Source: Bacteroidales bacterium UBA5382 (lineage in GTDB: Bacteria; Bacteroidota; Bacteroidia; Bacteroidales; Dysgonomonadaceae). Taken from it: DNA of 64,000 bases. Location of the stretch: NCBI GenBank assembly GCA_002409745.1, contig DHOU01000013.1, forward strand, positions 17,042 to 81,041, written 5' to 3'. The notes under the pieces were generated by a model, which saw nothing but the letters and a program-made list of their open reading frames with translations, was not told the origin of the DNA and searched no databases. The translations under genes were made by a program, and so were the position numbers. Of this stretch, positions 1 to 64,000 are shown piece by piece; the stretch's first letter is position 1, and every line of letters starts with the position of its first letter.

Positions 1-1
1 A

Positions 2-919
2 GAGAAAGTGAAGTATCGCCAGTACGGCAAAGGATATATTATGAACGGGCTGAGCCTGGAAGAAGCCTTTGAAATCATCTCCTGCATTCCCGATTGCAAA
101 CTTCCCGAAGATCATTCCATCCATTACGGGCATAGAACGATGCCGGGGATAGATATCTATTTTCTTTCGAACCAAACGGACGAAGAAAAAATCATTTATC
201 CCGAATTCAGAATCACCGGCAAACAACCCGAATTATGGGACGCAACCACCGGCTCGATAAGGGATCTTCCGGCTTACGAGCAAAAAGGACAATCGACGGC
301 CGTCCCGTTAAAACTGGCGGCCAACGAAAGCGCTTTCATTGTATTCCGCCGCTCCGCGGCATCTCCCGTGTCGGGAAATATCGTAGACAATTACCCCGAC
401 CCGAAAGTGATTACGGAATTGAAAGGCCCCTGGAACGTCACATTCGATACCGCAAAGCGGGGCCCTTCCGAACCCGTGGCTTTCGAAACGCTCTACGACT
501 GGGGCACTTCTTCCGAAAAACGGATTAAATACTATTCGGGGAGCGCGGATTACCGCATTCAGTTCGATCTTCCCCAAAAACAACCGGATCAACGCATACT
601 GATCGATCTGGGCAATTTGACGGCGATGGCTAAAGTTTTCGTCAACGGCGCGTATGCAGGTGGCGTCTGGACGCCGCCCTACCGGCTCGATATTACCGAA
701 CAGGTAAAAACGGGAACCAACGAGTTGAAGATAACAGTGGTCAATACCTGGACGAACCGCATGATAGGCGACCTGAATCTGCCCGAAGCGGAACGGGAAA
801 CATGGTCGCTGGTTAATCAGTATAACTCCCAAAGCCCGTTGCAGCCGTCCGGACTTTTCGGACCGGTAACAATCAATAAGATAAACAGAATGGGCGTTTT
901 TAAAGAAAACAATAATTAG
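2..919 (+). CDS. GH106-type alpha-L-rhamnosidase, 3' end only
   Basis: The frame is open to the left window edge, so this is the C-terminal 305 or so residues of a larger protein; the GTG at position 8 is not a credible start. The first 110 residues carry the 'YGKG', 'DIYFLSNQ' and 'ITGKQPELWDATTG' signatures that close the central part of large Bacteroidetes GH106-like rhamnosidases. After that comes a galactose-binding beta-sandwich of the GH2 type (LKGPWNVTFD, IDLGNLTAMAKVFVNG, W-PPYRLDIT, NELKITVVNTW-NRMIGD). Family knowledge: such enzymes cleave terminal L-rhamnose from pectic or bacterial glycans in the periplasm or at the surface. The catalytic part lies outside the window, so substrate specificity is inference. 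It is the first gene of a glycan-degradation run on the plus strand. Confidence 0.75.
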   Translation, partial: EKVKYRQYGKGYIMNGLSLEEAFEIISCIPDCKLPEDHSIHYGHRTMPGIDIYFLSNQTDEEKIIYPEFRITGKQPELWDATTGSIRDLPAYEQKGQSTAVPLKLAANESAFIVFRRSAASPVSGNIVDNYPDPKVITELKGPWNVTFDTAKRGPSEPVAFETLYDWGTSSEKRIKYYSGSADYRIQFDLPQKQPDQRILIDLGNLTAMAKVFVNGAYAGGVWTPPYRLDITEQVKTGTNELKITVVNTWTNRMIGDLNLPEAERETWSLVNQYNSQSPLQPSGLFGPVTINKINRMGVFKENNN

Positions 920-946
920 ATTGCTAACCATTTTTATATTTACAAT

Positions 947-2359
947 ATGAAGAAAAAATATTTATTATTATCATTACTCTCTCTCGGACTAACACTATAC
1001 GGAAAACCCATACTGCCTGAAATTTTAAGTGACGGAATGGTCTTGCAACAAAACGCCAAGGTGAAGATATGGGGTGAAGCTGAGAAAAGCAAAACTATCG
1101 AAGTGAGGCCTTCATGGAATAAGACAGCAATACGGACTACATCAAATGATGAAGGTTATTGGTTAGCCGTAATTGAAACTCCCAAAGCGAGTTTTAAGCC
1201 GCAATCCATTGTGATTTCCGATGGTGAAGAGGTGACACTCCACGATATCTTAATCGGAGAAGTGTGGCTGGCATCGGGGCAGAGTAATATGGAGATGCCA
1301 CTTAATGGATTCTTTAATAATCCGGTCCGGAAAGCAAACGAAACAATTGCTTTAGCCGGACAATACCCTGCCGTTAGGTTTGTGACGATCCCGAATACTC
1401 AGTCGTTTGAGCCGCAGAAAAGTGTTAAGGGACGTTGGCAAGCATGTAATCCGACGAACTCGCCGAATTTCAGCGCTACCGCTTTTTTCTTTGCCGAGGC
1501 ACTTTATAGATCACTGAATGTTCCGATAGGCATCATTGTCTCTGCTTGGGGAGGTTCCAGAGTAGAATCCTGGACGAATAGAGAAGAATTGAACAGATAC
1601 CCTGATATCAATTTGACGGAAGAAACGGTTAACAAACTGCATCCCGCAGCACGTCCCCTCTTAATGTATAATGGTATGATACACCCCATCTCGAACTACA
1701 TCGTCAAAGGTGTTATATGGTACCAAGGGGAATCGAACGTCGGTAGCTATCAAGTATACTCCGAACGATTTCAGAATATGGTGAATTCTTGGCGTAAGCA
1801 GTGGAACAATCCCGAGCTTCCTTTTTATTATGTAGAAATTGCCCCCTATGAATATGGAGAAGGAAATTGGGCTGCTTTTTTGCGAGAAGCGCAATTTAAG
1901 GCGCAAAAGCAAATACCTCATAGCGGGATGATTTCCACAAATGATCTGGTGGAACCTTATGAAATACATAACATCCATCCATGCAACAAAACCGATGTGG
2001 GGAAGCGGCTCGCATTCATGGCTCTTAACAAGACTTATGGCTTTCATCAAGTGGCAGCCCATGGGCCGGAATATCATTCTATGGAAATCCGCGATGGGAA
2101 AATAATTCTTTCCTTTGACTATGCTGAAGGAGGATTCAATCGAACAGAGGGCATCGAAGGATTCGAAATAGCTGGACAAGACTCCATTTTTCTCCCTGCG
2201 CAAGCAATTATACATGATGGTAAAGTAGAAGTATCCTGTGCGGGAATGGATCAACCTGTCGCCGTCCGTTATTGCTTCAAAGATTTTCAAAAAGGAAATC
2301 TTGCCGGAACACGCGGGCTACCGATGGTTCCCTTCCGAACAGATTCTTTTGATAAATAA
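947..2359 (+). CDS. sialate O-acetylesterase-like SGNH hydrolase (SASA domain)
   Basis: A 470-residue secreted protein with an N-terminal signal peptide (MKKKYLLLSLLSLGLTLYG). The start of the mature part, 'PILSDGMVLQQ'-like, is typical of the family. SGNH blocks are visible: block I 'LASGQSNMEMP' with the presumed nucleophile Ser near residue 111, 'SAWGGSRVESW' near 200, 'WYQGESNV' near 260, and a late 'HPCNKTDVGKR' segment near 345 holding a candidate catalytic His. The family removes O-acetyl groups from sialic acids or from other acetylated sugars such as xylan and pectin; the true substrate cannot be read here. It sits 27 bp after the rhamnosidase. By eye it is more AT-rich than the flanking glycosidase genes, as are the next two units. 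Confidence 0.85.
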   Translation: MKKKYLLLSLLSLGLTLYGKPILPEILSDGMVLQQNAKVKIWGEAEKSKTIEVRPSWNKTAIRTTSNDEGYWLAVIETPKASFKPQSIVISDGEEVTLHDILIGEVWLASGQSNMEMPLNGFFNNPVRKANETIALAGQYPAVRFVTIPNTQSFEPQKSVKGRWQACNPTNSPNFSATAFFFAEALYRSLNVPIGIIVSAWGGSRVESWTNREELNRYPDINLTEETVNKLHPAARPLLMYNGMIHPISNYIVKGVIWYQGESNVGSYQVYSERFQNMVNSWRKQWNNPELPFYYVEIAPYEYGEGNWAAFLREAQFKAQKQIPHSGMISTNDLVEPYEIHNIHPCNKTDVGKRLAFMALNKTYGFHQVAAHGPEYHSMEIRDGKIILSFDYAEGGFNRTEGIEGFEIAGQDSIFLPAQAIIHDGKVEVSCAGMDQPVAVRYCFKDFQKGNLAGTRGLPMVPFRTDSFDK

Positions 2360-2725
2360 ACAGGATATCGATGGAAGGCTTATCTAAAAGCTCTTTAGGG
2401 TATTCTATAAAAGGAATAGGATGGATATGATTTTCTAATCAATAAAGAAATTCAGAATCAGACTGCCACCACACTCATGCAATATGACCCGAGGAATACA
2501 AAGGCTGCATGGAAAGAAGTTTCGAAATTGGACTATCGTTGTCAAGACTCGAAATTGGAATTGGCGATTCCACGGGAATTGATTGGATTAAAAGGCAATC
2601 ATTTTATTTTTGATTTCAAATGGTCGGATAATCCTGCTGAGTTGATAGATCCAATTTCTTTTTGTACTATGGGAGATACTGCTCCCAATAGAAGATTCAA
2701 TTATCGATTTATCTGGGAAAAATAA
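2360..2725 (+). pseudogene. Remnant of a CBM9-like C-terminal domain
   Basis: An 82-codon open frame (from an in-frame ATG at 2477) encodes only the end of a domain. 'FDFKWSDN', 'GD-AP-RRFNYRF' match the last residues of the GH71/GH99-like lipoprotein encoded at 7306-9138 ('FEFKWSDN', 'GDVAPGGRFNYVY'). Reading back, the same frame continues upstream as GYDFLINKEIQN and then meets TAG at 2417. A neighbouring frame gives 'KGIGW', as expected just before 'GYDF', so one or more frameshifts are likely. I see no start signal or signal peptide. Interpretation: the 3' scar of a deleted paralogue of the 610-residue lipoprotein, left between the esterase and DUF1080 genes. Confidence 0.65.
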
Positions 2726-2744
2726 TTAATAAACAGGAAAAGAC

Positions 2745-3605
2745 ATGTCATTCAAAAAAATATTGAAAATAAAATCGATAAGGCCAACGGCGTTTATGCT
2801 ATTATTTGTCGTATATCTATTTACCTTTCGACCCGGCAATGCATCAAACAAACCGGTTGAACCTAGTAACCGGACCGACACTGTTCGATTACTAGGTGGA
2901 AATGATTTGAAAAATTGGTACACATTTATTAAAGACAGAGGAATCGATAACGATCCCAATAAGGTTTTTTCTATCACTACGGAAGGCTTTCTTCATATTA
3001 CCGGAGAGGAATGGGGATGCATCACTACAAAAGAAGAATTTAAAGATTATAAAATTATCTTAGACTATAAATGGGGCAATGCAACCTATTCCCCGCGTAA
3101 AGATAAAGCCAGGGATTCCGGATTGCTTCTACATTCTACCGGAAAAAACGGAGCATATTCCGGAACTTGGATGTATGCCTTCGAATGCAATATTATCGAA
3201 GGCGGAACAGGAGATTTTATTGTTGTCGGCGATGGAACGGACAATTTTTCATTGACCGGTCGAGTGGCTCCTGAAAAACAAAACAACTCGTATTTGCATC
3301 ATCCCTACGGAACGCTGAAAACAATTCATAAAGGACGCATTAATTGGGTTTTTCGAGATCCTGAATGGAGAGATGAGAAAAATTTCCGGGGAAAATATGA
3401 TGTTGAAAACAATGCGGGCGATTGGAATCGATTGGAATGTTGGGTGAAAGGCGACGAAATAAAAGTCTTTCTTAATGGAAAAACGGTAAATCATGCCTTA
3501 AGGGTTGCTCCCAACAAGGGCCGAATACAAATCCAATCCGAAGGTGCAGAAATATTCTTTAGAAAAATTGATTTAATTCCTATTTATAATAATGAGTATC
3601 TGTAA
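2745..3605 (+). CDS. DUF1080 / 3-keto-disaccharide hydrolase-like secreted protein
   Basis: 286 residues with an N-terminal hydrophobic segment (about residues 15-30, 'TAFMLLFVVYLFTF'), so exported or membrane-anchored. The rest is a laminin-G-like sandwich of the DUF1080 family: 'LLGGNDLKNWYTFIKD', 'HITGEEWGCITTKEEFKDY', 'DSGLLLHSTG', 'WNRLECWVKGDEIKVFLNG', 'GRIQIQSEGAEIFFRKI'. Family knowledge: DUF1080 domains occur in polysaccharide loci, and some members act on 3-keto-glycosides. No oxidoreductase partner is visible here, so the reaction is unassigned. Local base composition is AT-rich, like the preceding esterase. Confidence 0.8.
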   Translation: MSFKKILKIKSIRPTAFMLLFVVYLFTFRPGNASNKPVEPSNRTDTVRLLGGNDLKNWYTFIKDRGIDNDPNKVFSITTEGFLHITGEEWGCITTKEEFKDYKIILDYKWGNATYSPRKDKARDSGLLLHSTGKNGAYSGTWMYAFECNIIEGGTGDFIVVGDGTDNFSLTGRVAPEKQNNSYLHHPYGTLKTIHKGRINWVFRDPEWRDEKNFRGKYDVENNAGDWNRLECWVKGDEIKVFLNGKTVNHALRVAPNKGRIQIQSEGAEIFFRKIDLIPIYNNEYL

Positions 3606-3646
3606 ATAGGGCTTTATAATTTATAAATGTAATACTTGATCTTGAA

Positions 3647-5917
3647 ATGAAAACGAATAACAAAATTTTATGGGTTATAATTAGCCTGTTAGTTCTGTGG
3701 AGCTGCAAAGATGATGTAGAAAACACCAAACCGTTAACGGGAATTGCAGTTACACCTCAATCGGTTAACTTGGTAATCGGCAGTTCGCAGCAGATAACGG
3801 CAACTTCCGTTCCGGAGGATGCCGACCCGAATGAAATGCCCTTTAAATGGGAGTCGAGCAATACAAAGACTGCGTCTGTGTCTTCTTCAGGATTGATACA
3901 GGCATTATCTGTAGGGAAGACGAATATTATCGTGTACGGACGGGTAAGCAACAATATTCATACGACGATCCCCGTCACGGTGACGCAAGTCAGCGTTCCT
4001 TTGACGGCGATTCATGTTACACCTGAAAGCTTAACGCTTACGACAGGCGAACTGAAACAACTGACCGCCCGCCCGGAACCGGAAAATGCCACAGGCGTGT
4101 CATTCATTTGGAATTCCGATCATCCGGATATCGCAACGGTATCCATTAACGGCCAGGTATATGGGAAGTCGGCCGGATTGGCGCTCATCACGGTGAAATC
4201 GGGCGATATCGAGAAAACCATACTTGTTACGGTCAAGCAACCCCCTCTTAGAATACCCATAGGTTCCACGAGTTATGCGGTCGACACGTTGAATTATGAA
4301 GAAGTATCGCAGGGGGTGAAATGGTTTAAGTTCAGTATGCCGGAATTTGTGAACGGATTCGGGACTTTAGGAAAGGGACTGGTCGTTAATTTACTGGAAG
4401 TGGACCTCACCTATCCCGGTAACAGAATAGAAGTTGTTCCCGCATCGACGGCTACGTGGGGAAACATCGAACGTCCTTCGGCCATGTCGGCTCGTAAACA
4501 GAAAGAATTTAGCGGTACAAGTAACTACCCTGCCGCCGTAATCAATGGCGATTTTTACCTTTTATCGAGTGGAAATTCAACGGGATATGCTTATATCAAC
4601 AACCGTCCGATTGGTATTGAAATAACCAACGGCATGGTGGTTCAAACACCTTATTCATCCAACAGCGGATTTATCATACACGATGACGGAACACCCGATT
4701 TCAGCAACAACATCTCTTTTTCGGGAAAAGTGGAAAGCGGCGGCAAATCATTCACCTTAGCCGAGGTGAACGGGTATGCCGGTGCCGGCGAATTAGTGTT
4801 ATTCAACAACCAGTCAAACTCGTACCCTACGGATTCGGCATTCGCATGGTCTCCCTACACGAGTACCATGGTTTCTTTATCGTATCCGGAAAAAGGATGG
4901 CGCGTAAATGACCGGATGGAATTTACCGTCACGGCTGTTGATTATAACATTGAAACAACCATACCTGCGGCAGAACCTTACAAAGGGAAAGATTTTAACG
5001 GGCAGGGAGCCATATTGGTTGGAAACTCTTTCGGTAATCCCGAGCAAACTCTCCGATTCGCAGACAAGCCTGAAAAACCAAATTCCCTGACCGTTTCCGA
5101 TAAAGGCAATTATTGGGAACTGACAACAACCGGCAGCGATCCCAATTCTTATACAACGGGACTGACCTCCAGCGTGACGGGTGCGCCGGATGCATCGTTC
5201 TCCTTTGATTACCAAAGTGCGACAAGTATCAACGATTTCCAAATATTCTACGGCAGACCCAGCGCCGCTGTGGGAGTATCGACCGGCGAAAACTTACAAT
5301 TAGTAAATACCGGCATCGACCCTGAAAACGAAAGCAAGTGGAAAACATTCACGCACGAGCTGAAAACCGCTATCAACAACCATCAATGGGGAAAAACCGG
5401 ACATACATTCAGACTGGATATAGGCAACGGAACGGGACATCATGTGCTTATCCGCAACATGAAAATCAAGGGAAAGACTTCAGGGAAAGATTCCAAAACG
5501 TTCCTGAGCAACCTTAGCGTAGGAGACAAAGTAGATGTTGCGATGGATATAAAGATGAACGGCACCAAACAGGCCGACAAGCATTTGCACATAATCGGTT
5601 CGCAAGACTTGCTCCTTAAGAACGGAACACCGGTGAACACCTGGAATGAGGTACATCCGCGTACCGCCATCGGCTACTCGCAGGATAAGAAAAAAATTTA
5701 CCTAATCGTCATCGACGGACGGCAGACAAATTATTCAGTAGGAGCGACAACAGGGCAAGTGGGAGCGATCATTAAGGCCTTCGGGGCTTACAATGCAGCC
5801 AATCTTGACGGTGGCGGCTCTTCGTGCATGGTAGTTAACGGCGAAATAAAAAATAAACCATCCGACAAGTCCGAGCGAGCTGTCGCTAACGGTGTAATGG
5901 TAGTGGTGAAAAAGTAA
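3647..5917 (+). CDS. Phosphodiester glycosidase (NAGPA) lipoprotein with two Big2 domains and an inserted sandwich domain
   Basis: 756-residue lipoprotein: signal peptide ending 'LVLWSC', then K-D-D after the Cys, which fits the Bacteroidetes surface-export signal. Two Big2 immunoglobulin-like domains follow (about 30-105 and 112-195, each starting 'AVTPQS/HVTPES' and using the 'SSN-TASVSSSGLIQAL' and 'DHPDIATVSINGQVYGKSAG' patterns). The NAGPA domain begins near residue 240 and ends with 'NLDGGGSSCMVVNGE' and 'RAVANGVMVV'. Between about residues 465 and 612 a separate jelly-roll-like segment interrupts it; NAGPA resumes at 'KTFLSNLSVGDKVDV'. Family knowledge: NAGPA enzymes cleave alpha-GlcNAc-1-phosphodiesters or act on exopolysaccharide; the substrate here is unknown. 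Confidence 0.82.
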   Translation: MKTNNKILWVIISLLVLWSCKDDVENTKPLTGIAVTPQSVNLVIGSSQQITATSVPEDADPNEMPFKWESSNTKTASVSSSGLIQALSVGKTNIIVYGRVSNNIHTTIPVTVTQVSVPLTAIHVTPESLTLTTGELKQLTARPEPENATGVSFIWNSDHPDIATVSINGQVYGKSAGLALITVKSGDIEKTILVTVKQPPLRIPIGSTSYAVDTLNYEEVSQGVKWFKFSMPEFVNGFGTLGKGLVVNLLEVDLTYPGNRIEVVPASTATWGNIERPSAMSARKQKEFSGTSNYPAAVINGDFYLLSSGNSTGYAYINNRPIGIEITNGMVVQTPYSSNSGFIIHDDGTPDFSNNISFSGKVESGGKSFTLAEVNGYAGAGELVLFNNQSNSYPTDSAFAWSPYTSTMVSLSYPEKGWRVNDRMEFTVTAVDYNIETTIPAAEPYKGKDFNGQGAILVGNSFGNPEQTLRFADKPEKPNSLTVSDKGNYWELTTTGSDPNSYTTGLTSSVTGAPDASFSFDYQSATSINDFQIFYGRPSAAVGVSTGENLQLVNTGIDPENESKWKTFTHELKTAINNHQWGKTGHTFRLDIGNGTGHHVLIRNMKIKGKTSGKDSKTFLSNLSVGDKVDVAMDIKMNGTKQADKHLHIIGSQDLLLKNGTPVNTWNEVHPRTAIGYSQDKKKIYLIVIDGRQTNYSVGATTGQVGAIIKAFGAYNAANLDGGGSSCMVVNGEIKNKPSDKSERAVANGVMVVVKK

Positions 5918-6012
5918 TCGAATATAAATAATAAAGAGACGACAAAGAGAGTGCTTATCAAAAATCGTAGTATTTGTATCATTTTTTGCAATATATATTC
6001 GATTGTAATCCT

Positions 6013-6020
6013 TATTTTTG
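6013..6020 (+). promoter_or_regulatory. Bacteroidetes -7 element (TATTTTTG)
   Basis: TATTTTTG fits the TAnnTTTG -7 box of the Bacteroidetes primary sigma factor and lies about 85 bp before the GH99-like gene at 6104. I do not see a clean TTTG box at the usual distance, so the assignment rests on the -7 box and on its position in an otherwise empty 186-bp gap after the NAGPA gene. Confidence 0.4.
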
Positions 6021-6103
6021 CGTCGTTCAATAAAAAGAACTATGATACCAGCGTTTTACAACATTCAATTATCAAAGAAATAAATTAAAAACATAAGCAT
6101 GGC

Positions 6104-7309
6104 ATGAACTACAAAACATTATTTTTTGCGATTTTCTTAATACCGGCATTTTTTTTATTACCCGCCTGTAAAAATAATCATAAGAAAAATCAAGAAACGC
6201 CGGAATACACCGTCGCGGCATTCTATTGGCCGGCTTACCACTACGAACCTCGCGCAGAATTCCTCTTTCCGGAAAAGAAAGGTGAATGGGAAATCATTTA
6301 TAATGCCAAAGCGAAGGAAGAAGGACACCGACAGCCGAAAGTCCCTTTATGGGGTTACCAGAATGAGGCAAATCCCGAAGATATGGATAAAAAGATAGAG
6401 ACCGCCTTAGAATATGGAGTGAATACTTTTATCTTCGACTGGTACTGGTTCGATAAACAACCCTTCCTGGAGGATTGCATCAATAACGGCTTTCTGAAAG
6501 CCAACAACGGGCGCATGAACTTCTATCTGATGTGGGCGAATCACGATGCGACCACTTACTGGGATGTGGATAATCCGCGTAAAGACTCGGTCATCTGGGA
6601 CGGCGAAGTAGATCGCGAACAATTCAATATCGTGGTGAACAGAGTGATCAATCAATATTTCAAAGACCCGTCCTATTACAAAATAAACGGCGAACCGGTC
6701 TTCTGCATCTACGAACTGAACACGCTCATCAACGGCTTGGGAGGCCCCGAACAAACAAAGGAAGCGTTGGATTATTTCACACAAAAAACCAAAGAGGCCG
6801 GATTTCCAGGACTGCATCTGCAAAGTATCTTATGGGAAGCGCTACCAAGCTCGATTGAAGGCGTACCCGGCGACAGCATTCAAAGCCAGAGCGAAGTATT
6901 GTCGTATTTCGGATTCAAAAGCCTGACGAATTATTGCTGGGCTCACCTGCAAAATCCCGATGGGGATTATGAAGTATGGGGTGATGCTTCAACGAATATG
7001 TGGAACAAATTCGGGAACGATTTTTCCATGACCTATTACCCGAACATAACGGTTAGTTGGGATGCCAACCCCAGATTTCCCTTCAAAACGGGTTATATTA
7101 CCAATTCCACTCCGCAAAAATTCGAGAAATATCTTGTCAAAGCCAAAGAGTTTATCGATAAAAACAACATACAACCCAAAATAGTGACGATCAATGCATG
7201 GAACGAATGGTCGGAAGGCAGCTATCTGGAACCGGACACTATTTGGAAATATCAATATCTGGATGCAGTAAAGAACGTTTTCGGCACACCATCTTCTAAA
7301 AAAGAATGA
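6104..7309 (+). CDS. GH99-like (WbsX-type) lipoprotein
   Basis: 401 residues with a lipoprotein signal peptide ('FFLLPAC' near residue 22). The mature part opens 'VAAFYWPAYHYEP' and continues 'GVNTFIFDWYWFDKQPFLED', 'FYLMWANHD', 'GEPVFCIYELNTLI' and 'INAWNEWSEGSYLEPD', the signature set of the WbsX / GH99-like domain (TIM barrel). The 'WNEWSEG-YLEPD' block near the C terminus usually carries acidic active-site residues. Related enzymes include endo-alpha-mannosidases and glycosyltransferase-annotated WbsX proteins; which glycan is cut here is not readable. Its stop overlaps the start of the next gene by 4 bp (ATGA), implying translational coupling and joint function. Confidence 0.8.
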   Translation: MNYKTLFFAIFLIPAFFLLPACKNNHKKNQETPEYTVAAFYWPAYHYEPRAEFLFPEKKGEWEIIYNAKAKEEGHRQPKVPLWGYQNEANPEDMDKKIETALEYGVNTFIFDWYWFDKQPFLEDCINNGFLKANNGRMNFYLMWANHDATTYWDVDNPRKDSVIWDGEVDREQFNIVVNRVINQYFKDPSYYKINGEPVFCIYELNTLINGLGGPEQTKEALDYFTQKTKEAGFPGLHLQSILWEALPSSIEGVPGDSIQSQSEVLSYFGFKSLTNYCWAHLQNPDGDYEVWGDASTNMWNKFGNDFSMTYYPNITVSWDANPRFPFKTGYITNSTPQKFEKYLVKAKEFIDKNNIQPKIVTINAWNEWSEGSYLEPDTIWKYQYLDAVKNVFGTPSSKKE

Positions 7310-9138
7310 AAACAATTTATTATTTTTTATTGATTTCGGCATCCGCTTTTCTCTGTGCATCTTCGTGCAAGGAAAAAAACATCGAGAACTTTGAAGAGGG
7401 AACTCCCGCCAACGAACAACCATCGGCCGAGGAGATCGCGTTCGTTCAACCGTACGCGGGCGCAGATGAACTGGGACGAGTTTTGCCCGGTAACAAAGAA
7501 ACCGGTAACTTGAGAAAAAACCGGCAAGTGGCTATGTTCTATTTCCTATGGCAAGGCGATCCCATCTCGAAAACATCGGAACATGCGTGGGATCTGAGTA
7601 AAATAATTCCGGCACATCCCGAAGCGCTTGAAGACGGAGACAGTCCGCACTGGGGTTCTGCTTCGCGAGGATTTTATTATTTCTGGGGAGAACCTATTTA
7701 CGGTTATTACAGCGGAGAGGATTATTGGGTACATCTTAAAAGCATGCAGTTATTGACGGATGCCGGGGTGGACTTTTTAGTGCTGGACGCAACGAACACC
7801 GTTATTTACGAAAAACAATCGGCAGTCCTGATGAAAGCGATCAAGTCTCTGCAGGATCAGGGGAAAAACCCTCCCCGAATCGTCTATTACACGAATACGG
7901 CTTCGGGTGATACCATGCAACGGATATACAATGCTTTTTATAAATCCGGAGCGCCTTATTATTATCCGTCGACATGGTATTATCTGGGAGGAAAACCCTT
8001 GATCATCGGAAAGACAAAAGAAGCCGAAGGAAAAGATTTCGAATCGTTCTTCTCTTTCCGGGAAGCCCAATGGCCCAACGAACCCGATCAACCGAACGGT
8101 TGGCCGTGGATTGATTTCCGCCGCCCGCAAGCTGTTTACACAAACTTGAAAGGCGAACGGGAAATCATCAACGTGTCGGTAGCACAGCATCCCAATCCGG
8201 CAGCCGGAATGGGCGGATCGGCCTTTTACGGTAATATGGATAATTGGGGAAGAAGTTATCGAAACGGATCGCACGGAAATCCGGAAACCGATATCCGTTA
8301 CGGCTACAATTTCCAGGAACAATGGGATTACGCCCTGAAACAAGATGTCCCCTTTGTGTTTGTCACCGGATGGAATGAATGGATTGCCGGGCGCTGGGGA
8401 AGCACGGATGGGAACCCTGAACATTCGTATTTCTGTGACCAGGCCAGCCCCGAATACAGCCGCGATATTGAACCGACTTTTACGGCAGGCCTGAGAGATA
8501 ACTTTTACATGCAGTTGACAGCAAACATCAGACGATATAAAGGCGTAAACGCGGTGCCGTCGGCGAGCGCCCCTAAAAAGATCGAAAACTTTTCGGATTG
8601 GAACGGGGTGAAGCCTGTCTTTACGGATTATGTAAATGATACGGCGCACCGGAATCATCCGGGAGCCGAATTGAATCCCTCAAAAACATATACGAACACA
8701 ACCGGCAGGAATGATTTTTATATTCTGAAAGCGGCACGCGATAAAGAGAATCTTTATTTCTATGCCGAAACGTCCGATGATATCACAGATAATCCGGGGA
8801 GTAATTGGATGAGGCTTTATATCGATAGCGACCGTAACCACCACACAGGTTGGTACGGATATGATTACCGCATCGATGGAGGCACGCAATTACAACGTTA
8901 CGATAATGGTAAATGGATTACCTTTAAAACCATTGCTCTTGCTCAAGAAGGGCAAAAGCTGATGATTTCTTTTCCTGCTTCTACCATCGGCTTAAAGACA
9001 TCCGATCTTGATTTTGAATTCAAATGGTCGGACAATATGCAAGACGAAGACGACCCGATGGACTGGTACCTCAATGGCGACGTTGCTCCCGGAGGGCGCT
9101 TCAACTATGTATATCGGACAGGGAGAAGTGGAAAATGA
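7306..9138 (+). CDS. GH71/GH99-like lipoprotein with C-terminal CBM9-like domain
   Basis: 610 residues, lipoprotein signal peptide ('FLCASSC' near residue 21, followed by KEK). Residues about 70-400 form a second GH99-like barrel: 'NRQVAMFYFLWQGD', 'AGVDFLVLDATNTVIY', 'PPRIVYYTNTASG', 'FVFVTGWNEWIAGRWG'. Residues about 430-605 look like a CBM9-type sandwich ('KDKENLYFYAETSDDIT', 'MRLYIDSDRN-HTGWYGYDYRID', 'DFEFKWSDN', 'GDVAPGGRFNYVY'). The start codon overlaps the stop of the upstream GH99-like gene. Endo-acting attack on a mannan-like or other glycan is plausible from the fold but unproven. The C-terminal domain is the intact counterpart of the broken fragment at 2360-2725. Confidence 0.78.
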   Translation: MKTIYYFLLISASAFLCASSCKEKNIENFEEGTPANEQPSAEEIAFVQPYAGADELGRVLPGNKETGNLRKNRQVAMFYFLWQGDPISKTSEHAWDLSKIIPAHPEALEDGDSPHWGSASRGFYYFWGEPIYGYYSGEDYWVHLKSMQLLTDAGVDFLVLDATNTVIYEKQSAVLMKAIKSLQDQGKNPPRIVYYTNTASGDTMQRIYNAFYKSGAPYYYPSTWYYLGGKPLIIGKTKEAEGKDFESFFSFREAQWPNEPDQPNGWPWIDFRRPQAVYTNLKGEREIINVSVAQHPNPAAGMGGSAFYGNMDNWGRSYRNGSHGNPETDIRYGYNFQEQWDYALKQDVPFVFVTGWNEWIAGRWGSTDGNPEHSYFCDQASPEYSRDIEPTFTAGLRDNFYMQLTANIRRYKGVNAVPSASAPKKIENFSDWNGVKPVFTDYVNDTAHRNHPGAELNPSKTYTNTTGRNDFYILKAARDKENLYFYAETSDDITDNPGSNWMRLYIDSDRNHHTGWYGYDYRIDGGTQLQRYDNGKWITFKTIALAQEGQKLMISFPASTIGLKTSDLDFEFKWSDNMQDEDDPMDWYLNGDVAPGGRFNYVYRTGRSGK

Positions 9139-9157
9139 GAAATTAGAAGTGAGAAAG

Positions 9158-10801
9158 ATGTATAAATACTGGATATCCGTTTTTTTGTTTCTTTTTACAT
9201 GGGGTTTACATGCGCAGGATACGGATTTTTACAAAGATTATCGTGTCAGTTGGCTGGAAAAAGCCGAAGCAAACACCCCTCAACTCGTCTTTACCCAAAA
9301 AGCGCCTTTGCAGACGGTAAAGATTGTTCCCGATCAACAAGCTTTTCAAGGATGGAAAGTTGAGCCGGCTTCGAAAGAAAATATACTCTCGTTCTATGGG
9401 AACTCCTTTCGTGATCAAACGGAAATCATTCTTGATTTCGGAGAACACGTGACGGGATATTTCTCTTTCTCTCTGGCCCCCATCGGTACTGTGGCGGACG
9501 CTCCCGTACGGTTGAAATTCACTTTCGGCGAGACTCCTTCCGAAATAATGACGCCGTTCGATCCGTTTCCGGGAGGCCTTTCCCGGGCATGGATGCAGGA
9601 CGAAACGGTAACCGTTATGACCCTGCCTTCCACAACAACTATTCCACGACGGGTATCTTTCAGATATGTAAAAATAGAACTGACGGCAAAACCATCTTAT
9701 GCTTTCGGATTCACAAGCATGTACTGCAATGCCGGCACTTCGGCTGCAACAGCGGTCGCGCCCCTACCCTCCGGCGTTGATCCGATGATCCGGAAAATTG
9801 ATGAAACGTCGTTAAATACATTGAAAGAGTGTATGCAGACGGTCTTTGAAGACGGCCCGAAAAGAGACCAGCGCTTATGGATCGGTGACCTGTATCTTCA
9901 GGCAATGGCCAATTACTATTCGTTCAAGCAGATCGAATTGACTAAAAGATGCCTGTATCTGTTAGCCGGATTGAGCCATCCCAACGGCTATCTACATCCT
10001 TGTGTATATGAAACTCCGGAACCTCACGGCGATTCCCGGTTATTCCTTTTGGAATATGCCTTGCTTTATAACGTCACACTGAAAGATTATCTGGAAGCCA
10101 CCGGCGACAAAGAAACCGCCGGCGATTTATGGGTGGTCGCGAAAAAGCAACTCGATATTATTCACACGTATTTGCAACCCGACGGATTAATGGATTTTAA
10201 AAAGGCTAACAAAGAATGGTGGATCCATATCGATTGGAAAGATAATCTGTATAAGGAGGTTTCGTTGCATGGAGTGTCGGTATTCGCATTAAAAAACACC
10301 TATGAGTTAGCAAAACTGCTCGGAAAAGAACAGGAAGTATCCGAACTCCCCGCTTTAATAGAAAAAATGACTAAAGCCGCCTACCGCCGTTATTACGATA
10401 AAAAGACAGGTTTTTTCACCGGGCTTGAAAACAAACAAATATCGTATGCCTCCCAAATATGGATGGTATTAAGTGGAATCGCATCGAAAAAAGACGCCCG
10501 GAGAGCTTTGCAAAATTTAAGCCGTTCGGAAAACGTTACGACTCCGGGATCGCCTTATTTGTACCATTATTACATTCAGGCACTCATTGACGCCGGATTG
10601 CAAAAAGAAGCAAAGGAGATACTGACCACTTATTGGGGCGGAATGATTGAAAAAGGAGCGGACACGTTTTGGGAAGTATATGACCCCGGCAATGATTATC
10701 TGTCGCCTTACAATTTTCATCCGTTAAATAGTTACTGCCATGCATGGAGTTGTACTCCCCTATATTTTATCCGCAGATATCCTGAAATTTTCCAACATTA
10801 A
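9158..10801 (+). CDS. Alpha-L-rhamnosidase-like protein (GH78, six-hairpin)
   Basis: 547 residues from the ATG at 9158, chosen because it opens a normal signal peptide ('YWISVFLFLFTWGLHAQ'); a longer frame from 9008 would overlap the upstream gene by 130 bp and bury the signal. An N-terminal sandwich ('ILDFGEHVTGYFSF') precedes an (alpha/alpha)6 barrel: 'FEDGPKRDQRLWIGDL' near residue 230 with the acidic residues typical of GH78, 'VSLHGVSVFALKNTYELA', 'GADTFWEVYDPG' near 498 and 'NSYCHAWSCTPLYFI' near the end. Family knowledge: GH78 enzymes release L-rhamnose by inversion. Together with the GH106-type enzyme at the left edge, it suggests a rhamnose-containing substrate. Confidence 0.82.
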   Translation: MYKYWISVFLFLFTWGLHAQDTDFYKDYRVSWLEKAEANTPQLVFTQKAPLQTVKIVPDQQAFQGWKVEPASKENILSFYGNSFRDQTEIILDFGEHVTGYFSFSLAPIGTVADAPVRLKFTFGETPSEIMTPFDPFPGGLSRAWMQDETVTVMTLPSTTTIPRRVSFRYVKIELTAKPSYAFGFTSMYCNAGTSAATAVAPLPSGVDPMIRKIDETSLNTLKECMQTVFEDGPKRDQRLWIGDLYLQAMANYYSFKQIELTKRCLYLLAGLSHPNGYLHPCVYETPEPHGDSRLFLLEYALLYNVTLKDYLEATGDKETAGDLWVVAKKQLDIIHTYLQPDGLMDFKKANKEWWIHIDWKDNLYKEVSLHGVSVFALKNTYELAKLLGKEQEVSELPALIEKMTKAAYRRYYDKKTGFFTGLENKQISYASQIWMVLSGIASKKDARRALQNLSRSENVTTPGSPYLYHYYIQALIDAGLQKEAKEILTTYWGGMIEKGADTFWEVYDPGNDYLSPYNFHPLNSYCHAWSCTPLYFIRRYPEIFQH

Positions 10802-10819
10802 ATTATTTATTTATCCATT

Positions 10820-12400
10820 ATGAATATCAAATTAATCTATCTTTTTTGTCTTTCATTTTGCCTGCCACTTTTTGGCGGGGCACAGGAACTGCCTATCGTC
10901 CCAAAACCACTGCATGCACAGGTGAAAGGTGGTGATATTGCGTTAAAAAATGGCCTCCGTATTTATCTTGATCCGGACGCCCAACTGAACAAGCTCTATA
11001 TTTCGTCTATCTTTTACGAATTGGGTATCCAGACTTCTTTCACATCCAAAAGCGATGCCGATCTTGTCGTAAAGCTCAACGAAAAAGCATCGCCAAGCAA
11101 CGAAGGATATCGATTGACGATAGGAAACAAACATAAAAACCGGATCACAGCCGAAGCTTCAACAAAAAACGGATTATTGTACGCATTGCAATCGCTCCGG
11201 CAGATCATAAAGAACGATCAGGGAAAATTCAGCGTCCCTGTTTGTACCATCGAAGACGAACCGGCCTTTCCATGGCGGGCATTTATGCTCGACGAAAGCC
11301 GCCACTTCCACGGAATGCACGTAGTAAAAGGATTGCTCGATGAAATGGCCCGCCTCAAACTGAATATCTTTCACTGGCATCTGGTGGACGACCCGGGATG
11401 GCGTATCGAGATAAAACAATATCCGGAGTTGACGACCATCGGATCCAAACGCGACTTTTCCCATAAACAGGTGGCGGAAGAATGGGATAAGCTATATCCA
11501 AATCGCAAAATGTTTTATACTCAGGACGAAATCAGCGAAATTGTACGCTATGCCGCCGACAGGGGCATCCAAACCATGCCCGAGATAGAAGTCCCAGGAC
11601 ATGCTTCCGCAGCCATCTATGCCTACCCTTGGCTCGGATCTTCGAGCCGCTCGCAGGGATACGGCGTATGGGGCGACTTATACAACGTAACCGATCCGAA
11701 AGTGGAGGAATTCCTGCATCATGTGTTGGACGAAGTGATCGCCCTGTTTCCCTCCAAGCTTGTCCATATCGGGGGAGATGAAGCGAATTATACACACTGG
11801 CAGAATAATCCGGAGATCGTTGCTTTTATGAAAGAAAACAATATACCTACATTTTCCGACCTGCAGGTATGGTCTATCAACCGTTTCTCCCGCTATTTAT
11901 CCGCCAAAGGAGTACGGATGATGGGATGGAACGAGATCACGGGCGACAATATCCGCGGGGAGGAGCACATGCAAGCCAGCCAATCCGAGCAACTGGCTCC
12001 CGGAACGATCGTCCACTTTTGGGACGGCGACATCAGTCTCGTGAACAAAGCCATCGAAAAGGGGTATGACGTGGTCAATTCGAACCGTCACTTCACATAC
12101 CTTGATTATGGGTACGACCGTATATCGCTTCAGCAGGCTTATTCGTTCGATCCCATCCCCGAAGGATTGAAAAAAGAAGACGAACCCAAGATTCTGGGAT
12201 TGGGCTGCCAAATGTGGGGAGAATATACACCGAATACGGCCAGGGTCTATTATCAGACTTTCCCGAGGATCGCAGCTTATGCCGAAAGCGGATGGACATC
12301 CCGCGAGAATAAAGATTACGAGGACTTCATCCATCGATTCCGGAACCTGAAAACTCTTTGGATGGACAAAGGATTTCTCAAAGATCAACCTCATGAATAA
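10820..12400 (+). CDS. Beta-N-acetylhexosaminidase (GH20)
   Basis: 526 residues with signal peptide ('LIYLFCLSFCLPLFGGAQ'). An N-terminal GH20b domain (about 25-140) is followed by the catalytic barrel: 'FPWRAFMLDESRHFHG', 'KLNIFHWHLVDDPGWRIEIK', 'MPEIEVPGHASAAI', 'VHIGGDEANYTHW' with the catalytic Asp-Glu pair near residues 320-321, 'MGWNEITG' and 'QMWGEY'. Family knowledge: substrate-assisted removal of terminal GlcNAc or GalNAc. It lies 18 bp after the GH78 gene and closes the plus-strand glycosidase run; a GlcNAc-containing substrate would also suit the NAGPA enzyme upstream. The next gene converges on it after 87 bp. Confidence 0.92.
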   Translation: MNIKLIYLFCLSFCLPLFGGAQELPIVPKPLHAQVKGGDIALKNGLRIYLDPDAQLNKLYISSIFYELGIQTSFTSKSDADLVVKLNEKASPSNEGYRLTIGNKHKNRITAEASTKNGLLYALQSLRQIIKNDQGKFSVPVCTIEDEPAFPWRAFMLDESRHFHGMHVVKGLLDEMARLKLNIFHWHLVDDPGWRIEIKQYPELTTIGSKRDFSHKQVAEEWDKLYPNRKMFYTQDEISEIVRYAADRGIQTMPEIEVPGHASAAIYAYPWLGSSSRSQGYGVWGDLYNVTDPKVEEFLHHVLDEVIALFPSKLVHIGGDEANYTHWQNNPEIVAFMKENNIPTFSDLQVWSINRFSRYLSAKGVRMMGWNEITGDNIRGEEHMQASQSEQLAPGTIVHFWDGDISLVNKAIEKGYDVVNSNRHFTYLDYGYDRISLQQAYSFDPIPEGLKKEDEPKILGLGCQMWGEYTPNTARVYYQTFPRIAAYAESGWTSRENKDYEDFIHRFRNLKTLWMDKGFLKDQPHE

Positions 12401-12487
12401 ACGGATAATGATTCGTACCGTCAATTAACCGATGCGAAGCGACTTGCTGACAGTTAGTTCCCATGCGATATCTTTTTTACGCATATT

Positions 12488-14839
12488 TCATAGCGTATAT
12501 TTTAATCCCGCCATTATATTCCGGGGCATACCCGCCCATTTATATACATTATTGTACGCACCATACCAATAGTCTTTGTCCGCAATGTTTTTTATATTTA
12601 CACTTAATGTAAGTTTCTGATAACTATACTGTAATCCGGCATCCAGAAGAAAATAAGCGGGTAACGTAAAATTCTTTTGCAGTGTATTTTGTTTGCTTAC
12701 AAATGTATATCCGCCCAGAAGGGACAACCCTCTCAAAAAACCTTGTGCAAAACTGTATTTCAACAATCCGTTGGATGTGTGCCCGGGTGCATTGTTGGCT
12801 ATGGTTCCTACTTCTTCCGGCACGCGGCTTTTGGTAATTTTAGTCTCGTTGTATGCGTAAGATGTCGATAGACTGAGATTCGGCAAGATGTTCCCGTTTA
12901 GTTCAATTTCTACACCCCTCGAACGATTCTCGCCTTGTTGAACAAACAGGTTGGGATTGGAAAGATCGTTTGCATTTACGGCGACGTTATCCAATGTAAT
13001 TTGATAAATGGCAAGCGAAGCCGAAAGCCGGTTTTGGATAATATCCGACTTCAACCCCACTTCGAAAAGCTGACTGGTTACAGGCTTAAACTTATCGGTA
13101 AATATTTGCAATTCTCCCGCAGCTTCAAAGGGATCAAACCCTTTATTAAAAGTTGCATATACGGCAATATTGGATTGAAGAAGGTAAGTTAAGCCGATGC
13201 GAGGGAGAAATACATTTTGCTTTATCGCTTCTTCATCATCTTCATCATCTGTGCTGCGGTAGCATTCATTCCTTATTCCCACTAACAAAATCCACTTGTT
13301 CCATTTAATCATATCCTGAAGATAAATACCTTGTGTATAATATCGTTCACCATCCACTTCCATTGCTTCCGAATCATATTCCGATAATTTGTACCGATCG
13401 ACGTGCCTTTTTGCATATTGCGGCTGAAGCAGGCTGAACCGGCCTACAATACCCGACCCATCGCCAAATCGGTCGGGTATTTCATAGTATTTTTGATTTA
13501 AATCCACAGAGGTATGCACAAAATCGTATCCGCCAAGCAGTCGGTGCGAGAAAGGGCCTGTTTTTATGTCGTATGTAAGAAATGCCGATACGGTATTGGT
13601 TGCCGTATTGTATTTCCATGTTGTATAATTCAAATTCACAGAGTCGTTTGACGCATAACTTTCAAAACCATGATTCGCCACTTTTTGTCTTGTAAGGTAA
13701 TTCAAATAGCCTAAATTGAAATGCAAATCGCCGGTTATCTTATATTTGACTGATACCGTTGAAGCTATATCCGTTTCCTTTAAATAATCCCCGGGTTGAC
13801 TCAGGTTTAGTTTTTTCGAGGTCGCTTTCAAGTCATCGTTGTCCGTTAGGCCGGGTTGCCCCCGATCTAAAACGCCATCGACAGCCGATATTGAAAAATC
13901 GGCGTTCACTTCCAATTTATCATTTGGGAAAAAGCTGAAAGAAGGAGCTATTTGCCATGATTTGCCATCCGATTGATACCGGAATGATTTGTTTTGGTCA
14001 TATCCTGCATTCAAACGCCCTAAGAATTTATTCTTATTATCCAAAGCGCCTGTAATACCGCCTTGTATGCGAAAATGCTCCCACGAACCGGCAAATAATT
14101 CGATATCGGCAACCGTATTCTTCAAGGGTTTTTTGGTGATCATGTTAATTGTGCCGCCCGGGTCGCCGTTTCCATACAAGGTGGAAGATGGGCCTTTCAG
14201 GATTTCTATTTTTCCAATATTTAAAAGCAGCGGATTTGTATAAGTCGTGTTATATCCTCTCAAACCGTTTATGAGCCGGGCATTTTCGGCCCTGAATCCA
14301 CGTATGGTATACTCGTCATAACCCGAATATTGACTTACACCGGCTACATTATCAACAGCATCTTTCAGATTGATAATCATTTTGTCACTTAACAACGCAC
14401 TATTTACCGTAGATATGGCTTGCGGTACCTGGAGCGAGTAAGCTTCCACTTTTGTGCCCAGTGTAGAATAGTCGGTTTCGTAAGACGGATGCCCGACAAC
14501 CCGCACTTCTTTTAGTTGTTTAAATAATTTTCCTATCAGTATTTCTCCCACATTCAATGTATTATTGATTGGAATTTCGACTATCTGTTCATGTATTTTG
14601 TCGGCAGATGAAACCACCAGGGTATCTGCGCCCGACCGGATGTTGTAAAAGGCGAAAAATCCTTCGGCATCCGTTGTCGTATTTTTTGAAGCTTTCAACA
14701 ACGAAACTTTCAATCCCTCAACCGGCTGCAAATCGTCACTCATCACTCTTCCGGAGATATTTCCCCTGGCATTTTGCGCCGTCAAGTATATCGGCATCAA
14801 ACAAAACAGAATAATCTGCAAAATGAATTTCATTTTCAT
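12488..14839 (-). CDS. TonB-dependent siderophore-type receptor
   Basis: 783 residues: signal peptide ('FILQIILFCLMPIYLTAQ'), a carboxypeptidase-regulatory-like domain (about 25-105, 'GNISGRVMSDDLQPVEGLKVSLL'), a plug domain ('IINLKDAVDNVAGVSQYSGYDEYTIRGFRA', 'ILKGPSSTLYGNGDPGGTINMITKKP') and a 22-strand barrel ending in the aromatic-terminated 'MAGLKYTL'. The 'LYG-GDPGG-IN--TKKP' plug signature is that of ferrichrome/FhuA-type receptors. Start and upstream stop are 2 bp apart, so it is co-transcribed with the YncD/PqqU-like receptor. The ligand may be a siderophore or another chelate; the locus context leaves open a role beside the quinoprotein upstream. Confidence 0.85.
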   Translation of the reverse strand: MKMKFILQIILFCLMPIYLTAQNARGNISGRVMSDDLQPVEGLKVSLLKASKNTTTDAEGFFAFYNIRSGADTLVVSSADKIHEQIVEIPINNTLNVGEILIGKLFKQLKEVRVVGHPSYETDYSTLGTKVEAYSLQVPQAISTVNSALLSDKMIINLKDAVDNVAGVSQYSGYDEYTIRGFRAENARLINGLRGYNTTYTNPLLLNIGKIEILKGPSSTLYGNGDPGGTINMITKKPLKNTVADIELFAGSWEHFRIQGGITGALDNKNKFLGRLNAGYDQNKSFRYQSDGKSWQIAPSFSFFPNDKLEVNADFSISAVDGVLDRGQPGLTDNDDLKATSKKLNLSQPGDYLKETDIASTVSVKYKITGDLHFNLGYLNYLTRQKVANHGFESYASNDSVNLNYTTWKYNTATNTVSAFLTYDIKTGPFSHRLLGGYDFVHTSVDLNQKYYEIPDRFGDGSGIVGRFSLLQPQYAKRHVDRYKLSEYDSEAMEVDGERYYTQGIYLQDMIKWNKWILLVGIRNECYRSTDDEDDEEAIKQNVFLPRIGLTYLLQSNIAVYATFNKGFDPFEAAGELQIFTDKFKPVTSQLFEVGLKSDIIQNRLSASLAIYQITLDNVAVNANDLSNPNLFVQQGENRSRGVEIELNGNILPNLSLSTSYAYNETKITKSRVPEEVGTIANNAPGHTSNGLLKYSFAQGFLRGLSLLGGYTFVSKQNTLQKNFTLPAYFLLDAGLQYSYQKLTLSVNIKNIADKDYWYGAYNNVYKWAGMPRNIMAGLKYTL

Positions 14840-14841
14840 TT

Positions 14842-16923
14842 TTAAATATTTATTTTTAGGCCTATATAATAGTTTCGTGTGGGCGCAGCATTATAATATC
14901 TTCCTCCATAAGCATTTATATCATTACCCAGACTGTACTTTCGATTTAGCAGATTATCTATTCCTCCATAAATTTCGAGGCTATTCATCTTCCGCATCCA
15001 AAAGGTTTTACTTCCCCTTACTTGCAATAAATGATACGCTTTGCTAAACAGGGTGTTTGCGTCATCGAGCGGCGTTTTATCGTTAAATGTGTATTGTGCT
15101 GAAAAATGGAATGAAGATTTTAATTGAATCGCCAAACTGTTGGTGAGCACATGACGCGGGATGCCGGGGACGTTGTTTCCCGAATAATCTCCGTCTTCTG
15201 TCCGGTAATCTTTGTATTTGTAATGAGAGTAGGTGTAGGCCCCGCTCCATTTCACATTCTCAATAAAAGGAACGGGGAGTGAAAATAAACAGGAGTAAGA
15301 AATTTCAGCTCCTGTTTGGTCTGTCTTTCCAGAATTAACGAAGAAAGACGTTCCGTTTTCGTCTATCTGTGTAACAATACCATCTCGCATTTTAGTTGAA
15401 TAGGCAGAAGCATCAATAATCAGGGCATTGTTAAAAGCAAATAATCTTGCCCCGATCTCCCTGTTCCAGCCATATTCGGCCTTTAGGGAACTATATATTT
15501 TATTGTTTGCCGGCCTTACCTCGGCGGTTGTGGGAGGAGAGTATCCTTTGCTTAAGGTAAAACGGAACAGCAACAAATCGTTTAACCTATAGTTGCAGGC
15601 AAAATGAGGCATCGCCACCGGTTTAAAATTGTTTTTGATATGGGTCGTATCTTTAAAGTGATAGCTGTAATAATTGTAGGACAGGGCCGCCTCGAATATA
15701 ATACGGTGCTTCCATTCAACCCGGCCTTTTACGAACCAAAAATATTGGGTTGTGAGTATATCGCTATATGCCTGCAGGTTTCCGGCTATTCCGGCTTTGT
15801 TATCGAAATTATGAATATCCGATGATAATCTTTGCCACTCCATGCCGGCGTTGGTTGACCATCTTAATTTTTCACTTATCGTATCGGCGTTTTTTAATGT
15901 AAAGTAAGAGCGGAATCCCCAATTGTCCTCTTTTCGTTTTTCGTAATTTGTTATGGCCCTATTCGTATAATCAACAAAATTACCCCATGCCGACGAAGTG
16001 TTGGAGAGCATCGAATTAACGGCGATTTTATTTCTTAAACCGACGAAATACATTACATTGTGCGAACCGGTCTTTTGTTCTTGCGCTCCCGGAAGCCGGG
16101 ATGTTGCCGGCCTGGCTTGTTCCGGGTTCTCATTAAACTGTTCAAGCGTTAAACCTCCCGGAGTGCGGTATGAAATATCGGAGAAGAAAGCGTATATATC
16201 TAAAAAGCTTTTTTTTGAATAATTCCAATTGTCTGACAGTTGACTGAAAAATTTATTATTTTGCGTATTCTGGCGGTAACCGTCGCTTCTCTGCCATGAT
16301 TGTTTGAGCGATATAAAATGATTCCCGGCATTTCCGGAAACGGACAAATTATCCCCAACGGTTCCAAAAGAGCCTGCATAGGTGTTGAGCTGTGTTTTAT
16401 CGTTATTTTCGACATCGCTTTTTAAGAAGACAACTCCGCCCGAATTTGCTCCGAATAAACTACCGTCGGGGCCTTTTAATACTTCTATGCCTTGGAGATC
16501 ATTCATGTTTAATGCATTCAGATAGGTATTTCCTCCGGCGTCGGTAAAGGGGAATTCGTTGTAATACACCTTAACATTGCGAACGCCATAAGGAGAACGC
16601 ACCAAACTGTTTCGTATCGACAAACGATAACTTCCCGGAGACCGTTCTTCCATGCGTATGCCGGGTAACGTATTGAATGCGCCAACCATCGAGGATGGGG
16701 CTTGCATTTCGATTTGCGTAGTGGTGAGTAGACTAACGGATGCCGGCGTTTCCCAATATAATTGTCTGTCCAAATAACCTGTGACTTGGATTTCGGGTAA
16801 AATTGAAATAAGCGTATCTGTTCTTACATCTGTGCTATCGACGGACATTTGTTGCGCTTTTAAATGAGGAATAAAAAGCAATAAAATAAAAATGGTTATA
16901 TCGGAATATTTATTCAAAATCAT
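14842..16923 (-). CDS. TonB-dependent receptor resembling PqqU/YncD
   Basis: 693 residues from the ATG at 16923, preferred over a longer frame because it starts the signal peptide ('ITIFILLLFIPHLKAQ') and has AAGGGA a few bases before it. Plug: 'ETPASVSLLTTTQIEMQAP', 'LPGIRMEERSPGSYRLSIRN', 'RSPYGVRNVKVYYNEFPFTD', 'GIEVLKGPDGSLFGANSGGV'. Compared with E. coli YncD as I remember it, the plug, the 'PGGLT' loop with a following 'NP-QA-PA' stretch, 'NSGKT--TGAEI', 'NNVPGIPRH' and the C-terminal 'GRYYNAAPTRNYYIG' all have counterparts. YncD has been reported as the PQQ receptor PqqU. With a PQQ-type protein encoded just upstream, PQQ uptake is a reasoned inference. Confidence 0.72.
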   Translation of the reverse strand: MILNKYSDITIFILLLFIPHLKAQQMSVDSTDVRTDTLISILPEIQVTGYLDRQLYWETPASVSLLTTTQIEMQAPSSMVGAFNTLPGIRMEERSPGSYRLSIRNSLVRSPYGVRNVKVYYNEFPFTDAGGNTYLNALNMNDLQGIEVLKGPDGSLFGANSGGVVFLKSDVENNDKTQLNTYAGSFGTVGDNLSVSGNAGNHFISLKQSWQRSDGYRQNTQNNKFFSQLSDNWNYSKKSFLDIYAFFSDISYRTPGGLTLEQFNENPEQARPATSRLPGAQEQKTGSHNVMYFVGLRNKIAVNSMLSNTSSAWGNFVDYTNRAITNYEKRKEDNWGFRSYFTLKNADTISEKLRWSTNAGMEWQRLSSDIHNFDNKAGIAGNLQAYSDILTTQYFWFVKGRVEWKHRIIFEAALSYNYYSYHFKDTTHIKNNFKPVAMPHFACNYRLNDLLLFRFTLSKGYSPPTTAEVRPANNKIYSSLKAEYGWNREIGARLFAFNNALIIDASAYSTKMRDGIVTQIDENGTSFFVNSGKTDQTGAEISYSCLFSLPVPFIENVKWSGAYTYSHYKYKDYRTEDGDYSGNNVPGIPRHVLTNSLAIQLKSSFHFSAQYTFNDKTPLDDANTLFSKAYHLLQVRGSKTFWMRKMNSLEIYGGIDNLLNRKYSLGNDINAYGGRYYNAAPTRNYYIGLKINI

Positions 16924-16971
16924 TTTTCCCTTGTAAATATTTCTTGTTTGGATGTCTAAACGTTTTTGCAC

Positions 16972-17145
16972 TCTTTTACCATACCCTTGTCCGATACTGA
17001 AATTTAGGCATCCGGTAAGTTAAATTTCGGTACGATTAAAGAAGATGGTCCATATGAAACAATTGAACCACCTTCTTCTAAATATTGTCTTTTGCCGAAA
17101 AAAAAATCAGACAGGCTAATTTACCACCGGTGTGTCAAGCACCGA
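16972..17145 (-). other. Spacer with a 36-codon remnant frame
   Basis: Between the quinoprotein stop and the receptor start. Reading the minus strand from about 17125 to 17005, one frame stays open for some 36 codons without a start and ends '...SLIVPKFNLPDA' before TAA; its middle 'GKRQYLEEGG' loosely recalls 'GKQYLAVTGG' at the end of the quinoprotein. It includes a run of nine T. This could be the tail of a lost gene; I would not annotate it as coding. The same stretch can fold as an 11-bp stem (AAGAAGGTGGT pairing with ACCATCTTCTT, one G-U), which might attenuate transcription into the receptor genes. Confidence 0.3.
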
Positions 17146-18747
17146 TCAATTCAAGGCAAAAATAAACATCTTACAAACTTTGGCCGTCGATTTCCAAAGG
17201 TCGGATTTCATACCGCCCGTAACAGCTAAATATTGCTTGCCGTTTACCAAGTAAGTTATCACCCCACCGCCATTAATAAGCCCGGTGTTTGTTTGCCAAA
17301 GGATTTTACCGTTTTCGGCATCGAAGGCATAAATGTCGCCGTTCATGGAAGAGGTAAATAACAGACCGCTTGCAGTCGGCGTTACGCCCGAAAGCACAGG
17401 TCCCGGAGAATGATATTCCCATTTCAGACTGCCGTCCTTAGCATTAAACGCTTTCAGCCATCCTTTTGCCTCGGAGGCATCGTCCCAAACTATAGAGTCG
17501 GGTCCGAACCATGTAGCTCCCGGCGCAGGAATATTTGTTATCGCTTTTTCATATGGAGGTAACTTAACCTTCAGTCCCCAATCAGTCGTTCCGGTATAAA
17601 TCACATCCAATAGAGGGTTATAAGCCGGACCATTCCATTCACTTCCGCCCAGATATCCGGGTTTGAAATAAGTTAAAACTTCACGAGACAAACTTACATC
17701 CGTGTTGATGCGTGTAGTAGTAGGGACTTCATATATTAAAGGTAATGTTCCGGCAGGGTCGGCAGCAGAAGCCGCATCAACAGCCGAACGGTCCAAGACG
17801 GACAATAAACCGTTTTTATTGGCAGAGGCAACGATCTTACGACCCTCTTTTGTATTTATTATTACCGGAGGAGCCGAAACGTCCCAATCATGAATATCAT
17901 TTCTAACTAATTGTTTGTATCCAAGAAGCTTTCCCGTTTTAGTATCCAATGCTATCAAATAGTTAAAAAACTTACGGTCTTCGCCTCTGATTTCAATATC
18001 CATATCCGGCGCCGGATTGCCGCTCGGGACATACAATACCCCTTTTTCGGTATCCAAACCGAATGATGTCCAATAGCCGCCTCCGGTTACAGGAAGTCCG
18101 GTAGATGTTTTTGGATTTTCTTTGTAATCCGGAACGGAGCAGAACGTCCATACCGTTTTTCCTGTTTTAGCATCCAACGCATAAACATAACCGACCACTC
18201 CCACTTGATCACCGCCGGCTATCCCGACAAAAATCAAATTATTCCAAACCAAAGGAGCCATTGGAATAGCCGCTCCCGGTGTACCCGAACCTAAATCCGT
18301 TTCCCACAAAATTTTTCCGTCTTTGGCATCCATTGCAAAAAAATGTGCATCAGACGAACCGCGAAACAGTTTTCCGTCTAAATAGGCAACGCCTCTGTTT
18401 GCACCATATCCGCGCGTCTTCGTGTTCGAGCGCACCTTTTTCCACAATAATTTGCCTGTAGCCGCATTGATGGCATACGTTACCGTGTCGGAAGTAAAAT
18501 ACATCTTACCGTCCAAGACGACCGGTCCCGTTTGAAACGAATTAATATCCGATGCCAAATCAAAAGTGGCAACCAACTTCAATTTGCTTACATTCTCTTT
18601 GGTAAACTGTGTAAGCGGTGAAAAACGATCTCCCGCCAACGTACGATTATAGTTGGGCCAATCGCTTTCCCTTACTTGCTGGGCTTTTATCTGAAGCGAC
18701 GAAAAAGCCACCAAAATGCTTAAAATAATTACTTTTTTCATTTTCAT
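17146..18747 (-). CDS. Secreted PQQ-dependent dehydrogenase-type beta-propeller protein
   Basis: 533 residues with signal peptide ('KKVIILSILVAFSSLQIKAQQ'). The mature part is a quinoprotein-type propeller: opening 'DWPNYNRTLAGDRFSPL', repeated tryptophan-docking motifs 'AATGKLLWKK', 'AKDGKILWETDL', 'AKTGKTVWTF', 'AKDGSLKWEY', 'AENGKILWQT', and 'NDIHDWDVSAPPVI', reminiscent of the H-D-W-D region of PQQ alcohol dehydrogenases. I see no haem-c CxxCH motif and no adjacent-cysteine pair, so binding of PQQ is not proven. Electrons would have to pass to an unseen acceptor. No PQQ biosynthesis gene is in the window, fitting acquisition of the cofactor from outside. First gene of the leftward receptor cluster. 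Confidence 0.75.
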   Translation of the reverse strand: MKMKKVIILSILVAFSSLQIKAQQVRESDWPNYNRTLAGDRFSPLTQFTKENVSKLKLVATFDLASDINSFQTGPVVLDGKMYFTSDTVTYAINAATGKLLWKKVRSNTKTRGYGANRGVAYLDGKLFRGSSDAHFFAMDAKDGKILWETDLGSGTPGAAIPMAPLVWNNLIFVGIAGGDQVGVVGYVYALDAKTGKTVWTFCSVPDYKENPKTSTGLPVTGGGYWTSFGLDTEKGVLYVPSGNPAPDMDIEIRGEDRKFFNYLIALDTKTGKLLGYKQLVRNDIHDWDVSAPPVIINTKEGRKIVASANKNGLLSVLDRSAVDAASAADPAGTLPLIYEVPTTTRINTDVSLSREVLTYFKPGYLGGSEWNGPAYNPLLDVIYTGTTDWGLKVKLPPYEKAITNIPAPGATWFGPDSIVWDDASEAKGWLKAFNAKDGSLKWEYHSPGPVLSGVTPTASGLLFTSSMNGDIYAFDAENGKILWQTNTGLINGGGVITYLVNGKQYLAVTGGMKSDLWKSTAKVCKMFIFALN

Positions 18748-19412
18748 ATGCTTTAAAATACATGTATGATAATCGGTGCTTTCGCATCATTTAATCACTT
18801 TTCGGAAGAGATCTTAAAAATATAAGAAAAATATCGTTACAAAGGTAAGGGTTCTATTGGGAAAAGAAGAAGATAAAAATATAAAGTATACTAACTATTA
18901 TTAATATACTTGTCTAATTATTTTTTTATACAGGTTATTCATTGGCTTTTTCGATGCAAACAAGTTTAACGGATATAGAAAACTCATTATCAATCAGAAT
19001 CTATTTTTCATAAAACGAAAGGTTACATAACCAAACAATGAGGGAAAAGAATAAATATGTGCCGTCAGAAATAATTTTATCCATCATTTTTGGATTTATT
19101 TTCTAAATTCGATAATATCTTATCAAGTCGATCGTATATATTCAATCGCCAACCTCATTTATTTACAAGCCACATTCGTTTATCCTTTCGACAGTCGCAT
19201 TTATTTGCCTGCCGATTGAATTTATTTTTTGAAAGTAGGATATATTCGAAAGCCGTTCGCGTTTATTTAAATGCCAGTCCGATTTATTTGGCCGCGATTC
19301 TTATTTGTTTTACATTCTGAATTGTTTTTCGACATTCATCGGCATTTCTTCATCGGTCATCAGTATTTATTTCATCGCCGGAAGCACTTGTTTTGCCCGC
19401 GACAGAATTTCT
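18748..19412. other. 665-bp gap: promoter side of the quinoprotein gene, then a 21-bp periodic array
   Basis: No credible gene. Positions 18840-18847 read TACCTTTG on the minus strand, a good Bacteroidetes -7 box about 93 bp before the quinoprotein ATG. About 18880-19070 is AT-rich with nothing I can name. From about 19074 the sequence becomes a 21-bp periodic array that continues into the 3' end of cas6. Short open frames on the plus strand here are by-products of the periodicity (21 bp is seven codons) and shift frame where units are 20 bp. Confidence 0.6.
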
Positions 19413-19450
19413 TTAGCCGCCGACATCATTTATTGGATATTCAACGGCTT
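19074..19450. repeat. About 17 degenerate 21-bp repeats with ATTTATTT core
   Basis: An ATTTATTT-like octamer recurs at 19094, 19115, 19136, 19157, 19178, 19199, 19220, 19240, 19261, 19282, 19303, 19324, 19344, 19365, 19386, 19407 and 19428; spacing is 21 bp except for three 20-bp steps. A second, weaker constant part is GCC (often GCCG) at unit positions 13-15; positions 9-12 and 16-21 vary freely. A poorer unit may begin at 19074. The last units include the stop codon and final residues of cas6. Twenty-one bp is two helical turns, so the T-tracts face the same side of the helix. Function unknown. Confidence 0.75.
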
Positions 19451-20210
19451 TTACCATTCCGAACCCGATACTGTTTTTCACGCCAAGGCCGCATTCATAG
19501 GCAATCTTCATCAAGTCGGGCGGAGCCGTTAATGCGAGACGGCATAAGAATCCCCGGACCTTACTCTCCTGCGGGGTTCCGGTTTTGATGGTAATCAGCA
19601 CCGGTTTGGCCTTCGACAACAACCGTACGGCGATCGCAACATCCTCTTGCGGATATATTTCTCTCGTAAAAGCATGGTATTTACTTATCAAATTCATTTG
19701 AATAAGTGACGGAGCGGATGAATGGTCGGGCGCAACATACGTTATCCGCCTTGCGTCGTCTCTATTCGCCAGACAAATAGGCGACAATGTTTCGAAAGCC
19801 ATTGTACCGGTATAATCGGGCGGAGGCACCAGCGAGACTTGCTGCACTTCAAATCGCATGACGGCTTCGCGATTTCCGACTTCCAACGATTGGTCATGAA
19901 AAAGACCTTGTATAAATTCCGCCGTGCTGTTTTCGGGAAGAAACGAAATGTACCATTCGACATATTCCGACAACACCTCCATAAACCGTCCTTTTATAAG
20001 ATATTGAGGGACGTAGAAACGCGAATAGGTAAACAAACGAAAGCGCTTTCCACTCTCATCCTCAAAGCCATTATTGTGCAGCCAGGCACTGAACGCACGG
20101 TTGGTATTCGCCAGCACGCGATAAATGACGGCGCTTTGCTCGTATTGATAATTAAGCGGCAACAACCGCCCTGAAGAACGGGCTACACGAAGGGTTAACT
20201 TAAATCTCAT
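19413..20210 (-). CDS. cas6: Cas6-type CRISPR endoribonuclease, stand-alone
   Basis: 265 residues, the normal length for Cas6. The N-terminal RAMP half opens 'MRFKLTLRVARSSGRLLPLNYQYEQSAVIYRVL' in parts, with 'AWLHNNGF' giving a candidate catalytic His near residue 45 and Tyr residues near 21-23. The second half ends with the glycine-rich loop 'GLGVKNSIGFGMV'. Family knowledge: Cas6 cuts pre-crRNA within repeats. No other cas gene and no CRISPR array is visible in the window, so it is either an orphan acting in trans on a distant array or a relic. The final residues (about VEYPINDVGG) are encoded within the 21-bp array, suggesting the array was built at, or has invaded, the 3' end. Confidence 0.8.
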   Translation of the reverse strand: MRFKLTLRVARSSGRLLPLNYQYEQSAVIYRVLANTNRAFSAWLHNNGFEDESGKRFRLFTYSRFYVPQYLIKGRFMEVLSEYVEWYISFLPENSTAEFIQGLFHDQSLEVGNREAVMRFEVQQVSLVPPPDYTGTMAFETLSPICLANRDDARRITYVAPDHSSAPSLIQMNLISKYHAFTREIYPQEDVAIAVRLLSKAKPVLITIKTGTPQESKVRGFLCRLALTAPPDLMKIAYECGLGVKNSIGFGMVKAVEYPINDVGG

Positions 20211-20235
20211 GAGCTAATTTTCCATTTTCCAATTC

Positions 20236-20323
20236 GCTAATCTGCTAATTTACTAATCTGCTAATTTGCTAATTTGCTAATTTGCTAATTTGCTAATTTG
20301 CTAATTTGCTAATTTGCTAATTA
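20236..20323. repeat. Eleven tandem copies of an 8-bp unit (GCTAATTT)
   Basis: The unit GCTAATTT is repeated eleven times without interruption, with single-base variants GCTAATCT and ACTAATCT in the first three copies and GCTAATTA as the last. It fills the spacer between the cas6 start and the der stop and ends 2 bp before the der stop codon. An octamer array changes by slipped-strand pairing, so copy number is likely variable between strains; it lies where the cas6 promoter or leader would be. Confidence 0.9.
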
Positions 20324-20325
20324 TA

Positions 20326-21639
20326 TTACTTCTCCCTGAAAAACACATTTATCGGCGTACCGGTAAAACTCCAATTTTCGCGCATCCGGTTTTCGAGGAA
20401 ACGCTTATACGGTTCTTTCACCCATTGCGGTAAGTTGCAGAAGAAAACGAATGTCGGCACCGCGGTATTGGGCAATTGCGTAATATATTTTATCTTAATA
20501 TATTTTCCTTTGTTGGCAGGCGGCGGCGTCCGCTCGATCAAGGGCAGAAGAACCTCGTTGAGTTTACTCGTAGGAATCTTTCGCTTGCGGTTCTGATATA
20601 CCTCTTTGGCCACATCCATCACCTTCAGGATACGCTGCTTGGTAAGCGCCGACCCGAAAATGATCGGGAAATCGACAAAAGGCGCCAACCGCTCGCGAAT
20701 TGCATTCTCGAACATTTGAACAGCCGTGTTGGTCTTGTCCTCTACCAAATCCCATTTATTCACTAAAACGACTAACCCTTTCCGATTCTTTTGTAGAATG
20801 GAGAAAATATTCAAATCCTGACTTTCGATACCTCGTGTAGCATCGACCATGAGAATACAGACATCGGCCTCTTCGATGGCTCGGATCGACCGGATCACCG
20901 AAAAGTATTCCATATCTTCCGTCACCTTTCCTTTTTTACGGATGCCTGCCGTGTCAATCAGGTAAAAGTTCATATTGAATTTATCATAACGCGTATAAAT
21001 CGAATCGCGCGTAGTACCGGCAATATCCGTCACGATATTCCGTTTCTCATCGAGCAAGGCGTTTATGATAGACGATTTTCCCACATTGGGGCGTCCTACG
21101 ACAGCGAACTTAGGGATATCCTCCAACTCATCTTCGGGCATTTCCTTCGAGAACAGACTCACGACACGATCGAGCAAATCGCCCGTTCCCGAACCGTTAA
21201 TCGCCGAAATGGCATACGGATCGCCCAATCCCAACGAGTAAAACTCCGCCGATTGATATCCGATCGAATAATTGTCGGACTTATTCGAAACGATGACCAC
21301 CGGCTTGCCCGATTTGCGCAAAATATCGGCGACACTCGAGTCAAGGTCGGTAAGTCCGTTCATCACATCCACCACAAACAGGACCACATTCGCTTCTTTA
21401 ATAGCTATATCGACTTGTTTATTGATTTCATCCTCCATCACGTCCTCCGAATTGACCACCCAACCGCCTGTATCGATCAACGAAAACTCTTGTCCGTTCC
21501 ATTGCACTTTACCGTAAAGACGGTCGCGCGTGGTACCCGCCTCGTCGGTCACAATGGCTTGACGGCTTTGCGTCAACCGGTTGAACAACGTTGATTTCCC
21601 CACATTGGGGCGTCCTACTATAGCTACTAAATTACTCAT
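20326..21639 (-). CDS. der: Ribosome-assembly GTPase Der (EngA)
   Basis: 437 residues with the tandem GTPase architecture unique to Der. G domain 1 has '[12 protein letters not shown]', 'DTGG' and 'SNKSD'; G domain 2 (from about 175) has '[14 protein letters not shown]', 'DTAGIRKKG' and 'NKWDLV'. The C-terminal KH-like domain ends '[18 protein letters not shown]'. It acts in 50S subunit maturation in the cytoplasm and is normally essential. Der and era are adjacent and co-directional here, with a 95-bp repetitive spacer between them, so the two ribosome-assembly GTPases may share a transcript. Confidence 0.97.
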
Positions 21640-21734
21640 ATTATTGTCTAATTGTCTAATGTCTAATGTCTAATGTTCAGTCTCCAGCCTCCAGCCTCCA
21701 GTCTCCAGCCTCCAGTCTTTCGGTCTACAGTCTT
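21640..21734. repeat. Der-era spacer made of short imperfect tandem repeats
   Basis: The whole spacer is low-complexity: TCTAATG/TCTAATT units (7-8 bp) followed by CTCCAGC/CTCCAGT units and a CAGTCTTT tail. No promoter or hairpin stands out. It belongs to the set of short-tandem-repeat junctions seen throughout the window. Confidence 0.8.
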
Positions 21735-22628
21735 TCAGTCCAGCTTGTATCCGAATGTTTTGAGCATATTGTCTCGGTTTCGCCAGTCTGGTTCGACTTT
21801 GACATATAGCTGAAGAAAGACTTTTTTCTCGAAAAAGCGCTCGATATCCTTACGAGCTTCGGTTCCCAGTTTTTTCAATGCCGCTCCCTTGTGCCCTATG
21901 ACGATGCCTTTTTGCGTTTCGCGTTCAACCATCACAATTGCACGGATGCGAAGGATATCGGGTTCGTCTTTAAACTCTTCCACGACGATCTCCATCGAAT
22001 ACGGCACTTCTTTTTGATAATACAGCAAGGCCTTTCCTCGGATAATTTCGGTAACGAAAAAGCGTGCCGGTTTATCGGTCAACGCATCTTTTTCGAAATA
22101 CGGAGGCGATTCGGGAAGCAACTCCATCACCCGTTGTTTCACCCGGTCGATACCGAAATTATTCAATGCCGATATGGGATAAATCTCGGCTCGGGGCAGC
22201 AAGTCACTCCAACGTTCGACCATCTTTTCGAGTTCTTCCTGATTACTCTGGTCTATTTTATTGATAAGCAACAATACGGGCGTCTCCGTCCGTTGCACTT
22301 TCGACAGGAAGTCATCGTTTTTGTCAATCGTCTCCACCACATCCGTCACATAGAGCAACACATCGGCATCGTCGAGAGCCGAAAGCGAAAAACGCAGCAT
22401 CGATTCCTGCAATTTATAATTCGGGCGCAGTACGCCGGGCGTGTCGGAATACACAATTTGATATTCCGGTGCGTTTACAATACCGATAATGCGATGACGG
22501 GTAGTCTGTGCCTTCGCGGTAATGATGGAAATCTTTTCACCCACCAGCCGGTTCATCAATGTTGATTTACCGACGTTGGGGTTTCCCACAATATTTACAA
22601 ATCCGGAACGATGTTTTTTTTCCTCCAT
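21735..22628 (-). CDS. era: GTPase Era
   Basis: 297 residues from the ATG at 22628 ('[26 protein letters not shown]' in parts). An ATG four codons upstream (22640) overlaps the stop of the YoeB-type toxin gene as ATGA and could be the real, translationally coupled start; both are in frame. GTPase motifs: 'GNPNVGKS', 'DTPG', 'INKID'. The C-terminal KH domain holds 'RETQKGIVIGHKGAALKKLG' and ends near 'LQLYVKVEPDWR'. Era binds 16S rRNA and is required for 30S maturation. Its position directly behind a toxin-antitoxin pair is unusual and may be chance insertion of the pair upstream of an essential gene. Confidence 0.95.
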   Translation of the reverse strand: MEEKKHRSGFVNIVGNPNVGKSTLMNRLVGEKISIITAKAQTTRHRIIGIVNAPEYQIVYSDTPGVLRPNYKLQESMLRFSLSALDDADVLLYVTDVVETIDKNDDFLSKVQRTETPVLLLINKIDQSNQEELEKMVERWSDLLPRAEIYPISALNNFGIDRVKQRVMELLPESPPYFEKDALTDKPARFFVTEIIRGKALLYYQKEVPYSMEIVVEEFKDEPDILRIRAIVMVERETQKGIVIGHKGAALKKLGTEARKDIERFFEKKVFLQLYVKVEPDWRNRDNMLKTFGYKLD

Positions 22629-22636
22629 AAAATGTA

Positions 22637-22908
22637 TCATTTATCGTTGTAATGTCCGTAAACTGAGAGAACAAGTATTTCATTGGCGTCATCATCTATT
22701 CGATAGATAATTCGATGCTCTCTATCAATTCTACGCGACCAAGTGCCCTCTTTATAATATTTCAGTTGCTCTATTTGACCTATACCGGTACGTGGATGCT
22801 CGGCTATATCTTTAAGTAACACTTTCAACTTCAAAATAGCTTCGGGCACTTTTTTTCCAACTTTTTCAGGCTTTTATTGGCTTCTCCCGAAAACACTATT
22901 CGGTACAC
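22637..22908 (-). CDS. YoeB/Txe-type mRNA interferase toxin, read across a -1 shift at A AAA AAG
   Basis: Two overlapping frames together give a complete 90-residue YoeB-like protein. Frame 0 starts at GTG 22908 (overlapping the antitoxin stop by 13 bp) and reads MYRIVFSGEANKSLKKLEKK, then would end as CPKLF-stop. The second half, from 22849, reads VPEAILKLKVLLKDIAEHP, then 'TWSRRIDREHRIIYRI' and 'SVYGHYNDK', which carry the Glu, Arg and final His-Tyr expected of YoeB. The switch lies at A AAA AAG (22855-22849), in the classic -1 slippery phase. Options: programmed frameshift, one-base deletion (pseudogene) or sequencing error in a homopolymer. An internal GTG at 22849 would give only a 70-residue fragment. 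Confidence 0.7.
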
Positions 22909-23144
22909 AACAATCTATCAATGAAAGTGTCAATACTTTCTTCCGGATTTTGCTTAATAACCCTTCCTCTTTTTACATCTTCAATAGAACGATCTATCCT
23001 GGCGAAAAATTCTTCTTTATTCGTTTCAGAAGAGTTGTCTTCTTTTATCTCTCTTATCTCCACAAAAGAGAGTTTTTCAAGATACTCAAGAAGCGCTTGG
23101 GCTTCTTTTTCCCTTTTATCTATTTTCAATGTGATTATTGTCAT
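22896..23144 (-). CDS. Antitoxin partner of the YoeB-type toxin
   Basis: 82 residues, acidic and largely helical: 'MTIITLKIDKREKEAQALLEY' in part, 'EIKEDNSSETNKEEFFARIDRSIEDVKRGRV', ending 'IDRLLCTE'. It resembles the small Bacteroidetes antitoxins paired with YoeB/Txe toxins, but I do not recognise a classic Phd/YefM signature, so the family is open. The order antitoxin then toxin, and the 13-bp overlap, fit a type II module. The start lies about 20 bp after a TATCTTTG box, so the leader is very short. Confidence 0.65.
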   Translation of the reverse strand: MTIITLKIDKREKEAQALLEYLEKLSFVEIREIKEDNSSETNKEEFFARIDRSIEDVKRGRVIKQNPEESIDTFIDRLLCTE

Positions 23145-23163
23145 TTGCTTTCCGTTTTCCGGA

Positions 23164-23171
23164 CAAAGATA
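23164..23171 (-). promoter_or_regulatory. -7 box (TATCTTTG) of the YoeB-type operon
   Basis: Minus-strand TATCTTTG matches TAnnTTTG and stands 19 bp before the antitoxin ATG. The -33 region is only TTAT-like. A short perfect dyad CTTTTG-GA-CAAAAG lies farther upstream at 23218-23231 and could be an operator half-site pair, though it is small. Confidence 0.5.
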
Positions 23172-23239
23172 CTACTTTTCCTCTGTAAAATAACGGTAAA
23201 GACACTAATTTATATACTTTTGGACAAAAGCCAGCATCT

Positions 23240-23330
23240 TTTGTCCCCTTGTCCCCTTGTCACTTTGTCACTTTGTCACTTAAGGGTCTCTTTGTCGCGC
23301 TATCTCCCTGTCTCCTGCTCCAATAATTTC
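23240..23330. repeat. TTGTCCCC/TTTGTCAC tandem repeat region
   Basis: Octamer-like units TTGTCCCC and TTTGTCAC in tandem, then 'TTAAGGGTCTCTTTGTC' and 'CTCCCTGTCTCCTG'. It runs into the 3' end of the DUF3109 gene. The TAAGGGT element followed by CTCTGTC/CTTTGTC units also occurs at 53205-53390, so the two are related elements. Confidence 0.7.
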
Positions 23331-23881
23331 GCCGCTTCGCACACCTCGTTATACCACTCTTCGCCGAAATAACGGATAAGCGGCTCTTTTAAAAACTGAT
23401 ATACTTTCACCCCTTCCCTTCGTCCGAGTTTGGTTGCCGGCTTGCATATCGACCATCGATGATAATTGACCGCGGTAAAATCGTTGTATTTCTGTATCCG
23501 GATAGGATATAAATGGCACGATACCGGTTTTTCCACATCGATGCGCCCTTCGCGGTATGCCTTATCAATAACGCATTTACATACGCCGGCTTCATCGAAA
23601 TAGGTAAACACGCACTCATCGCGTCCGATAATCGACGTAACCAACTCCCCGTCATAATCGTTGTAGGCGATTCCCTGCGTACGAATCAGCTCCTGCGCTT
23701 TCGGCGAAAGCTCCTCCCAAATAACAGGAAGTATCGCCTTTATCCGGTCATATTCCTCTTTGGTCAAAGGCGCACCCGACTCGCCGTCCACGCAACATTG
23801 TCCTTTACACTTACACAAGTCGCAAATGAAATGTGCCTCAAAAATATCGTCTGATAATATCGTATCTTGAATTTGTATCAT
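23300..23881 (-). CDS. DUF3109 family cysteine-cluster protein
   Basis: 193 residues from the ATG at 23881; a 33-residue longer frame was rejected because family members begin 'MIQI-DTI-S' and because the extension overlaps the upstream CPBP gene. Cysteines cluster as 'FICDLCKCKGQCCVDG', 'CVFTYFDEAGVCKCVIDK', 'KPVSCHLYPIR' and 'WSICKPA', a pattern that suggests a metal or Fe-S site like that of YkgJ-type proteins. Function unknown. It starts 13 bp after the CPBP protease gene, so the two are probably one transcript. Confidence 0.85.
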   Translation of the reverse strand: MIQIQDTILSDDIFEAHFICDLCKCKGQCCVDGESGAPLTKEEYDRIKAILPVIWEELSPKAQELIRTQGIAYNDYDGELVTSIIGRDECVFTYFDEAGVCKCVIDKAYREGRIDVEKPVSCHLYPIRIQKYNDFTAVNYHRWSICKPATKLGRREGVKVYQFLKEPLIRYFGEEWYNEVCEAAKLLEQETGR

Positions 23882-23894
23882 TATACTAAAAAAA

Positions 23895-24797
23895 TTATGA
23901 AGGGTCGGCTTCCTCCGAAGCGCCTTTCCGACGCTTTCCGGACAGGTACCATCGGAAAGCCCATACCGTAAAGAAAACACTCAACACAGCCCCCACGCCA
24001 AAGGTCAGCGATAACGGCATATCGTCCAAATTCGCCGTCCAATCGTCCTCTTTCCGTAAAAAATATACGACCACTATAACCCCGTTATTGAAAAGATGCA
24101 TGATAATCGGCACCCACAGGTTACGCGTGTAAAAGAATAAATAGCCCAATAACACCCCCAGCGCCAATCGCGGAAAAAAGCCGTAAAACTGCATGTGCAG
24201 AGCACTGAAAATAAATGCCGACACCCAAACGGCCACATGCCCGTTACCGGCCCATTCTTCGATGAACTGCTGCAACGCCCCTCGAAAGAACAACTCTTCG
24301 GCAACCGCAGCAAGCACAGCCATAATGAGAAAGTTCAGCAAGAACGTCCCGATAGTTTGCCCCGAAAGCAACCGGTCGGTCGTTTCCATGGCCGAATCTT
24401 CCATGGCGCGCATGTACTGTTCGATACCATGCATCGACTCCGGCAAGGTGATTCCCTGGTTCCATCGAGTTAAAAAAGCCACGAAAGCATACGACAACAC
24501 ATAGACCATCACCGCCAATAGAAAGCCTCTCTCCGCTCCATCCGTTTTCTGAAGCTTCAAATATCGCAGGGGCTCGCGAGAACTCCATGCCGCAACGGTG
24601 TACGCAGGCAGCAGGAACATGCCGGCCGATTGCAAAAAAAGCGTCACATAGAGTACGCCGGCATCCGCACCGGATAAGTTAAAAATGCGCGAAACGCCTA
24701 TCGATAATCCGCTCGCCACGAATAATCCGAGGAATGCAAAAAGAAAGAGATAAAACAATCTCGACAACGGGGAAGAGCCGGCTAATATTTGCTGCAT
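23895..24797 (-). CDS. CPBP-family (CAAX-type) intramembrane metalloprotease
   Basis: 300 residues from the ATG at 24797; the longer frame uses TTG and runs into the -7 box. About eight hydrophobic segments. Conserved motifs of the family are present: 'AEELFFRG' (EExxxR, near residue 165), 'FIFSALHMQFYGF' (FxxxH) and 'IIMHLFNNG' (HxxxN) near 240. Family knowledge: glutamate-dependent intramembrane proteases, several linked to bacteriocin immunity or protein prenylation; the role here is not determined. It is divergent from tig. Confidence 0.88.
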   Translation of the reverse strand: MQQILAGSSPLSRLFYLFLFAFLGLFVASGLSIGVSRIFNLSGADAGVLYVTLFLQSAGMFLLPAYTVAAWSSREPLRYLKLQKTDGAERGFLLAVMVYVLSYAFVAFLTRWNQGITLPESMHGIEQYMRAMEDSAMETTDRLLSGQTIGTFLLNFLIMAVLAAVAEELFFRGALQQFIEEWAGNGHVAVWVSAFIFSALHMQFYGFFPRLALGVLLGYLFFYTRNLWVPIIMHLFNNGVIVVVYFLRKEDDWTANLDDMPLSLTFGVGAVLSVFFTVWAFRWYLSGKRRKGASEEADPS

Positions 24798-24818
24798 GTA
24801 GTAATGTATTTTACGATG

Positions 24819-24826
24819 CAAAGATA
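24819..24826 (-). promoter_or_regulatory. -7 box (TATCTTTG) of the CPBP-DUF3109 operon
   Basis: Minus-strand TATCTTTG, 21 bp before the CPBP start codon at 24797. The same octamer serves the two toxin-antitoxin operons, rmuC and the ferredoxin gene, which supports the pattern as this genome's main promoter element. Confidence 0.55.
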
Positions 24827-24830
24827 CAAA

Positions 24831-24890
24831 AATTGATGGAGATTGAAGATGATTGATGAGAGATTGATGGAGATTGATGGAGATTGAGAT
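24831..24890. repeat. AGATTGATGG tandem repeat between divergent CPBP and tig promoters
   Basis: Imperfect decamers AGATTGATGG/AGATTGAAGATG/AGATTGATGAG in tandem. They lie upstream of the tig promoter and of the CPBP promoter, so they form the shared upstream DNA of two divergent genes. Similar AGATTGA units recur at 63856 onward. Confidence 0.75.
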
Positions 24891-24898
24891 AATATTTT

Positions 24899-24929
24899 TT
24901 TGCAGTTTAAAAGAATAACACTAATTTTG
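24899..24929 (+). promoter_or_regulatory. Promoter of tig
   Basis: TTTG at 24899-24902, a 19-bp spacer and TAATTTTG at 24922-24929, matching the Bacteroidetes -33/-7 pattern closely. The start codon of tig is 93 bp downstream. Confidence 0.7.
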
Positions 24930-25022
24930 CAGTCTTGTTTTGGAAAAGAGCTTTAAATAGTTGAAATCAGCAGATTTACATTCCAAACTCACAAAACGAA
25001 TTAAAAATATATTGACATTCCA

Positions 25023-26513
25023 ATGAAGGTATCACTTAATAAGACTGACGAAGTGAACGGCGTAATTGCCGTTGAGCTGGAAAAAACCGATTACGAAGGT
25101 AAAGTAGAATCATCCTTGAACCAATTCCGCCAAAAAGCGAATATTCCCGGCTTCCGCCAAGGGAAAGTCCCCAAAGGGCTTATCCGTAAAATGTATGGGA
25201 AAGCCGTTCTCGTAGAAGAACTCAACAAGATTTTAAACGATGCTTTAACGAATTATATTCGTGACAACAAGGTAAAGATATTAGGCGAACCGATGCCCGA
25301 TGAAAGCGAAGAGAAACAGCCGGATTTGGACAAGGAGGAAACGTTCACGTTTTATTTCGATGTAGCTCTTTCTCCCGAATTCGACCTGGCATTTACGAAA
25401 AATGACGAAGCCACTTATTATAAGGTGGAGCTCGAAGAGAATTTGCTCGACAAGCAGATGGAAGCCTACAAACAAAACTACGGGACATACGTCAATGTGG
25501 AAGAACCGGCATTGGACACCGACCTGATCAAGGGTATCCTTACCGAACAGGAAAACGGTAAGGATAAAGAAAACGGACGCGTCATTGAAAATGCCATCCT
25601 GATGCCGTCGTATGTAAAAGACGAAGAAATCAAGCAAAAATTCATCGGCGCCAAAGTAGGCGACAGCGTCGTTTTCGATCCTAAAATAGCATATAATAAT
25701 AATGATGCCGAAATTGCCTCGTTGTTGCAAACCATTAAGGAAGATGTAAAAGATATCCGGTCGGAATTCCGTTTCGACATCAAAGAAGTGACCCGCTACA
25801 AAGAAGCCGAAATGAATCAGGAACTTTTCGACAAAGTATTGGGTGAAGGCGCGGCTACCACCGAGGAAGAGTTTAAATCGAAAGTAGCGGAAAGTCTCAA
25901 TAACCAGTTCAAACCCAGCTCCGACAATCTTTTCTTGCAGGAAGCCCGCAAACTGATTCTCTCGAAAATGGAAGAGGTGCAGCTTCCCGCAGAATTATTT
26001 AAACGTTGGTTGCAACGCTCCGAAGAATCGGCAAAATCGTCGCAATTAACCGATGAAAACTATCCGCAAGTGCTCGAAGACCTGAAATATATGATTGCAC
26101 GCGACAAGATTATAAGCGATAACGATATCAAAATTGAAAGTAACGATCTCGAATCGCTGGCCGAAGAGGTGGCAAAAGCACAATTCACCCAATATGGAAT
26201 GACCAATGTGCCGGCAGACCTTTTGCAAGGCTACATAAAGAACATGATGGAAAACGAACAAACCGTCCGCAACCTTTATGACCGCGCTATTGAAGGCAAA
26301 CTAATCGATTGGCTGAAAGAAAACATCCAGATAAACGAAAAAGCCGTTTCGTCGGAAGACTTCCGCAAACTCTTGGAGGAAATAAACCCCAATCATCACG
26401 ATCATTCACATGATCACGAGGGGCATTCGCATGATCACGATCACGAGCATGATCACGAGGGGCATTCGCACGAAGAACAAACGGAAGAAGCAGACCAAGA
26501 GCAAAAAGACTAA
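25023..26513 (+). CDS. tig: Trigger factor with histidine-rich C-terminal tail
   Basis: 496 residues. The ribosome-binding domain holds the signature 'IPGFRQGKVPKGLI' (about residues 40-54). The central PPIase region is divergent, as usual in Bacteroidetes, and the C-terminal chaperone arms follow ('LPAELFKRWLQRSEESAK'). The last 35 or so residues are a tail rich in His, Asp and Glu (repeats of HDHE and GHSH), absent from canonical trigger factor and resembling metal-binding tails of SlyD. Trigger factor cotranslationally protects nascent chains; the tail might bind nickel or zinc, which is inference. It heads the classic tig-clpP-clpX order. Confidence 0.95.
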   Translation: MKVSLNKTDEVNGVIAVELEKTDYEGKVESSLNQFRQKANIPGFRQGKVPKGLIRKMYGKAVLVEELNKILNDALTNYIRDNKVKILGEPMPDESEEKQPDLDKEETFTFYFDVALSPEFDLAFTKNDEATYYKVELEENLLDKQMEAYKQNYGTYVNVEEPALDTDLIKGILTEQENGKDKENGRVIENAILMPSYVKDEEIKQKFIGAKVGDSVVFDPKIAYNNNDAEIASLLQTIKEDVKDIRSEFRFDIKEVTRYKEAEMNQELFDKVLGEGAATTEEEFKSKVAESLNNQFKPSSDNLFLQEARKLILSKMEEVQLPAELFKRWLQRSEESAKSSQLTDENYPQVLEDLKYMIARDKIISDNDIKIESNDLESLAEEVAKAQFTQYGMTNVPADLLQGYIKNMMENEQTVRNLYDRAIEGKLIDWLKENIQINEKAVSSEDFRKLLEEINPNHHDHSHDHEGHSHDHDHEHDHEGHSHEEQTEEADQEQKD

Positions 26514-26676
26514 CGACGGGGTCGTGTCAAAAGCAGGCCGGAGTTTTTTTCAGAATAATTGTTCGTTTGGATCATTCATTATATCTTTGTTTGGTAAAAT
26601 CAAAAATAATTGGCACTTTATTTGCAACCGGTAAAAGAGAGCAATAAAGTAACAAACAGAATTAACAACTCAATTT

Positions 26677-27351
26677 ATGAATAACGAATTCAGAAAATAC
26701 GCCACTAAGCATTTAGGAATGAGTGGTTCCAGATTAGACAGTTATATGAACATAACCAGTCAGGGCGGAGGATACATTTCCCCCACCATTATTGAGGAAC
26801 GTCAGTTAAACATCGCACAGATGGATGTATTCTCGCGTTTAATGATGGATCGTATTATCTTTTTAGGCACACAGATAGACGATTACACGGCCAACGTCAT
26901 CCAAGCCCAATTGCTGTTCTTGGATTCTTCCGACCCCGGAAAAGATATCTCTATCTATATTAATTCTCCGGGCGGATCGGTATATGCAGGATACGGCATC
27001 TATGACACGATGCAATTTATATCGAGTAACGTATCGACTATTTGCACGGGTATTGCGGCGTCGATGGCTGCGGTATTGTTGGTATCGGGAACAGCCCAGA
27101 AACGTTTCGCCCTTACACACTCGAGGGTAATGATTCATCAACCTCTGGGAGGGGTACAGGGACAAGCATCCGACATCGAAATCACCGCCCGTGAAATAGC
27201 GAAAGTGAAACAAGAACTTTTTTCCATCATCTCGAAGCATTCCGGGAAACCGGTAGAGGATGTGGCGCGCGATTCGGACCGCGACTTCTGGATGACCGCT
27301 TCCGAAGCGAAAGAGTATGGCATGGTGGACGATGTATTGATAAAAAAATAA
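26677..27351 (+). CDS. clpP: ATP-dependent Clp protease proteolytic subunit
   Basis: 224 residues, typical length. The catalytic triad is in place: Ser in '[11 protein letters not shown]' (about residue 129), His in '[10 protein letters not shown]' (about 154) and Asp in '[10 protein letters not shown]' (about 203). '[19 protein letters not shown]' is the oxyanion-side motif. It forms the tetradecameric peptidase chamber served by ClpX. The ATG at 26677 yields the 'N-terminal [11 protein letters not shown]' extension seen in Bacteroidetes. It lies 163 bp after tig and 8 bp before clpX. Confidence 0.97.
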
Positions 27352-27359
27352 AATATCGA

Positions 27360-28601
27360 ATGGCAAAGAAGGCAAACAGTAGTAATTATTGCAGCTTTTG
27401 CGGAAGAAGTGAAAATGAAGTGAATATGCTGATATCCGGAATCTCCGGCTATATCTGCGACATGTGCGTCGAACAAGCATATGAGATTGTCAACGAAACA
27501 TTCAAGAGTTCCGGACATTCGGCGCCCGAAATATCACTCAATTCGCTTCCAAAACCCAAACAAATAAAGGAATTTCTCGATCAATACGTTATCGGGCAGG
27601 AAAATGCAAAACGTTTCCTGTCGGTAGCCGTATATAATCATTACAAGCGAATTCTTCAGAAATCGGTAAAAGATGACGTGGAGATTGAGAAATCCAATAT
27701 TATTATGGTGGGTGCAACAGGTACCGGCAAAACCCTTCTTGCCCGGACAATAGCCAAAATACTGCGCGTACCTTTTACGATTGTCGATGCCACGGTGCTC
27801 ACCGAAGCCGGATATGTGGGAGAAGATATCGAAAGCATTCTTTCGCGGCTGCTTCAGGTGGCCGATTTCGATGTCGCTTCGGCCGAAAGAGGAATTGTGT
27901 TCATCGACGAGATCGATAAAATAGCCCGTAAAAGCGATAACCCCTCCATCACCCGCGATGTGAGCGGAGAAGGGGTACAGCAAGGGTTGCTGAAACTTCT
28001 GGAAGGCTCAATTGTAAACGTTCCGCCCCAAGGAGGACGCAAGCATCCCGAACAACGGATGATCTCCGTCAACACAAAAAACATTCTTTTTATTTGCGGA
28101 GGCGCCTTCGACGGTATCGAAAGAAAAATAGCCCAGCGCTTAAATACACGCGTTGTAGGGTATGCTGCAAGCAATGAGCAAACGACCATCGACCGGAATA
28201 ATTTGATGAAATACATTACTCCGATGGATTTAAAAACGTTCGGACTGATTCCCGAAATCATCGGCCGCTTGCCGATACTTACTTTTTTGGAACCGTTGGA
28301 CCGGGATGCATTGCTTCGTATTCTTATCGAACCGAAGAACTCCATCGTCAAACAATATCAGAAGCTTTTCGAGATGGACGGCGTTACACTCACTTTCGAT
28401 AAGGACGCAAACGAGTATATTGTCGATAAAGCCATCGAGTTCAAGCTGGGTGCGCGGGGACTGCGTTCCATCGTCGAAGCCATTATGATGGATGCAATGT
28501 TCTCCCTGCCTTCCGAAGAAAAGAAAAAATTGCATATTTCGAGGAAATATGCAATCGAACATCTCGAAAAATCCGGATTGCAACACTTAAAAGTGGCATG
28601 A
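27360..28601 (+). CDS. clpX: Clp protease ATP-binding subunit ClpX
   Basis: 413 residues. The N-terminal C4 zinc finger 'CSFCGR' ... 'CDMC' (about 14-44) is followed by the AAA+ core with Walker A 'GATGTGKT', Walker B '[10 protein letters not shown]', the 'GAR' pore-loop type segment and sensor 2 in '[19 protein letters not shown]'. It unfolds tagged substrates and feeds ClpP. Its start 8 bp after clpP implies one transcript. A possible terminator and a 10-bp-arm dyad follow before recQ. Confidence 0.97.
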
Positions 28602-28648
28602 CGGGTATCTTTTTCCACGTCCTTTCAGTAAACAATCAACCCGTTTTT
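28601..28648 (+). terminator. Possible terminator after clpX
   Basis: ACGGGT at 28601-28606 can pair with ACCCGT at 28639-28644, followed by TTTT. The loop is long (32 nt) and the stem short, so this is a weak call. Confidence 0.3.
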
Positions 28649-28658
28649 CATAAAGTTT

Positions 28659-28683
28659 ATCCATAAAATTATGTTTTATGGAT
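28659..28683. other. Perfect 10-bp-arm inverted repeat between clpX and recQ
   Basis: ATCCATAAAA, five bases, TTTTATGGAT. There is no T-run directly behind it on the plus strand, so it may be a protein-binding dyad rather than a terminator. It is about 50 bp upstream of the recQ -7 box. Confidence 0.6.
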
Positions 28684-28734
28684 TTGCTTCGTTTCGTATT
28701 TTAATTTTATGATGGATAATAAAAAATACTTTCC

Positions 28735-28742
28735 TATATTTG
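28735..28742 (+). promoter_or_regulatory. -7 box (TATATTTG) of recQ
   Basis: TATATTTG fits TAnnTTTG and lies 50 bp before the recQ ATG. No clear TTTG is found at the right distance. Confidence 0.45.
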
Positions 28743-28792
28743 TAACTGGCTCGCGGGAAAAGTTAATTTTTATTTGAAAGCGAGATCGCTCT

Positions 28793-30991
28793 ATGGAAGG
28801 ACAAGAAATTCTACACAAAGGACTAAAAGAATATTTCGGATTCGATACGTTTAAAGGCAATCAAGAGGCCATTATGCGCAGTATCTTATCCGAAAAAAAT
28901 ACGTTCGTACTAATGCCCACGGGCGGAGGGAAATCGTTATGCTATCAACTTCCCGCTCTCTTATCGGAAGGTACGGCTATCGTCATCTCGCCCTTAATCG
29001 CTTTGATGAAGAATCAAGTCGATTCCATGCGCAATTTTAGTCAAGAAGACGGCATTGCGCATTTTTTGAATTCTTCGCTCAACCGGCAAGAGGTCGAGGA
29101 AGTGAAGCGGGATATTATGGCGGGAAAGACCAAGCTGCTGTATGTGGCTCCCGAGTCGCTGACAAAACTCGAAAACATCGAGTTTTTGCGCAACGTAAAG
29201 ATATCTTTTTATGCTGTGGACGAAGCGCATTGCATATCGGAATGGGGGCATGACTTCCGACCGGAATACCGCCGGATACGCCCGATTATAAAAGAAATAG
29301 GCCTGCGTCCGGTGATCGCCCTTACGGCCACGGCAACGCCGAAGGTGCAACACGACATTCAAAAAACGCTCGGGATGTTGGATGCGGAAGTATTCAAGTC
29401 ATCGTTCAACCGCCCGAACCTGTATTACGAAGTGCGCCGTAAAACGGAAACCATCGATAGGGAAATCATTAAGTATATCCTTTCGCAGGGCGATAAATCG
29501 GGTATCGTTTATTGCCTGAGCCGGAAGAAGGTCGATGATTTCTCACAAATACTACAAGCCAATAACATTCTGGCCCTACCCTATCACGCAGGAATGGATG
29601 CCGCCACACGAAGCGCCAATCAGGATGCTTTTCTGATGGAAAAGGTGAACGTGATTGTAGCAACCATCGCCTTCGGAATGGGAATCGACAAACCCGATGT
29701 GCGATATGTCATCCATTACGACATCCCCAAAAGCCTGGAAGGATATTACCAGGAAACGGGACGCGCGGGACGCGACGGCGGAGAGGGCAAATGCATCGCC
29801 TTTTATTCGGAAAAGGACTTGCAAAAACTCGAACGTTTCATGCACGGCAAGCCGGTATCGGAACAAGAAATAGGCCGGCAACTGCTCATGGAGACGGCCG
29901 CATACGCCGAGTCGCCGGTGTGTAGGAGAAAAGTGTTATTGCACTATTTCGGTGAAGATTACAACATAGAAAATTGTGAACATTGTGATAATTGTTTAAA
30001 TCCTAAAATCAAGGTGGAAGCAAAAGAATTACTCATTACAGTATTAGAAGCTATTATTGCGTTAAAAGAGAAACAGAAGGCCGACTATGTGGTCAACTTC
30101 TTATTGGGAAAAGAAACGTCGGAGATAGAGACATTCAGCCATAACGAGTTGGAAGAATTCGGCTCGGGATCGGATGAAAGTGAACACATCTGGAACGCCG
30201 TCATCCGGCAGGCATCACTCGATAATTATCTGAAAAAAGATATCGAGAACTATGGCATTCTGAAAGTCACCAAAAAAGGAAAAGACTTTCTGAAAAAACC
30301 CGTCTCGTTCAAGATCGTGAAGGAAGAGGAAGAAGAGGGCGATTTACCCGATTTGGAATCGGAATCGTCGTTGGCCTCTGCCGGCGGCAGCACGGGAGGA
30401 GCCGCCGACCCGGTTCTTTTCTCGATGATGAAAGATTTACGCAAAAAGCTGTCGAAGAAATTAAATGTGCCGCCGTATGTCATTTTCCAACCGGCTTCGC
30501 TTGAGGCGATGGCAACCTCCTATCCTATCACGCTCGAAGAATTGCAAAACATTCCGGGTGTCGGGGCGGGAAAAGCCAAACGATACGGCCAAGAGTTTGT
30601 CGATTTGATTAAAAAGCACGTCGAGGAGAACGATATTACCCGTCCCGAAGACTTGCGGGTAAAGACCGTCGCCAACAAATCGAAGTTGAAAGTATCGATT
30701 GTTCAGGCTATCGACCGTAAAGTAGCGCTCGATGACCTGGCCGAATCGAAAGGAATCGACTTTAACGATATGCTCACCGAAGTGGAAGCGATCGTTTATT
30801 CCGGCACCAAAATAAATATCGACTATTTTCTCGATGAAGTCATGGACGAAGATGTCTTGGAAGATATTTACGACTACTTTCAAGAAGCGGAAACGGACGA
30901 TTTGCAGAAAGCGCAGGAGGAACTGGCCGACTATACGAGTGACGAAATACGCCTCGTACGGATCAAATTCCTCTCGGATATGGCCAATTAA
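28793..30991 (+). CDS. recQ: ATP-dependent DNA helicase RecQ
   Basis: 732 residues. Superfamily 2 helicase motifs: Walker A 'PTGGGKSLCYQLP', 'DEAHCISEWGHDFRPEYR', 'ALTATATP', 'GIVYCLSRKKVD' and 'QETGRAGRDGGEG'. The RQC zinc site is 'CRRKVLLHYFG' ... 'CEHCDNC' (about 380-400). An HRDC-like domain ('VFQPASLEAMATSYPITLEELQNIPGVGAGKAKRYG' region in parts) precedes an acidic C-terminal extension, which makes it about 120 residues longer than E. coli RecQ, as is usual in Bacteroidetes. Role: DNA unwinding in recombination and repair. It precedes dxs by 64 bp. Confidence 0.95.
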   Translation: MEGQEILHKGLKEYFGFDTFKGNQEAIMRSILSEKNTFVLMPTGGGKSLCYQLPALLSEGTAIVISPLIALMKNQVDSMRNFSQEDGIAHFLNSSLNRQEVEEVKRDIMAGKTKLLYVAPESLTKLENIEFLRNVKISFYAVDEAHCISEWGHDFRPEYRRIRPIIKEIGLRPVIALTATATPKVQHDIQKTLGMLDAEVFKSSFNRPNLYYEVRRKTETIDREIIKYILSQGDKSGIVYCLSRKKVDDFSQILQANNILALPYHAGMDAATRSANQDAFLMEKVNVIVATIAFGMGIDKPDVRYVIHYDIPKSLEGYYQETGRAGRDGGEGKCIAFYSEKDLQKLERFMHGKPVSEQEIGRQLLMETAAYAESPVCRRKVLLHYFGEDYNIENCEHCDNCLNPKIKVEAKELLITVLEAIIALKEKQKADYVVNFLLGKETSEIETFSHNELEEFGSGSDESEHIWNAVIRQASLDNYLKKDIENYGILKVTKKGKDFLKKPVSFKIVKEEEEEGDLPDLESESSLASAGGSTGGAADPVLFSMMKDLRKKLSKKLNVPPYVIFQPASLEAMATSYPITLEELQNIPGVGAGKAKRYGQEFVDLIKKHVEENDITRPEDLRVKTVANKSKLKVSIVQAIDRKVALDDLAESKGIDFNDMLTEVEAIVYSGTKINIDYFLDEVMDEDVLEDIYDYFQEAETDDLQKAQEELADYTSDEIRLVRIKFLSDMAN

Positions 30992-31055
30992 TGGATAAAT
31001 TTTAAACTAATCTACGATACTTATCGTTATAAACTTGTCGGCGATTGGAGAAAGA

Positions 31056-33086
31056 ATGAAATATTTGCAAAATATCAATAGTCCTGAAGATTTAAAGAAA
31101 CTCGATATCGAACAGCTAAAAGTCGTCTGTGCCGATTTGAGGGAGTTTATTATCGAACAACTCTCTCACAATCCCGGACATTTTGCTTCGAGCTTGGGTA
31201 CCGTTGAATTGACAGTGGCGCTTCATTATCTTTACAATACCCCTTACGACCGGTTGGTGTGGGATGTGGGCCATCAGGCTTACAGCCATAAAATACTGAC
31301 GGGCCGCCGCGATCGGTTTTATACCAACCGCAAGCTAAACGGACTCTCCGGGTTCACCAATCCTGCCGAAAGCGAGTACGATACGTTTATTGCAGGACAT
31401 GCATCCACGTCTATTTCCGCCGCATTGGGAATGGCCGTGGCGGCGACTCTCCATCACGAAGACAACCGCCATGTGGTGGCGATCATCGGAGACGGCTCCA
31501 TGACCGGCGGACTGGCTTATGAAGGTCTGAACAATGCCTGCTCCCAGCCTAACAACCTCTTGATTATCCTCAACGACAACAATATGTCTATCGATAATAA
31601 TGTGGGGGGATTGCAGGATTATCTGGTCAAACTGACAACCTCTTCAAAATATAATAAAGTCAGGAATCACCTTTACCAAAAATTCAAGAACAACAACCTG
31701 ATTACCGAACAGGACAAGAACCAAATGCTGCGCTTCAACAACAGCATGAAGTCACTGATAACCAAAGAGCAAAACCTTTTCGAAGGATTTAACATCCGCT
31801 ATTTCGGGCCGGTAGACGGACACGATCTGCCGGGGCTGATCCGCGTATTGAGGAATATTAAAGATATGACGGGCCCCAAGCTGCTGCACATAAAAACCGT
31901 AAAGGGCAAAGGGTTCAAACCCGCCGAGAAATCGGCTACCATCTGGCATGCCCCCGGATTGTTCAATAAAGAAACCGGCGAACGCCTTGTTCAAATAAAA
32001 GAAAACCAACCCCAACTCTATCAGGATATCTTCGGGCATACATTGGTGGAGATGGCCGAAAAGAACGAGAAGATTGTCGGCGTTACACCTGCCATGCCCA
32101 CAGGCTGCTCCATGTCGTTTATGATGAATCGCTTTCCCGAGAGGTCTTTCGATGTGGGTATCGCCGAAGCTCATGCCGTGACGTTCTCGGCCGGCATGGC
32201 CAAAGAAGGGTTGATTCCTTTCTGCAACATTTATTCCTCGTTCATGCAGCGCGCCTACGATCAAATAATCCATGATGTGGCGCTGCAAAAACTAAAGGTC
32301 GTGTTTTGCCTCGATCGCGCCGGATTGGTCGGGGAAGACGGACCTACCCATCATGGCGTTTTCGATTTAGCCTACATGCGCTTGATTCCGAACTTGGTTA
32401 TCTCAGCGCCCTACAACGAGCACGATTTACGCAACCTGATGTATACGGCGGTTTACGGTAACGACGGACCTTTTGTCATCCGTTACCCTCGTGGCCACGG
32501 GGAACTGACAGATTGGCATAACGAGCCGGAGATTATCCCCATCGGTAAAGGACGCCAATTATCGAAAGGAAGCGACATCGCGCTACTGTCTATCGGCACT
32601 ATCGGAAACAATGCCGCCCGGGCCATTAAAAAAGCCAAAGAAATGGGCATCAGCGTGGCGCATTACGATATGCTCTTCCTTAAACCCATCGATGAAGAGC
32701 TCTTGCTGAATGTGGCCAAAGAGTTCCGTTATATTATCACGCTCGAGCACGGAACGAAAATCGGCGGATTAGGCAGCGCCGTACTGGAATTTTATGCGGC
32801 CAACGGATTGACGGATATCCAAGTGCATCAGATGGGAATAGACGACCGGTTTGTTCCGCACGGGGCCGTAAAAGAACTGCTCAAACTACAACAGTTGGAC
32901 GAAAACGGCATTCTGCAACATATTGTTTCGGTATACGAAAAAATGAAACAAGACGCCCCGCACGATAAAAGCCTGAAAGCGTTCCACCCATTCGGCCTCT
33001 TCCACAATCGGACAACCGATGGGGCAACCGACGGCATCCCTCCAAGCGACACCTCCGGTAGAGTTAAAATAAACTCCGAGTTATGA
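31056..33086 (+). CDS. dxs: 1-deoxy-D-xylulose-5-phosphate synthase
   Basis: 676 residues from the ATG at 31056, which has GGAGAAAG before it; an alternative TTG at 31035 is less likely. Thiamine diphosphate signatures: '[18 protein letters not shown]', '[19 protein letters not shown]' and '[15 protein letters not shown]', with the transketolase pyrimidine domain '[17 protein letters not shown]' and '[17 protein letters not shown]'. It condenses pyruvate with glyceraldehyde-3-phosphate, the first step of the MEP isoprenoid route. A C-terminal extension of about 45 residues past the usual end is of low complexity. Its stop overlaps the trkA start (ATGA), so the genes are coupled. Confidence 0.96.
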
Positions 33087-34420
33087 AAATCTTAATTGCC
33101 GGTGCAGGAAATGTCGGTACCCATCTGTCCAAATTATTGGGACAGGAATTCCACAATATCACATTGATGGATACCGACAGGGAACGTCTGGCCATCGTAG
33201 GTGACAACACCGATGTGATTACCCGCGTGGGCAATTGTACTTCGCTGAAAGACCTCACAGACGCGGGCGTGGCCGATACCGACTTATATATAGGGGTCAC
33301 ACCCGAAGAATCTCAAAATATCACCTCGTGCATCTTGGCTTCCAATCTGGGGGCGAAAAAAACATTAGCCCGCATCAACAACTTCGAATATCTGCTTCCG
33401 AAGAATGCCGGGTTTTTCGAGAAATTAGGCATCGACTCGATGATCTATCCCGAAATGATGGCGGCAAAAGAAATAGCCATGGCGCTCAGGACACCCTGGA
33501 CCCGTTTCTGGTGGGAATTATCGAATGGTTCCGTCATTCTTGCCGGCGCCAAAGTGAGGGATAACGCCCCTATCGCCAATAAACATCTTTACGAGTTATC
33601 GCATACCAATAAAATATTTCACTTGGTCGCCATTAAGCGCGATGTCGATACGTTCATCCCCGGAGGGAGCGATCAGGTGCTTCCCGACGACATCATCTAC
33701 TTTACAACGCTCCGGAAATACATTCACGAACTGCCCGAAATTTTGGGTAAGCGATCGTTCGAAACGAAGAAAATCATGTTCATGGGAGGCAGCCGCATCA
33801 CCATGCGTACCGTACAACAACTTCCGCAAAACATCGACATTAAGATTATCGAACAAGACCGCGAACGGGCGGAGAAACTTGTGGAAATGTGCCCTTCGAA
33901 CATAACGGTCTTTTTGGGCGATGCGCGCGACGCCGAACTCCTCCAGAGCGAGGGTATTGCCGATATGGACGCCTTTATCGCCCTGACGGGAAACTCGGAA
34001 GCGAATATACTGGGTTGTATGATGGCTAAACAATATGGCGTAAAAAAAACGGTCGCCGAGGTCGAAAACATGGATTATATCTCTATGGCCGAGCGTTTCG
34101 ATATTGGAACCGTCATTAATAAAAAACTCATTGCTGGAAGTAAAATTTACGAACTACTCCTAAAAGCCGATGCTTCGAACATAAAATGCCTGACCTTTTC
34201 GCAGGCGAATGTAGGGGAAGTCACGGCCAAACCCAACTCGAAAGTCACTCAAAAACTTATCAAGAACTTACACTTACCTTCGGCCTTGACTTTCGGGGCG
34301 TTGGTAAGAAACGGCGAGCCGATGCTCATCGACGGCGACACGCTCATCGAACCCTACGACCAAGTCGTGGTGTTTTTTCTGGACAGCGCTTTGAAACAAA
34401 TCGAGCGGTTGTTTAATTAA
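33083..34420 (+). CDS. trkA: Trk-type potassium uptake regulatory subunit TrkA
   Basis: 445 residues with two RCK halves. The first opens '[19 protein letters not shown]', a dinucleotide-binding GxGxxG; the second Rossmann segment begins near residue 233 ('[18 protein letters not shown]'). Each is followed by a TrkA_C domain. It binds NAD(H) or ATP and gates the membrane subunit TrkH encoded next. ATGA overlap with dxs and a 39-bp gap to trkH indicate one operon. Confidence 0.95.
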
Positions 34421-34459
34421 TTTTTCAGGATTGCTTTCGGGCAAATCCGGCTAAATGGC

Positions 34460-35926
34460 ATGCAAAGATTCAATTTTCAATTCGTATTCAGCAGCATCGG
34501 CGTCACGTTGATGATCGAAGCCGTTTTCATGTTGCTGTCGGCTCTGGTGGGGGAATATTATCACGAGCCTTCGGTAAACTACCTGTACATGTCGGCCATC
34601 ATAACCTTCTGCTCGGGGGTTGCCCTGTACGGCGCCGGAAGAATAAAGAAGAAAAACAACCGGATTACCAAACGGGAAGCGTTTTTCATCGTCACCTTCG
34701 TTTGGATTTCGCTGGTGTTATTCGGCTGCCTGCCCTACACGTTGGGAGGCGCCATCACCTCTTTCACCAATGCCTTCTTCGAAAGCATGAGCGGATTCAC
34801 CGCCGTGGGCAGTACCACCCTGTCGAACATAGAAGCATTTCCCAAATCGCTTCTTTTCTGGCGCAGCCTCACCCATTGGATAGGCGGTATCGGAATCCTG
34901 ATTTTCGTGATGAGCTTCATCTCGGTGTTCGGGGGAACCGCCGTGCAACTCTATAGCGCCGAAGTCACCGGCATTTCGGAACAGCAATTCAAGCCTCGCA
35001 TCAGCGATATCACCCGGAGCATGTCGGTGACCTATCTCTTCCTGACCTTAAGCGGATTCCTGCTTCTATGGGCGGGCCCGATGGATGCGTTCGACGCCGC
35101 ATGCCATAGCTTTTCGGCCATATCGACCGGTGGCTTTTCGACCAAGCAAGCCGGAATCGCACATTTTAATTCGGCCTATGTCGAGTATGTGTTAATCGTG
35201 TTGATGTTTTTAGGTGCGACAAACTTTACGCTGATATTTCAACTTTTGCGGCATTTTTCGCCGAGAATCGCTAAAGACGAAGAATTCCGGTGGTATGCAT
35301 CGCTAATCGGCATCTTCACGTTTGTCACCATCGTCTACATGTATATCAAAGGATATGACGACGGCTCGTTTGAAGATACGTTCCGGACAGCGCTTTTCCA
35401 AGTGGTGTCGAGCATCAGCACCACGGCTTTTACCACGGTCGATTTTCTGGAGTGGGGCGAATTTTATTGGTTCCTGTTCCTCGCCATGGTTCTTTTCTGC
35501 GGATGCGAGGGCTCGACGTCGGGCGGTATGAAGATATCGCGATTGATTTTATTAACGAAAAACGCCCGCTTGTCCTTTAAGCGGTTCGTCCATTCGCAAG
35601 CGCTTTACATGGTCAAGATAAACGGCCAGGTGGTGTCGAATACCGTTATCGAAAAAGCATTGTCTTTCATCTTTTTATATTTTGCGATCATCGGGGTCAG
35701 TTCGATTGCGCTAAGCTTGACAGGCATGTCTTTCAACGAATCGTTCGGGACGGCGATTTCGACACTCGGCAACAACGGCATCGGACTGGGGCGTTTCGGG
35801 CCTTCCGGCAATTTCATCCACGCCACGACCGCCGCTAAATATATTCTTTGCTTCCTCATGCTGGTCGGACGTTTGGAAATATTTACCGTCCTTTCGCTCA
35901 TCGTGCCCAGCTTCTGGAAGAAATAA
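34460..35926 (+). CDS. trkH: Trk-type potassium uptake membrane subunit TrkH
   Basis: 488 residues, about ten or more hydrophobic segments forming four M1-P-M2 repeats. Selectivity-filter-like loops are visible: 'MSGFTAVGSTT', 'FSAISTGGFST', 'VSSISTTAFTT' and 'ISTLGNNGIG'. It forms the K+ channel-like pore with TrkA as its gating ring. The frame starts 'MQRFNFQFVFSSIG', giving a normal N terminus. Last gene of the dxs-trkA-trkH cluster. Confidence 0.95.
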   Translation: MQRFNFQFVFSSIGVTLMIEAVFMLLSALVGEYYHEPSVNYLYMSAIITFCSGVALYGAGRIKKKNNRITKREAFFIVTFVWISLVLFGCLPYTLGGAITSFTNAFFESMSGFTAVGSTTLSNIEAFPKSLLFWRSLTHWIGGIGILIFVMSFISVFGGTAVQLYSAEVTGISEQQFKPRISDITRSMSVTYLFLTLSGFLLLWAGPMDAFDAACHSFSAISTGGFSTKQAGIAHFNSAYVEYVLIVLMFLGATNFTLIFQLLRHFSPRIAKDEEFRWYASLIGIFTFVTIVYMYIKGYDDGSFEDTFRTALFQVVSSISTTAFTTVDFLEWGEFYWFLFLAMVLFCGCEGSTSGGMKISRLILLTKNARLSFKRFVHSQALYMVKINGQVVSNTVIEKALSFIFLYFAIIGVSSIALSLTGMSFNESFGTAISTLGNNGIGLGRFGPSGNFIHATTAAKYILCFLMLVGRLEIFTVLSLIVPSFWKK

Positions 35927-36503
35927 TTTTTTCTTCATTTTTTATTGGATTTTCAAAATATTACTTTTATCTTTGAGGCATATTTATGAATATACCCAAT
36001 AAGCATATCCGTAAACGAGTGACATGACAAAGCGACAGGCAGTATTTGTCATCAAAATGAACGATAAGACGCCGTCTCCCCTGTATCCGGGGTGCGATTT
36101 GCAAAACAGGGATAGGATACGCAACAAGGGGGGATGCTTATTTTTCATATAGCCGGGGATATCCGGTATCCGGCTTGCCATTTTCCGTTTGAAGACAGGA
36201 GCCGCAGTATCTATAACAATTATTTCAATTAAGAACATAGATACTCAGTATCCTTAACAATAGTTTTTATTTGGAAAGCAACGACCGGGTATCCTTAATG
36301 AAATTTTTATTTCGCATGCCGGATACTGAGGCGCCGGCATCAAAAAAGAATTCTGAAAGCCAGACGAGCCTCCGCTCAAACACGATGCATCGATCTACAT
36401 TCTGTTCCTCCGGGACTCATCCGTAAAAAAGAAGCAATAATAATCTTATAAACAATAGATAAGATAAACAAACTAATTGTTTAATTTTTAATAGGATGAT
36501 AAA
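35927..36503. other. 577-bp gap holding a 41-bp periodic repeat
   Basis: No credible gene in either strand. Positions 36083-36329 are a degenerate 41-bp array (see the repeat entry). The last 100 bp before the next gene are AT-rich and presumably hold its promoter, but no good TAnnTTTG box is found. Confidence 0.6.
36083..36329. repeat. Six degenerate 41-bp repeats beginning GTATCC
   Basis: GTATC(C) begins at 36083, 36166, 36207, 36248 and 36289; the last four are exactly 41 bp apart and the first is 83 bp (about two units) away, with one weaker unit between. Shared parts are GTATCCTTAACAAT in the best copies, a T-rich tract such as TTTTTATTT about 16-20 bp into the unit, and a G/C-rich tail with CCGG. 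Forty-one bp is close to four helical turns. The array sits just upstream of the gene of unknown function at 36504. Confidence 0.65.
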
Positions 36504-37250
36504 ATGAAAAGTTTAGAAGCTTTACGACAAGATTCACTCCAAAACATGGAGTATGTGACCCTGATGCGCGAAACGTTAGCCGACGTGGAAGCGACAAAAG
36601 TTGAATTACTCACCACCGATGTTCCCCTGCAAAACTATTTGGGAAAAGTGAAGAACGGCATCGATCCTTTCGAAAAGATGACGAAGAATCCCTTGAAGGA
36701 TCCGCTAACGGAAATCGTTGCACAAAAAGGCTTCATTCGGGACAAAAGAACCCGGCAGTTCCGGAAAAAATTATATTATTACGAACTGTCCGAGAATCCC
36801 GAAGAATTAGCGGCCTTCGAAACCTTGGAACCGGTATGGCTCGCCCATCGCAACATCTTGTCGAAGAATGTGAAGGGACAAACCGGCGAAACGGATAACC
36901 TGCTGAACGACCTGTCGAAAGAGCCTTTCGTATCGGCCCTGGGTACTTTGAATTTGACGACTGACCGCGATGGCATGCAACTTGCGAATGACGACGTACG
37001 CGAAGTAGAAACGGGCAAACGCACCAAGACGGCGGTTAAGGAAAACTCCAAATCGAGAGAATTGCGAAGGCAACTGAGCGCAGACTACTCGAATCTCATG
37101 GAATATATTGCCGTGTTGGCGAAAGCCTATCCCGACCAGGCCGAGTGGAACAAGCTTCTTACGGTTGTCAATGTCATCCGCAAACGGTACAAGGAACTGA
37201 TCAAGCACCGCGAAGGGGGCAAAAAAGATAAGAAGAAAGAAAAAGAATAG
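36504..37250 (+). CDS. Uncharacterised Bacteroidetes protein, possibly DUF6261
   Basis: 248 residues, no signal peptide and no membrane segment. It is helical and charged throughout, with a Lys/Glu-rich end ('REGGKKDKKKEKE'). Phrases such as 'SRELRRQLSADYSNLMEYIAVLAKAYPD' and 'LLTVVNVIRKRYKELIKHR' recall the DUF6261 family of Bacteroidetes proteins, but I recognise this only loosely. No catalytic motif is seen. It stands alone between the 41-bp array and a long inverted repeat, convergent with a toxin-antitoxin pair. Confidence 0.55.
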   Translation: MKSLEALRQDSLQNMEYVTLMRETLADVEATKVELLTTDVPLQNYLGKVKNGIDPFEKMTKNPLKDPLTEIVAQKGFIRDKRTRQFRKKLYYYELSENPEELAAFETLEPVWLAHRNILSKNVKGQTGETDNLLNDLSKEPFVSALGTLNLTTDRDGMQLANDDVREVETGKRTKTAVKENSKSRELRRQLSADYSNLMEYIAVLAKAYPDQAEWNKLLTVVNVIRKRYKELIKHREGGKKDKKKEKE

Positions 37251-37280
37251 GCCATTCGAAAATACGATTGATAAATTATC

Positions 37281-37348
37281 TCTCGCAGATTACGCAGATA
37301 AACACATATTTTATCTATGGTTTGCGAAAATTCGCGTAATCTGCGAGA
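37281..37348. terminator. Perfect 15-bp-arm inverted repeat, bidirectional terminator or REP-like element
   Basis: TCTCGCAGATTACGC at 37281-37295 is exactly complementary to GCGTAATCTGCGAGA at 37334-37348. Inside the 38-nt loop a smaller stem AGATAA/TTATCT can form. On the plus strand the distal arm is followed by AATATTTTTTAT, a T-run. The element lies between convergent genes (36504 plus, 37406 minus) and may stop transcription from both sides. Confidence 0.6.
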
Positions 37349-37405
37349 AATATTTTTTATAAGTTACAATCAGTTGATTTTTTGGCCTGTGTCACACCAG
37401 TGGCA

Positions 37406-37738
37406 TCAACATTCATCCAAATCAGCCAAAAGTTGCCTTAAAAAAGTATCCGAAACCGATTCTCTCTCCGATTTATCAAACACAGATAGTAAATAAATTC
37501 TTTTATTCATTATTTTTACGTAGGTAATCAACCTTCCGCCACCGCTTTTACCTAGTCCTTTGCTTTTGATAGAGAAACGTACCTTAAAGCAATTTTTATA
37601 CACTTCCACTCCCTGCATGGGATTGTTGAGTAATACTTCAGTAAGTGCAATCAAATCCGATTTAAACGAAGGATATCTCTTTTGAAGCGCCTTGGCCTCT
37701 CTTTCGAAATTAGGCGTAGTAATGATTTCAAAGTCCAT
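37406..37738 (-). CDS. RelE/ParE-superfamily toxin
   Basis: 110 residues from the ATG at 37738, which overlaps the antitoxin stop by 11 bp; the five-residue longer frame is less likely. It reads 'MDFEIITTPNFEREAKALQKRYPSFKSDL', then 'GVEVYKNCFKVRFSIKSKGLGKSGGGRLITYV', and ends in a helix with 'LLSVFDKSERESVSDTFLRQLL'. The pattern, an early F-E-A-K-L-K-YPS helix and a 'KSGG-RVIY'-like strand, is that of RelE-type toxins with HigB-like features. It would cleave mRNA on the ribosome; active-site residues cannot be assigned with certainty. Confidence 0.78.
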   Translation of the reverse strand: MDFEIITTPNFEREAKALQKRYPSFKSDLIALTEVLLNNPMQGVEVYKNCFKVRFSIKSKGLGKSGGGRLITYVKIMNKRIYLLSVFDKSERESVSDTFLRQLLADLDEC

Positions 37739-37928
37739 TGATAAAATCTTCAAAACGATTTAATTTCAATTCTCCGCTTTCGATCTGCTTCATTTCTTTG
37801 TATCCTGTCTTTACACTTTCGGCTATCTGATAAGTTTTTAATTTCTTTTGAATCGTCTGCCAGTCTTTCAAAGATACTTGTACGGCTTTAATCTTTCCAT
37901 CTGTATCCGAAACAAATTGTATATTCAT
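37728..37928 (-). CDS. Antitoxin partner of the RelE-type toxin
   Basis: 66 residues from the ATG at 37928. A longer frame starting at 37976 was rejected because it would begin inside the palindrome and upstream of the -7 box. Sequence: 'MNIQFVSDTDGKIKAVQVSL' at the N terminus, 'DWQTIQKKLKTYQ', ending 'FEDFINGL'. The N-terminal strand followed by helices resembles small Bacteroidetes antitoxins of RelE systems. Gene order and overlap with the toxin support the type II assignment. Confidence 0.68.
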   Translation of the reverse strand: MNIQFVSDTDGKIKAVQVSLKDWQTIQKKLKTYQIAESVKTGYKEMKQIESGELKLNRFEDFINGL

Positions 37929-37949
37929 AATTCTCTTTTTATTATGTAG

Positions 37950-37957
37950 CAAAGATA
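37950..37957 (-). promoter_or_regulatory. -7 box (TATCTTTG) of the RelE-type operon
   Basis: TATCTTTG on the minus strand, 21 bp before the antitoxin ATG at 37928. It is overlapped by one arm of the palindrome at 37951-37987. Confidence 0.6.
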
Positions 37958-37987
37958 AATATTGAAATGATTTCAATATTTATCTTT
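37951..37987. promoter_or_regulatory. 17-bp-arm palindromic operator of the RelE-type operon
   Basis: AAAGATAAATATTGAAA, three bases (TGA), TTTCAATATTTATCTTT: all 17 pairs match. One arm covers the -7 box and the other covers the -33 region, so a bound repressor would exclude RNA polymerase. This is the expected layout for autoregulation by a toxin-antitoxin complex. Confidence 0.75.
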
Positions 37988-38043
37988 ACATTTTATTAAC
38001 TTATTAGTCTTGAATTTCAACTCAATCTCATACGCTGAAGCTA

Positions 38044-40632
38044 TTAATTCTTGAAAAACAGCGTATCGTCGATGGCATCGATGGTGATGCCTTTGGAATT
38101 ATCGACCGTCCCGGCAAGAATATCTTTCGAAAGCTGATTCAACACCTTGCGCTGAATAACCCGTTTCACGGGACGCGCCCCGAACTCGGGATTATATCCC
38201 GCATGAGCGATGCTGGCAACGGCTTCGTCGGTATACAAGAGTTCGATTCCGTTCTCATGCAACATCTTTTTCACGCCATTCAACTGCAAACGTACGATTT
38301 GAGCAATTTCTTCCTGCCTCAACGGCGCAAACATAATGATGTCGTCGATACGGTTCAAGAACTCCGGACGAATGGTCTGCTTAAGCATTTCCATTACCTG
38401 CGCTTTCGTATTCTCGATGACTTCCTCCCGGTTGTTGTCGGTTATTTTCTCGAAATTATCCCGGATAAGGTTCGACCCCATGTTGGACGTCATAATGATG
38501 ATGGTGTTCTTAAAATTGACCACCCGCCCCTTGTTGTCCGTCAACCGGCCGTCGTCGAGCACCTGCAAGAGAATATTGAACACGTCGGGATGCGCTTTTT
38601 CGATTTCGTCGAACAGCACCACCGAATAAGGTTTCCGCCGGATGGCTTCGGTGAGTTGCCCGCCTTCATCGTATCCCACATATCCCGGAGGCGCCCCGAT
38701 GAGCCGTGTGGCGCTGAACTTCTCCTGATACTCGCTCATGTCGATACGCGTCATCATATTTTCATCGTCGAACAGATAATCGGCCAACGCTTTGGCCAGT
38801 TCGGTCTTCCCGACTCCGGTCGTACCCAGGAAAATAAACGAACCGATAGGACGCTTCGGATCGCTTAATCCGGCGCGATTCCGCCGAACGGCATCGGCTA
38901 CGGCGGCAATGGCTTCATCCTGTCCGATGACCCGCTGATGCAATTCGTCTTCGAGATGCAAGAGCTTTTCGCGTTCGCTTTGCAGCATTTTGTTTACCGG
39001 TATGCCCGTCCATCGCGATACGACATCGGCAATGTCGGCGGCATCGACCTCTTCTTTAATCATCGCGCGGCCTCCTTGCTGGTCATGAAGCTGTTGCTGC
39101 AATTTTTCGATCTCGGTCTCTTTCTCTTTAATCCGTCCGTAGCGCAATTCGGCCACTTTACCGTAATCGCCTTCGCGTTCGGCTTTATCGGCTTCGAACT
39201 TCGCATGCTCGATATCGACTTTGTTTTGCTGAATTTTATTGATCAATCCTTTTTCAGCCTGCCATTTCGACTTCAACGCATTTTCCTCTTCCCGCAGATT
39301 TTCGATCTGACGGGTCAACACCTCTTCCTTTACCGTATCCTTTTCACGACGGATGGCTTCGCGCTCAATTTCGAGTTGCTTGGTCTTACGCATAATCTCA
39401 TCGAGTTCTTCGGGAACCGAATCGACTTCCATACGCAGTTTGGCCGCCGCTTCGTCCATCAGGTCGATGGCCTTGTCGGGAAGGAAACGGTCGGTAATAT
39501 ACCGATGCGACAACTGCACGGCGGCAATAATCGCCTCATCCATAATCCGGACCTTATGATGCGTTTCGTATTTTTCTTTCAATCCCCGAAGAATCGAAAT
39601 CGAGTCGGCCTCGCTGGGTTCGTTCACCATCACCGTTTGGAAACGCCGTTCCAGCGCCTTGTCTTTCTCGAAATACTTTTGATACTCATCGAGGGTGGTC
39701 GCACCGATAGCCCTCAATTCCCCGCGCGCCAGGGCCGGCTTCAGAATATTAGCCGCGTCCATGGCCCCTTCGCTCTTTCCGGCTCCGACCAGCGTATGGA
39801 TCTCGTCGATAAACAAGATGATCTCGCCTTCGGACTTCACCACTTCGTTCACGACCGACTTCAGGCGCTCTTCGAACTCGCCTTTATATTTGGCTCCCGC
39901 GATGAGGGCGCCCATGTCGAGCGAAAATATTTGTTTACTCTTCAGGTTTTCAGGCACGTCGCCTCGGATGATACGATGCGCCAATCCCTCGGCAATGGCC
40001 GTTTTACCCGTTCCCGGCTCGCCGATAAGAATAGGATTGTTCTTGGTGCGGCGGCTCAATATCTGTAATACACGGCGTATTTCCTCGTCACGCCCGATCA
40101 CCGGGTCGAGCTTGCCCTCACGCGCTTTTTCCGTAAGATTGATCGCGTATTTACTCAACGACTGATAGGTATCTTCGGCCGACTGGCTGGTTACTTTTTC
40201 ACCTTTGCGAAGTTCTTTCACCGCCAGTTCGAGTTCCTTTTGCGTCACACCGGCATCTTTGAGAATCTGCGATGCGGGACTGTTTTCGCTCATCAATGCC
40301 ATCAACAGATGCTCAAGCGATACGAACTGGTCGCCCATCTTAGACGATAAATCGGAAGCCTTCGTAAAAACGGCATTCGTTTCGCGGCTCAGCATCGGCT
40401 CTCCGCCCGACACTTTCGGCAGGGAAGCGATTTCCTGCTCCAAGCGGCTGTCAATCTGAGAGGGATTCACGCCAAGCTTACGAAATAAAAAGCCCGTCAC
40501 ATTCTCTCCCGACAACATCACCCCTTTCAGTACATGTACCGGTTCGATAAGTTGTTGCCCGCTGCCCTGCGCCAACTCGATGGCTTTTTGCACGGCCTCT
40601 TGGGCTTTGATTGTAAAATTATTAAAATTCAT
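38044..40632 (-). CDS. clpB: ATP-dependent disaggregase ClpB
   Basis: 862 residues, full length. The double Clp-N repeat (about 1-145) is followed by AAA+ domain 1 with Walker A 'GEPGTGKT' and '[13 protein letters not shown]', the coiled-coil middle domain (about 405-520, '[18 protein letters not shown]' and '[18 protein letters not shown]'), then AAA+ domain 2 with '[14 protein letters not shown]' and '[30 protein letters not shown]'. The middle domain separates ClpB from ClpA/ClpC. It resolubilises aggregated proteins with DnaK. A minus-strand TATCTTTG at 40837-40844 is a candidate promoter 205 bp upstream. Confidence 0.97.
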
Positions 40633-41006
40633 ATAGATAGTTTTTTTCGATTATACTTTTTATTCATTATATAAGACCGATCAAAATTCTTGCCACGACA
40701 TAAAAGATGACTTTTTGACAGGGTATCTTTGTATCTATCCGGGAATTATAGTCGTTCCTATTCCTAAGGCCGGATGTTATTGATTGACACTTTTCATCTC
40801 ATCCGTTTACAAATAGTCATTCTTAACGGCAAGAGACAAAGATAAACGATCCTTTTGACTTACGTCTTAACAAATTGTTCTTGATTTTTTTTGTTAGTGG
40901 GAAAAATAATCCATACATTTGCAAGGACAAAGAATAAAGATGTAACATCTTATTTTCAACCATATTGATAAACAGAATGAAAAATTGTTATTCAAATAAA
41001 TTAAAA
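40633..41006. other. Divergent clpB / nuclease-locus intergenic region
   Basis: 374 bp without a gene. The plus-strand promoter at 40890-40921 serves the nuclease locus. TATCTTTG occurs on the plus strand at 40724-40731 and on the minus strand at 40837-40844 (CAAAGATA as written), the latter a candidate for clpB. I see no strong heat-shock inverted repeat of the HrcA/CIRCE type. Confidence 0.5.
40890..40921 (+). promoter_or_regulatory. Promoter of the nuclease/TonB-receptor locus
   Basis: TTTG at 40890-40893, a 20-bp spacer, TACATTTG at 40914-40921: a near-ideal Bacteroidetes promoter, 86 bp before the ATG of the fimbrillin-nuclease gene at 41007. Confidence 0.7.
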
Positions 41007-42632
41007 ATGAAAAAACTGTATTTACCGTTATTTTCACTCATCCTTCTTCCTTTAGCTTCTTGCGATCAAGAACAACCGGTATTACAAAAACAAGAAAAAA
41101 CGCCCCTTTATTTCGGAAGCGTCCTGATACAAACGGAAGCGGATATTACCCCACGCGCTACCGGTGCGCAATGGGAAGCGGATGACGCCATCGGAATCTT
41201 TGCCGTCAACCACCAAATGCCTCTGGAAGAAGGGAACATCTTCGACGGAAGCGAGAATGTGGCTTTTACCACTCAAGGGGACGGCTTTTTCTATCCGAAA
41301 GGAAAAAACATCTATTATCCCGAAGGGGATGCTTCGATCGATCTGATCGCTTATTATCCGTACAACGAATCGATAACCGGATATGCCTATTCCATCGACC
41401 TTACCAAACAAACGGAGTTTTTCTACAGTAACAACTTACAAGATATCAGCAAGGCAAAAGGAGGCGCCCGGACGCTGGAGTTCCGGCGCCCGCTGACAAA
41501 AATCGTCTTGAACATTACGCCAAAAAAAGAAGGCTCTACGTTGGATGGACTCACGGTAACAGCTCGAGGCGCTCTCGTGCGGGGTTCGTTCTCGTTGGCC
41601 GGCGGAACGCTCAAAGCCGACGAAACGTCAACGGGCGACATTGAATTGGCCGTGTCGGGAAGTTCCACGCAAAAGCAGGCATCGGGGATGTTTTTCCCCA
41701 CCGGACAACCGGAAGCATTGACCGTCGACTTCACCCTTCAAGGGAAGACCTTTACCTGGCGTCCGAAGGAAATTCTGCAAGGCGGTAAAGCATATCGTTA
41801 TACCATCGAGCTGGATGGTCTCGAATCGACCGCCGCCCTCTCGACATCCTACATGGAGATACCGGCTTACACGTCGGGCGGAACGGCGCCCCACTCCGCT
41901 TCGGCCCTGCACATGGTCGGCGACAAAGACTGGTTGAATCCAAGCTATACGGTCAATAATACGAGCATCCGCAATTACAGTATCTTGTACGATACCGAAA
42001 ATCGCGTGCCGTATTGGGTGGCATATCCAATGCATTCGATGTATTTAGGGGATGCCGGCAGGACAGAAGAATGGGATTACGACCCTATCATTTCACCCAA
42101 AAGTGTGCAACCCACCTTATATAATGGTTGGTCTAGCATGACGTATAATAGAGGACATCTATTGGCCAGTGCGGATAGAAACGCAACGAGAGTCCTAAAT
42201 GAAACAACTTTTTATTTTACTAATATGGCTCCGCAAGACAAAGATATGAACAGCGGGCCGTGGGCCGTGCTCGAAAATAAAGTTCGTGAGTGGTGTAAAC
42301 AATCTGCTTATGATACGCTCTATGTGGTGACCGGCTGTATTCTTCCCGAGTCTTCCCAGCAATACACGTATGTCAATGACAATAATCAAAAAGGATCCGT
42401 TGTACCAAAATACCTGTACAAGGCATTGTTGCGTAAGCAAAAAAACGGCGGCGCCTATACTTCGATCGCTTTCCGGATGGAAAACGCCGATACAAAATCG
42501 CCCTATTACAGCAATATCGTATCGGTCGAAACGTTGGAACAGGAAACGGGCTTTACGTTTTTCCCCAACTTGCCCGCCGATGTGGCGAAAGAAGTTAAAA
42601 AGAACGCATCCCAATCACCGCACTGGAATTAG
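41007..42632 (+). CDS. Fimbrillin-like lipoprotein fused to a DNA/RNA non-specific endonuclease
   Basis: 541 residues from the ATG at 41007, which opens a lipoprotein signal ('LPLFSLILLPLASC'). Residues about 30-270 are a fimbrillin/Mfa-like domain ('PRATGAQWEADDAIGIFAVN', 'DLIAYYPYNES', 'FRRPLTKIVLNI', 'MFFPTGQPEALTV'). Residues about 290-535 are a NUC-type nuclease: 'YSILYDTENRVPYWVAYPM', 'TYNRGHLLASADR' with the catalytic His near 382, and 'FTNMAPQDKDMNSGPWAVLE'. The usual DRGH is NRGH here; the His is kept. Family knowledge: Mg-dependent cutting of DNA and RNA. It would sit on the cell surface and start the degradation of nucleic acid for the receptor encoded downstream (inference). Confidence 0.85.
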   Translation: MKKLYLPLFSLILLPLASCDQEQPVLQKQEKTPLYFGSVLIQTEADITPRATGAQWEADDAIGIFAVNHQMPLEEGNIFDGSENVAFTTQGDGFFYPKGKNIYYPEGDASIDLIAYYPYNESITGYAYSIDLTKQTEFFYSNNLQDISKAKGGARTLEFRRPLTKIVLNITPKKEGSTLDGLTVTARGALVRGSFSLAGGTLKADETSTGDIELAVSGSSTQKQASGMFFPTGQPEALTVDFTLQGKTFTWRPKEILQGGKAYRYTIELDGLESTAALSTSYMEIPAYTSGGTAPHSASALHMVGDKDWLNPSYTVNNTSIRNYSILYDTENRVPYWVAYPMHSMYLGDAGRTEEWDYDPIISPKSVQPTLYNGWSSMTYNRGHLLASADRNATRVLNETTFYFTNMAPQDKDMNSGPWAVLENKVREWCKQSAYDTLYVVTGCILPESSQQYTYVNDNNQKGSVVPKYLYKALLRKQKNGGAYTSIAFRMENADTKSPYYSNIVSVETLEQETGFTFFPNLPADVAKEVKKNASQSPHWN

Positions 42633-42715
42633 CGGAAAATGAGTTGTAAAACCATTATCATAATATATACTCTAGTCAATTCGTTCAATTATCCATCATT
42701 AAAATATTCAGCCTT

Positions 42716-45091
42716 ATGAAAAGTAATAAAATTTTTTCTCTTCTGCTTCTCGGGGCCGTCGCTTTCGGTTCCTGTAATAGTGAAGACGAACCTCTGACAA
42801 ACCCGCTTAGCGGCGAAAATCAGGTGAAATTCCAAGCTTCTATCGGAGCAAGTGTAACCACACGGGCCGCCGGAACGACTTGGAATGCGGGCGACGCTAT
42901 CGGCGTGTATGCGCTGAATGCCGGACAGAAATTGCCGGACGGCGTATACGATAGCAAATCGAATATCAAGTATACGACTCCCACCGAAGCCGAACAAGGA
43001 GTCTTTACCGCCGCAACGGAAGGCATTACGTTCCCCGAAACAGGCAACTTGGACTTTATCGCGTATTATCCCTATCGGGAATCGCTCGCAAACAATGTGT
43101 ATGCCATCGACGTAGCCGACCAATCCAAACCGGCGGCCATCGACCTGTTGTTTTCCAATAACGCCGTCAACCAATCGGAACCGGCGGTCGCTCTTCAATT
43201 CAAGCATCAACTGGCCATGCTGGTACTGAATGTTTCGGCAGGCGACGGTGTAACGTCACTGGACGGCTTAACGGTTTCGATCGAAGGATTGAAAACCGAC
43301 GGTACCTTTAACTTAGCCGACGGAAGTATTACCACAGGCACAACGGTCAAAACGATCACCCCTGTTGTAGCCGCTTCCGGAAAAACAGCTACCGTAGCGG
43401 CCATCCTCGTGCCGGGACAAGACCTGAAGGATGCGAAGATATCGTTTAAAGTAGGAGGCCAAACTTACGAATGGACACCCGATGCACAAGCCGTCGAAAC
43501 CGGTAAAAAGTACACATACCCGTCCATCCAGCTTTCTACAACCGGCGTTACGGTAGTACAGCCTTCTGCAACCATTGTTGATTGGGAAGATGTGGAAGTA
43601 GGCGGTATCGTTACACTGAAACCGAATGAAGGAGAGCAAGGCTCCTGGACTGTTGCCGAATTACGTTCGAAATTTACCGGAACGGAGTACACAATTACCG
43701 AAGAGGTGAAAGTAAAAGCCGTCGTGATCCAAAATAAAGAAGGCGGAAATTCCACTTCACTGAAAAATATCGTCATACAGGATGAAACAGCCGGTATCGC
43801 GGTGCGTTTTGTAGAGAACAACGAAACGCTTACATTCGGAGATGAAGTCGAAATCAGCCTCAAAGATCAAAAGTTGTCTGCCTATAACGGATTGTTGCAA
43901 ATCAACAATCTTCCGAATGCAAATGTGACAAAAATAGGAACGAAAACCGTAACGGCGAAAGAAGTAACGGCGGCCGATTTCCTTGCCGGTAAATACGAAT
44001 CGCAATATGTAGCCGTCCCGAATGTACAGGTTGTTGCAGCCGATTTGGAAAAAACATTCGCCACGGACAAACATGGTTCAATCAACATGGAATTTGAAAA
44101 CGGCGGGCAATTCATTCTCTTTACCTCGAGTTACGCGGTATTCAAAAATCAAAAGGTTCCCCAGGGAAGCGGAACGCTAAAAGGAATCGCCAGCATCAAT
44201 CAACCGAAAGATGGTGAAGCGGTTTATCAGATTCTGCCGACGGTTGCAGCCGACGTGGAAGGATTGACTCAATCCCGTTTCGGAAGCAGTACAAGCACGT
44301 TGGAAGTTTCTCCTGCAACGATTCAATTGGAAGCGAGCGCAGCAGATGCGCAAAGTATTACTCTTACGGCTTCCGGAGCTTGGACAACGACCACGGAGGG
44401 TAGCGGCTTTACCGTTAGCCCGGAAAGCGGAACCGGCAACGCAACGGTTACGGTAACCGCAACAGCGGCCTCCGGCGCTTCGGGTAAAATAATCTTCGCC
44501 CTCACAGGAACCGCTCTGACGAAAGAAGTGACGATCTCACAAAAAGGCGATTCGCCCACGCCGACATCGAATAATCTTTTCCCCGGATCGGATTTTGAAG
44601 ACTGGACTGCATTTACAGGCGGATTAAAGCCTAATTTGGGATTGAAGGATTATGCAGTTCAAGTTGATGGAGGGCGTAACAATTCCAAAGCACTTACCAT
44701 AAAAGGGACTCCGGGAGCTAACGATTATGTATTTACCGCCACAGTTCCTGAGGGATTTTCAGCGGAAGGAAAAACTAAAGTCGTATTTTATATCAAAGGA
44801 ACGGGAGGAAAATCATTATCGTTGAATTTATATTCTGATGAAATAAGCGGAAAGTATCAAGCTTATATTCCTTTCAATTTGGGAGATTGTGTAACTGATA
44901 AAGAATTAAGTAAGAGTTCTTCTAACCAATATGGAGGAGCAATTAACACAGAGAATGACTGGGTCAAAATTACTTTAAATATACCAGAGGATTTTAATAT
45001 AGCCGTCAAAGGAGGAAATGATCTTTTTGGTTTCAAAGTAGGCAAAGATGCTGCTTACGACCTTTTGGTCGATGACATCACGCTTGAATAA
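42716..45091 (+). CDS. Surface lipoprotein: fimbrillin-like, DUF5689, BACON and C-terminal sandwich domains
   Basis: 791 residues, lipoprotein signal ('LLLLGAVAFGSC', then NSEDE, an acidic surface-export type). Domains: fimbrillin-like (about 30-290, 'TTRAAGTTWNAGDAIGVYALN'), clearly related to that of the nuclease before it; DUF5689/OB-like (about 310-525, 'TEEVKVKAVVIQNKEGGN', 'VIQDETAGIAVRF', 'LYG'-like 'SAYNGLLQINN'); BACON (about 530-620, 'LEVSPATIQLEASAADAQS', 'TKEVTISQKG'); and a sandwich binding domain (about 630-791, 'LFPGSDFEDW' to 'DLLVDDITLE'). By eye the last 500 bp are more AT-rich than the rest, hinting at a later-acquired module. No enzymatic motif; probably a ligand-binding partner of the receptor. 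Confidence 0.72.
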   Translation: MKSNKIFSLLLLGAVAFGSCNSEDEPLTNPLSGENQVKFQASIGASVTTRAAGTTWNAGDAIGVYALNAGQKLPDGVYDSKSNIKYTTPTEAEQGVFTAATEGITFPETGNLDFIAYYPYRESLANNVYAIDVADQSKPAAIDLLFSNNAVNQSEPAVALQFKHQLAMLVLNVSAGDGVTSLDGLTVSIEGLKTDGTFNLADGSITTGTTVKTITPVVAASGKTATVAAILVPGQDLKDAKISFKVGGQTYEWTPDAQAVETGKKYTYPSIQLSTTGVTVVQPSATIVDWEDVEVGGIVTLKPNEGEQGSWTVAELRSKFTGTEYTITEEVKVKAVVIQNKEGGNSTSLKNIVIQDETAGIAVRFVENNETLTFGDEVEISLKDQKLSAYNGLLQINNLPNANVTKIGTKTVTAKEVTAADFLAGKYESQYVAVPNVQVVAADLEKTFATDKHGSINMEFENGGQFILFTSSYAVFKNQKVPQGSGTLKGIASINQPKDGEAVYQILPTVAADVEGLTQSRFGSSTSTLEVSPATIQLEASAADAQSITLTASGAWTTTTEGSGFTVSPESGTGNATVTVTATAASGASGKIIFALTGTALTKEVTISQKGDSPTPTSNNLFPGSDFEDWTAFTGGLKPNLGLKDYAVQVDGGRNNSKALTIKGTPGANDYVFTATVPEGFSAEGKTKVVFYIKGTGGKSLSLNLYSDEISGKYQAYIPFNLGDCVTDKELSKSSSNQYGGAINTENDWVKITLNIPEDFNIAVKGGNDLFGFKVGKDAAYDLLVDDITLE

Positions 45092-45115
45092 AGCGCTCAC
45101 ACGAATCAATCATTC

Positions 45116-45145
45116 AATAGAGGTCAAGAACACTTGGCCTCTATT
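45116..45145 (+). terminator. Hairpin between the lipoprotein and receptor genes
   Basis: AATAGAGG pairs with CCTCTATT around a 14-nt loop that can itself form AAG/CTT. No T-run follows, so this may be an attenuator or mRNA-stability hairpin that lowers expression of the receptor relative to the lipoprotein, or the reverse. Confidence 0.4.
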
Positions 45146-45186
45146 GTTCGCAAAAAATAATATTCATTCTAATAAGAAAAAAACGT

Positions 45187-47934
45187 ATGAAACAAAAATT
45201 ATGGCTTTGGTTGTTCTGCTTATGCGCATTGCCCGCCTTTGCGCAAACGCCGGCCGGAGTAAGCGGAAAAGTAATCGATGAACTCACGGGCGATCCCATA
45301 GCGGGGGTGATGGTCGTGCTGCGGGAAAACAATCAAACGGCGTATACCGGCGAAGACGGCGCCTTCGTGTTTCATCCTGTCACCCACGGCAAAGATGTCC
45401 TGTCTCTTAACGCTGCCGATATTCAATCGAAAGAAATACCGGTCGACATTCCCCGCGAATCATCCTTAGATCTCGGCATCATCCAAGTGACCCGCCGTCC
45501 GATGCCCGTACAACAACTCGCGGGCGTGATCGATGAAGCGCAACGCGCCACGGAAGACGATGACACAGGCCTCTCGCAGGACGTCAGCGCCATGGTCATC
45601 TTCTCGAACGACGTCTTCCTGCAAAACGCGGGATACCAATTCTCGCAATTCCGCTTCCGCTCCCGGGGCTACGAAAACCGCTTCGAAGACCGTTATATCA
45701 ACGGTGTTAACTTTAACGACCAGATACGCGGCGTCTTCAACTATTCATCCATCGGGGCGCTCAACGACATGACCCGCAACGGCGATGCCGTGAACTATTT
45801 CGCTCCTTCATCCTTTACGTTCGGCTCTATCGGCGGATCGGAAAACATCAATATGCGTGCGGGCAACTACACCCGAGGAGGAAAAGTCACGCTCTCCCTC
45901 ACCAACCGCAACTATTATGCCCGGGCAATGGGCAGCTATTCCACCGGCATGCAGGACAATGGCTGGGCGTTTACCGCTTCGGTGGGCGGCCGTTATTCGC
46001 ACGAAGGGCACATCGAAGGGGTGTTCTATCGCAACATCTCGTATTTCGTCGGTCTCGAAAAAGAAATCGCCGGCGGAAAGCACCGCATTTCGTTCGTCAC
46101 GTTCGGATCCCCTGTCGAAAGAGGGCAGCAGGGATCGTCTTATCAGGAAGTGTATGATTTAGTCGATAATAATCTCTACAACCCCAACTGGGGCTATCAA
46201 AACGGGAAGAAACGAAACGCCCGAGTGGTGAAATCGTTCGACCCCACCGCCATCCTTTCGCACGTATGGGAATTGGGTGAAAACACCACACTCACCAGCG
46301 GCGTGGCGGCGCATTACAGCCGCTACGGCGGATCGGCTCTCAACTGGTACAACGGCCCCGACCCGCGTCCCGATTATTACCGCTACTTGCCTTCGTATAA
46401 TCGCGACAATCAAAAGGCTTTCGATTATTACACGTATCTGTGGAAAACGTCTTCCGACGAAAGTATCGCCCAGCTCGACTGGGACAAGATGTGGGAGGCG
46501 AATCACCTGAATAACCTCCAAGGGGACGGCTCCGCCATTTACATGGTGGAAGAACGCCGGAAAGATTTGTTCGAAACGGCACTCAACTCCACGCTCAATA
46601 CCCAATTAAGCCCGGAGGTGAAACTGACGGCCGGCATCGGCTTAAAACACTCGCTTTCGAAACAGTTCAAAACGGTGGACGACCTGCTCGGCGCCCAATA
46701 TGTACTCGACATCGACAAGTTTGCCGAACGGGATTTTGCCGGCGACCGGGAATTGATACAAAACGACTTGGAACGTCCCGACCGCAAAGTGTATACGGAC
46801 GATGTGTTCGGCTATGATTTCCGCTTCCGTGTGAATTCGGCCGATATTTGGTGGCAACAAGAACATACGTATCGGAATATCGATCTGTATTACGGCGCCA
46901 AACTCAAATATACCCAGTTCCAACGCGAAGGAAAAATGCGTAACGGACGTTATCCCGCCAATTCGCTCGGAAAAGGCAAGATGCACCGTTTCACCGACTA
47001 TGCCACAAAAGCCGGAATCACCTACAAACTCAATGGCCGCCATTTCTTTACGGGTAATATCAGTTACCAAACGATGGCGCCTTTGGTCGACAATGTATAT
47101 ATTTCGCCGCGCATCACCGACCTGACCGTGAACAATATGAAAAGCGTCCGCGTTTTCTCGGCCGACCTGAATTACATCTTCTCGCTCCCCAGCCTGATGG
47201 GACGCGTGAGTGTGTTCAATACCCATTTCTATGACGATGTCGATCACATGAGTTATTATCACGACTCGGAGCGGACTTTCGTCAACCACGTCCTTTCGGG
47301 AATAGAAAAAGTGCATCAGGGTATTGAGGTCGGACTGAATTACAAACTCAATGAGAATTGGAATTTCGATGTCATCGGTACTACCGGCGAGTATTATTAC
47401 GCGAACAATCCCGAAGGAGTCATCAGTTACGAAAACGGAAAAGGCGACATCATGGCCGAGACCGCCTATATGAAAGACTACTATGTAGGAGGCACGCCGC
47501 AAACCATGGGTACGTTCGGCATCAATTTCTTTTATGACTATTGGTTTCTGAACCTCAACATCAATGGCTTTGCAGGCAATTACATCGAGATCGCACCGTT
47601 CCGGCGTTTGGCTTCTAACTATGCAGGCATCCAGCCTCCCGGAACCGGCGGATTCGACGAGAACTTATATGACGCCTATCGTTTCTTTACGCATCAGGAG
47701 AAATTCAAAGGAGGCTATACACTCGACTTAGGCATTGGAAAGATATGGTATCTGGCCAACCGCAATTCCATCAACTTCAATCTCTCGGTGAATAACCTGC
47801 TCAACCGCACGGATATTCGCACCGGAGGATATGAACAGGCCCGTATCAATCTGGATTATCCCAATCGCTTCGCCTCGAAATATTATTACATGCAGGGCAT
47901 CAATTGCTTCCTGAATATGAGTTATCGTTTTTAA
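45187..47934 (+). CDS. TonB-dependent receptor of the putative nucleic-acid locus
   Basis: 915 residues: signal peptide ('KLWLWLFCLCALPAFAQ'), a carboxypeptidase-like regulatory domain (about 20-105, 'GVSGKVIDELTGDPIAGVMVVL'), a plug ('VFLQNAGYQFSQFRFRSRGYENRFEDRYINGV', 'FGSIGGSENINMRAG' in parts) and a large barrel ending 'NCFLNMSYRF'. It is not a classical SusC: the TonB-box and plug lack the usual SusC phrases and no SusD follows. DUF5689 lipoproteins lie on both sides and nucleases at both ends of the cluster, so import of nucleotides or oligonucleotides, or of freed phosphate or nucleosides, is the working inference. Confidence 0.82.
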   Translation: MKQKLWLWLFCLCALPAFAQTPAGVSGKVIDELTGDPIAGVMVVLRENNQTAYTGEDGAFVFHPVTHGKDVLSLNAADIQSKEIPVDIPRESSLDLGIIQVTRRPMPVQQLAGVIDEAQRATEDDDTGLSQDVSAMVIFSNDVFLQNAGYQFSQFRFRSRGYENRFEDRYINGVNFNDQIRGVFNYSSIGALNDMTRNGDAVNYFAPSSFTFGSIGGSENINMRAGNYTRGGKVTLSLTNRNYYARAMGSYSTGMQDNGWAFTASVGGRYSHEGHIEGVFYRNISYFVGLEKEIAGGKHRISFVTFGSPVERGQQGSSYQEVYDLVDNNLYNPNWGYQNGKKRNARVVKSFDPTAILSHVWELGENTTLTSGVAAHYSRYGGSALNWYNGPDPRPDYYRYLPSYNRDNQKAFDYYTYLWKTSSDESIAQLDWDKMWEANHLNNLQGDGSAIYMVEERRKDLFETALNSTLNTQLSPEVKLTAGIGLKHSLSKQFKTVDDLLGAQYVLDIDKFAERDFAGDRELIQNDLERPDRKVYTDDVFGYDFRFRVNSADIWWQQEHTYRNIDLYYGAKLKYTQFQREGKMRNGRYPANSLGKGKMHRFTDYATKAGITYKLNGRHFFTGNISYQTMAPLVDNVYISPRITDLTVNNMKSVRVFSADLNYIFSLPSLMGRVSVFNTHFYDDVDHMSYYHDSERTFVNHVLSGIEKVHQGIEVGLNYKLNENWNFDVIGTTGEYYYANNPEGVISYENGKGDIMAETAYMKDYYVGGTPQTMGTFGINFFYDYWFLNLNINGFAGNYIEIAPFRRLASNYAGIQPPGTGGFDENLYDAYRFFTHQEKFKGGYTLDLGIGKIWYLANRNSINFNLSVNNLLNRTDIRTGGYEQARINLDYPNRFASKYYYMQGINCFLNMSYRF

Positions 47935-47983
47935 TGAAATGAACAGAATCACAAACAACGCATTCAATACAAATAATAAAGAT

Positions 47984-49336
47984 ATGAAAATTTACAGCTA
48001 TTTACTCGGAATACTTTTGATGGCCGGCGTACTGCTTTCGTGCGAACGCGATTATCAGGCGCCTCCCTTAACCGAACCGGAATATACCGGGACCGAAGCG
48101 AACATGACCATCGCCAAACTCAAATCGTTATACGCAACCATTTCCGACCCTACGCTTATCGACGTAGACTATATCATCAAGGCGACCGTAACGGCAAATG
48201 ATATCTCCGGAAACATCTACAAACAATTGTATATACAAGACGAAACCGGAGGAATCAACATCGGCGTCGATCAAAATTCCATTTATACCGATTTCCGTGT
48301 AGGACAAGAAATATATCTTCACCTGAAGGGTTTATATATGATCGTTTACGGTGAACAACTCCAGATAGGATATGCCGCCACCAACGCCAACCGCATCCCG
48401 TGGGAAGTATTTAATTACTATATCTTCAAAAACAAATGGCCGTTGGAGGAAAATGCGAAACCGAAAACGATCAAGCTTTCCGAACTCAATGATGACATGG
48501 TGAATACGCTCGTGAAACTCGAAAACGTGTATTTCCCCGACGGCGGTAAATTGCCTTTCAGCGATACGGATGCGACCACCAACCGGACGTTGAAGGACGG
48601 CGACGGCAATTCGATCATCGTGCGTAACAGCAACTATGCCGATTTCGCCAATAACCTTCTTCCCGAAGGCGGCGGAACAATCGTAGCGGTGTTATCGAAA
48701 TTCCGTGCGGACTGGCAACTCTATCTCCGCACTGCCGACGACTGTCAAAACTTCGGGCAACCGATCCCGGGCGAAACACCTACCGAACCGGGCGAAGAGG
48801 TAACCGTTTATTACAAGGAATCCTTCGGTACCAAAGAGATTACCGAAAGCGTGAAACCCAAAATCGCGGAATACACTGAATTCGACAATAAAGACATTGA
48901 ATATAGCGATGCTTCGGGAGTGACGGATGTAAGAACCACAAAAACTTTCAATACTCCCCATCTGTGGTTCCCCGCCAAGAAGGATGCTTATCTCACCATT
49001 AAGAAAGTCGATACTTCCGCCGGAGCAAATGAAAAATTGGCTTTACAATACGAATTGACGGCGAACTTGTTTGATGCCGGATCGGAGATGAACCTGAATG
49101 CAATGACTGTCATTGTAGACGGAAAAGAAATGCCGGTACCCGATCAAACGGTAAGCAATGCCAATAACGATAACAACAAAGTGTACACGGTAACACTGAC
49201 CGATATTCCGGCGAAAAAAGATCTAACAATACAGTTTCAGGCCAAAGCTTCGCTGAACACTTTCGGACTTCGTTTGGATAACATCGCCATTACAACCGCC
49301 CCGGAAGAAGTGATCGTGATTAAACCTAAAAATTAA
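47984..49336 (+). CDS. DUF5689 lipoprotein
   Basis: 450 residues from the ATG at 47984, which opens a lipoprotein signal ('LLGILLMAGVLLSC', then ERD); the upstream in-frame ATG at 47939 would add 15 residues without need. Residues about 35-260 are a DUF5689/OB-fold-like domain ('YIIKATVTANDISGNIYKQLYIQDETGGINIG', 'LHLKGLYMIVYGEQLQIGY'), related to the middle of the 791-residue lipoprotein. The C-terminal half is a beta-sandwich ('AYLTIKKVDTSAGANEKLALQYELT', 'TFGLRLDNIAIT'). OB folds can bind nucleic acid, which suits the locus but is inference. It begins 49 bp after the receptor stop and ends 5 bp before the EEP gene. Confidence 0.78.
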   Translation: MKIYSYLLGILLMAGVLLSCERDYQAPPLTEPEYTGTEANMTIAKLKSLYATISDPTLIDVDYIIKATVTANDISGNIYKQLYIQDETGGINIGVDQNSIYTDFRVGQEIYLHLKGLYMIVYGEQLQIGYAATNANRIPWEVFNYYIFKNKWPLEENAKPKTIKLSELNDDMVNTLVKLENVYFPDGGKLPFSDTDATTNRTLKDGDGNSIIVRNSNYADFANNLLPEGGGTIVAVLSKFRADWQLYLRTADDCQNFGQPIPGETPTEPGEEVTVYYKESFGTKEITESVKPKIAEYTEFDNKDIEYSDASGVTDVRTTKTFNTPHLWFPAKKDAYLTIKKVDTSAGANEKLALQYELTANLFDAGSEMNLNAMTVIVDGKEMPVPDQTVSNANNDNNKVYTVTLTDIPAKKDLTIQFQAKASLNTFGLRLDNIAITTAPEEVIVIKPKN

Positions 49337-49341
49337 CGCAA

Positions 49342-50364
49342 ATGAGAAAATTACTCATTTTAGTTTTTCTTTTCCTAGGTGTCGCCATTTTCGCTCAGGA
49401 AAAGAATTATGCCGTCTATTCTCTGGCATTTTATAATATAGAGAATCTTTTTGATACCGAAAATGATCCGGCCAACCCCGGCGACGATGAATTCCTCCCC
49501 GGAAGCGCTTACAACTGGACACAAGAAAAGTACGAAAAGAAACTCGACAACGTGGCGCGGGTTATCAGCCGGTTGGCGCGCGAATACTGTCCGATGGGAC
49601 CCGCAGCCATCGGAGTGGGCGAAGTTGAAAACCGACGCGTGCTGGAAGATCTGGTGAAGCGTCCGGCTATCGCCGACATGAACCTGCAAATTATTCATCA
49701 GAACTCGCCCGACCGCCGGGGAATCGATGTGGCATTGCTTTACAATCCGCAGATATTCAAAGTAACCAACTACACCGTCCATCCTTTCCGTTGGACCGAC
49801 ACGACCTACGTCACACGCGACCAACTGTTGGTGAGTGGACTGTTGGCGGGAGAGCCCGTGCATATTTCCGTGAATCACTGGCCATCGCGTTACGGAGGAA
49901 AATCGTCTGAATTGCGGGAAGCGGCGGCGGCAGTAGCCAAGGCGGCATTCGATTCGCTGCGGGTGGAAAATCCCGACGCAAAGATCGTTTTGATGGGCGA
50001 CTTGAACGACGATCCCGGCGATAAAAGTGTGCGGGTAGTATTGAATGCGAAGAAACAAGTGCGCGAAGTAGCGTCCGGCGGCTATTATAATACGACGTGG
50101 CGGTTATACGACAAGGGAATCGGCTCGTTGGCTTATCAAGGTAAGTGGAGTCTGTTCGATCAGATCATTATTTCCCAATCATTATTGGGCGAAGATTATT
50201 CGAGTTTCCGTTTCTGGAAAACCGAGGTATTCAATCGCGATTTCCTGATCCAAAAAGAAGGAAAGAATAAAGGATACCCTCTTCGTACTTTTTCAAATAA
50301 TACATTTATCAATGGCTATAGCGACCACCTTCCGGTCATTCTCTATTTAATCCGTCAGGAATAA
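49342..50364 (+). CDS. Secreted endonuclease/exonuclease/phosphatase-family enzyme
   Basis: 340 residues, signal peptide ('LLILVFLFLGVAIFAQ'). EEP-fold motifs: 'SLAFYNIENLFDTEND' (metal-binding Asn and Asp/Glu), 'IGVGEVENRRVLEDL' with the metal-ligand Glu near residue 95, 'DRRGIDVALLYNP', 'VNHWPSRYGG' with an active-site His, 'KIVLMGDLNDDPGD' (catalytic Asp-x-Asn) and 'YSDHLPVIL' (final Asp-His). Family members are DNase I-like nucleases or phosphodiesterases/phosphatases. It starts 5 bp after the DUF5689 gene, so it is translated from the same message. A terminator-like hairpin follows. In this setting it probably completes nucleic-acid breakdown in the periplasm or outside. Confidence 0.88.
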   Translation: MRKLLILVFLFLGVAIFAQEKNYAVYSLAFYNIENLFDTENDPANPGDDEFLPGSAYNWTQEKYEKKLDNVARVISRLAREYCPMGPAAIGVGEVENRRVLEDLVKRPAIADMNLQIIHQNSPDRRGIDVALLYNPQIFKVTNYTVHPFRWTDTTYVTRDQLLVSGLLAGEPVHISVNHWPSRYGGKSSELREAAAAVAKAAFDSLRVENPDAKIVLMGDLNDDPGDKSVRVVLNAKKQVREVASGGYYNTTWRLYDKGIGSLAYQGKWSLFDQIIISQSLLGEDYSSFRFWKTEVFNRDFLIQKEGKNKGYPLRTFSNNTFINGYSDHLPVILYLIRQE

Positions 50365-50370
50365 CAACAG

Positions 50371-50404
50371 AACGGGGGCATTGCATTGAACAACGCTCCC
50401 GTTT
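50371..50404 (+). terminator. Terminator-like hairpin closing the nuclease locus
   Basis: AACGGGGGC pairs with GCTCCCGTT (one G-T) around a 15-nt loop, followed by TTATCATA. It lies 6 bp after the EEP stop codon. Confidence 0.5.
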
Positions 50405-50480
50405 ATCATACCTCATACATCATCGTTCATAGTTCATACATCATCGTTCATCGTTCATAGTTCATACATCCATAGTTCAT
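50405..50480. repeat. TTCATAC/ATCATCG tandem repeat spacer before the rmuC stop
   Basis: Overlapping units 'CATAGTTCATACATC' and 'CATCGTTCATAG' alternate through the spacer and end within the last codons of rmuC. No protein-coding potential. Confidence 0.8.
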
Positions 50481-51973
50481 ACATCATCCTCTTCCGGCGC
50501 ATCATTCAGCAAACTCGACGGCAGTTTCTTCTTAGACTTCACGCCCAGTTCCCTCAACCTCTCAGCTTGCACAAGCAAGTTTCCCCGACCACCGGCAAGT
50601 TGTTTAAAGGCTATTGCATAGTTCTCCTGGGTTTTATCGATACTCTTTCCGATCGCTTGCATGTTCTCTACAAATCCGGCGAATTTATCATATAAAGCGG
50701 CCCCCCTTTCGGCAATTTCCAACGCATTCCGGTTTTGATATTCCCGTTTCCAGAGATCGACAATCAACTTCAACGCGGCGATGAGATTCGTCGGGCTGAT
50801 TAAGAGGATATGTTTGTTATAGGCATATTGCCAAAGTTCGGGATCATGCTGCAAAGCCAACAGATAAGCCGGTTCGTTGGGAACAAACATCATCACAAAA
50901 TCGAGTGTCGGGGCAAAATCCTGATAATGCTTCGCGCTTAGTTCATCGATATGCTTGCGGATGGAACGCAAATGTTCTTGACAAGCGGTTTTCTGTTCCG
51001 CCGCATCATCGGTCGATACATAGCGCGTATAGGCCGTTAACGAAACTTTCGAGTCGATGATGACCTTGCGGTTATCGGGATAAGCGATGATCACATCGGG
51101 TTGCATTTTGCCGCCCGTTTCGTTCCGGTAATTATTGCCGTCATCATCTTTCAAAAACTCCTGCACGAAATATTCCCGATCCCTAACCAATCCCGATTTC
51201 TCCAAGATGTTTTCCAGAATCATTTGTCCCCAATCGCCTTGCGTTTTCGAGCTACCCTTCAGGGCATTGGTCAGATTATTGGCCTCTTCGCTAATCTTTT
51301 GATTGAGTTCGACCAGTTTCGTCACTTCACGCCCCAACGAAAAGCGCTCTTTCGATTCCTTGTCATACACTTCGTCCACCCTCTTCTTGAATACCTCAAT
51401 ATTATCGCCGAGTGGTTTTAATATCGAATCCAAGTTGTTTTTATTCAGGTCGGTGAACTTTTGCGTTTTCTCTTCCAGTATTTTATTGGCGATATTTTCG
51501 AACTCGATATTGAACTGTTTGCGAAGATTTTCCATTTCACTCTTCTGCGTGTCGAGCTTTTCAATCAACGACGTGTTATGGGCGGTAATTTCCGAGACTT
51601 TCCGCATCGCCCCGTTCAATTCATCTGTTTTATCTTTCAATTCATCTTTCATTCGGGAAAGATCGTCCGATAACGTTTTCAGTTGCACGCCCGAAGCATC
51701 GAGTTTGGCCTCCGCCGATGCCAGAGCGACCGTCAAAGCATTGTTCGTCTCCGCCAATTGTCTCGATTCACCCTCGCGGACGAGTAGCCGTTCATTCGCC
51801 GCCCGGTTTTTTTCTTTCTCGATACCTATCTCCGTCTTTAATATACCCAAATCCGATTGCAGTTCTTCGAAAGTTGCCTTCGACACGGTTTTTCCCCGTT
51901 GTAAAAGTGTTGCCAAAATCCAGGCAACTATTCCACCGGCCACTATGCCGGCAAGTAAATAAACTATTTCCAT
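50477..51973 (-). CDS. rmuC: DNA recombination protein RmuC
   Basis: 498 residues from the ATG at 51973, which opens the membrane anchor 'IVYLLAGIVAGGIVAWILATLL'; the 42-residue longer frame has no such logic and crosses the promoter. A long coiled coil (about 30-210) precedes the RmuC nuclease-like domain: 'GSSKTQGDWGQMILENILEKSGL', 'QPDVIIAYPDNRKVIIDSKVSLTAY', 'ISPTNLIAALKLIVDLWKREYQNRNALEIAERG'. RmuC limits certain recombination and inversion events. It is divergent from gap. The last residues are Asp/Glu-rich and partly encoded in the tandem-repeat spacer. Confidence 0.92.
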   Translation of the reverse strand: MEIVYLLAGIVAGGIVAWILATLLQRGKTVSKATFEELQSDLGILKTEIGIEKEKNRAANERLLVREGESRQLAETNNALTVALASAEAKLDASGVQLKTLSDDLSRMKDELKDKTDELNGAMRKVSEITAHNTSLIEKLDTQKSEMENLRKQFNIEFENIANKILEEKTQKFTDLNKNNLDSILKPLGDNIEVFKKRVDEVYDKESKERFSLGREVTKLVELNQKISEEANNLTNALKGSSKTQGDWGQMILENILEKSGLVRDREYFVQEFLKDDDGNNYRNETGGKMQPDVIIAYPDNRKVIIDSKVSLTAYTRYVSTDDAAEQKTACQEHLRSIRKHIDELSAKHYQDFAPTLDFVMMFVPNEPAYLLALQHDPELWQYAYNKHILLISPTNLIAALKLIVDLWKREYQNRNALEIAERGAALYDKFAGFVENMQAIGKSIDKTQENYAIAFKQLAGGRGNLLVQAERLRELGVKSKKKLPSSLLNDAPEEDDV

Positions 51974-52004
51974 TTGATTTTTAAAGCAAAAGTATGATTG
52001 ACCA

Positions 52005-52012
52005 CAAAGATA
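52005..52012 (-). promoter_or_regulatory. -7 box (TATCTTTG) of rmuC
   Basis: Minus-strand TATCTTTG 31 bp before the rmuC ATG, in the divergent rmuC-gap region; matches the box found at other genes in this window. Confidence 0.5.
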
Positions 52013-52048
52013 ACGGTTTTTTCTTTCCGTTTTTTTACAAGGTAATAA

Positions 52049-52080
52049 TTTCCATAAAATGAAAACATTTTGTATTTTTG
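52049..52080 (+). promoter_or_regulatory. Promoter of gap
   Basis: TTTC at 52049-52052 (one mismatch to TTTG), a 20-bp spacer and TATTTTTG at 52073-52080. The gap ATG is 61 bp downstream, leaving an AT-rich leader. Confidence 0.6.
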
Positions 52081-52135
52081 TGTGCAAATAAAGAATCAAT
52101 AATTATTAGAGACTTTTTAAACAATAAAAATTTAA

Positions 52136-53146
<1,011 letters not shown>

Positions 53147-53169
53147 TTTATATTTCTGTTATAATGCTG

Positions 53170-53203
53170 CGGGGGTATCGTTCAATCGGTATCCCCGTTT
53201 TTT
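53170..53203 (+). terminator. Rho-independent terminator of gap
   Basis: CGGGG-GTATC pairs with GGTAT-CCCCG (two G-T wobbles) around a short loop, followed directly by TTTTTT. It lies 23 bp after the stop codon. Confidence 0.75.
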
Positions 53204-53204
53204 A

Positions 53205-53390
53205 TCCCTCTGTCTCTCTGTCCCTCTGTCCCTCTGTCCCTCCATCTCCCCGTCTCTTTGTCTCCCTGTCCCTCTGTCTCTCTGTCTCTCTGTCTCTCTG
53301 TCCCTCCATCTCCCCGTCTCTTTGTCTCCCTGTCCCTCTGTCTCTCTGTCTCTCTGTCCCTTTGTCCCTAAGGGTTCCTCTGTCTCCAAT
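53205..53390. repeat. CTCTGTC/CCCTGTC tandem repeats with a 64-bp internal duplication
   Basis: About 185 bp of C/T-rich units of roughly 8 bp (CTCTGTCT, CCTCTGTC). A higher-order duplication is visible: the block starting TCCATCTCCCCGTCTC at 53241 returns at 53305, 64 bp later. The far end carries TAAGGGT followed by CTCTGTCTCC, as in the element at 23240-23330. It fills most of the 349-bp gap between gap and the ferredoxin gene; open frames through it on both strands are low-complexity artefacts. Confidence 0.85.
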
Positions 53391-53441
53391 GCCCCATCAT
53401 CGCGCGTAACGTTTATCGACGAAGGCCCCTATCATCCAGAC

Positions 53442-53473
53442 AAAAAAAGCCGAACAAATTATTTGTTCAGCTT
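53442..53473 (-). terminator. Rho-independent terminator of the ferredoxin gene
   Basis: On the minus strand AGCTGAACAAAT pairs with ATTTGTTCGGCT (one G-T) and is followed by TTTTTTT. It lies 22 bp beyond the ferredoxin stop codon. Confidence 0.85.
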
Positions 53474-53495
53474 TCTAATCGTTTATAACGCTCTA

Positions 53496-53663
53496 CTATG
53501 CCGGGTGAATCGCTTCTGAAGGACACACTTCTGCACACGTACCACAATCGGTACATACATCGGGATCTATTTTATAAATATCACCTTCTGAAATTGCTTC
53601 AACAGGACATTCATCAATACATGTTCCGCAAGCAATACAATCGTCACTAATTACGTAAGCCAT
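53496..53663 (-). CDS. Small 2[4Fe-4S] ferredoxin
   Basis: 55 residues (start ATG at 53663, stop at 53496), below the usual length cut-off but unmistakable. It begins MAYVISDDCIACGTCIDECP and contains a second cluster motif 'DVCTDCGTCAEVCPSEAI', so both CxxCxxC...CP halves are complete. It is a low-potential electron carrier of the clostridial type in the cytoplasm, expected in an anaerobe. It is monocistronic, with its own -7 box and a strong terminator. Confidence 0.96.
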   Translation of the reverse strand: MAYVISDDCIACGTCIDECPVEAISEGDIYKIDPDVCTDCGTCAEVCPSEAIHPA

Positions 53664-53721
53664 AATGTAAATATTTTATTAGTTAGTGGTTAATTGAATA
53701 TTAACTATATTTTAACTCCCG

Positions 53722-53729
53722 CAAAGATA
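53722..53729 (-). promoter_or_regulatory. -7 box (TATCTTTG) of the ferredoxin gene
   Basis: Minus-strand TATCTTTG 58 bp before the ferredoxin ATG. A TTTG-like -33 box is not clean. Confidence 0.5.
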
Positions 53730-53942
53730 ACGATTTTCCGAAGAACAAAAAAATGTTTTGCGAAGGCTCTCCCGGAAATTACCAACCGGCTTTACTTTCA
53801 TATGCTCAAAACAATTATTCCCAAAATATTGCACAACCAACGGCGCTGCTAATTTTTATGCTTTCTAAATAAATAGAAAGCCGGTTACGGATTTTTTATC
53901 TCTGTTACATAATATTCGGGAAAGAACATCGTTTATGTGGTA

Positions 53943-54653
53943 ATGGGAAAAAGATATCGTTATTTCTTTGTTTTGGCATTGTGGATGATCGCTTCGAGCG
54001 TCATGGGCCAACAGCGCAAACTCCAAAACCAGCCGTATGCCGATCAGCGCATGTTCCATTTGGGTTTCACCGTTGGATTGCATACGCAGGATTTGATTCT
54101 CTATCATTCAGGGGCCGCTACCCCCGAAGGGGAAGTTTGGTTTGCCGAAATACCGTCTTATTCCCCCGGATTCAGCGCGGGACTTATTGCCGATCTGTAT
54201 CTGAATCGGTTTATGCACCTTCGTGCTATACCCACCTTACTATTAGGGGATAAAAATTTCGTCTTCCGCGAACAGGAATCGGGCGAAGAATTCAAAACCC
54301 GCTTACGAAACAACTATATATCCGTGCCTGTACATCTAAAGCTATCGGCCGACAGAATCAATAATTACAAGCCGTATATTTTATTGGGCGGATACGGCAG
54401 CTTGGAACTGGCTCCTCAAAAAAACGAGCCTTTGTTACTGAAACCCTATGATTACGGAATCGAAATCGGCATTGGATGTGATTTTTACCTTCCCTTGTTC
54501 AAATTATGCCCTGAACTGAAATTCAGTTTCGGAATGAGGAACGTTTTGGAAAAAGACCGCTCCGATCTTGTACAGGAAAATTTACAGAAGTATCCTCGTT
54601 CGTTATCGAAAGCAACGCAACGCATGATTACGCTAAGTTTTCATTTCGAATAG
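53943..54653 (+). CDS. porT: PorT-type protein of the type IX secretion system
   Basis: 236 residues from the ATG at 53943; GTG at 53937 would add two residues. Signal peptide ('FVLALWMIASSVMGQQ'). The mature start 'LQNQPYADQRMFHLGFTVGLHTQDLIL' followed by 'IPSYSPGFSAGLIADLYLN', 'NNYISVPVHLKLSADR', 'YKPYILLGGYG' and 'MRNVLEKDRSDL' match PorT, a small outer-membrane barrel protein needed for type IX secretion in Porphyromonas gingivalis. No other T9SS gene and no obvious T9SS C-terminal sorting domain occurs in this window. Confidence 0.82.
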   Translation: MGKRYRYFFVLALWMIASSVMGQQRKLQNQPYADQRMFHLGFTVGLHTQDLILYHSGAATPEGEVWFAEIPSYSPGFSAGLIADLYLNRFMHLRAIPTLLLGDKNFVFREQESGEEFKTRLRNNYISVPVHLKLSADRINNYKPYILLGGYGSLELAPQKNEPLLLKPYDYGIEIGIGCDFYLPLFKLCPELKFSFGMRNVLEKDRSDLVQENLQKYPRSLSKATQRMITLSFHFE

Positions 54654-54678
54654 CTTATAGAACTTGACTGAAAAGACC

Positions 54679-54720
54679 ATTCACCACTTACTACTTACTA
54701 CTTACTATTCACCACTCACC
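54679..54720. repeat. CTTACTA/CACTCAC tandem repeat at the 3' end of the glycosyltransferase gene
   Basis: ACTTACT units (7 bp) in tandem, then TTCACCACTCACC; the run enters the stop codon of the GT2 gene on the minus strand. One of the window's short-tandem-repeat junctions, here between convergent genes. Confidence 0.75.
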
Positions 54721-55738
54721 ATTTAATTTCGCCAAAGGTTTTCTTTCCCCGGAAATAATAATTCCAAAGAATACTTCCTTTATAATGAGTAGGAATATGC
54801 TTCACAGTGGTCCGTTCCCGATTTTCGCGGCGGGCATGTTTATAAGACGGAAGCAACTTCAGAAAATCGCGATGCGCATTTATCACGGCACAGCCATTAC
54901 TGAATTGTCCTTGTACCAATAAATGCAAATAAGCCAAAAGATCAAACAGATATCGCACCATGATGGTAAATAAAAAACGTCTTCCATAGACATTCTTATA
55001 AATCATCAATAAGTTATTCCGGAAATTCAAGTACATTTTCTTCGGATTATCCTTATTTAAAGAGGCTCCCCCCACATGATATACCACAGATGAGGGTACA
55101 CAAACAATTGAATGCCCGCGGGCATTCAACCGCCAGCAGAGATCGATCTCTTCCATGTGGGCAAAGAAACCCGCATCCAGTCCGCCCGCTTCAAGGTACG
55201 CTTCGCGGCGGATACACAGCGCGGCGCCGGTAGCCCAAAAAACAGGGATGGGATCATCATATTGTCCGCTATCTTCTTCCACGGTTTCCAGAATACGTCC
55301 GCGGCAAAAAGGATACGCAAACCGATCGATAAATCCTCCCGAAGCTCCGGCATATTCAAACTGCAAACGGTTGGTGTACGAACGGATCTTCGGTTGTACG
55401 GCTGCCACCTCAGGATGCTTATCCATATAGTTCGTCAAAGTCTTCAGCCAACCCGGTGTGGTTTCCACATCGGAATTCAGCAACACCACATAGTGTGAAT
55501 CGACTTGTTGTAAGGCCCTGTTATATCCCTCCGCAAAGCCGTAATTCTTGTCGAACACCATGACGGGAACATCGGGAAATTGCTCGTGAAGAAAGGCGAC
55601 GGAGCCGTCGGAAGAACAATTGTCCGCCACCCACACATCGCAGTCATCCGACAAGCTATGTTGTAGCACAAGCGGCAGGAATTGCTCAAGCAACTTCCGC
55701 CCGTTCCAATTCAGTAATATAACCGAAGTCTTTTTCAT
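54716..55738 (-). CDS. Family 2 glycosyltransferase
   Basis: 340 residues from the ATG at 55738; the four-residue longer start is less likely. GT-A fold: 'SVILLNWNGRKLLEQFLP', 'VADNCSSDGSVAFL', 'YVVLLNSDVETTPGWL' (DxD-like), 'FWATGAALCIRREAYLE' and 'FFAHMEEIDLCWRLNARG'. That set is typical of rhamnosyl- or related transferases that build surface polysaccharide. There is no signal peptide; a hydrophobic stretch near residue 275 could associate with the membrane. It is followed in the same direction, after a repeat-filled gap, by the acyltransferase and mtaB genes upstream, giving an envelope-oriented minus-strand group. Confidence 0.88.
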   Translation of the reverse strand: MKKTSVILLNWNGRKLLEQFLPLVLQHSLSDDCDVWVADNCSSDGSVAFLHEQFPDVPVMVFDKNYGFAEGYNRALQQVDSHYVVLLNSDVETTPGWLKTLTNYMDKHPEVAAVQPKIRSYTNRLQFEYAGASGGFIDRFAYPFCRGRILETVEEDSGQYDDPIPVFWATGAALCIRREAYLEAGGLDAGFFAHMEEIDLCWRLNARGHSIVCVPSSVVYHVGGASLNKDNPKKMYLNFRNNLLMIYKNVYGRRFLFTIMVRYLFDLLAYLHLLVQGQFSNGCAVINAHRDFLKLLPSYKHARRENRERTTVKHIPTHYKGSILWNYYFRGKKTFGEIKW

Positions 55739-55789
55739 TCTAAAACCCATCTAATTTTTATTTTAAAACCCAGAGGGATTATTTCTATT

Positions 55790-55890
55790 CTTCCGATCGT
55801 CATCCCATCCTTCATAACTCATCATTCATCATTCATAACTAACTCATCCTTCATAACTCATCCTTCATAATTCATAATTCATCATTCATC
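55790..55890. repeat. TTCATAACTCATCC tandem repeat spacer
   Basis: Units TTCATAACTCATC and TTCATAATTCATC repeat imperfectly between the GT2 start and the acyltransferase stop. Similar CATC/TTCAT units occur at 50405-50480. Confidence 0.75.
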
Positions 55891-56782
55891 CTTGCCTCTT
55901 GAATTTCCAGCGATTATGTGTCCATAAATAGTAAGCCGGATCACGTAAGATGGTTTTCTCCAACGCCCGCATATATTTTTCGGTGATGGTAAATTCCGGT
56001 TCAGTGGAAGCATCGAACGTAATAACCGAAAGAGTTCCGGTATAATAGCCTCGCTTTACGCATTGCATATCCAGATAAACGACCGAAAAGCCCATTTTCC
56101 GGGCAAGGCGTTCCATGCCGGTCTGCACCAAAGTATCCTGATGGAGAAAGTCCGTCCAATAGTGATCGGAATAAAAAGGCGGCCGTTGGTCGGCTAAAAA
56201 ACCGATCAGCATTGTTTTACCCATATTCCGATGCTTGATGATCATACGGAAAGCATTATTCATCTCGATAGGCTTCGGGCTGAAACGCGACCGGATACGT
56301 AAAAAAAGATCATCGAACGACTGATTATGCAATTCTTTATAAATAGGCCGTTGTTCGATATCGTCGCGCAGTTGCAATCCCAAGGAGGTTATCCACTCCC
56401 AATTAGCATAATGCCCCATGCAAAGGAAACAACTGTTACCATCCTTTGTCAATTGATTGATCAGCTCGGGATTCTCGAATTTCATTCGTTTTTGAACTTC
56501 CTTATCACTAATTTTCAGGGTCTTTATCGTTTCCACAAAATAATCGCAAAAATGGCGGTAAAACTTCCGCTCGATATGTTTGATCTCCCAAACCGATTTG
56601 GCAGGAAACGCGTTATGTAAATTCTTTTTTACCAATTTCCTCCGGTAACGCACGACGTGATACAGAAAAACAAATAATATATCCGACAGTATATACAATA
56701 CCCAAAAAGGCAGTAAGGCATGCAGATAACTGATTCCGTATAAAATATAAAACGTGATATTCTTTTTTCTAGAATGTTTCAT
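55886..56782 (-). CDS. LpxL/HtrB-like lipid A acyltransferase
   Basis: 298 residues with one N-terminal membrane segment (about 12-40, 'YILYGISYLHALLPFWVLYILSDILFVFLYHVV' in parts). The acyltransferase signature HxxxxE/D is 'GHYANWEW' (His near residue 124). Later blocks 'GFLADQRPP' and 'TGMERLARKMGFSVVYLDM' are those of LpxL/LpxM proteins. Family knowledge: transfer of a secondary acyl chain to lipid A at the inner membrane. Its start overlaps the mtaB stop as ATGA. Which acyl chain it uses is unknown. Confidence 0.88.
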   Translation of the reverse strand: MKHSRKKNITFYILYGISYLHALLPFWVLYILSDILFVFLYHVVRYRRKLVKKNLHNAFPAKSVWEIKHIERKFYRHFCDYFVETIKTLKISDKEVQKRMKFENPELINQLTKDGNSCFLCMGHYANWEWITSLGLQLRDDIEQRPIYKELHNQSFDDLFLRIRSRFSPKPIEMNNAFRMIIKHRNMGKTMLIGFLADQRPPFYSDHYWTDFLHQDTLVQTGMERLARKMGFSVVYLDMQCVKRGYYTGTLSVITFDASTEPEFTITEKYMRALEKTILRDPAYYLWTHNRWKFKRQG

Positions 56783-58098
56783 GATGGAAAAACTGCTTTC
56801 ATTGCCATTTCATCTTCATTGTACTCGCCTACTTCCACTTCAACGACCCTATTCACGAGCGATGCATCGTAAGGGGCATACATCTTGACATAATTTTCGG
56901 TAAAGCCGTGCATATGATTACCGTGTTTCGTGTGTTCGAACAATACCTTACGGCGCGTCCCTTTTTGTGATTCATAAAAAGCAATCAGCTTATTATCGGA
57001 AATATCGAGCAAGGCTTTGCTGCGGGCATGTTTGACCTTCGGGTCAACAATATATTCGATAGACAAAGCTTTCGTTCCCGGCCGTTCGGAATAGGCGAAC
57101 ACATGTAGTTGCGAGATATCGAGCGAATCGATAAATTGTCGGCTCTGAGCAAAATAGTCGTCGGTTTCCCCGCGCACACCGACAATCACATCCACGCCGA
57201 TAAAGGCATCGGGAAGAATGCTTTTTATTTTTTCTATTTTATGACGGAATAACGCCGTATCGTAGCGTCGCTTCATTAGTTGCAACACCTCGTCACTCCC
57301 TGCTTGCAGCGGGATATGAAAGTGCGGAGCAAAACGACGGGAACGCGACACAAAATCGATGATTTCATCGGTAAGCAAGTTCGGCTCGATAGAAGAGATT
57401 CGGAAGCGTTCGATACCTTCGACCTTATCCAAAGCACATACCAAGCCAAGGAATGTTTCACCGGTAGTCCGGCCGAAATCGCCGATATTTACTCCGGTAA
57501 GGACAATTTCTTTCCCCCCCTGTCGAACCACATCCTCCGCCTGTTTGACCAGATCGGCAATCGAACCGTTGCGGCTGCGTCCACGCGCATGCGGGATGGT
57601 ACAAAACGAGCAAAAATAATCGCAGCCATCTTGCACTTTTAAGAAATAACGGGTGCGGTCGTCAGCCGAAACCGAAGGGACAAAAGAACGGATACGGTTT
57701 GTCTTGGTCGTGATGACTTTTCCCTTCTCATTTTTCTTCAGATCATCCAAGTATTGCAGGACATCTAATTTCTGTTCCGCGCCCAACACTAAATCCACTC
57801 CTTCTATTCCCGCCACATCCTCCGGCTTAAGCTGGGCGTAACAACCGGTAACCACAATAAATGCATCGGGATGTTGATGAATCATGCGCCGAATAGCTTG
57901 CCGTCCTTTTTTATCGGCCAATTCCGTTACCGAACACGTATTTATGACGCAAATATCGGCTTTCTGTCCTTTACGGGCGCGCATTACACCGGCATTCATC
58001 AATTGCCGGCCGATAGCCGAAGTTTCGGCAAAATTCAGTTTGCATCCTAATGTATAATAGGCGGCGGTTTTATTTTCGAATATTGTCGGATCAATCAT
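56779..58098 (-). CDS. mtaB: tRNA t6A37 methylthiotransferase MtaB
   Basis: 439 residues from the ATG at 58098; the 50-residue upstream extension crosses the promoter and is not family-like. N-terminal UPF0004 domain: 'AYYTLGCKLNFAETSAIGRQL', 'VINTCSVTELADKKGRQAIRR', 'TGCYAQLKPEDV', each Cys a 4Fe-4S ligand. Radical-SAM motif CxxxCxxC: 'GCDYFCSFCTIPHARGRSR'. A TRAM-like C-terminal domain follows. 'LGCKLNFAE' is characteristic of MtaB rather than MiaB. It adds a methylthio group to t6A37 of tRNA for ANN codons. Confidence 0.93.
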   Translation of the reverse strand: MIDPTIFENKTAAYYTLGCKLNFAETSAIGRQLMNAGVMRARKGQKADICVINTCSVTELADKKGRQAIRRMIHQHPDAFIVVTGCYAQLKPEDVAGIEGVDLVLGAEQKLDVLQYLDDLKKNEKGKVITTKTNRIRSFVPSVSADDRTRYFLKVQDGCDYFCSFCTIPHARGRSRNGSIADLVKQAEDVVRQGGKEIVLTGVNIGDFGRTTGETFLGLVCALDKVEGIERFRISSIEPNLLTDEIIDFVSRSRRFAPHFHIPLQAGSDEVLQLMKRRYDTALFRHKIEKIKSILPDAFIGVDVIVGVRGETDDYFAQSRQFIDSLDISQLHVFAYSERPGTKALSIEYIVDPKVKHARSKALLDISDNKLIAFYESQKGTRRKVLFEHTKHGNHMHGFTENYVKMYAPYDASLVNRVVEVEVGEYNEDEMAMKAVFPS

Positions 58099-58153
58099 AT
58101 CTTTATCAACCGGAGAAGAGTTCCGGCGTTGAGAATTTCTTATTTCAAAAATG

Positions 58154-58161
58154 CAAAAATA
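58154..58161 (-). promoter_or_regulatory. -7 box (TATTTTTG) of the mtaB operon
   Basis: Minus-strand TATTTTTG 55 bp before the mtaB ATG; the divergent acyl-CoA ligase promoter lies about 35 bp away. Confidence 0.5.
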
Positions 58162-58193
58162 CAACAAAAAGCACGATTTATTGCTCCTTTTTC

Positions 58194-58224
58194 TTTGATA
58201 GTCTAAATTATCATCGTACTTTTG
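58194..58224 (+). promoter_or_regulatory. Promoter of the acyl-CoA ligase gene
   Basis: TTTG at 58194-58197, a 19-bp spacer and TACTTTTG at 58217-58224. The ATG is 26 bp downstream, so the untranslated leader is short. Confidence 0.7.
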
Positions 58225-58250
58225 CACATATTTAATAATAATGTGCAATT

Positions 58251-59897
58251 ATGATCGAGCAGAATTTCATAAAACTTTATGAAAACAACTTCAAGAAGAA
58301 TTGGGAATTGCCGGCCATCACCGACTATAAAGAAACGACGTCTTATACGTACGGAGCATTAGCCGAAGAGATTGCCCGCTTGCACGTATTATTTTCCGAA
58401 TTACATCTCCGGCAAGGTGACAAGATCGCTTTAATCGGAAAAAATCATTCTTCGTGGTCGATTGTCTTTTTGGCCACAATAACCTACGGTGCGGTCATCG
58501 TTCCTATTCTGCACGAATTCAATCCCGAGAGTATGAATGAACTGATGGCCCATTCGGAATCGAAGCTTTTGTTCGTCACCGAATCCATTTGGGAACATCT
58601 CGACCAAAATAAGTTTCATATACCCATCGTCAACATCCCCTCTTTTTCATTGATGCAAAGTCCCGATGAAGAAACGGCCGAGAAATTCAGAGAATGGAAG
58701 AAGCTATTCCATCAACGATATCCCCAGGGATTTAAGAAAGAGGATATTCTTTATCCCGAAATTTCCAATGAAGAAGTCATTTGTATCAATTATACATCTG
58801 GGACGACCGGCTTCAGCAAAGGTGTGATGCTTACGGCGAATAACTTCGCCGGAAACGTGACTTACGCCGCCAAACTCGATTTACTTTTCGAAGGCGAACC
58901 TCATCTGGCCTTTCTTCCGATGGCTCATGCCTATGGTTGTGCTTTCGACTTTCTGTACGCTCTTTCGGTAGGCGTACATGTCACTTTGTTAGGCATTATG
59001 CCTACGCCTCAAAACCTCCTGAAAGCATTTGAAGAAATCAAACCGAAGCTGATTATTAGCGTACCCCTTATTTTCGAAAAGATTTATAAAAGGAAAATCC
59101 TTCCCATCGTTGAAAAGCCGGTTGTAAAGTTTCTGCTGAAAGTGCCTCTCATCAATACCTTTATTTATAAGAAGATCAGACACTCCATTATTCACGGGTT
59201 AGGAGGAAATTTCAGGGAAGTAATTATCGGCGGTGCGGCCTTAAATGGGGACGTAGAAAATTTTTTCCACAAGATCGGGTTTCCGTTTACCGTGGGTTAC
59301 GGCATGACGGAGTGCGCCCCTCTTATTTCATACGACCATCATTACGATTTCGTCCCGACTTCGTGCGGATCGGTATTAGAAGGAATTATGGAGGCTCGAA
59401 TCGACTCGGAAGATCCGGAAAATGTCCCCGGTGAAATTCAGGTCAGGGGAGAGAATGTAATGAAAGGTTATTATAAGAATCCCGAAGCCACGGCTGTGGC
59501 CTTCACCTCCGACGGATGGCTAAAAACAGGCGACTCGGGGATTATGAAAGGCCGGCGATTATATATTAAAGGCCGGATTAAAACAATGATCCTGACGGCA
59601 AACGGACAAAATATTTATCCCGAGGAAATAGAATCCCGGCTGAACAATCTACCCTATATCGCCGAAAGCCTGGTAGTAGAAAAGAACAATCGCTTAGTCG
59701 CTTTAATACATCCCGATTACGCAGCGTTGGAAACCCATGGCATTTCGCGAGACGACATCCAAAAGATCATGAATAAAAATATAAAAACGCTCCATAAAAG
59801 TGTCGCTTTGTATGAAAAAATTAAGGCAATAGAAATTGTAGAGACAGAATTTGAAAAAACCCCAAAAAAAAGCATTAAACGCTTTTTATATCAATAA
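58251..59897 (+). CDS. AMP-forming long-chain fatty-acid-CoA ligase
   Basis: 548 residues. Adenylate-forming motifs: A3 'INYTSGTTGFSKGVMLT' (about 180-196), A5 'VGYGMTECAPLISY', A7 'GWLKTGDSGIMKGRRLYIKGR' region and A8/A10-type 'GQNIYPEEIE' with the late catalytic Lys in 'TPKKSIKRFLY'. It is short for FadD but typical for Bacteroidetes acyl-CoA synthetases. Activates fatty acids as acyl-CoA via acyl-AMP; cytoplasmic or membrane-associated. It may supply acyl chains to the envelope enzymes encoded on the opposite strand next to it. Confidence 0.92.
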   Translation: MIEQNFIKLYENNFKKNWELPAITDYKETTSYTYGALAEEIARLHVLFSELHLRQGDKIALIGKNHSSWSIVFLATITYGAVIVPILHEFNPESMNELMAHSESKLLFVTESIWEHLDQNKFHIPIVNIPSFSLMQSPDEETAEKFREWKKLFHQRYPQGFKKEDILYPEISNEEVICINYTSGTTGFSKGVMLTANNFAGNVTYAAKLDLLFEGEPHLAFLPMAHAYGCAFDFLYALSVGVHVTLLGIMPTPQNLLKAFEEIKPKLIISVPLIFEKIYKRKILPIVEKPVVKFLLKVPLINTFIYKKIRHSIIHGLGGNFREVIIGGAALNGDVENFFHKIGFPFTVGYGMTECAPLISYDHHYDFVPTSCGSVLEGIMEARIDSEDPENVPGEIQVRGENVMKGYYKNPEATAVAFTSDGWLKTGDSGIMKGRRLYIKGRIKTMILTANGQNIYPEEIESRLNNLPYIAESLVVEKNNRLVALIHPDYAALETHGISRDDIQKIMNKNIKTLHKSVALYEKIKAIEIVETEFEKTPKKSIKRFLYQ

Positions 59898-59990
59898 AAA
59901 GTACCAATTGAGAGTACCGAAGGCCTAATAGACTGACAATAAAAGCATTTAAATAGAACACGAAGCTGAAAACAGGCTTTTACTTTATCA

Positions 59991-60034
59991 CAGGCTATCG
60001 ACAAAATAGCCTGAAAAGGCGTTTTAGTTTTTTT
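59991..60034 (+). terminator. Hairpin after the acyl-CoA ligase gene
   Basis: CAGGCTAT at 59991-59998 pairs perfectly with ATAGCCTG at 60006-60013; a run of eight T follows at 60028, 14 nt after the stem. A second possible stem of AGGCTTTT and AAAAGGC overlaps it, so two alternative hairpins exist. Confidence 0.55.
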
Positions 60035-60081
60035 TAACTAAGATTTTTTACGAAAACATGTTATAGAACACTTTTTTCATC

Positions 60082-60089
60082 TAATTTTG
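60082..60089 (+). promoter_or_regulatory. -7 box (TAATTTTG) of the small lipoprotein gene
   Basis: TAATTTTG, the same octamer as in the tig promoter, 52 bp before the ATG at 60142. The -33 box is not clear. Confidence 0.5.
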
Positions 60090-60141
60090 TACCGTTTTTA
60101 TTGAGAACAATTATTATTCATCGTTTAAAAGTATTTGGAAA

Positions 60142-60348
60142 ATGAAAAAAGTATTGGTTTTAGTTGCTGTAGTAGCAACATTAGGATTTGTTTCTTGCAA
60201 AAATGCACAAGCTGATGCAGAAAAAGCAAGACAAGACAGTCTTGCTGAAGTAGCAAGATTAGACAGCATTGCACAGGCTCAAGCCGACAGTATCGCAGCT
60301 TTGGCTGTTGACACATTGGCTCAAGACTCTGTTGTTACCGCCGAATAA
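60142..60348 (+). CDS. Small repetitive lipoprotein
   Basis: 68 residues: signal peptide 'KKVLVLVAVVATLGFVSC' with the lipobox Cys at residue 19, then a mature part of about 50 residues built from a degenerate A-x-D-S-I/L-A repeat ('RQDSLAEVARLDSIAQAQADSIAALAVDTLAQDSV'). It is Ala/Asp/Gln/Ser-rich, likely helical and anionic. Similar short lipoproteins occur in Bacteroidetes; the role is unknown, perhaps as an abundant envelope spacer. It has its own promoter and a strong terminator, consistent with high expression. Confidence 0.85.
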   Translation: MKKVLVLVAVVATLGFVSCKNAQADAEKARQDSLAEVARLDSIAQAQADSIAALAVDTLAQDSVVTAE

Positions 60349-60371
60349 TATCGGCCGTAAACGTTTATAAG

Positions 60372-60401
60372 AAGCCACCCAAAAGAAGGGGGGCTTTTTT
60401 T
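60372..60401 (+). terminator. Rho-independent terminator of the small lipoprotein gene
   Basis: AAGCCACCC pairs with GGGGGGCTT (one mismatch) around a short A/G loop and is followed by a run of T. It lies 24 bp after the stop codon. Confidence 0.8.
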
Positions 60402-60517
60402 GTGCCTTTTTTCTACAAAATCACTACCTTTGCTACCGAACAAACGAGAGTATCGGCCCAAGAAAGTCTCGATAAAGTTTATATTACCGAACAATGACAT
60501 TTGTATTGATAAAAAGT

Positions 60518-62323
60518 ATGAGACAAATCCTAATCGTTGCAAGCCTGCTGGCGGCCATTGTTCTTTTTGATGGTTGCCGTCAGAAAGAAAGAGCCTACTT
60601 CGAAAAAGAAATTATCTTCCCCGAGGAAATCACGCCCGAGCAAAAAATAAAGCTCTCCGCCTATCTGACTCCCACCCCTCAGCAATATGCTTGGCAACAA
60701 CTCGAACTCACCGCTTTCATTCATTTCGGGATGAATACTTTTACAGGACGGGAATGGGGTGACGGCACCGAAGACCCTTCGGTTTTTCAACCGACAGACT
60801 TTAATGCCGAACAATGGGTGTCGGTCCTTCAAAAAGCAGGATTCAACATGCTCATTCTTACAGCCAAACATCACGACGGCTTTTGTTTATGGCCCACTAA
60901 AACCACCGCACACTCGGTCGCTTCCAGTCCGTGGCGGGGCGGACAGGGCGATATCGTGCGCGAAGTAAAAAACGCCTGCGACAAATATAATATGAAATTC
61001 GGCGTGTATCTATCGCCATGGGACCGCAATGCTCGCAGTTACGGTGATTCTCCGGCATATAATCATTTATTTATTCAACAACTCACCGAACTCCTCACCC
61101 AATACGGACGCATAGACGAAGTATGGTTCGACGGCGCCAATGCCGAAGGCCCTAACGGCAAACGGCAGATATATGACTGGAAACGTTTTTACCAAGTCAT
61201 CGACAGCTTACAGCCTCAATCGGTAAAAGCGATTATGGGCAACGACATCCGGTGGGTCGGAAACGAAAGCGGATTGGGCCGCCAAACGGAATGGAGTGTC
61301 ACTCCTTTGCAACCCGATATCAACGAATCGATTGTCGAAGAAAATAAACGATTGGGGGTATCCCCGATGTCGGAAGATTTGGGCAGCCGCAAGCTGATCG
61401 GCGAAGCGAAGGCATTGTATTGGTATCCGTCGGAAGTAGATGTATCCATCCGTCCGGGATGGTTTTATCATCCGGAAGAAGATCATCAGGTGAAAACGCT
61501 TGCGCAATTAGTCGATATCTATTATCAATCGGTCGGACTGAATTCGGTTCTCCTGCTGAATATCCCGCCCGACACACGCGGACAATTGCACGAAATAGAC
61601 AGTAGGCGGCTTATAGAATTCGGAGACTACCTTTCGTACGTATTTAAGAACGACAAACTGAGCGACGGCCACAATGCTTGGCGAGCCAAACCGGGCGACT
61701 TTAAAGAATTCGACATGAAAGACGGCGACCCCATCAATACAATTCTTTTACAGGAAGATATTCTAAAGGGGCAGCGCGTGGAAGTCTTCAAAGTGGAAGG
61801 GCTTATCGGCAGTGAATGGATCAAATTGGGCGAAGGCACGACCATCGGATATAAACGATTGATAAAATTTGACGATTGCACTCCCTCTAAAATACGTGTC
61901 ACCATCCTCGAGACACGCGAAAAAGCCGCTATGAAGCGAGTCGGCGCCTATTTCGCACCCGCTATCGACGACTCGTTCAACTCGATGCCGATAAGCAATA
62001 ATCCATCCGGTTGGAAAGTAATTGCGAATGATCCGCTCACCCTCGATATGAGTAAAACGATGGTTATAGAGGGATTCACGTATACGCCCGATCCGCAGAA
62101 AGAGTCGGTCTTTGCCTATACGGTTGAAATAAGCAACGATGGAAAAAATTGGAAAGAGGTGCGGAACAATGAATTTGCCAATATCAAAAACAATCCGATT
62201 AAACAGCGTGTGATGTTTAAGCAACAGGTCAAGACCCGCTTCATACGGTTTCAGTCACTGGTCGGTATCGATGGAGGAAACGCCCCTTTCGCTCCTACTC
62301 AAATAAAAATCCTGACAAAATAA
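60518..62323 (+). CDS. Alpha-L-fucosidase (GH29) lipoprotein
   Basis: 601 residues from the ATG at 60518, which opens the lipoprotein signal ('ILIVASLLAAIVLFDGC'). GH29 barrel: 'ELTAFIHFGMNTFTGREWGDGTE', 'NMLILTAKHHDGFCLWPTKTTAHSV', 'FGVYLSPWDRNARSYGD', and the nucleophile Asp in 'DEVWFDGANAEG' (about residue 205). The C-terminal 130 residues are an F5/8-type sandwich ('YTVEISNDGKNWKEVRN', 'TRFIRFQSL'). It releases L-fucose with retention; which linkage is not readable. Six bp separate it from the DUF3256 gene, so they are probably co-transcribed. Confidence 0.92.
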   Translation: MRQILIVASLLAAIVLFDGCRQKERAYFEKEIIFPEEITPEQKIKLSAYLTPTPQQYAWQQLELTAFIHFGMNTFTGREWGDGTEDPSVFQPTDFNAEQWVSVLQKAGFNMLILTAKHHDGFCLWPTKTTAHSVASSPWRGGQGDIVREVKNACDKYNMKFGVYLSPWDRNARSYGDSPAYNHLFIQQLTELLTQYGRIDEVWFDGANAEGPNGKRQIYDWKRFYQVIDSLQPQSVKAIMGNDIRWVGNESGLGRQTEWSVTPLQPDINESIVEENKRLGVSPMSEDLGSRKLIGEAKALYWYPSEVDVSIRPGWFYHPEEDHQVKTLAQLVDIYYQSVGLNSVLLLNIPPDTRGQLHEIDSRRLIEFGDYLSYVFKNDKLSDGHNAWRAKPGDFKEFDMKDGDPINTILLQEDILKGQRVEVFKVEGLIGSEWIKLGEGTTIGYKRLIKFDDCTPSKIRVTILETREKAAMKRVGAYFAPAIDDSFNSMPISNNPSGWKVIANDPLTLDMSKTMVIEGFTYTPDPQKESVFAYTVEISNDGKNWKEVRNNEFANIKNNPIKQRVMFKQQVKTRFIRFQSLVGIDGGNAPFAPTQIKILTK

Positions 62324-62329
62324 ACAACA

Positions 62330-62944
62330 ATGAGAAAAATATTCATACTGATACTTTTGGCGCTATCTTCTATCGGATATGCGCAAACAATTAAAGACGT
62401 GTTCTCTACTGTTCCCGCTTCCATTTTACCGGGACTCGCAGAAAGCACAAAGACAATGCTGCTTGTGGATACCGGCAAAACAACAGTTCCGTATGCGCTG
62501 GGGGAAATAGAGAAGATATATGCATCGGATGATTACCTCCTGCTGCGAACCTCCAAGGCGGGTAGTACGCAGATCAAGCTGCTCGACTATGACAACGATT
62601 CGACAGTGGTGTGCGTCATTAAAACCGTTTGCGCGAAAATGTGCGACAGTTACATCTCTTTTTACGATATAAACTGGCAAGAATTGCCGTCGGAACGGTT
62701 TCTTCCGACATTATCGGGCAATTTTTTCTTCGATTCTTCGAAAAAAACAGCGGAAAATTATAAATATGCTGTATCTTTGCCGGACATTTCTCCCATCAAA
62801 GCGGAATTTGTAAACGGAGCGGACGATTTGATACTGGTATTCGACTACAAATCGTATCTTTCCGACAGCATGGCCGCCGAGGTCGAGCCGTTTTTAAAAA
62901 GTGATTCGATCATACTGAAATGGGATAAGTCGACATTTAAATAA
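62330..62944 (+). CDS. DUF3256 family secreted protein
   Basis: 204 residues with signal peptide ('IFILILLALSSIGYAQ'). The body has the phrases 'DVFSTVPASILPGLAESTK', 'LLDYDNDSTVVCVIKTVCAKMCDSYISFYD' and 'FFFDSSKKTAENYKYAV' typical of DUF3256, a Bacteroidetes-only family of unknown function. Three Cys in a short stretch may be oxidised in the periplasm. It directly follows the fucosidase gene and precedes a tRNA gene by 11 bp. Confidence 0.8.
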   Translation: MRKIFILILLALSSIGYAQTIKDVFSTVPASILPGLAESTKTMLLVDTGKTTVPYALGEIEKIYASDDYLLLRTSKAGSTQIKLLDYDNDSTVVCVIKTVCAKMCDSYISFYDINWQELPSERFLPTLSGNFFFDSSKKTAENYKYAVSLPDISPIKAEFVNGADDLILVFDYKSYLSDSMAAEVEPFLKSDSIILKWDKSTFK

Positions 62945-62955
62945 CGTGTCATCCT

Positions 62956-63027
62956 GCACTCGTAGTTCAATGGATAGAATATCGGATTCCGGTTCCGACG
63001 ATGCGAGTTCGATTCTCGCCGAGTGTA
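62956..63027 (+). tRNA. tRNA-Arg (anticodon CCG)
   Basis: 72 nt, cloverleaf by hand: acceptor GCACTCG/CGAGTGT with discriminator A, D-arm GTTC...GAAT, anticodon stem TCGGA/TCCGA with loop TTCCGGT (anticodon CCG, reading CGG), and T-arm GCGAG-TTCGATT-CTCGC. The variable loop is short (class I). The CCA end is not encoded (ACT follows the discriminator region). It may be processed from the transcript of the DUF3256 gene, whose stop lies 11 bp upstream. Confidence 0.93.
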
Positions 63028-63202
63028 CTAAGATAAAAGCCAACAATCGAACCGAAGATGAATCATGAAGAAAGCCCGGCAACGAGCCCTCGACACGTAC
63101 AAGCGCGCTATTCAACAAAAGACTTCCCGAAGTAAATAAACTGTCGCGTTTGTTTGTTTTGTCAGGCAGAAACCGCTTTTTTTGCAGAAAATAAAAAATA
63201 AT

Positions 63203-63853
63203 ATGACCCGTATCCGTTTCTTATTTATCGTGTGCATACTGATGTTCCTGCCGGCATGCCGAAACCAGTCTTTCGTGCTGCAGGAAGGCGATCTGCTTTT
63301 TACCGTCGGCAAAGGCGAATCGGAATTGTTGAAAGCTATTCAAAACAGCACATCAGGCAAGCAAGAGATCCCCTTTTCGCATGTGGGTATCGTGCATATC
63401 GAAAACGACAAACTGTTCGTTCTTGAAGCGACCTCGCCCCAAGGCGTCGTCATCACACCGTTGGATTCCTTTTTCGAAGAAACCGCAAGGATTGACGGCA
63501 AATCGCTTATGGCTGTAGGCCGCCTGAAGGAGCCTTTTCGGTATAGTATTCGCGATGCGATCACAAACGCTCAAAAACACATCGGCAAGCCCTACGACTA
63601 TGCTTACGACGAGGACAACGATGCGTATTATTGCAGCGAACTGGTTCGTTACGCTTTCACGGACTCATTGGGAAAACCTCTCTTCGAGCCGCTGGCGATG
63701 TCGTTTAAAAATTTGGAGACCGGAGAAATCGATCCGTATTGGATTCAGCACTTCGAACGGCTCCACACACCGGTGCCGGAAGGTGCGCCCGGCACGAATC
63801 CGGCGGATATGGCCAAGTCGAACCTGATCGATATCGTACATACGTATTATTAA
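63203..63853 (+). CDS. YiiX-like permuted papain-fold lipoprotein
   Basis: 216 residues from the ATG at 63203, which opens a lipoprotein signal ('IRFLFIVCILMFLPAC'). The permuted NlpC/P60-like fold of the YiiX/YebB-like family shows as 'LQEGDLLFTVGK', 'PFSHVGIVHIEND' (catalytic His) and 'IGKPYDYAYDEDNDAYYCSELVRYAF' in parts (catalytic Cys near residue 150). Such enzymes are amidases or peptidases acting on peptidoglycan peptides or lipids; the substrate is unknown. It follows the tRNA gene and may have its own promoter in the 175-bp gap, where no clear TAnnTTTG box was found. Confidence 0.82.
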   Translation: MTRIRFLFIVCILMFLPACRNQSFVLQEGDLLFTVGKGESELLKAIQNSTSGKQEIPFSHVGIVHIENDKLFVLEATSPQGVVITPLDSFFEETARIDGKSLMAVGRLKEPFRYSIRDAITNAQKHIGKPYDYAYDEDNDAYYCSELVRYAFTDSLGKPLFEPLAMSFKNLETGEIDPYWIQHFERLHTPVPEGAPGTNPADMAKSNLIDIVHTYY

Positions 63854-63855
63854 AA

Positions 63856-63960
63856 GAGATTGATGAAGATTGACCGACGGCCGACATTAGACTTTCGACC
63901 GATGACCGGTGACTGAAGACCGGTGACTGTCTGAAGACTGCTAACGGATAACTGGCGGCT
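63856..63960. repeat. GACCGGTGACTGAA-type imperfect tandem repeat to the window end
   Basis: Units AGATTGATGA, then CCGATGACCGGTGACTGAAGA and GGTGACTGTCTGAAGACTG, repeat imperfectly after the YiiX-like gene. GACCGGTGACTG occurs in near-duplicate. The last 40 bp before the edge contain a possible ATCGTATCTTTC promoter-like stretch for a gene beyond the window. Confidence 0.7.
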
Positions 63961-64000
63961 GATTGCTAAAAAAATCGTATCTTTCTTCTATAAATTCCCC

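Follow-up and report, generated by a model that had tools for sequence, protein, structure and literature searches.

A five-gene Bacteroidales locus with nucleases, DUF5689 lipoproteins and a predicted TonB-dependent transporter as a candidate DNA importer

We analyzed five adjacent genes in a 64-kb window (the whole 64,000-nucleotide stretch studied here, from Bacteroidales bacterium UBA5382, a Dysgonomonadaceae-like organism) and propose that they form a TonB-powered outer membrane DNA importer that serves mainly to harvest DNA, a reading to which we give a probability of about 0.5 as a whole. Import of DNA is the better-founded part and is probable; given import, we lean toward a mainly nutritional role. 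Judged by sequence, the core trio of transporter, DUF5689 lipoprotein, and endonuclease/exonuclease/phosphatase (EEP) enzyme is the homologue of a module that is widely distributed in Bacteroidia. The version in the window forms a clade of its own, which some Elizabethkingia also carry beside the ordinary genes.

In the proposed mechanism, the surface lipoproteins (genes 1, 2, and 4) would hold extracellular DNA, genes 2 and 4 by way of DUF5689, and the NucA-like domain of gene 1 would cut the DNA so held. The gene 3 transporter and the gene 4 lipoprotein would then use TonB to draw the DNA, or large pieces of it, into the periplasm, where the gene 5 EEP enzyme would trim it. This order of steps is our inference. 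The window version would harvest DNA mainly for phosphate and nucleosides, and its clade may have gained the surface nuclease and fimbrillin lipoproteins on top of the core trio.

Gene content and predicted products

All five genes lie on the + strand, within the span given in the preliminary description and with the 5-bp gap between genes 4 and 5 that it had noted, so the locus it described is confirmed. Gene 1 (41007..42632) encodes a lipoprotein with a fimbrillin-like domain and a sugar-non-specific nuclease, and gene 2 (42716..45091) a lipoprotein with fimbrillin-like, DUF5689, weak BACON, and C-terminal domains. Gene 3 (45187..47934), a homologue of RA0C_RS04915, encodes the predicted TonB-dependent transporter, with an N-terminal carboxypeptidase-regulatory-like domain. 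Gene 4 (47984..49336; a longer alternative ORF begins at 47939), a homologue of RA0C_RS04920, encodes a DUF5689 lipoprotein, the putative DNA-binding partner of the transporter, and gene 5 (49342..50364) encodes the exported EEP enzyme. The cassette contains no phosphate, purine, or nucleoside genes.

The domain calls of the preliminary description were borne out by Pfam, except that BACON_2 in gene 2 was below threshold (21.6 versus a cut-off of 25) and that gene 3 gave no TonB-receptor match. Export signals, read by eye, are present on all five proteins as it had claimed, with lipoboxes in genes 1, 2, and 4 and ordinary signal peptides in genes 3 and 5. It had called the EEP enzyme secreted; gene 5 has no type IX sorting tail visible by eye, so we prefer a periplasmic location as the better fit.

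A pattern search placed a promoter-like site of the Bacteroidetes type, TTTG-N20-TACATTTG, at 40890..40921 (+ strand). Counting both strands, the loose pattern matches 12 times across the window; none of six related cassettes has it within 300 bp upstream, although inspection by eye shows the TAnnTTTG element by itself in two of them (L044 and L047). A general sigma-70 scan gave 16 sites versus 14.9 in shuffles, which is no excess. The 98-nt gap between genes 2 and 3 folds at -22.1 kcal/mol (z, -5.40; none of 200 shuffles folded as well) and holds a 14-pair hairpin at 45115..45146 (+ strand), a possible attenuator or processing site. A terminator-like hairpin follows gene 5 at 50370..50404 (+ strand; -17.8 kcal/mol; z, -4.86). 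Because of these two hairpins, a single transcript for the five genes is not certain.

The gene 1 protein matched PF13149 (Mfa_like_1; 123 bits) and PF01223 (Endonuclease_NS; 136 bits), and it aligns in the PDB to Serratia nuclease chains and to 1zm8, which we take to be Nostoc NucA. The catalytic RGH, Asn, and Glu motifs are present (NRGH at 381, TNMAPQ at 405, and WAVLEN at 419), placing the nuclease domain, by sequence, in the Serratia Nuc/Nostoc NucA type. It is the sole Endonuclease_NS match in the window genome. The gene 5 protein matched PF19580 (Exo_endo_phos_3; 385 bits), carries the EEP motifs NIEN, GEVEN, NHWPS, GDLND, and SDHLP, and is 38% identical to the Riemerella anatipestifer EEP that adjoins the transformation pair of that species; a PDB sequence search with the EEP enzyme found nothing.

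For gene 3, Pfam and NCBIfam gave no TonB-receptor or SusC match, and only CarboxypepD_reg-like N-terminal domains were recognized (Pfam CarbopepD_reg_2). A PDB sequence search returned four chains that match the N-terminal domain only, and this domain resembles the SusC-homologue domain 9hfj (E = 0.002). We disregarded an NCBIfam S_layer match, which scored 27 bits against a cut-off of 1400 and lies on the CarboxypepD-like domain. The AlphaFold2 model has the fold of a TonB-dependent transporter, in agreement with the preliminary assignment as a TonB-dependent receptor though no receptor profile matched; taking fold as the stronger test, we assign gene 3 to the TonB-dependent transporters on the basis of the model. 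Identity to the Riemerella receptor is about 29%, a level that supports homology but does not suffice to infer a substrate.

The gene 2 protein matched PF13149 (175 bits) and PF18942 (DUF5689; 131 bits), and its C-terminal part matches a transformation-type DUF5689 lipoprotein of Elizabethkingia (locus L145; 39% over 200 amino acids). The gene 4 protein matched PF18942 with 242 bits; aligned with the Riemerella lipoprotein, it shows 31% identity across 294 columns. Against NCBIfam NF052645 (M949_1556 family) gene 4 scored 132 bits over nearly its full length, below the cut-off of 475, and it is therefore a homologue rather than a member of the named subfamily. The same model scored 591 bits for the Riemerella protein (locus L110) and 273, also below the cut-off, for that of L145. 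The L145 receptor groups with that of Riemerella although its lipoprotein is under the cut-off.

The AlphaFold2 model of gene 4 has a pLDDT of 92.8 and a pTM of 0.58. Its C-terminal domain resembles MAM and cleaved-adhesin domains (the VIA-align rows cover only about residues 270-444). For DUF5689 (residues about 40-260), the IFI16 HIN-200 domain was the top Foldseek hit by E-value (1.5e-5) but with a TM score of 0.32 and an rmsd of 12, and an OB-type (tandem OB or HIN-like) DNA-binding fold is only a suggestion from the model. A PDB sequence search with the DUF5689 profile gave nothing significant (best E = 0.37), and a viral structure library gave no usable match to the gene 4 lipoprotein.

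Linkage and distribution

When genomes across the phylum were chosen on the receptor alone, DUF5689 lay beside the receptor in 20 of 21 and an EEP gene in 14 of 21. The receptor clade is thus not found mainly beside unrelated enzymes, the outcome that the preliminary description had named as speaking against its proposal. The linkage counts cover receptors with E < 1e-80, and a neighbor was taken as a DUF5689 lipoprotein if it matched either DUF5689 itself or the C-terminal domain of gene 2 or of gene 4. Left out were L041 and L042 (2 of the 24 survey match genomes), the second receptor of L069, L159 (receptor in two ORFs), L171 (a fragment), seven weak edge fragments, and L176, with its EEP in two pieces and no DUF5689 seen. 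Two of the 10 receptors tallied as further Weeksellaceae are five-gene Elizabethkingia copies, and the 64 contig-derived loci come mostly from Chryseobacterium and near relatives.

The receptor tree contains a 58-row clade (SH-aLRT 100) that includes both the window receptor and that of R. anatipestifer L110. This tree comes from a fast search with no bootstrap; long branches were flagged for L176, L077, L042, L172, and L054, and the named outgroup differed by a single row, an outgroup sequence duplicated under another name (L069_16242). The EEP tree was drawn at midpoint after six weak or fragmentary PF19580 matches were excluded. Of the 50 EEPs that adjoin a receptor, 48 fall into a single set of 56 rows (SH-aLRT 96, unrooted). 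The set also includes the EEPs of six of the seven survey genomes that have no receptor-adjacent EEP; the other EEP of the window genome falls in a different clade. Over much of the class, the receptor and the EEP enzyme have been inherited together.

Within the window's family (f1), DUF5689 is linked to all 12 receptors counted, a biased figure, since the genomes concerned were initially selected for having DUF5689. Of 17 f1 DUF5689 loci fetched, five (L055-L059, one a 4-kb contig) lack a receptor in the DNA fetched and stand outside the count of 12. The receptor is patchy in this family, present in 13 of 43 genomes (E, 1e-30) versus 67 of 70 in Weeksellaceae; the 43 are drawn from 61 family genomes and hold 15 of the 16 DUF5689-positive ones. 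Two Elizabethkingia-like genomes carry the window-type locus plus the ordinary (Riemerella-type) genes, and the tree places the five-gene Elizabethkingia copies inside f1. The f1 rows as a single clade were not rejected (AU p = 0.138), which bears on the direction of transfer between Dysgonomonadaceae and Elizabethkingia. Lipoproteins of the window type also occur in Sphingobacterium.

Among the 10 genomes with window-type receptors, no Endonuclease_NS match is farther than 7 kb from the receptor: the 10 matches fall in nine genomes, and the tenth genome, G030 (on a 7.8-kb contig), has none. Endonuclease_NS is also absent from the Riemerella-like G258 and from G154, which its receptor marks as Chryseobacterium camelliae. 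ComEC (PF03772) and HHH_3 (PF12836) each matched in 41 of 41 genomes at E <= 0.001, whether or not the receptor was present; HHH_3 was over the cut-off in 40 of these, G030 having one weak match, and the matches listed include unrelated HHH proteins. With every genome positive, the pair does not discriminate between food and transformation, and we dropped it as a test.

DNA for food, DNA for genes, or another ligand

The preliminary interpretation is supported in part. The proposal that the substrate is nucleic acid gains from two motif-bearing nucleases, the DUF5689 lipoproteins, the predicted TonB-dependent transporter, and homology to the Riemerella pair. The closest studied relatives, however, serve natural transformation rather than nutrition, an option absent from the preliminary description. 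Gene 1 would then be an entry nuclease, genes 2 and 4 would capture DNA, and the DNA would pass on to ComEC. Genes 3 and 4 are homologous to the Riemerella transformation pair, the window genome has just one receptor of the gene 3 family, and its ComEC and HHH_3 matches keep transformation in play. Endonuclease_NS enzymes can be competence entry nucleases, as described for Moraxella (PMC6384898), and therefore gene 1 alone is no argument for food. Against uptake for transformation stand the presence of ComEC and HHH_3 with or without the receptor, the patchiness of the receptor in the window's family, and the Elizabethkingia-like genomes that hold the window type besides the ordinary genes; a free surface nuclease would also shorten transforming DNA. 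We consider transformation unlikely as the main role, though it survives best among the alternatives.

Import of some other ligand, phosphorylated or lipid for example, with nucleases whose only targets are DNA in biofilms, extracellular traps, or the DNA of competitors, seems to us distinctly unlikely. The ligands of TonB-dependent transporters that pair with a lipoprotein are diverse; BtuB-BtuG of Bacteroides thetaiotaomicron, for example, takes up vitamin B12, a system that differs from the window locus in ligand, in lipoprotein fold, and in having no nucleases. PF19580 enzymes could be phosphatases, and the secreted DNases of Prevotella intermedia attack biofilm and neutrophil traps. Yet Riemerella cannot be transformed without its members of this receptor and lipoprotein family (PMC8459023), and the co-inheritance of receptor and EEP enzyme also argues against another ligand.

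Returning to DNA harvest, the distant relationship of the core to the Riemerella pair suggests that a single DNA importer has been turned to genes in some lineages and to food in others. Points against our reading are the low receptor identity to Riemerella, the weak structural hint for DUF5689, the f1 DUF5689 loci that lack this receptor, and the absence of phosphate, purine, and nucleoside genes from the cassette. More broadly, and tentatively, the route of DNA through the outer membrane in Bacteroidota may be a TonB-dependent transporter together with a DUF5689 lipoprotein and a partner EEP nuclease, unlike uptake by type IV pilus and secretin; this would be an old core module of the class, made at least once into a transferable DNA-eating cassette with surface nucleases and fimbrillin lipoproteins. 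The EEP nuclease would be a conserved third partner and a candidate for the DNA-processing step in Riemerella-type uptake. The putative DNA-import module is widespread in the class, and its second, nuclease-rich version coexists with the first in Elizabethkingia-like genomes, where two homologous machines in one cell make the choice between DNA for genes and DNA for food testable. The analysis offers a named transporter family for extracellular DNA turnover by Bacteroidota and bears on how DNA crosses the outer membrane in those that are naturally transformable.

Comparison with known systems

SusC/SusD polysaccharide utilization loci combine a surface enzyme, surface binding lipoproteins, a TonB transporter, and an exported final enzyme. 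The window locus shares this layout, as the preliminary description had noted, with nucleases in place of glycosidases; the likeness ends there, as searches of the five genes against Pfam and NCBIfam gave no match to a glycosidase, a SusD domain, or a SusC model. An ordinary polysaccharide utilization locus or a phosphate-stress Pus (phosphate utilization system) locus is very improbable and we reject either label: phosphate depletion in Flavobacterium johnsoniae does induce TonB transporters together with extracellular nucleases, but the Pus clusters, as described in the portion of PMC8115612 drawn on here, contain PusCD, SusCD-like pairs, with phosphatases, and DUF5689 does not figure in that description. 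The entry nucleases EndA and NucM (as covered in PMC6384898) and Nostoc NucA share the Endonuclease_NS catalytic motifs with gene 1, which differs from them in its fusion to a fimbrillin-like domain and in being a predicted lipoprotein.

The closest comparison is with R. anatipestifer, a bacterium of ducks. A full-text literature search for DUF5689 found only PMC8459023, in which a single genetic screen named the RS04915/RS04920 pair, with a speculative model. Markerless deletion of either gene left cells non-transformable, and in the text cited the authors leave the DNA-processing step to some further protein, not named (PMC8459023). Mutation of tonBA or tonBB lowers transformation in Riemerella, in the case of tonBA with no iron defect; the authors ascribe the tonBA effect to nutrient transport rather than DNA transport, which counts against our reading (PMC8383284). 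Absence of phosphate lowers rather than raises transformation in R. anatipestifer, a further point against it, though it raises transformation in R. columbina. Elizabethkingia anophelis is reported to be naturally transformable (PMC5981450). The R. anatipestifer locus L110 reads comEC, EEP(-), receptor(+), DUF5689(+); unlike the window, its EEP gene is divergent from the pair and no Endonuclease_NS or fimbrillin gene lies nearby. Identities between window and Riemerella proteins are only about 29-38%, with the window lipoprotein below the NF052645 cut-off. As in the Riemerella pair, however, the CarboxypepD_reg-domain transporter of the window is followed directly by a DUF5689 lipoprotein on the same strand, and an EEP of the same family adjoins in both.

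Gene content of the five-gene locus

The five plus-strand genes at 41007-50364 carry the domains named in the preliminary description. Based on domain profiles, gene 1 fuses a fimbrillin-like region to Endonuclease_NS, gene 2 combines a fimbrillin-like region with DUF5689 (PF18942) and a sub-threshold BACON match, gene 4 encodes a DUF5689 lipoprotein, and gene 5, after a gap of 5 bp, an Exo_endo_phos_3 enzyme (EEP, PF19580). Gene 3 is a transporter, here called the receptor, with a carboxypeptidase-regulatory-like N terminus, based on domain profiles and predicted fold. Export signals of the locus were assigned by eye. A search of the window's genome found no DUF5689 or Endonuclease_NS match beyond the locus and one PF19580 match besides gene 5. 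Housekeeping genes on the opposite strand flank the locus on both sides; from their translations, we take the one before it (38044-40632) to be ClpB and the one after it (50477-52099) to be RmuC-like. The nucleic-acid substrate originally proposed for the locus still appears probable.

The gap between genes 2 and 3 contains a 14-pair hairpin (45115-45146), and visual inspection revealed no promoter-like site downstream of it; attenuation here could possibly split genes 1 and 2 from genes 3 to 5. Degenerate repeats of the 'catacatcatcgttcatagtt' type follow gene 5, ahead of its downstream neighbor (50404-50490). A low-complexity ORF following a GAPDH-like gene (53086-53409), in which SLSLCPS-type repeats abound, is probably a non-coding repeat array. 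Distant from the locus, the window also encodes an alpha-L-fucosidase with an F5/8 type C domain (60494-62323).

Linkage and descent of the trio

The receptor, DUF5689 lipoprotein, and EEP enzyme are a co-inherited trio rather than chance neighbors, based on linkage to the receptor, the EEP tree, and the few PF19580 matches per genome (1 to 3 in 26 genomes). A phylum survey picked by receptor alone retained 24 of 148 genomes (E <= 1e-20): that of the window, 21 more that belong to the receptor clade, and 2 weaker ones outside it. Among the 21, the lipoprotein lay downstream of the receptor in 20 and an EEP gene within 3 kb in 14, on the opposite strand every time; Endonuclease_NS was within 7 kb of the receptor in none. 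Named genomes, mostly Chryseobacterium and kin, provided 64 loci with 62 scored receptors, accompanied by the lipoprotein in 62 and an EEP gene in 60, with Endonuclease_NS beside the receptor in 0 of 62. Further Weeksellaceae loci contained the lipoprotein (9/10), EEP (10/10), and Endonuclease_NS (2/10, both five-gene Elizabethkingia cassettes). For the window's family, with the window left out and a sample biased for DUF5689, the counts were 12/12, 12/12, and 10/12, respectively.

In an unrooted EEP tree of 75 rows, 48 of 50 receptor-adjacent EEPs fell inside one 56-row set (SH-aLRT 96), and the two outside were second EEPs near a receptor (L069 and L078). The set also includes EEPs from 6 of the 7 survey genomes without an adjacent EEP, with the seventh (G166) just outside. 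The second EEP of the window's genome belongs to a separate 9-row clade.

A quick IQ-TREE analysis of 65 receptor rows placed the window and Riemerella in one 58-row clade (support 100). Within it, Riemerella belongs to a 35-row subset (99) drawn from Weeksellaceae and Flavobacteriaceae, whose branching mostly tracks taxonomy. Window-type receptors form their own 12-row clade (100) with a long stem branch (0.96). Of the loci from the window's family, three (L051, L052, and L054) fall outside that clade, and the first two retain the divergent EEP arrangement. The receptor is core-gene-like in Weeksellaceae (67 of 70 genomes at E <= 1e-60) and patchy in the window's family (13 of 43 at E <= 1e-30; 12 placed in the 58-row clade, G014 not placed). 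Five stretches fetched from this family (L055-L059) have DUF5689 genes without a receptor of that clade.

The surface nuclease and a putative feeding role

The surface nuclease is the usual addition of the window-type cassette. Among 10 genomes with window-type receptors, 9 bear Endonuclease_NS (G030 has no match), and all 10 matches are located within the receptor locus or next to it. No Endonuclease_NS match was found in a Riemerella-like genome (G258) or in Chryseobacterium camelliae, as identified by its receptor (G154). In Flavobacteriaceae and other families, some genomes have Endonuclease_NS, never near the receptor. Among genomes of the window's family with the other receptor type, Endonuclease_NS adjoins the receptor in G020 and G042; G027 has three matches on a different contig from its receptor. 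One G027 contig (of C341 and C296) holds these three and one DUF5689 match and the other holds two DUF5689 matches, possibly an amplified nuclease locus. Among the control genomes, Bacillus subtilis gave a DUF5689 match, suspected to be the nuclease YhcR; if so, DUF5689 would be tied to nucleases beyond Bacteroidota.

Both systems occur together in two Elizabethkingia-like genomes (G252 and G268), which belong to one genus. Their ordinary receptor (63% identity to Chryseobacterium) is followed by a DUF5689 lipoprotein. A divergent EEP gene adjoins it in G268 (L104) and, in the E. occulta locus matching G252 (L153), lies about 6 kb off with two other genes between. Both additionally carry a full window-type cassette of five genes, with order and orientation as in the window (L174 and L175), although Pfam detects no DUF5689 in gene 2 of L174. 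The cassette receptor shares 52% identity with that of the window and 30% with the ordinary receptor of Elizabethkingia (reference E. miricola L145). In L174, a clostripain-family (Peptidase_C11) lipoprotein gene (13195-14334) follows the EEP gene. Natural transformation has been reported for Elizabethkingia anophelis (PMC5981450), a species that also encodes a DUF5689 protein of the window type (P0335). Most simply, transformation would be the task of the ordinary trio, and the window-type cassette would have another function.

The window-type locus gives the impression of a DNA importer adapted to feeding, a putative nutritional role. Alongside the observed gene content, homology, predicted transporter fold, linkage, and co-inheritance, we infer that the lipoproteins would hold DNA, the NucA-like domain would cut it, the transporter would import it, and the EEP enzyme would trim it. 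Use of extracellular DNA by Bacteroidota has been reported, in passages that mention no TonB transporter (PMC8289736). The window-type locus may instead serve transformation, because Endonuclease_NS enzymes can also act as entry nucleases (PMC6384898). An observation at odds with a general competence machine is that conditions suited to R. columbina did not yield transformation of Flavobacterium johnsoniae (PMC7965970), although the trio occurs in other Flavobacterium species (L164-L166). Withholding phosphate or peptone raised R. columbina transformation (PMC7965970), and withholding phosphate lowered that of R. anatipestifer (PMC8383284).

Comparison with the Riemerella transformation pair

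The literature lead for DUF5689 is natural transformation in R. anatipestifer, which was abolished by markerless deletion of either RA0C_RS04915 or the DUF5689 gene RA0C_RS04920 (PMC8459023). Its authors proposed that this pair binds DNA and ferries it over the outer membrane, assigning conversion to single strands to a protein yet to be named. Transformation was also reduced in tonBA and tonBB mutants, the former without an iron defect, an effect for which nutrient transport was suggested (PMC8383284); a TonB-driven DNA transporter would predict the same outcome.

The R. anatipestifer locus that we retrieved (L110) contains, on the minus strand, comEC (4561-6321; PF03772, 195 bits) and an EEP gene (8560-9753; PF19580, 333 bits), with two other genes between, followed on the plus strand by the receptor (10001-12808) and DUF5689 lipoprotein (12840-14249; PF18942, 192 bits). 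Because this order matches RS04895, RS04900, RS04905, RS04910, RS04915, and RS04920, we infer that RS04910 is the EEP gene. The excerpted text of PMC8459023 reports RS04910 transcription as unaffected by the insertions and says nothing further of it. The lipoprotein exceeds the cut-off of NCBIfam NF052645, the M949_1556 family (591 bits). A published title places a gene named M949_1556 under antigenicity and pathogenicity, a role that may need re-reading in light of DNA uptake.

Publications represented mostly by titles and abstracts yielded none linking this EEP enzyme with the RS04915/RS04920 pair, and the EEP nuclease is a candidate new partner for this known pair. RS04915 is an outer membrane protein that has an N-terminal domain in common with window gene 3 (PMC8459023). 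Judged by sequence, the core of the window's locus is homologous to the transformation machine, a point that the preliminary description missed.
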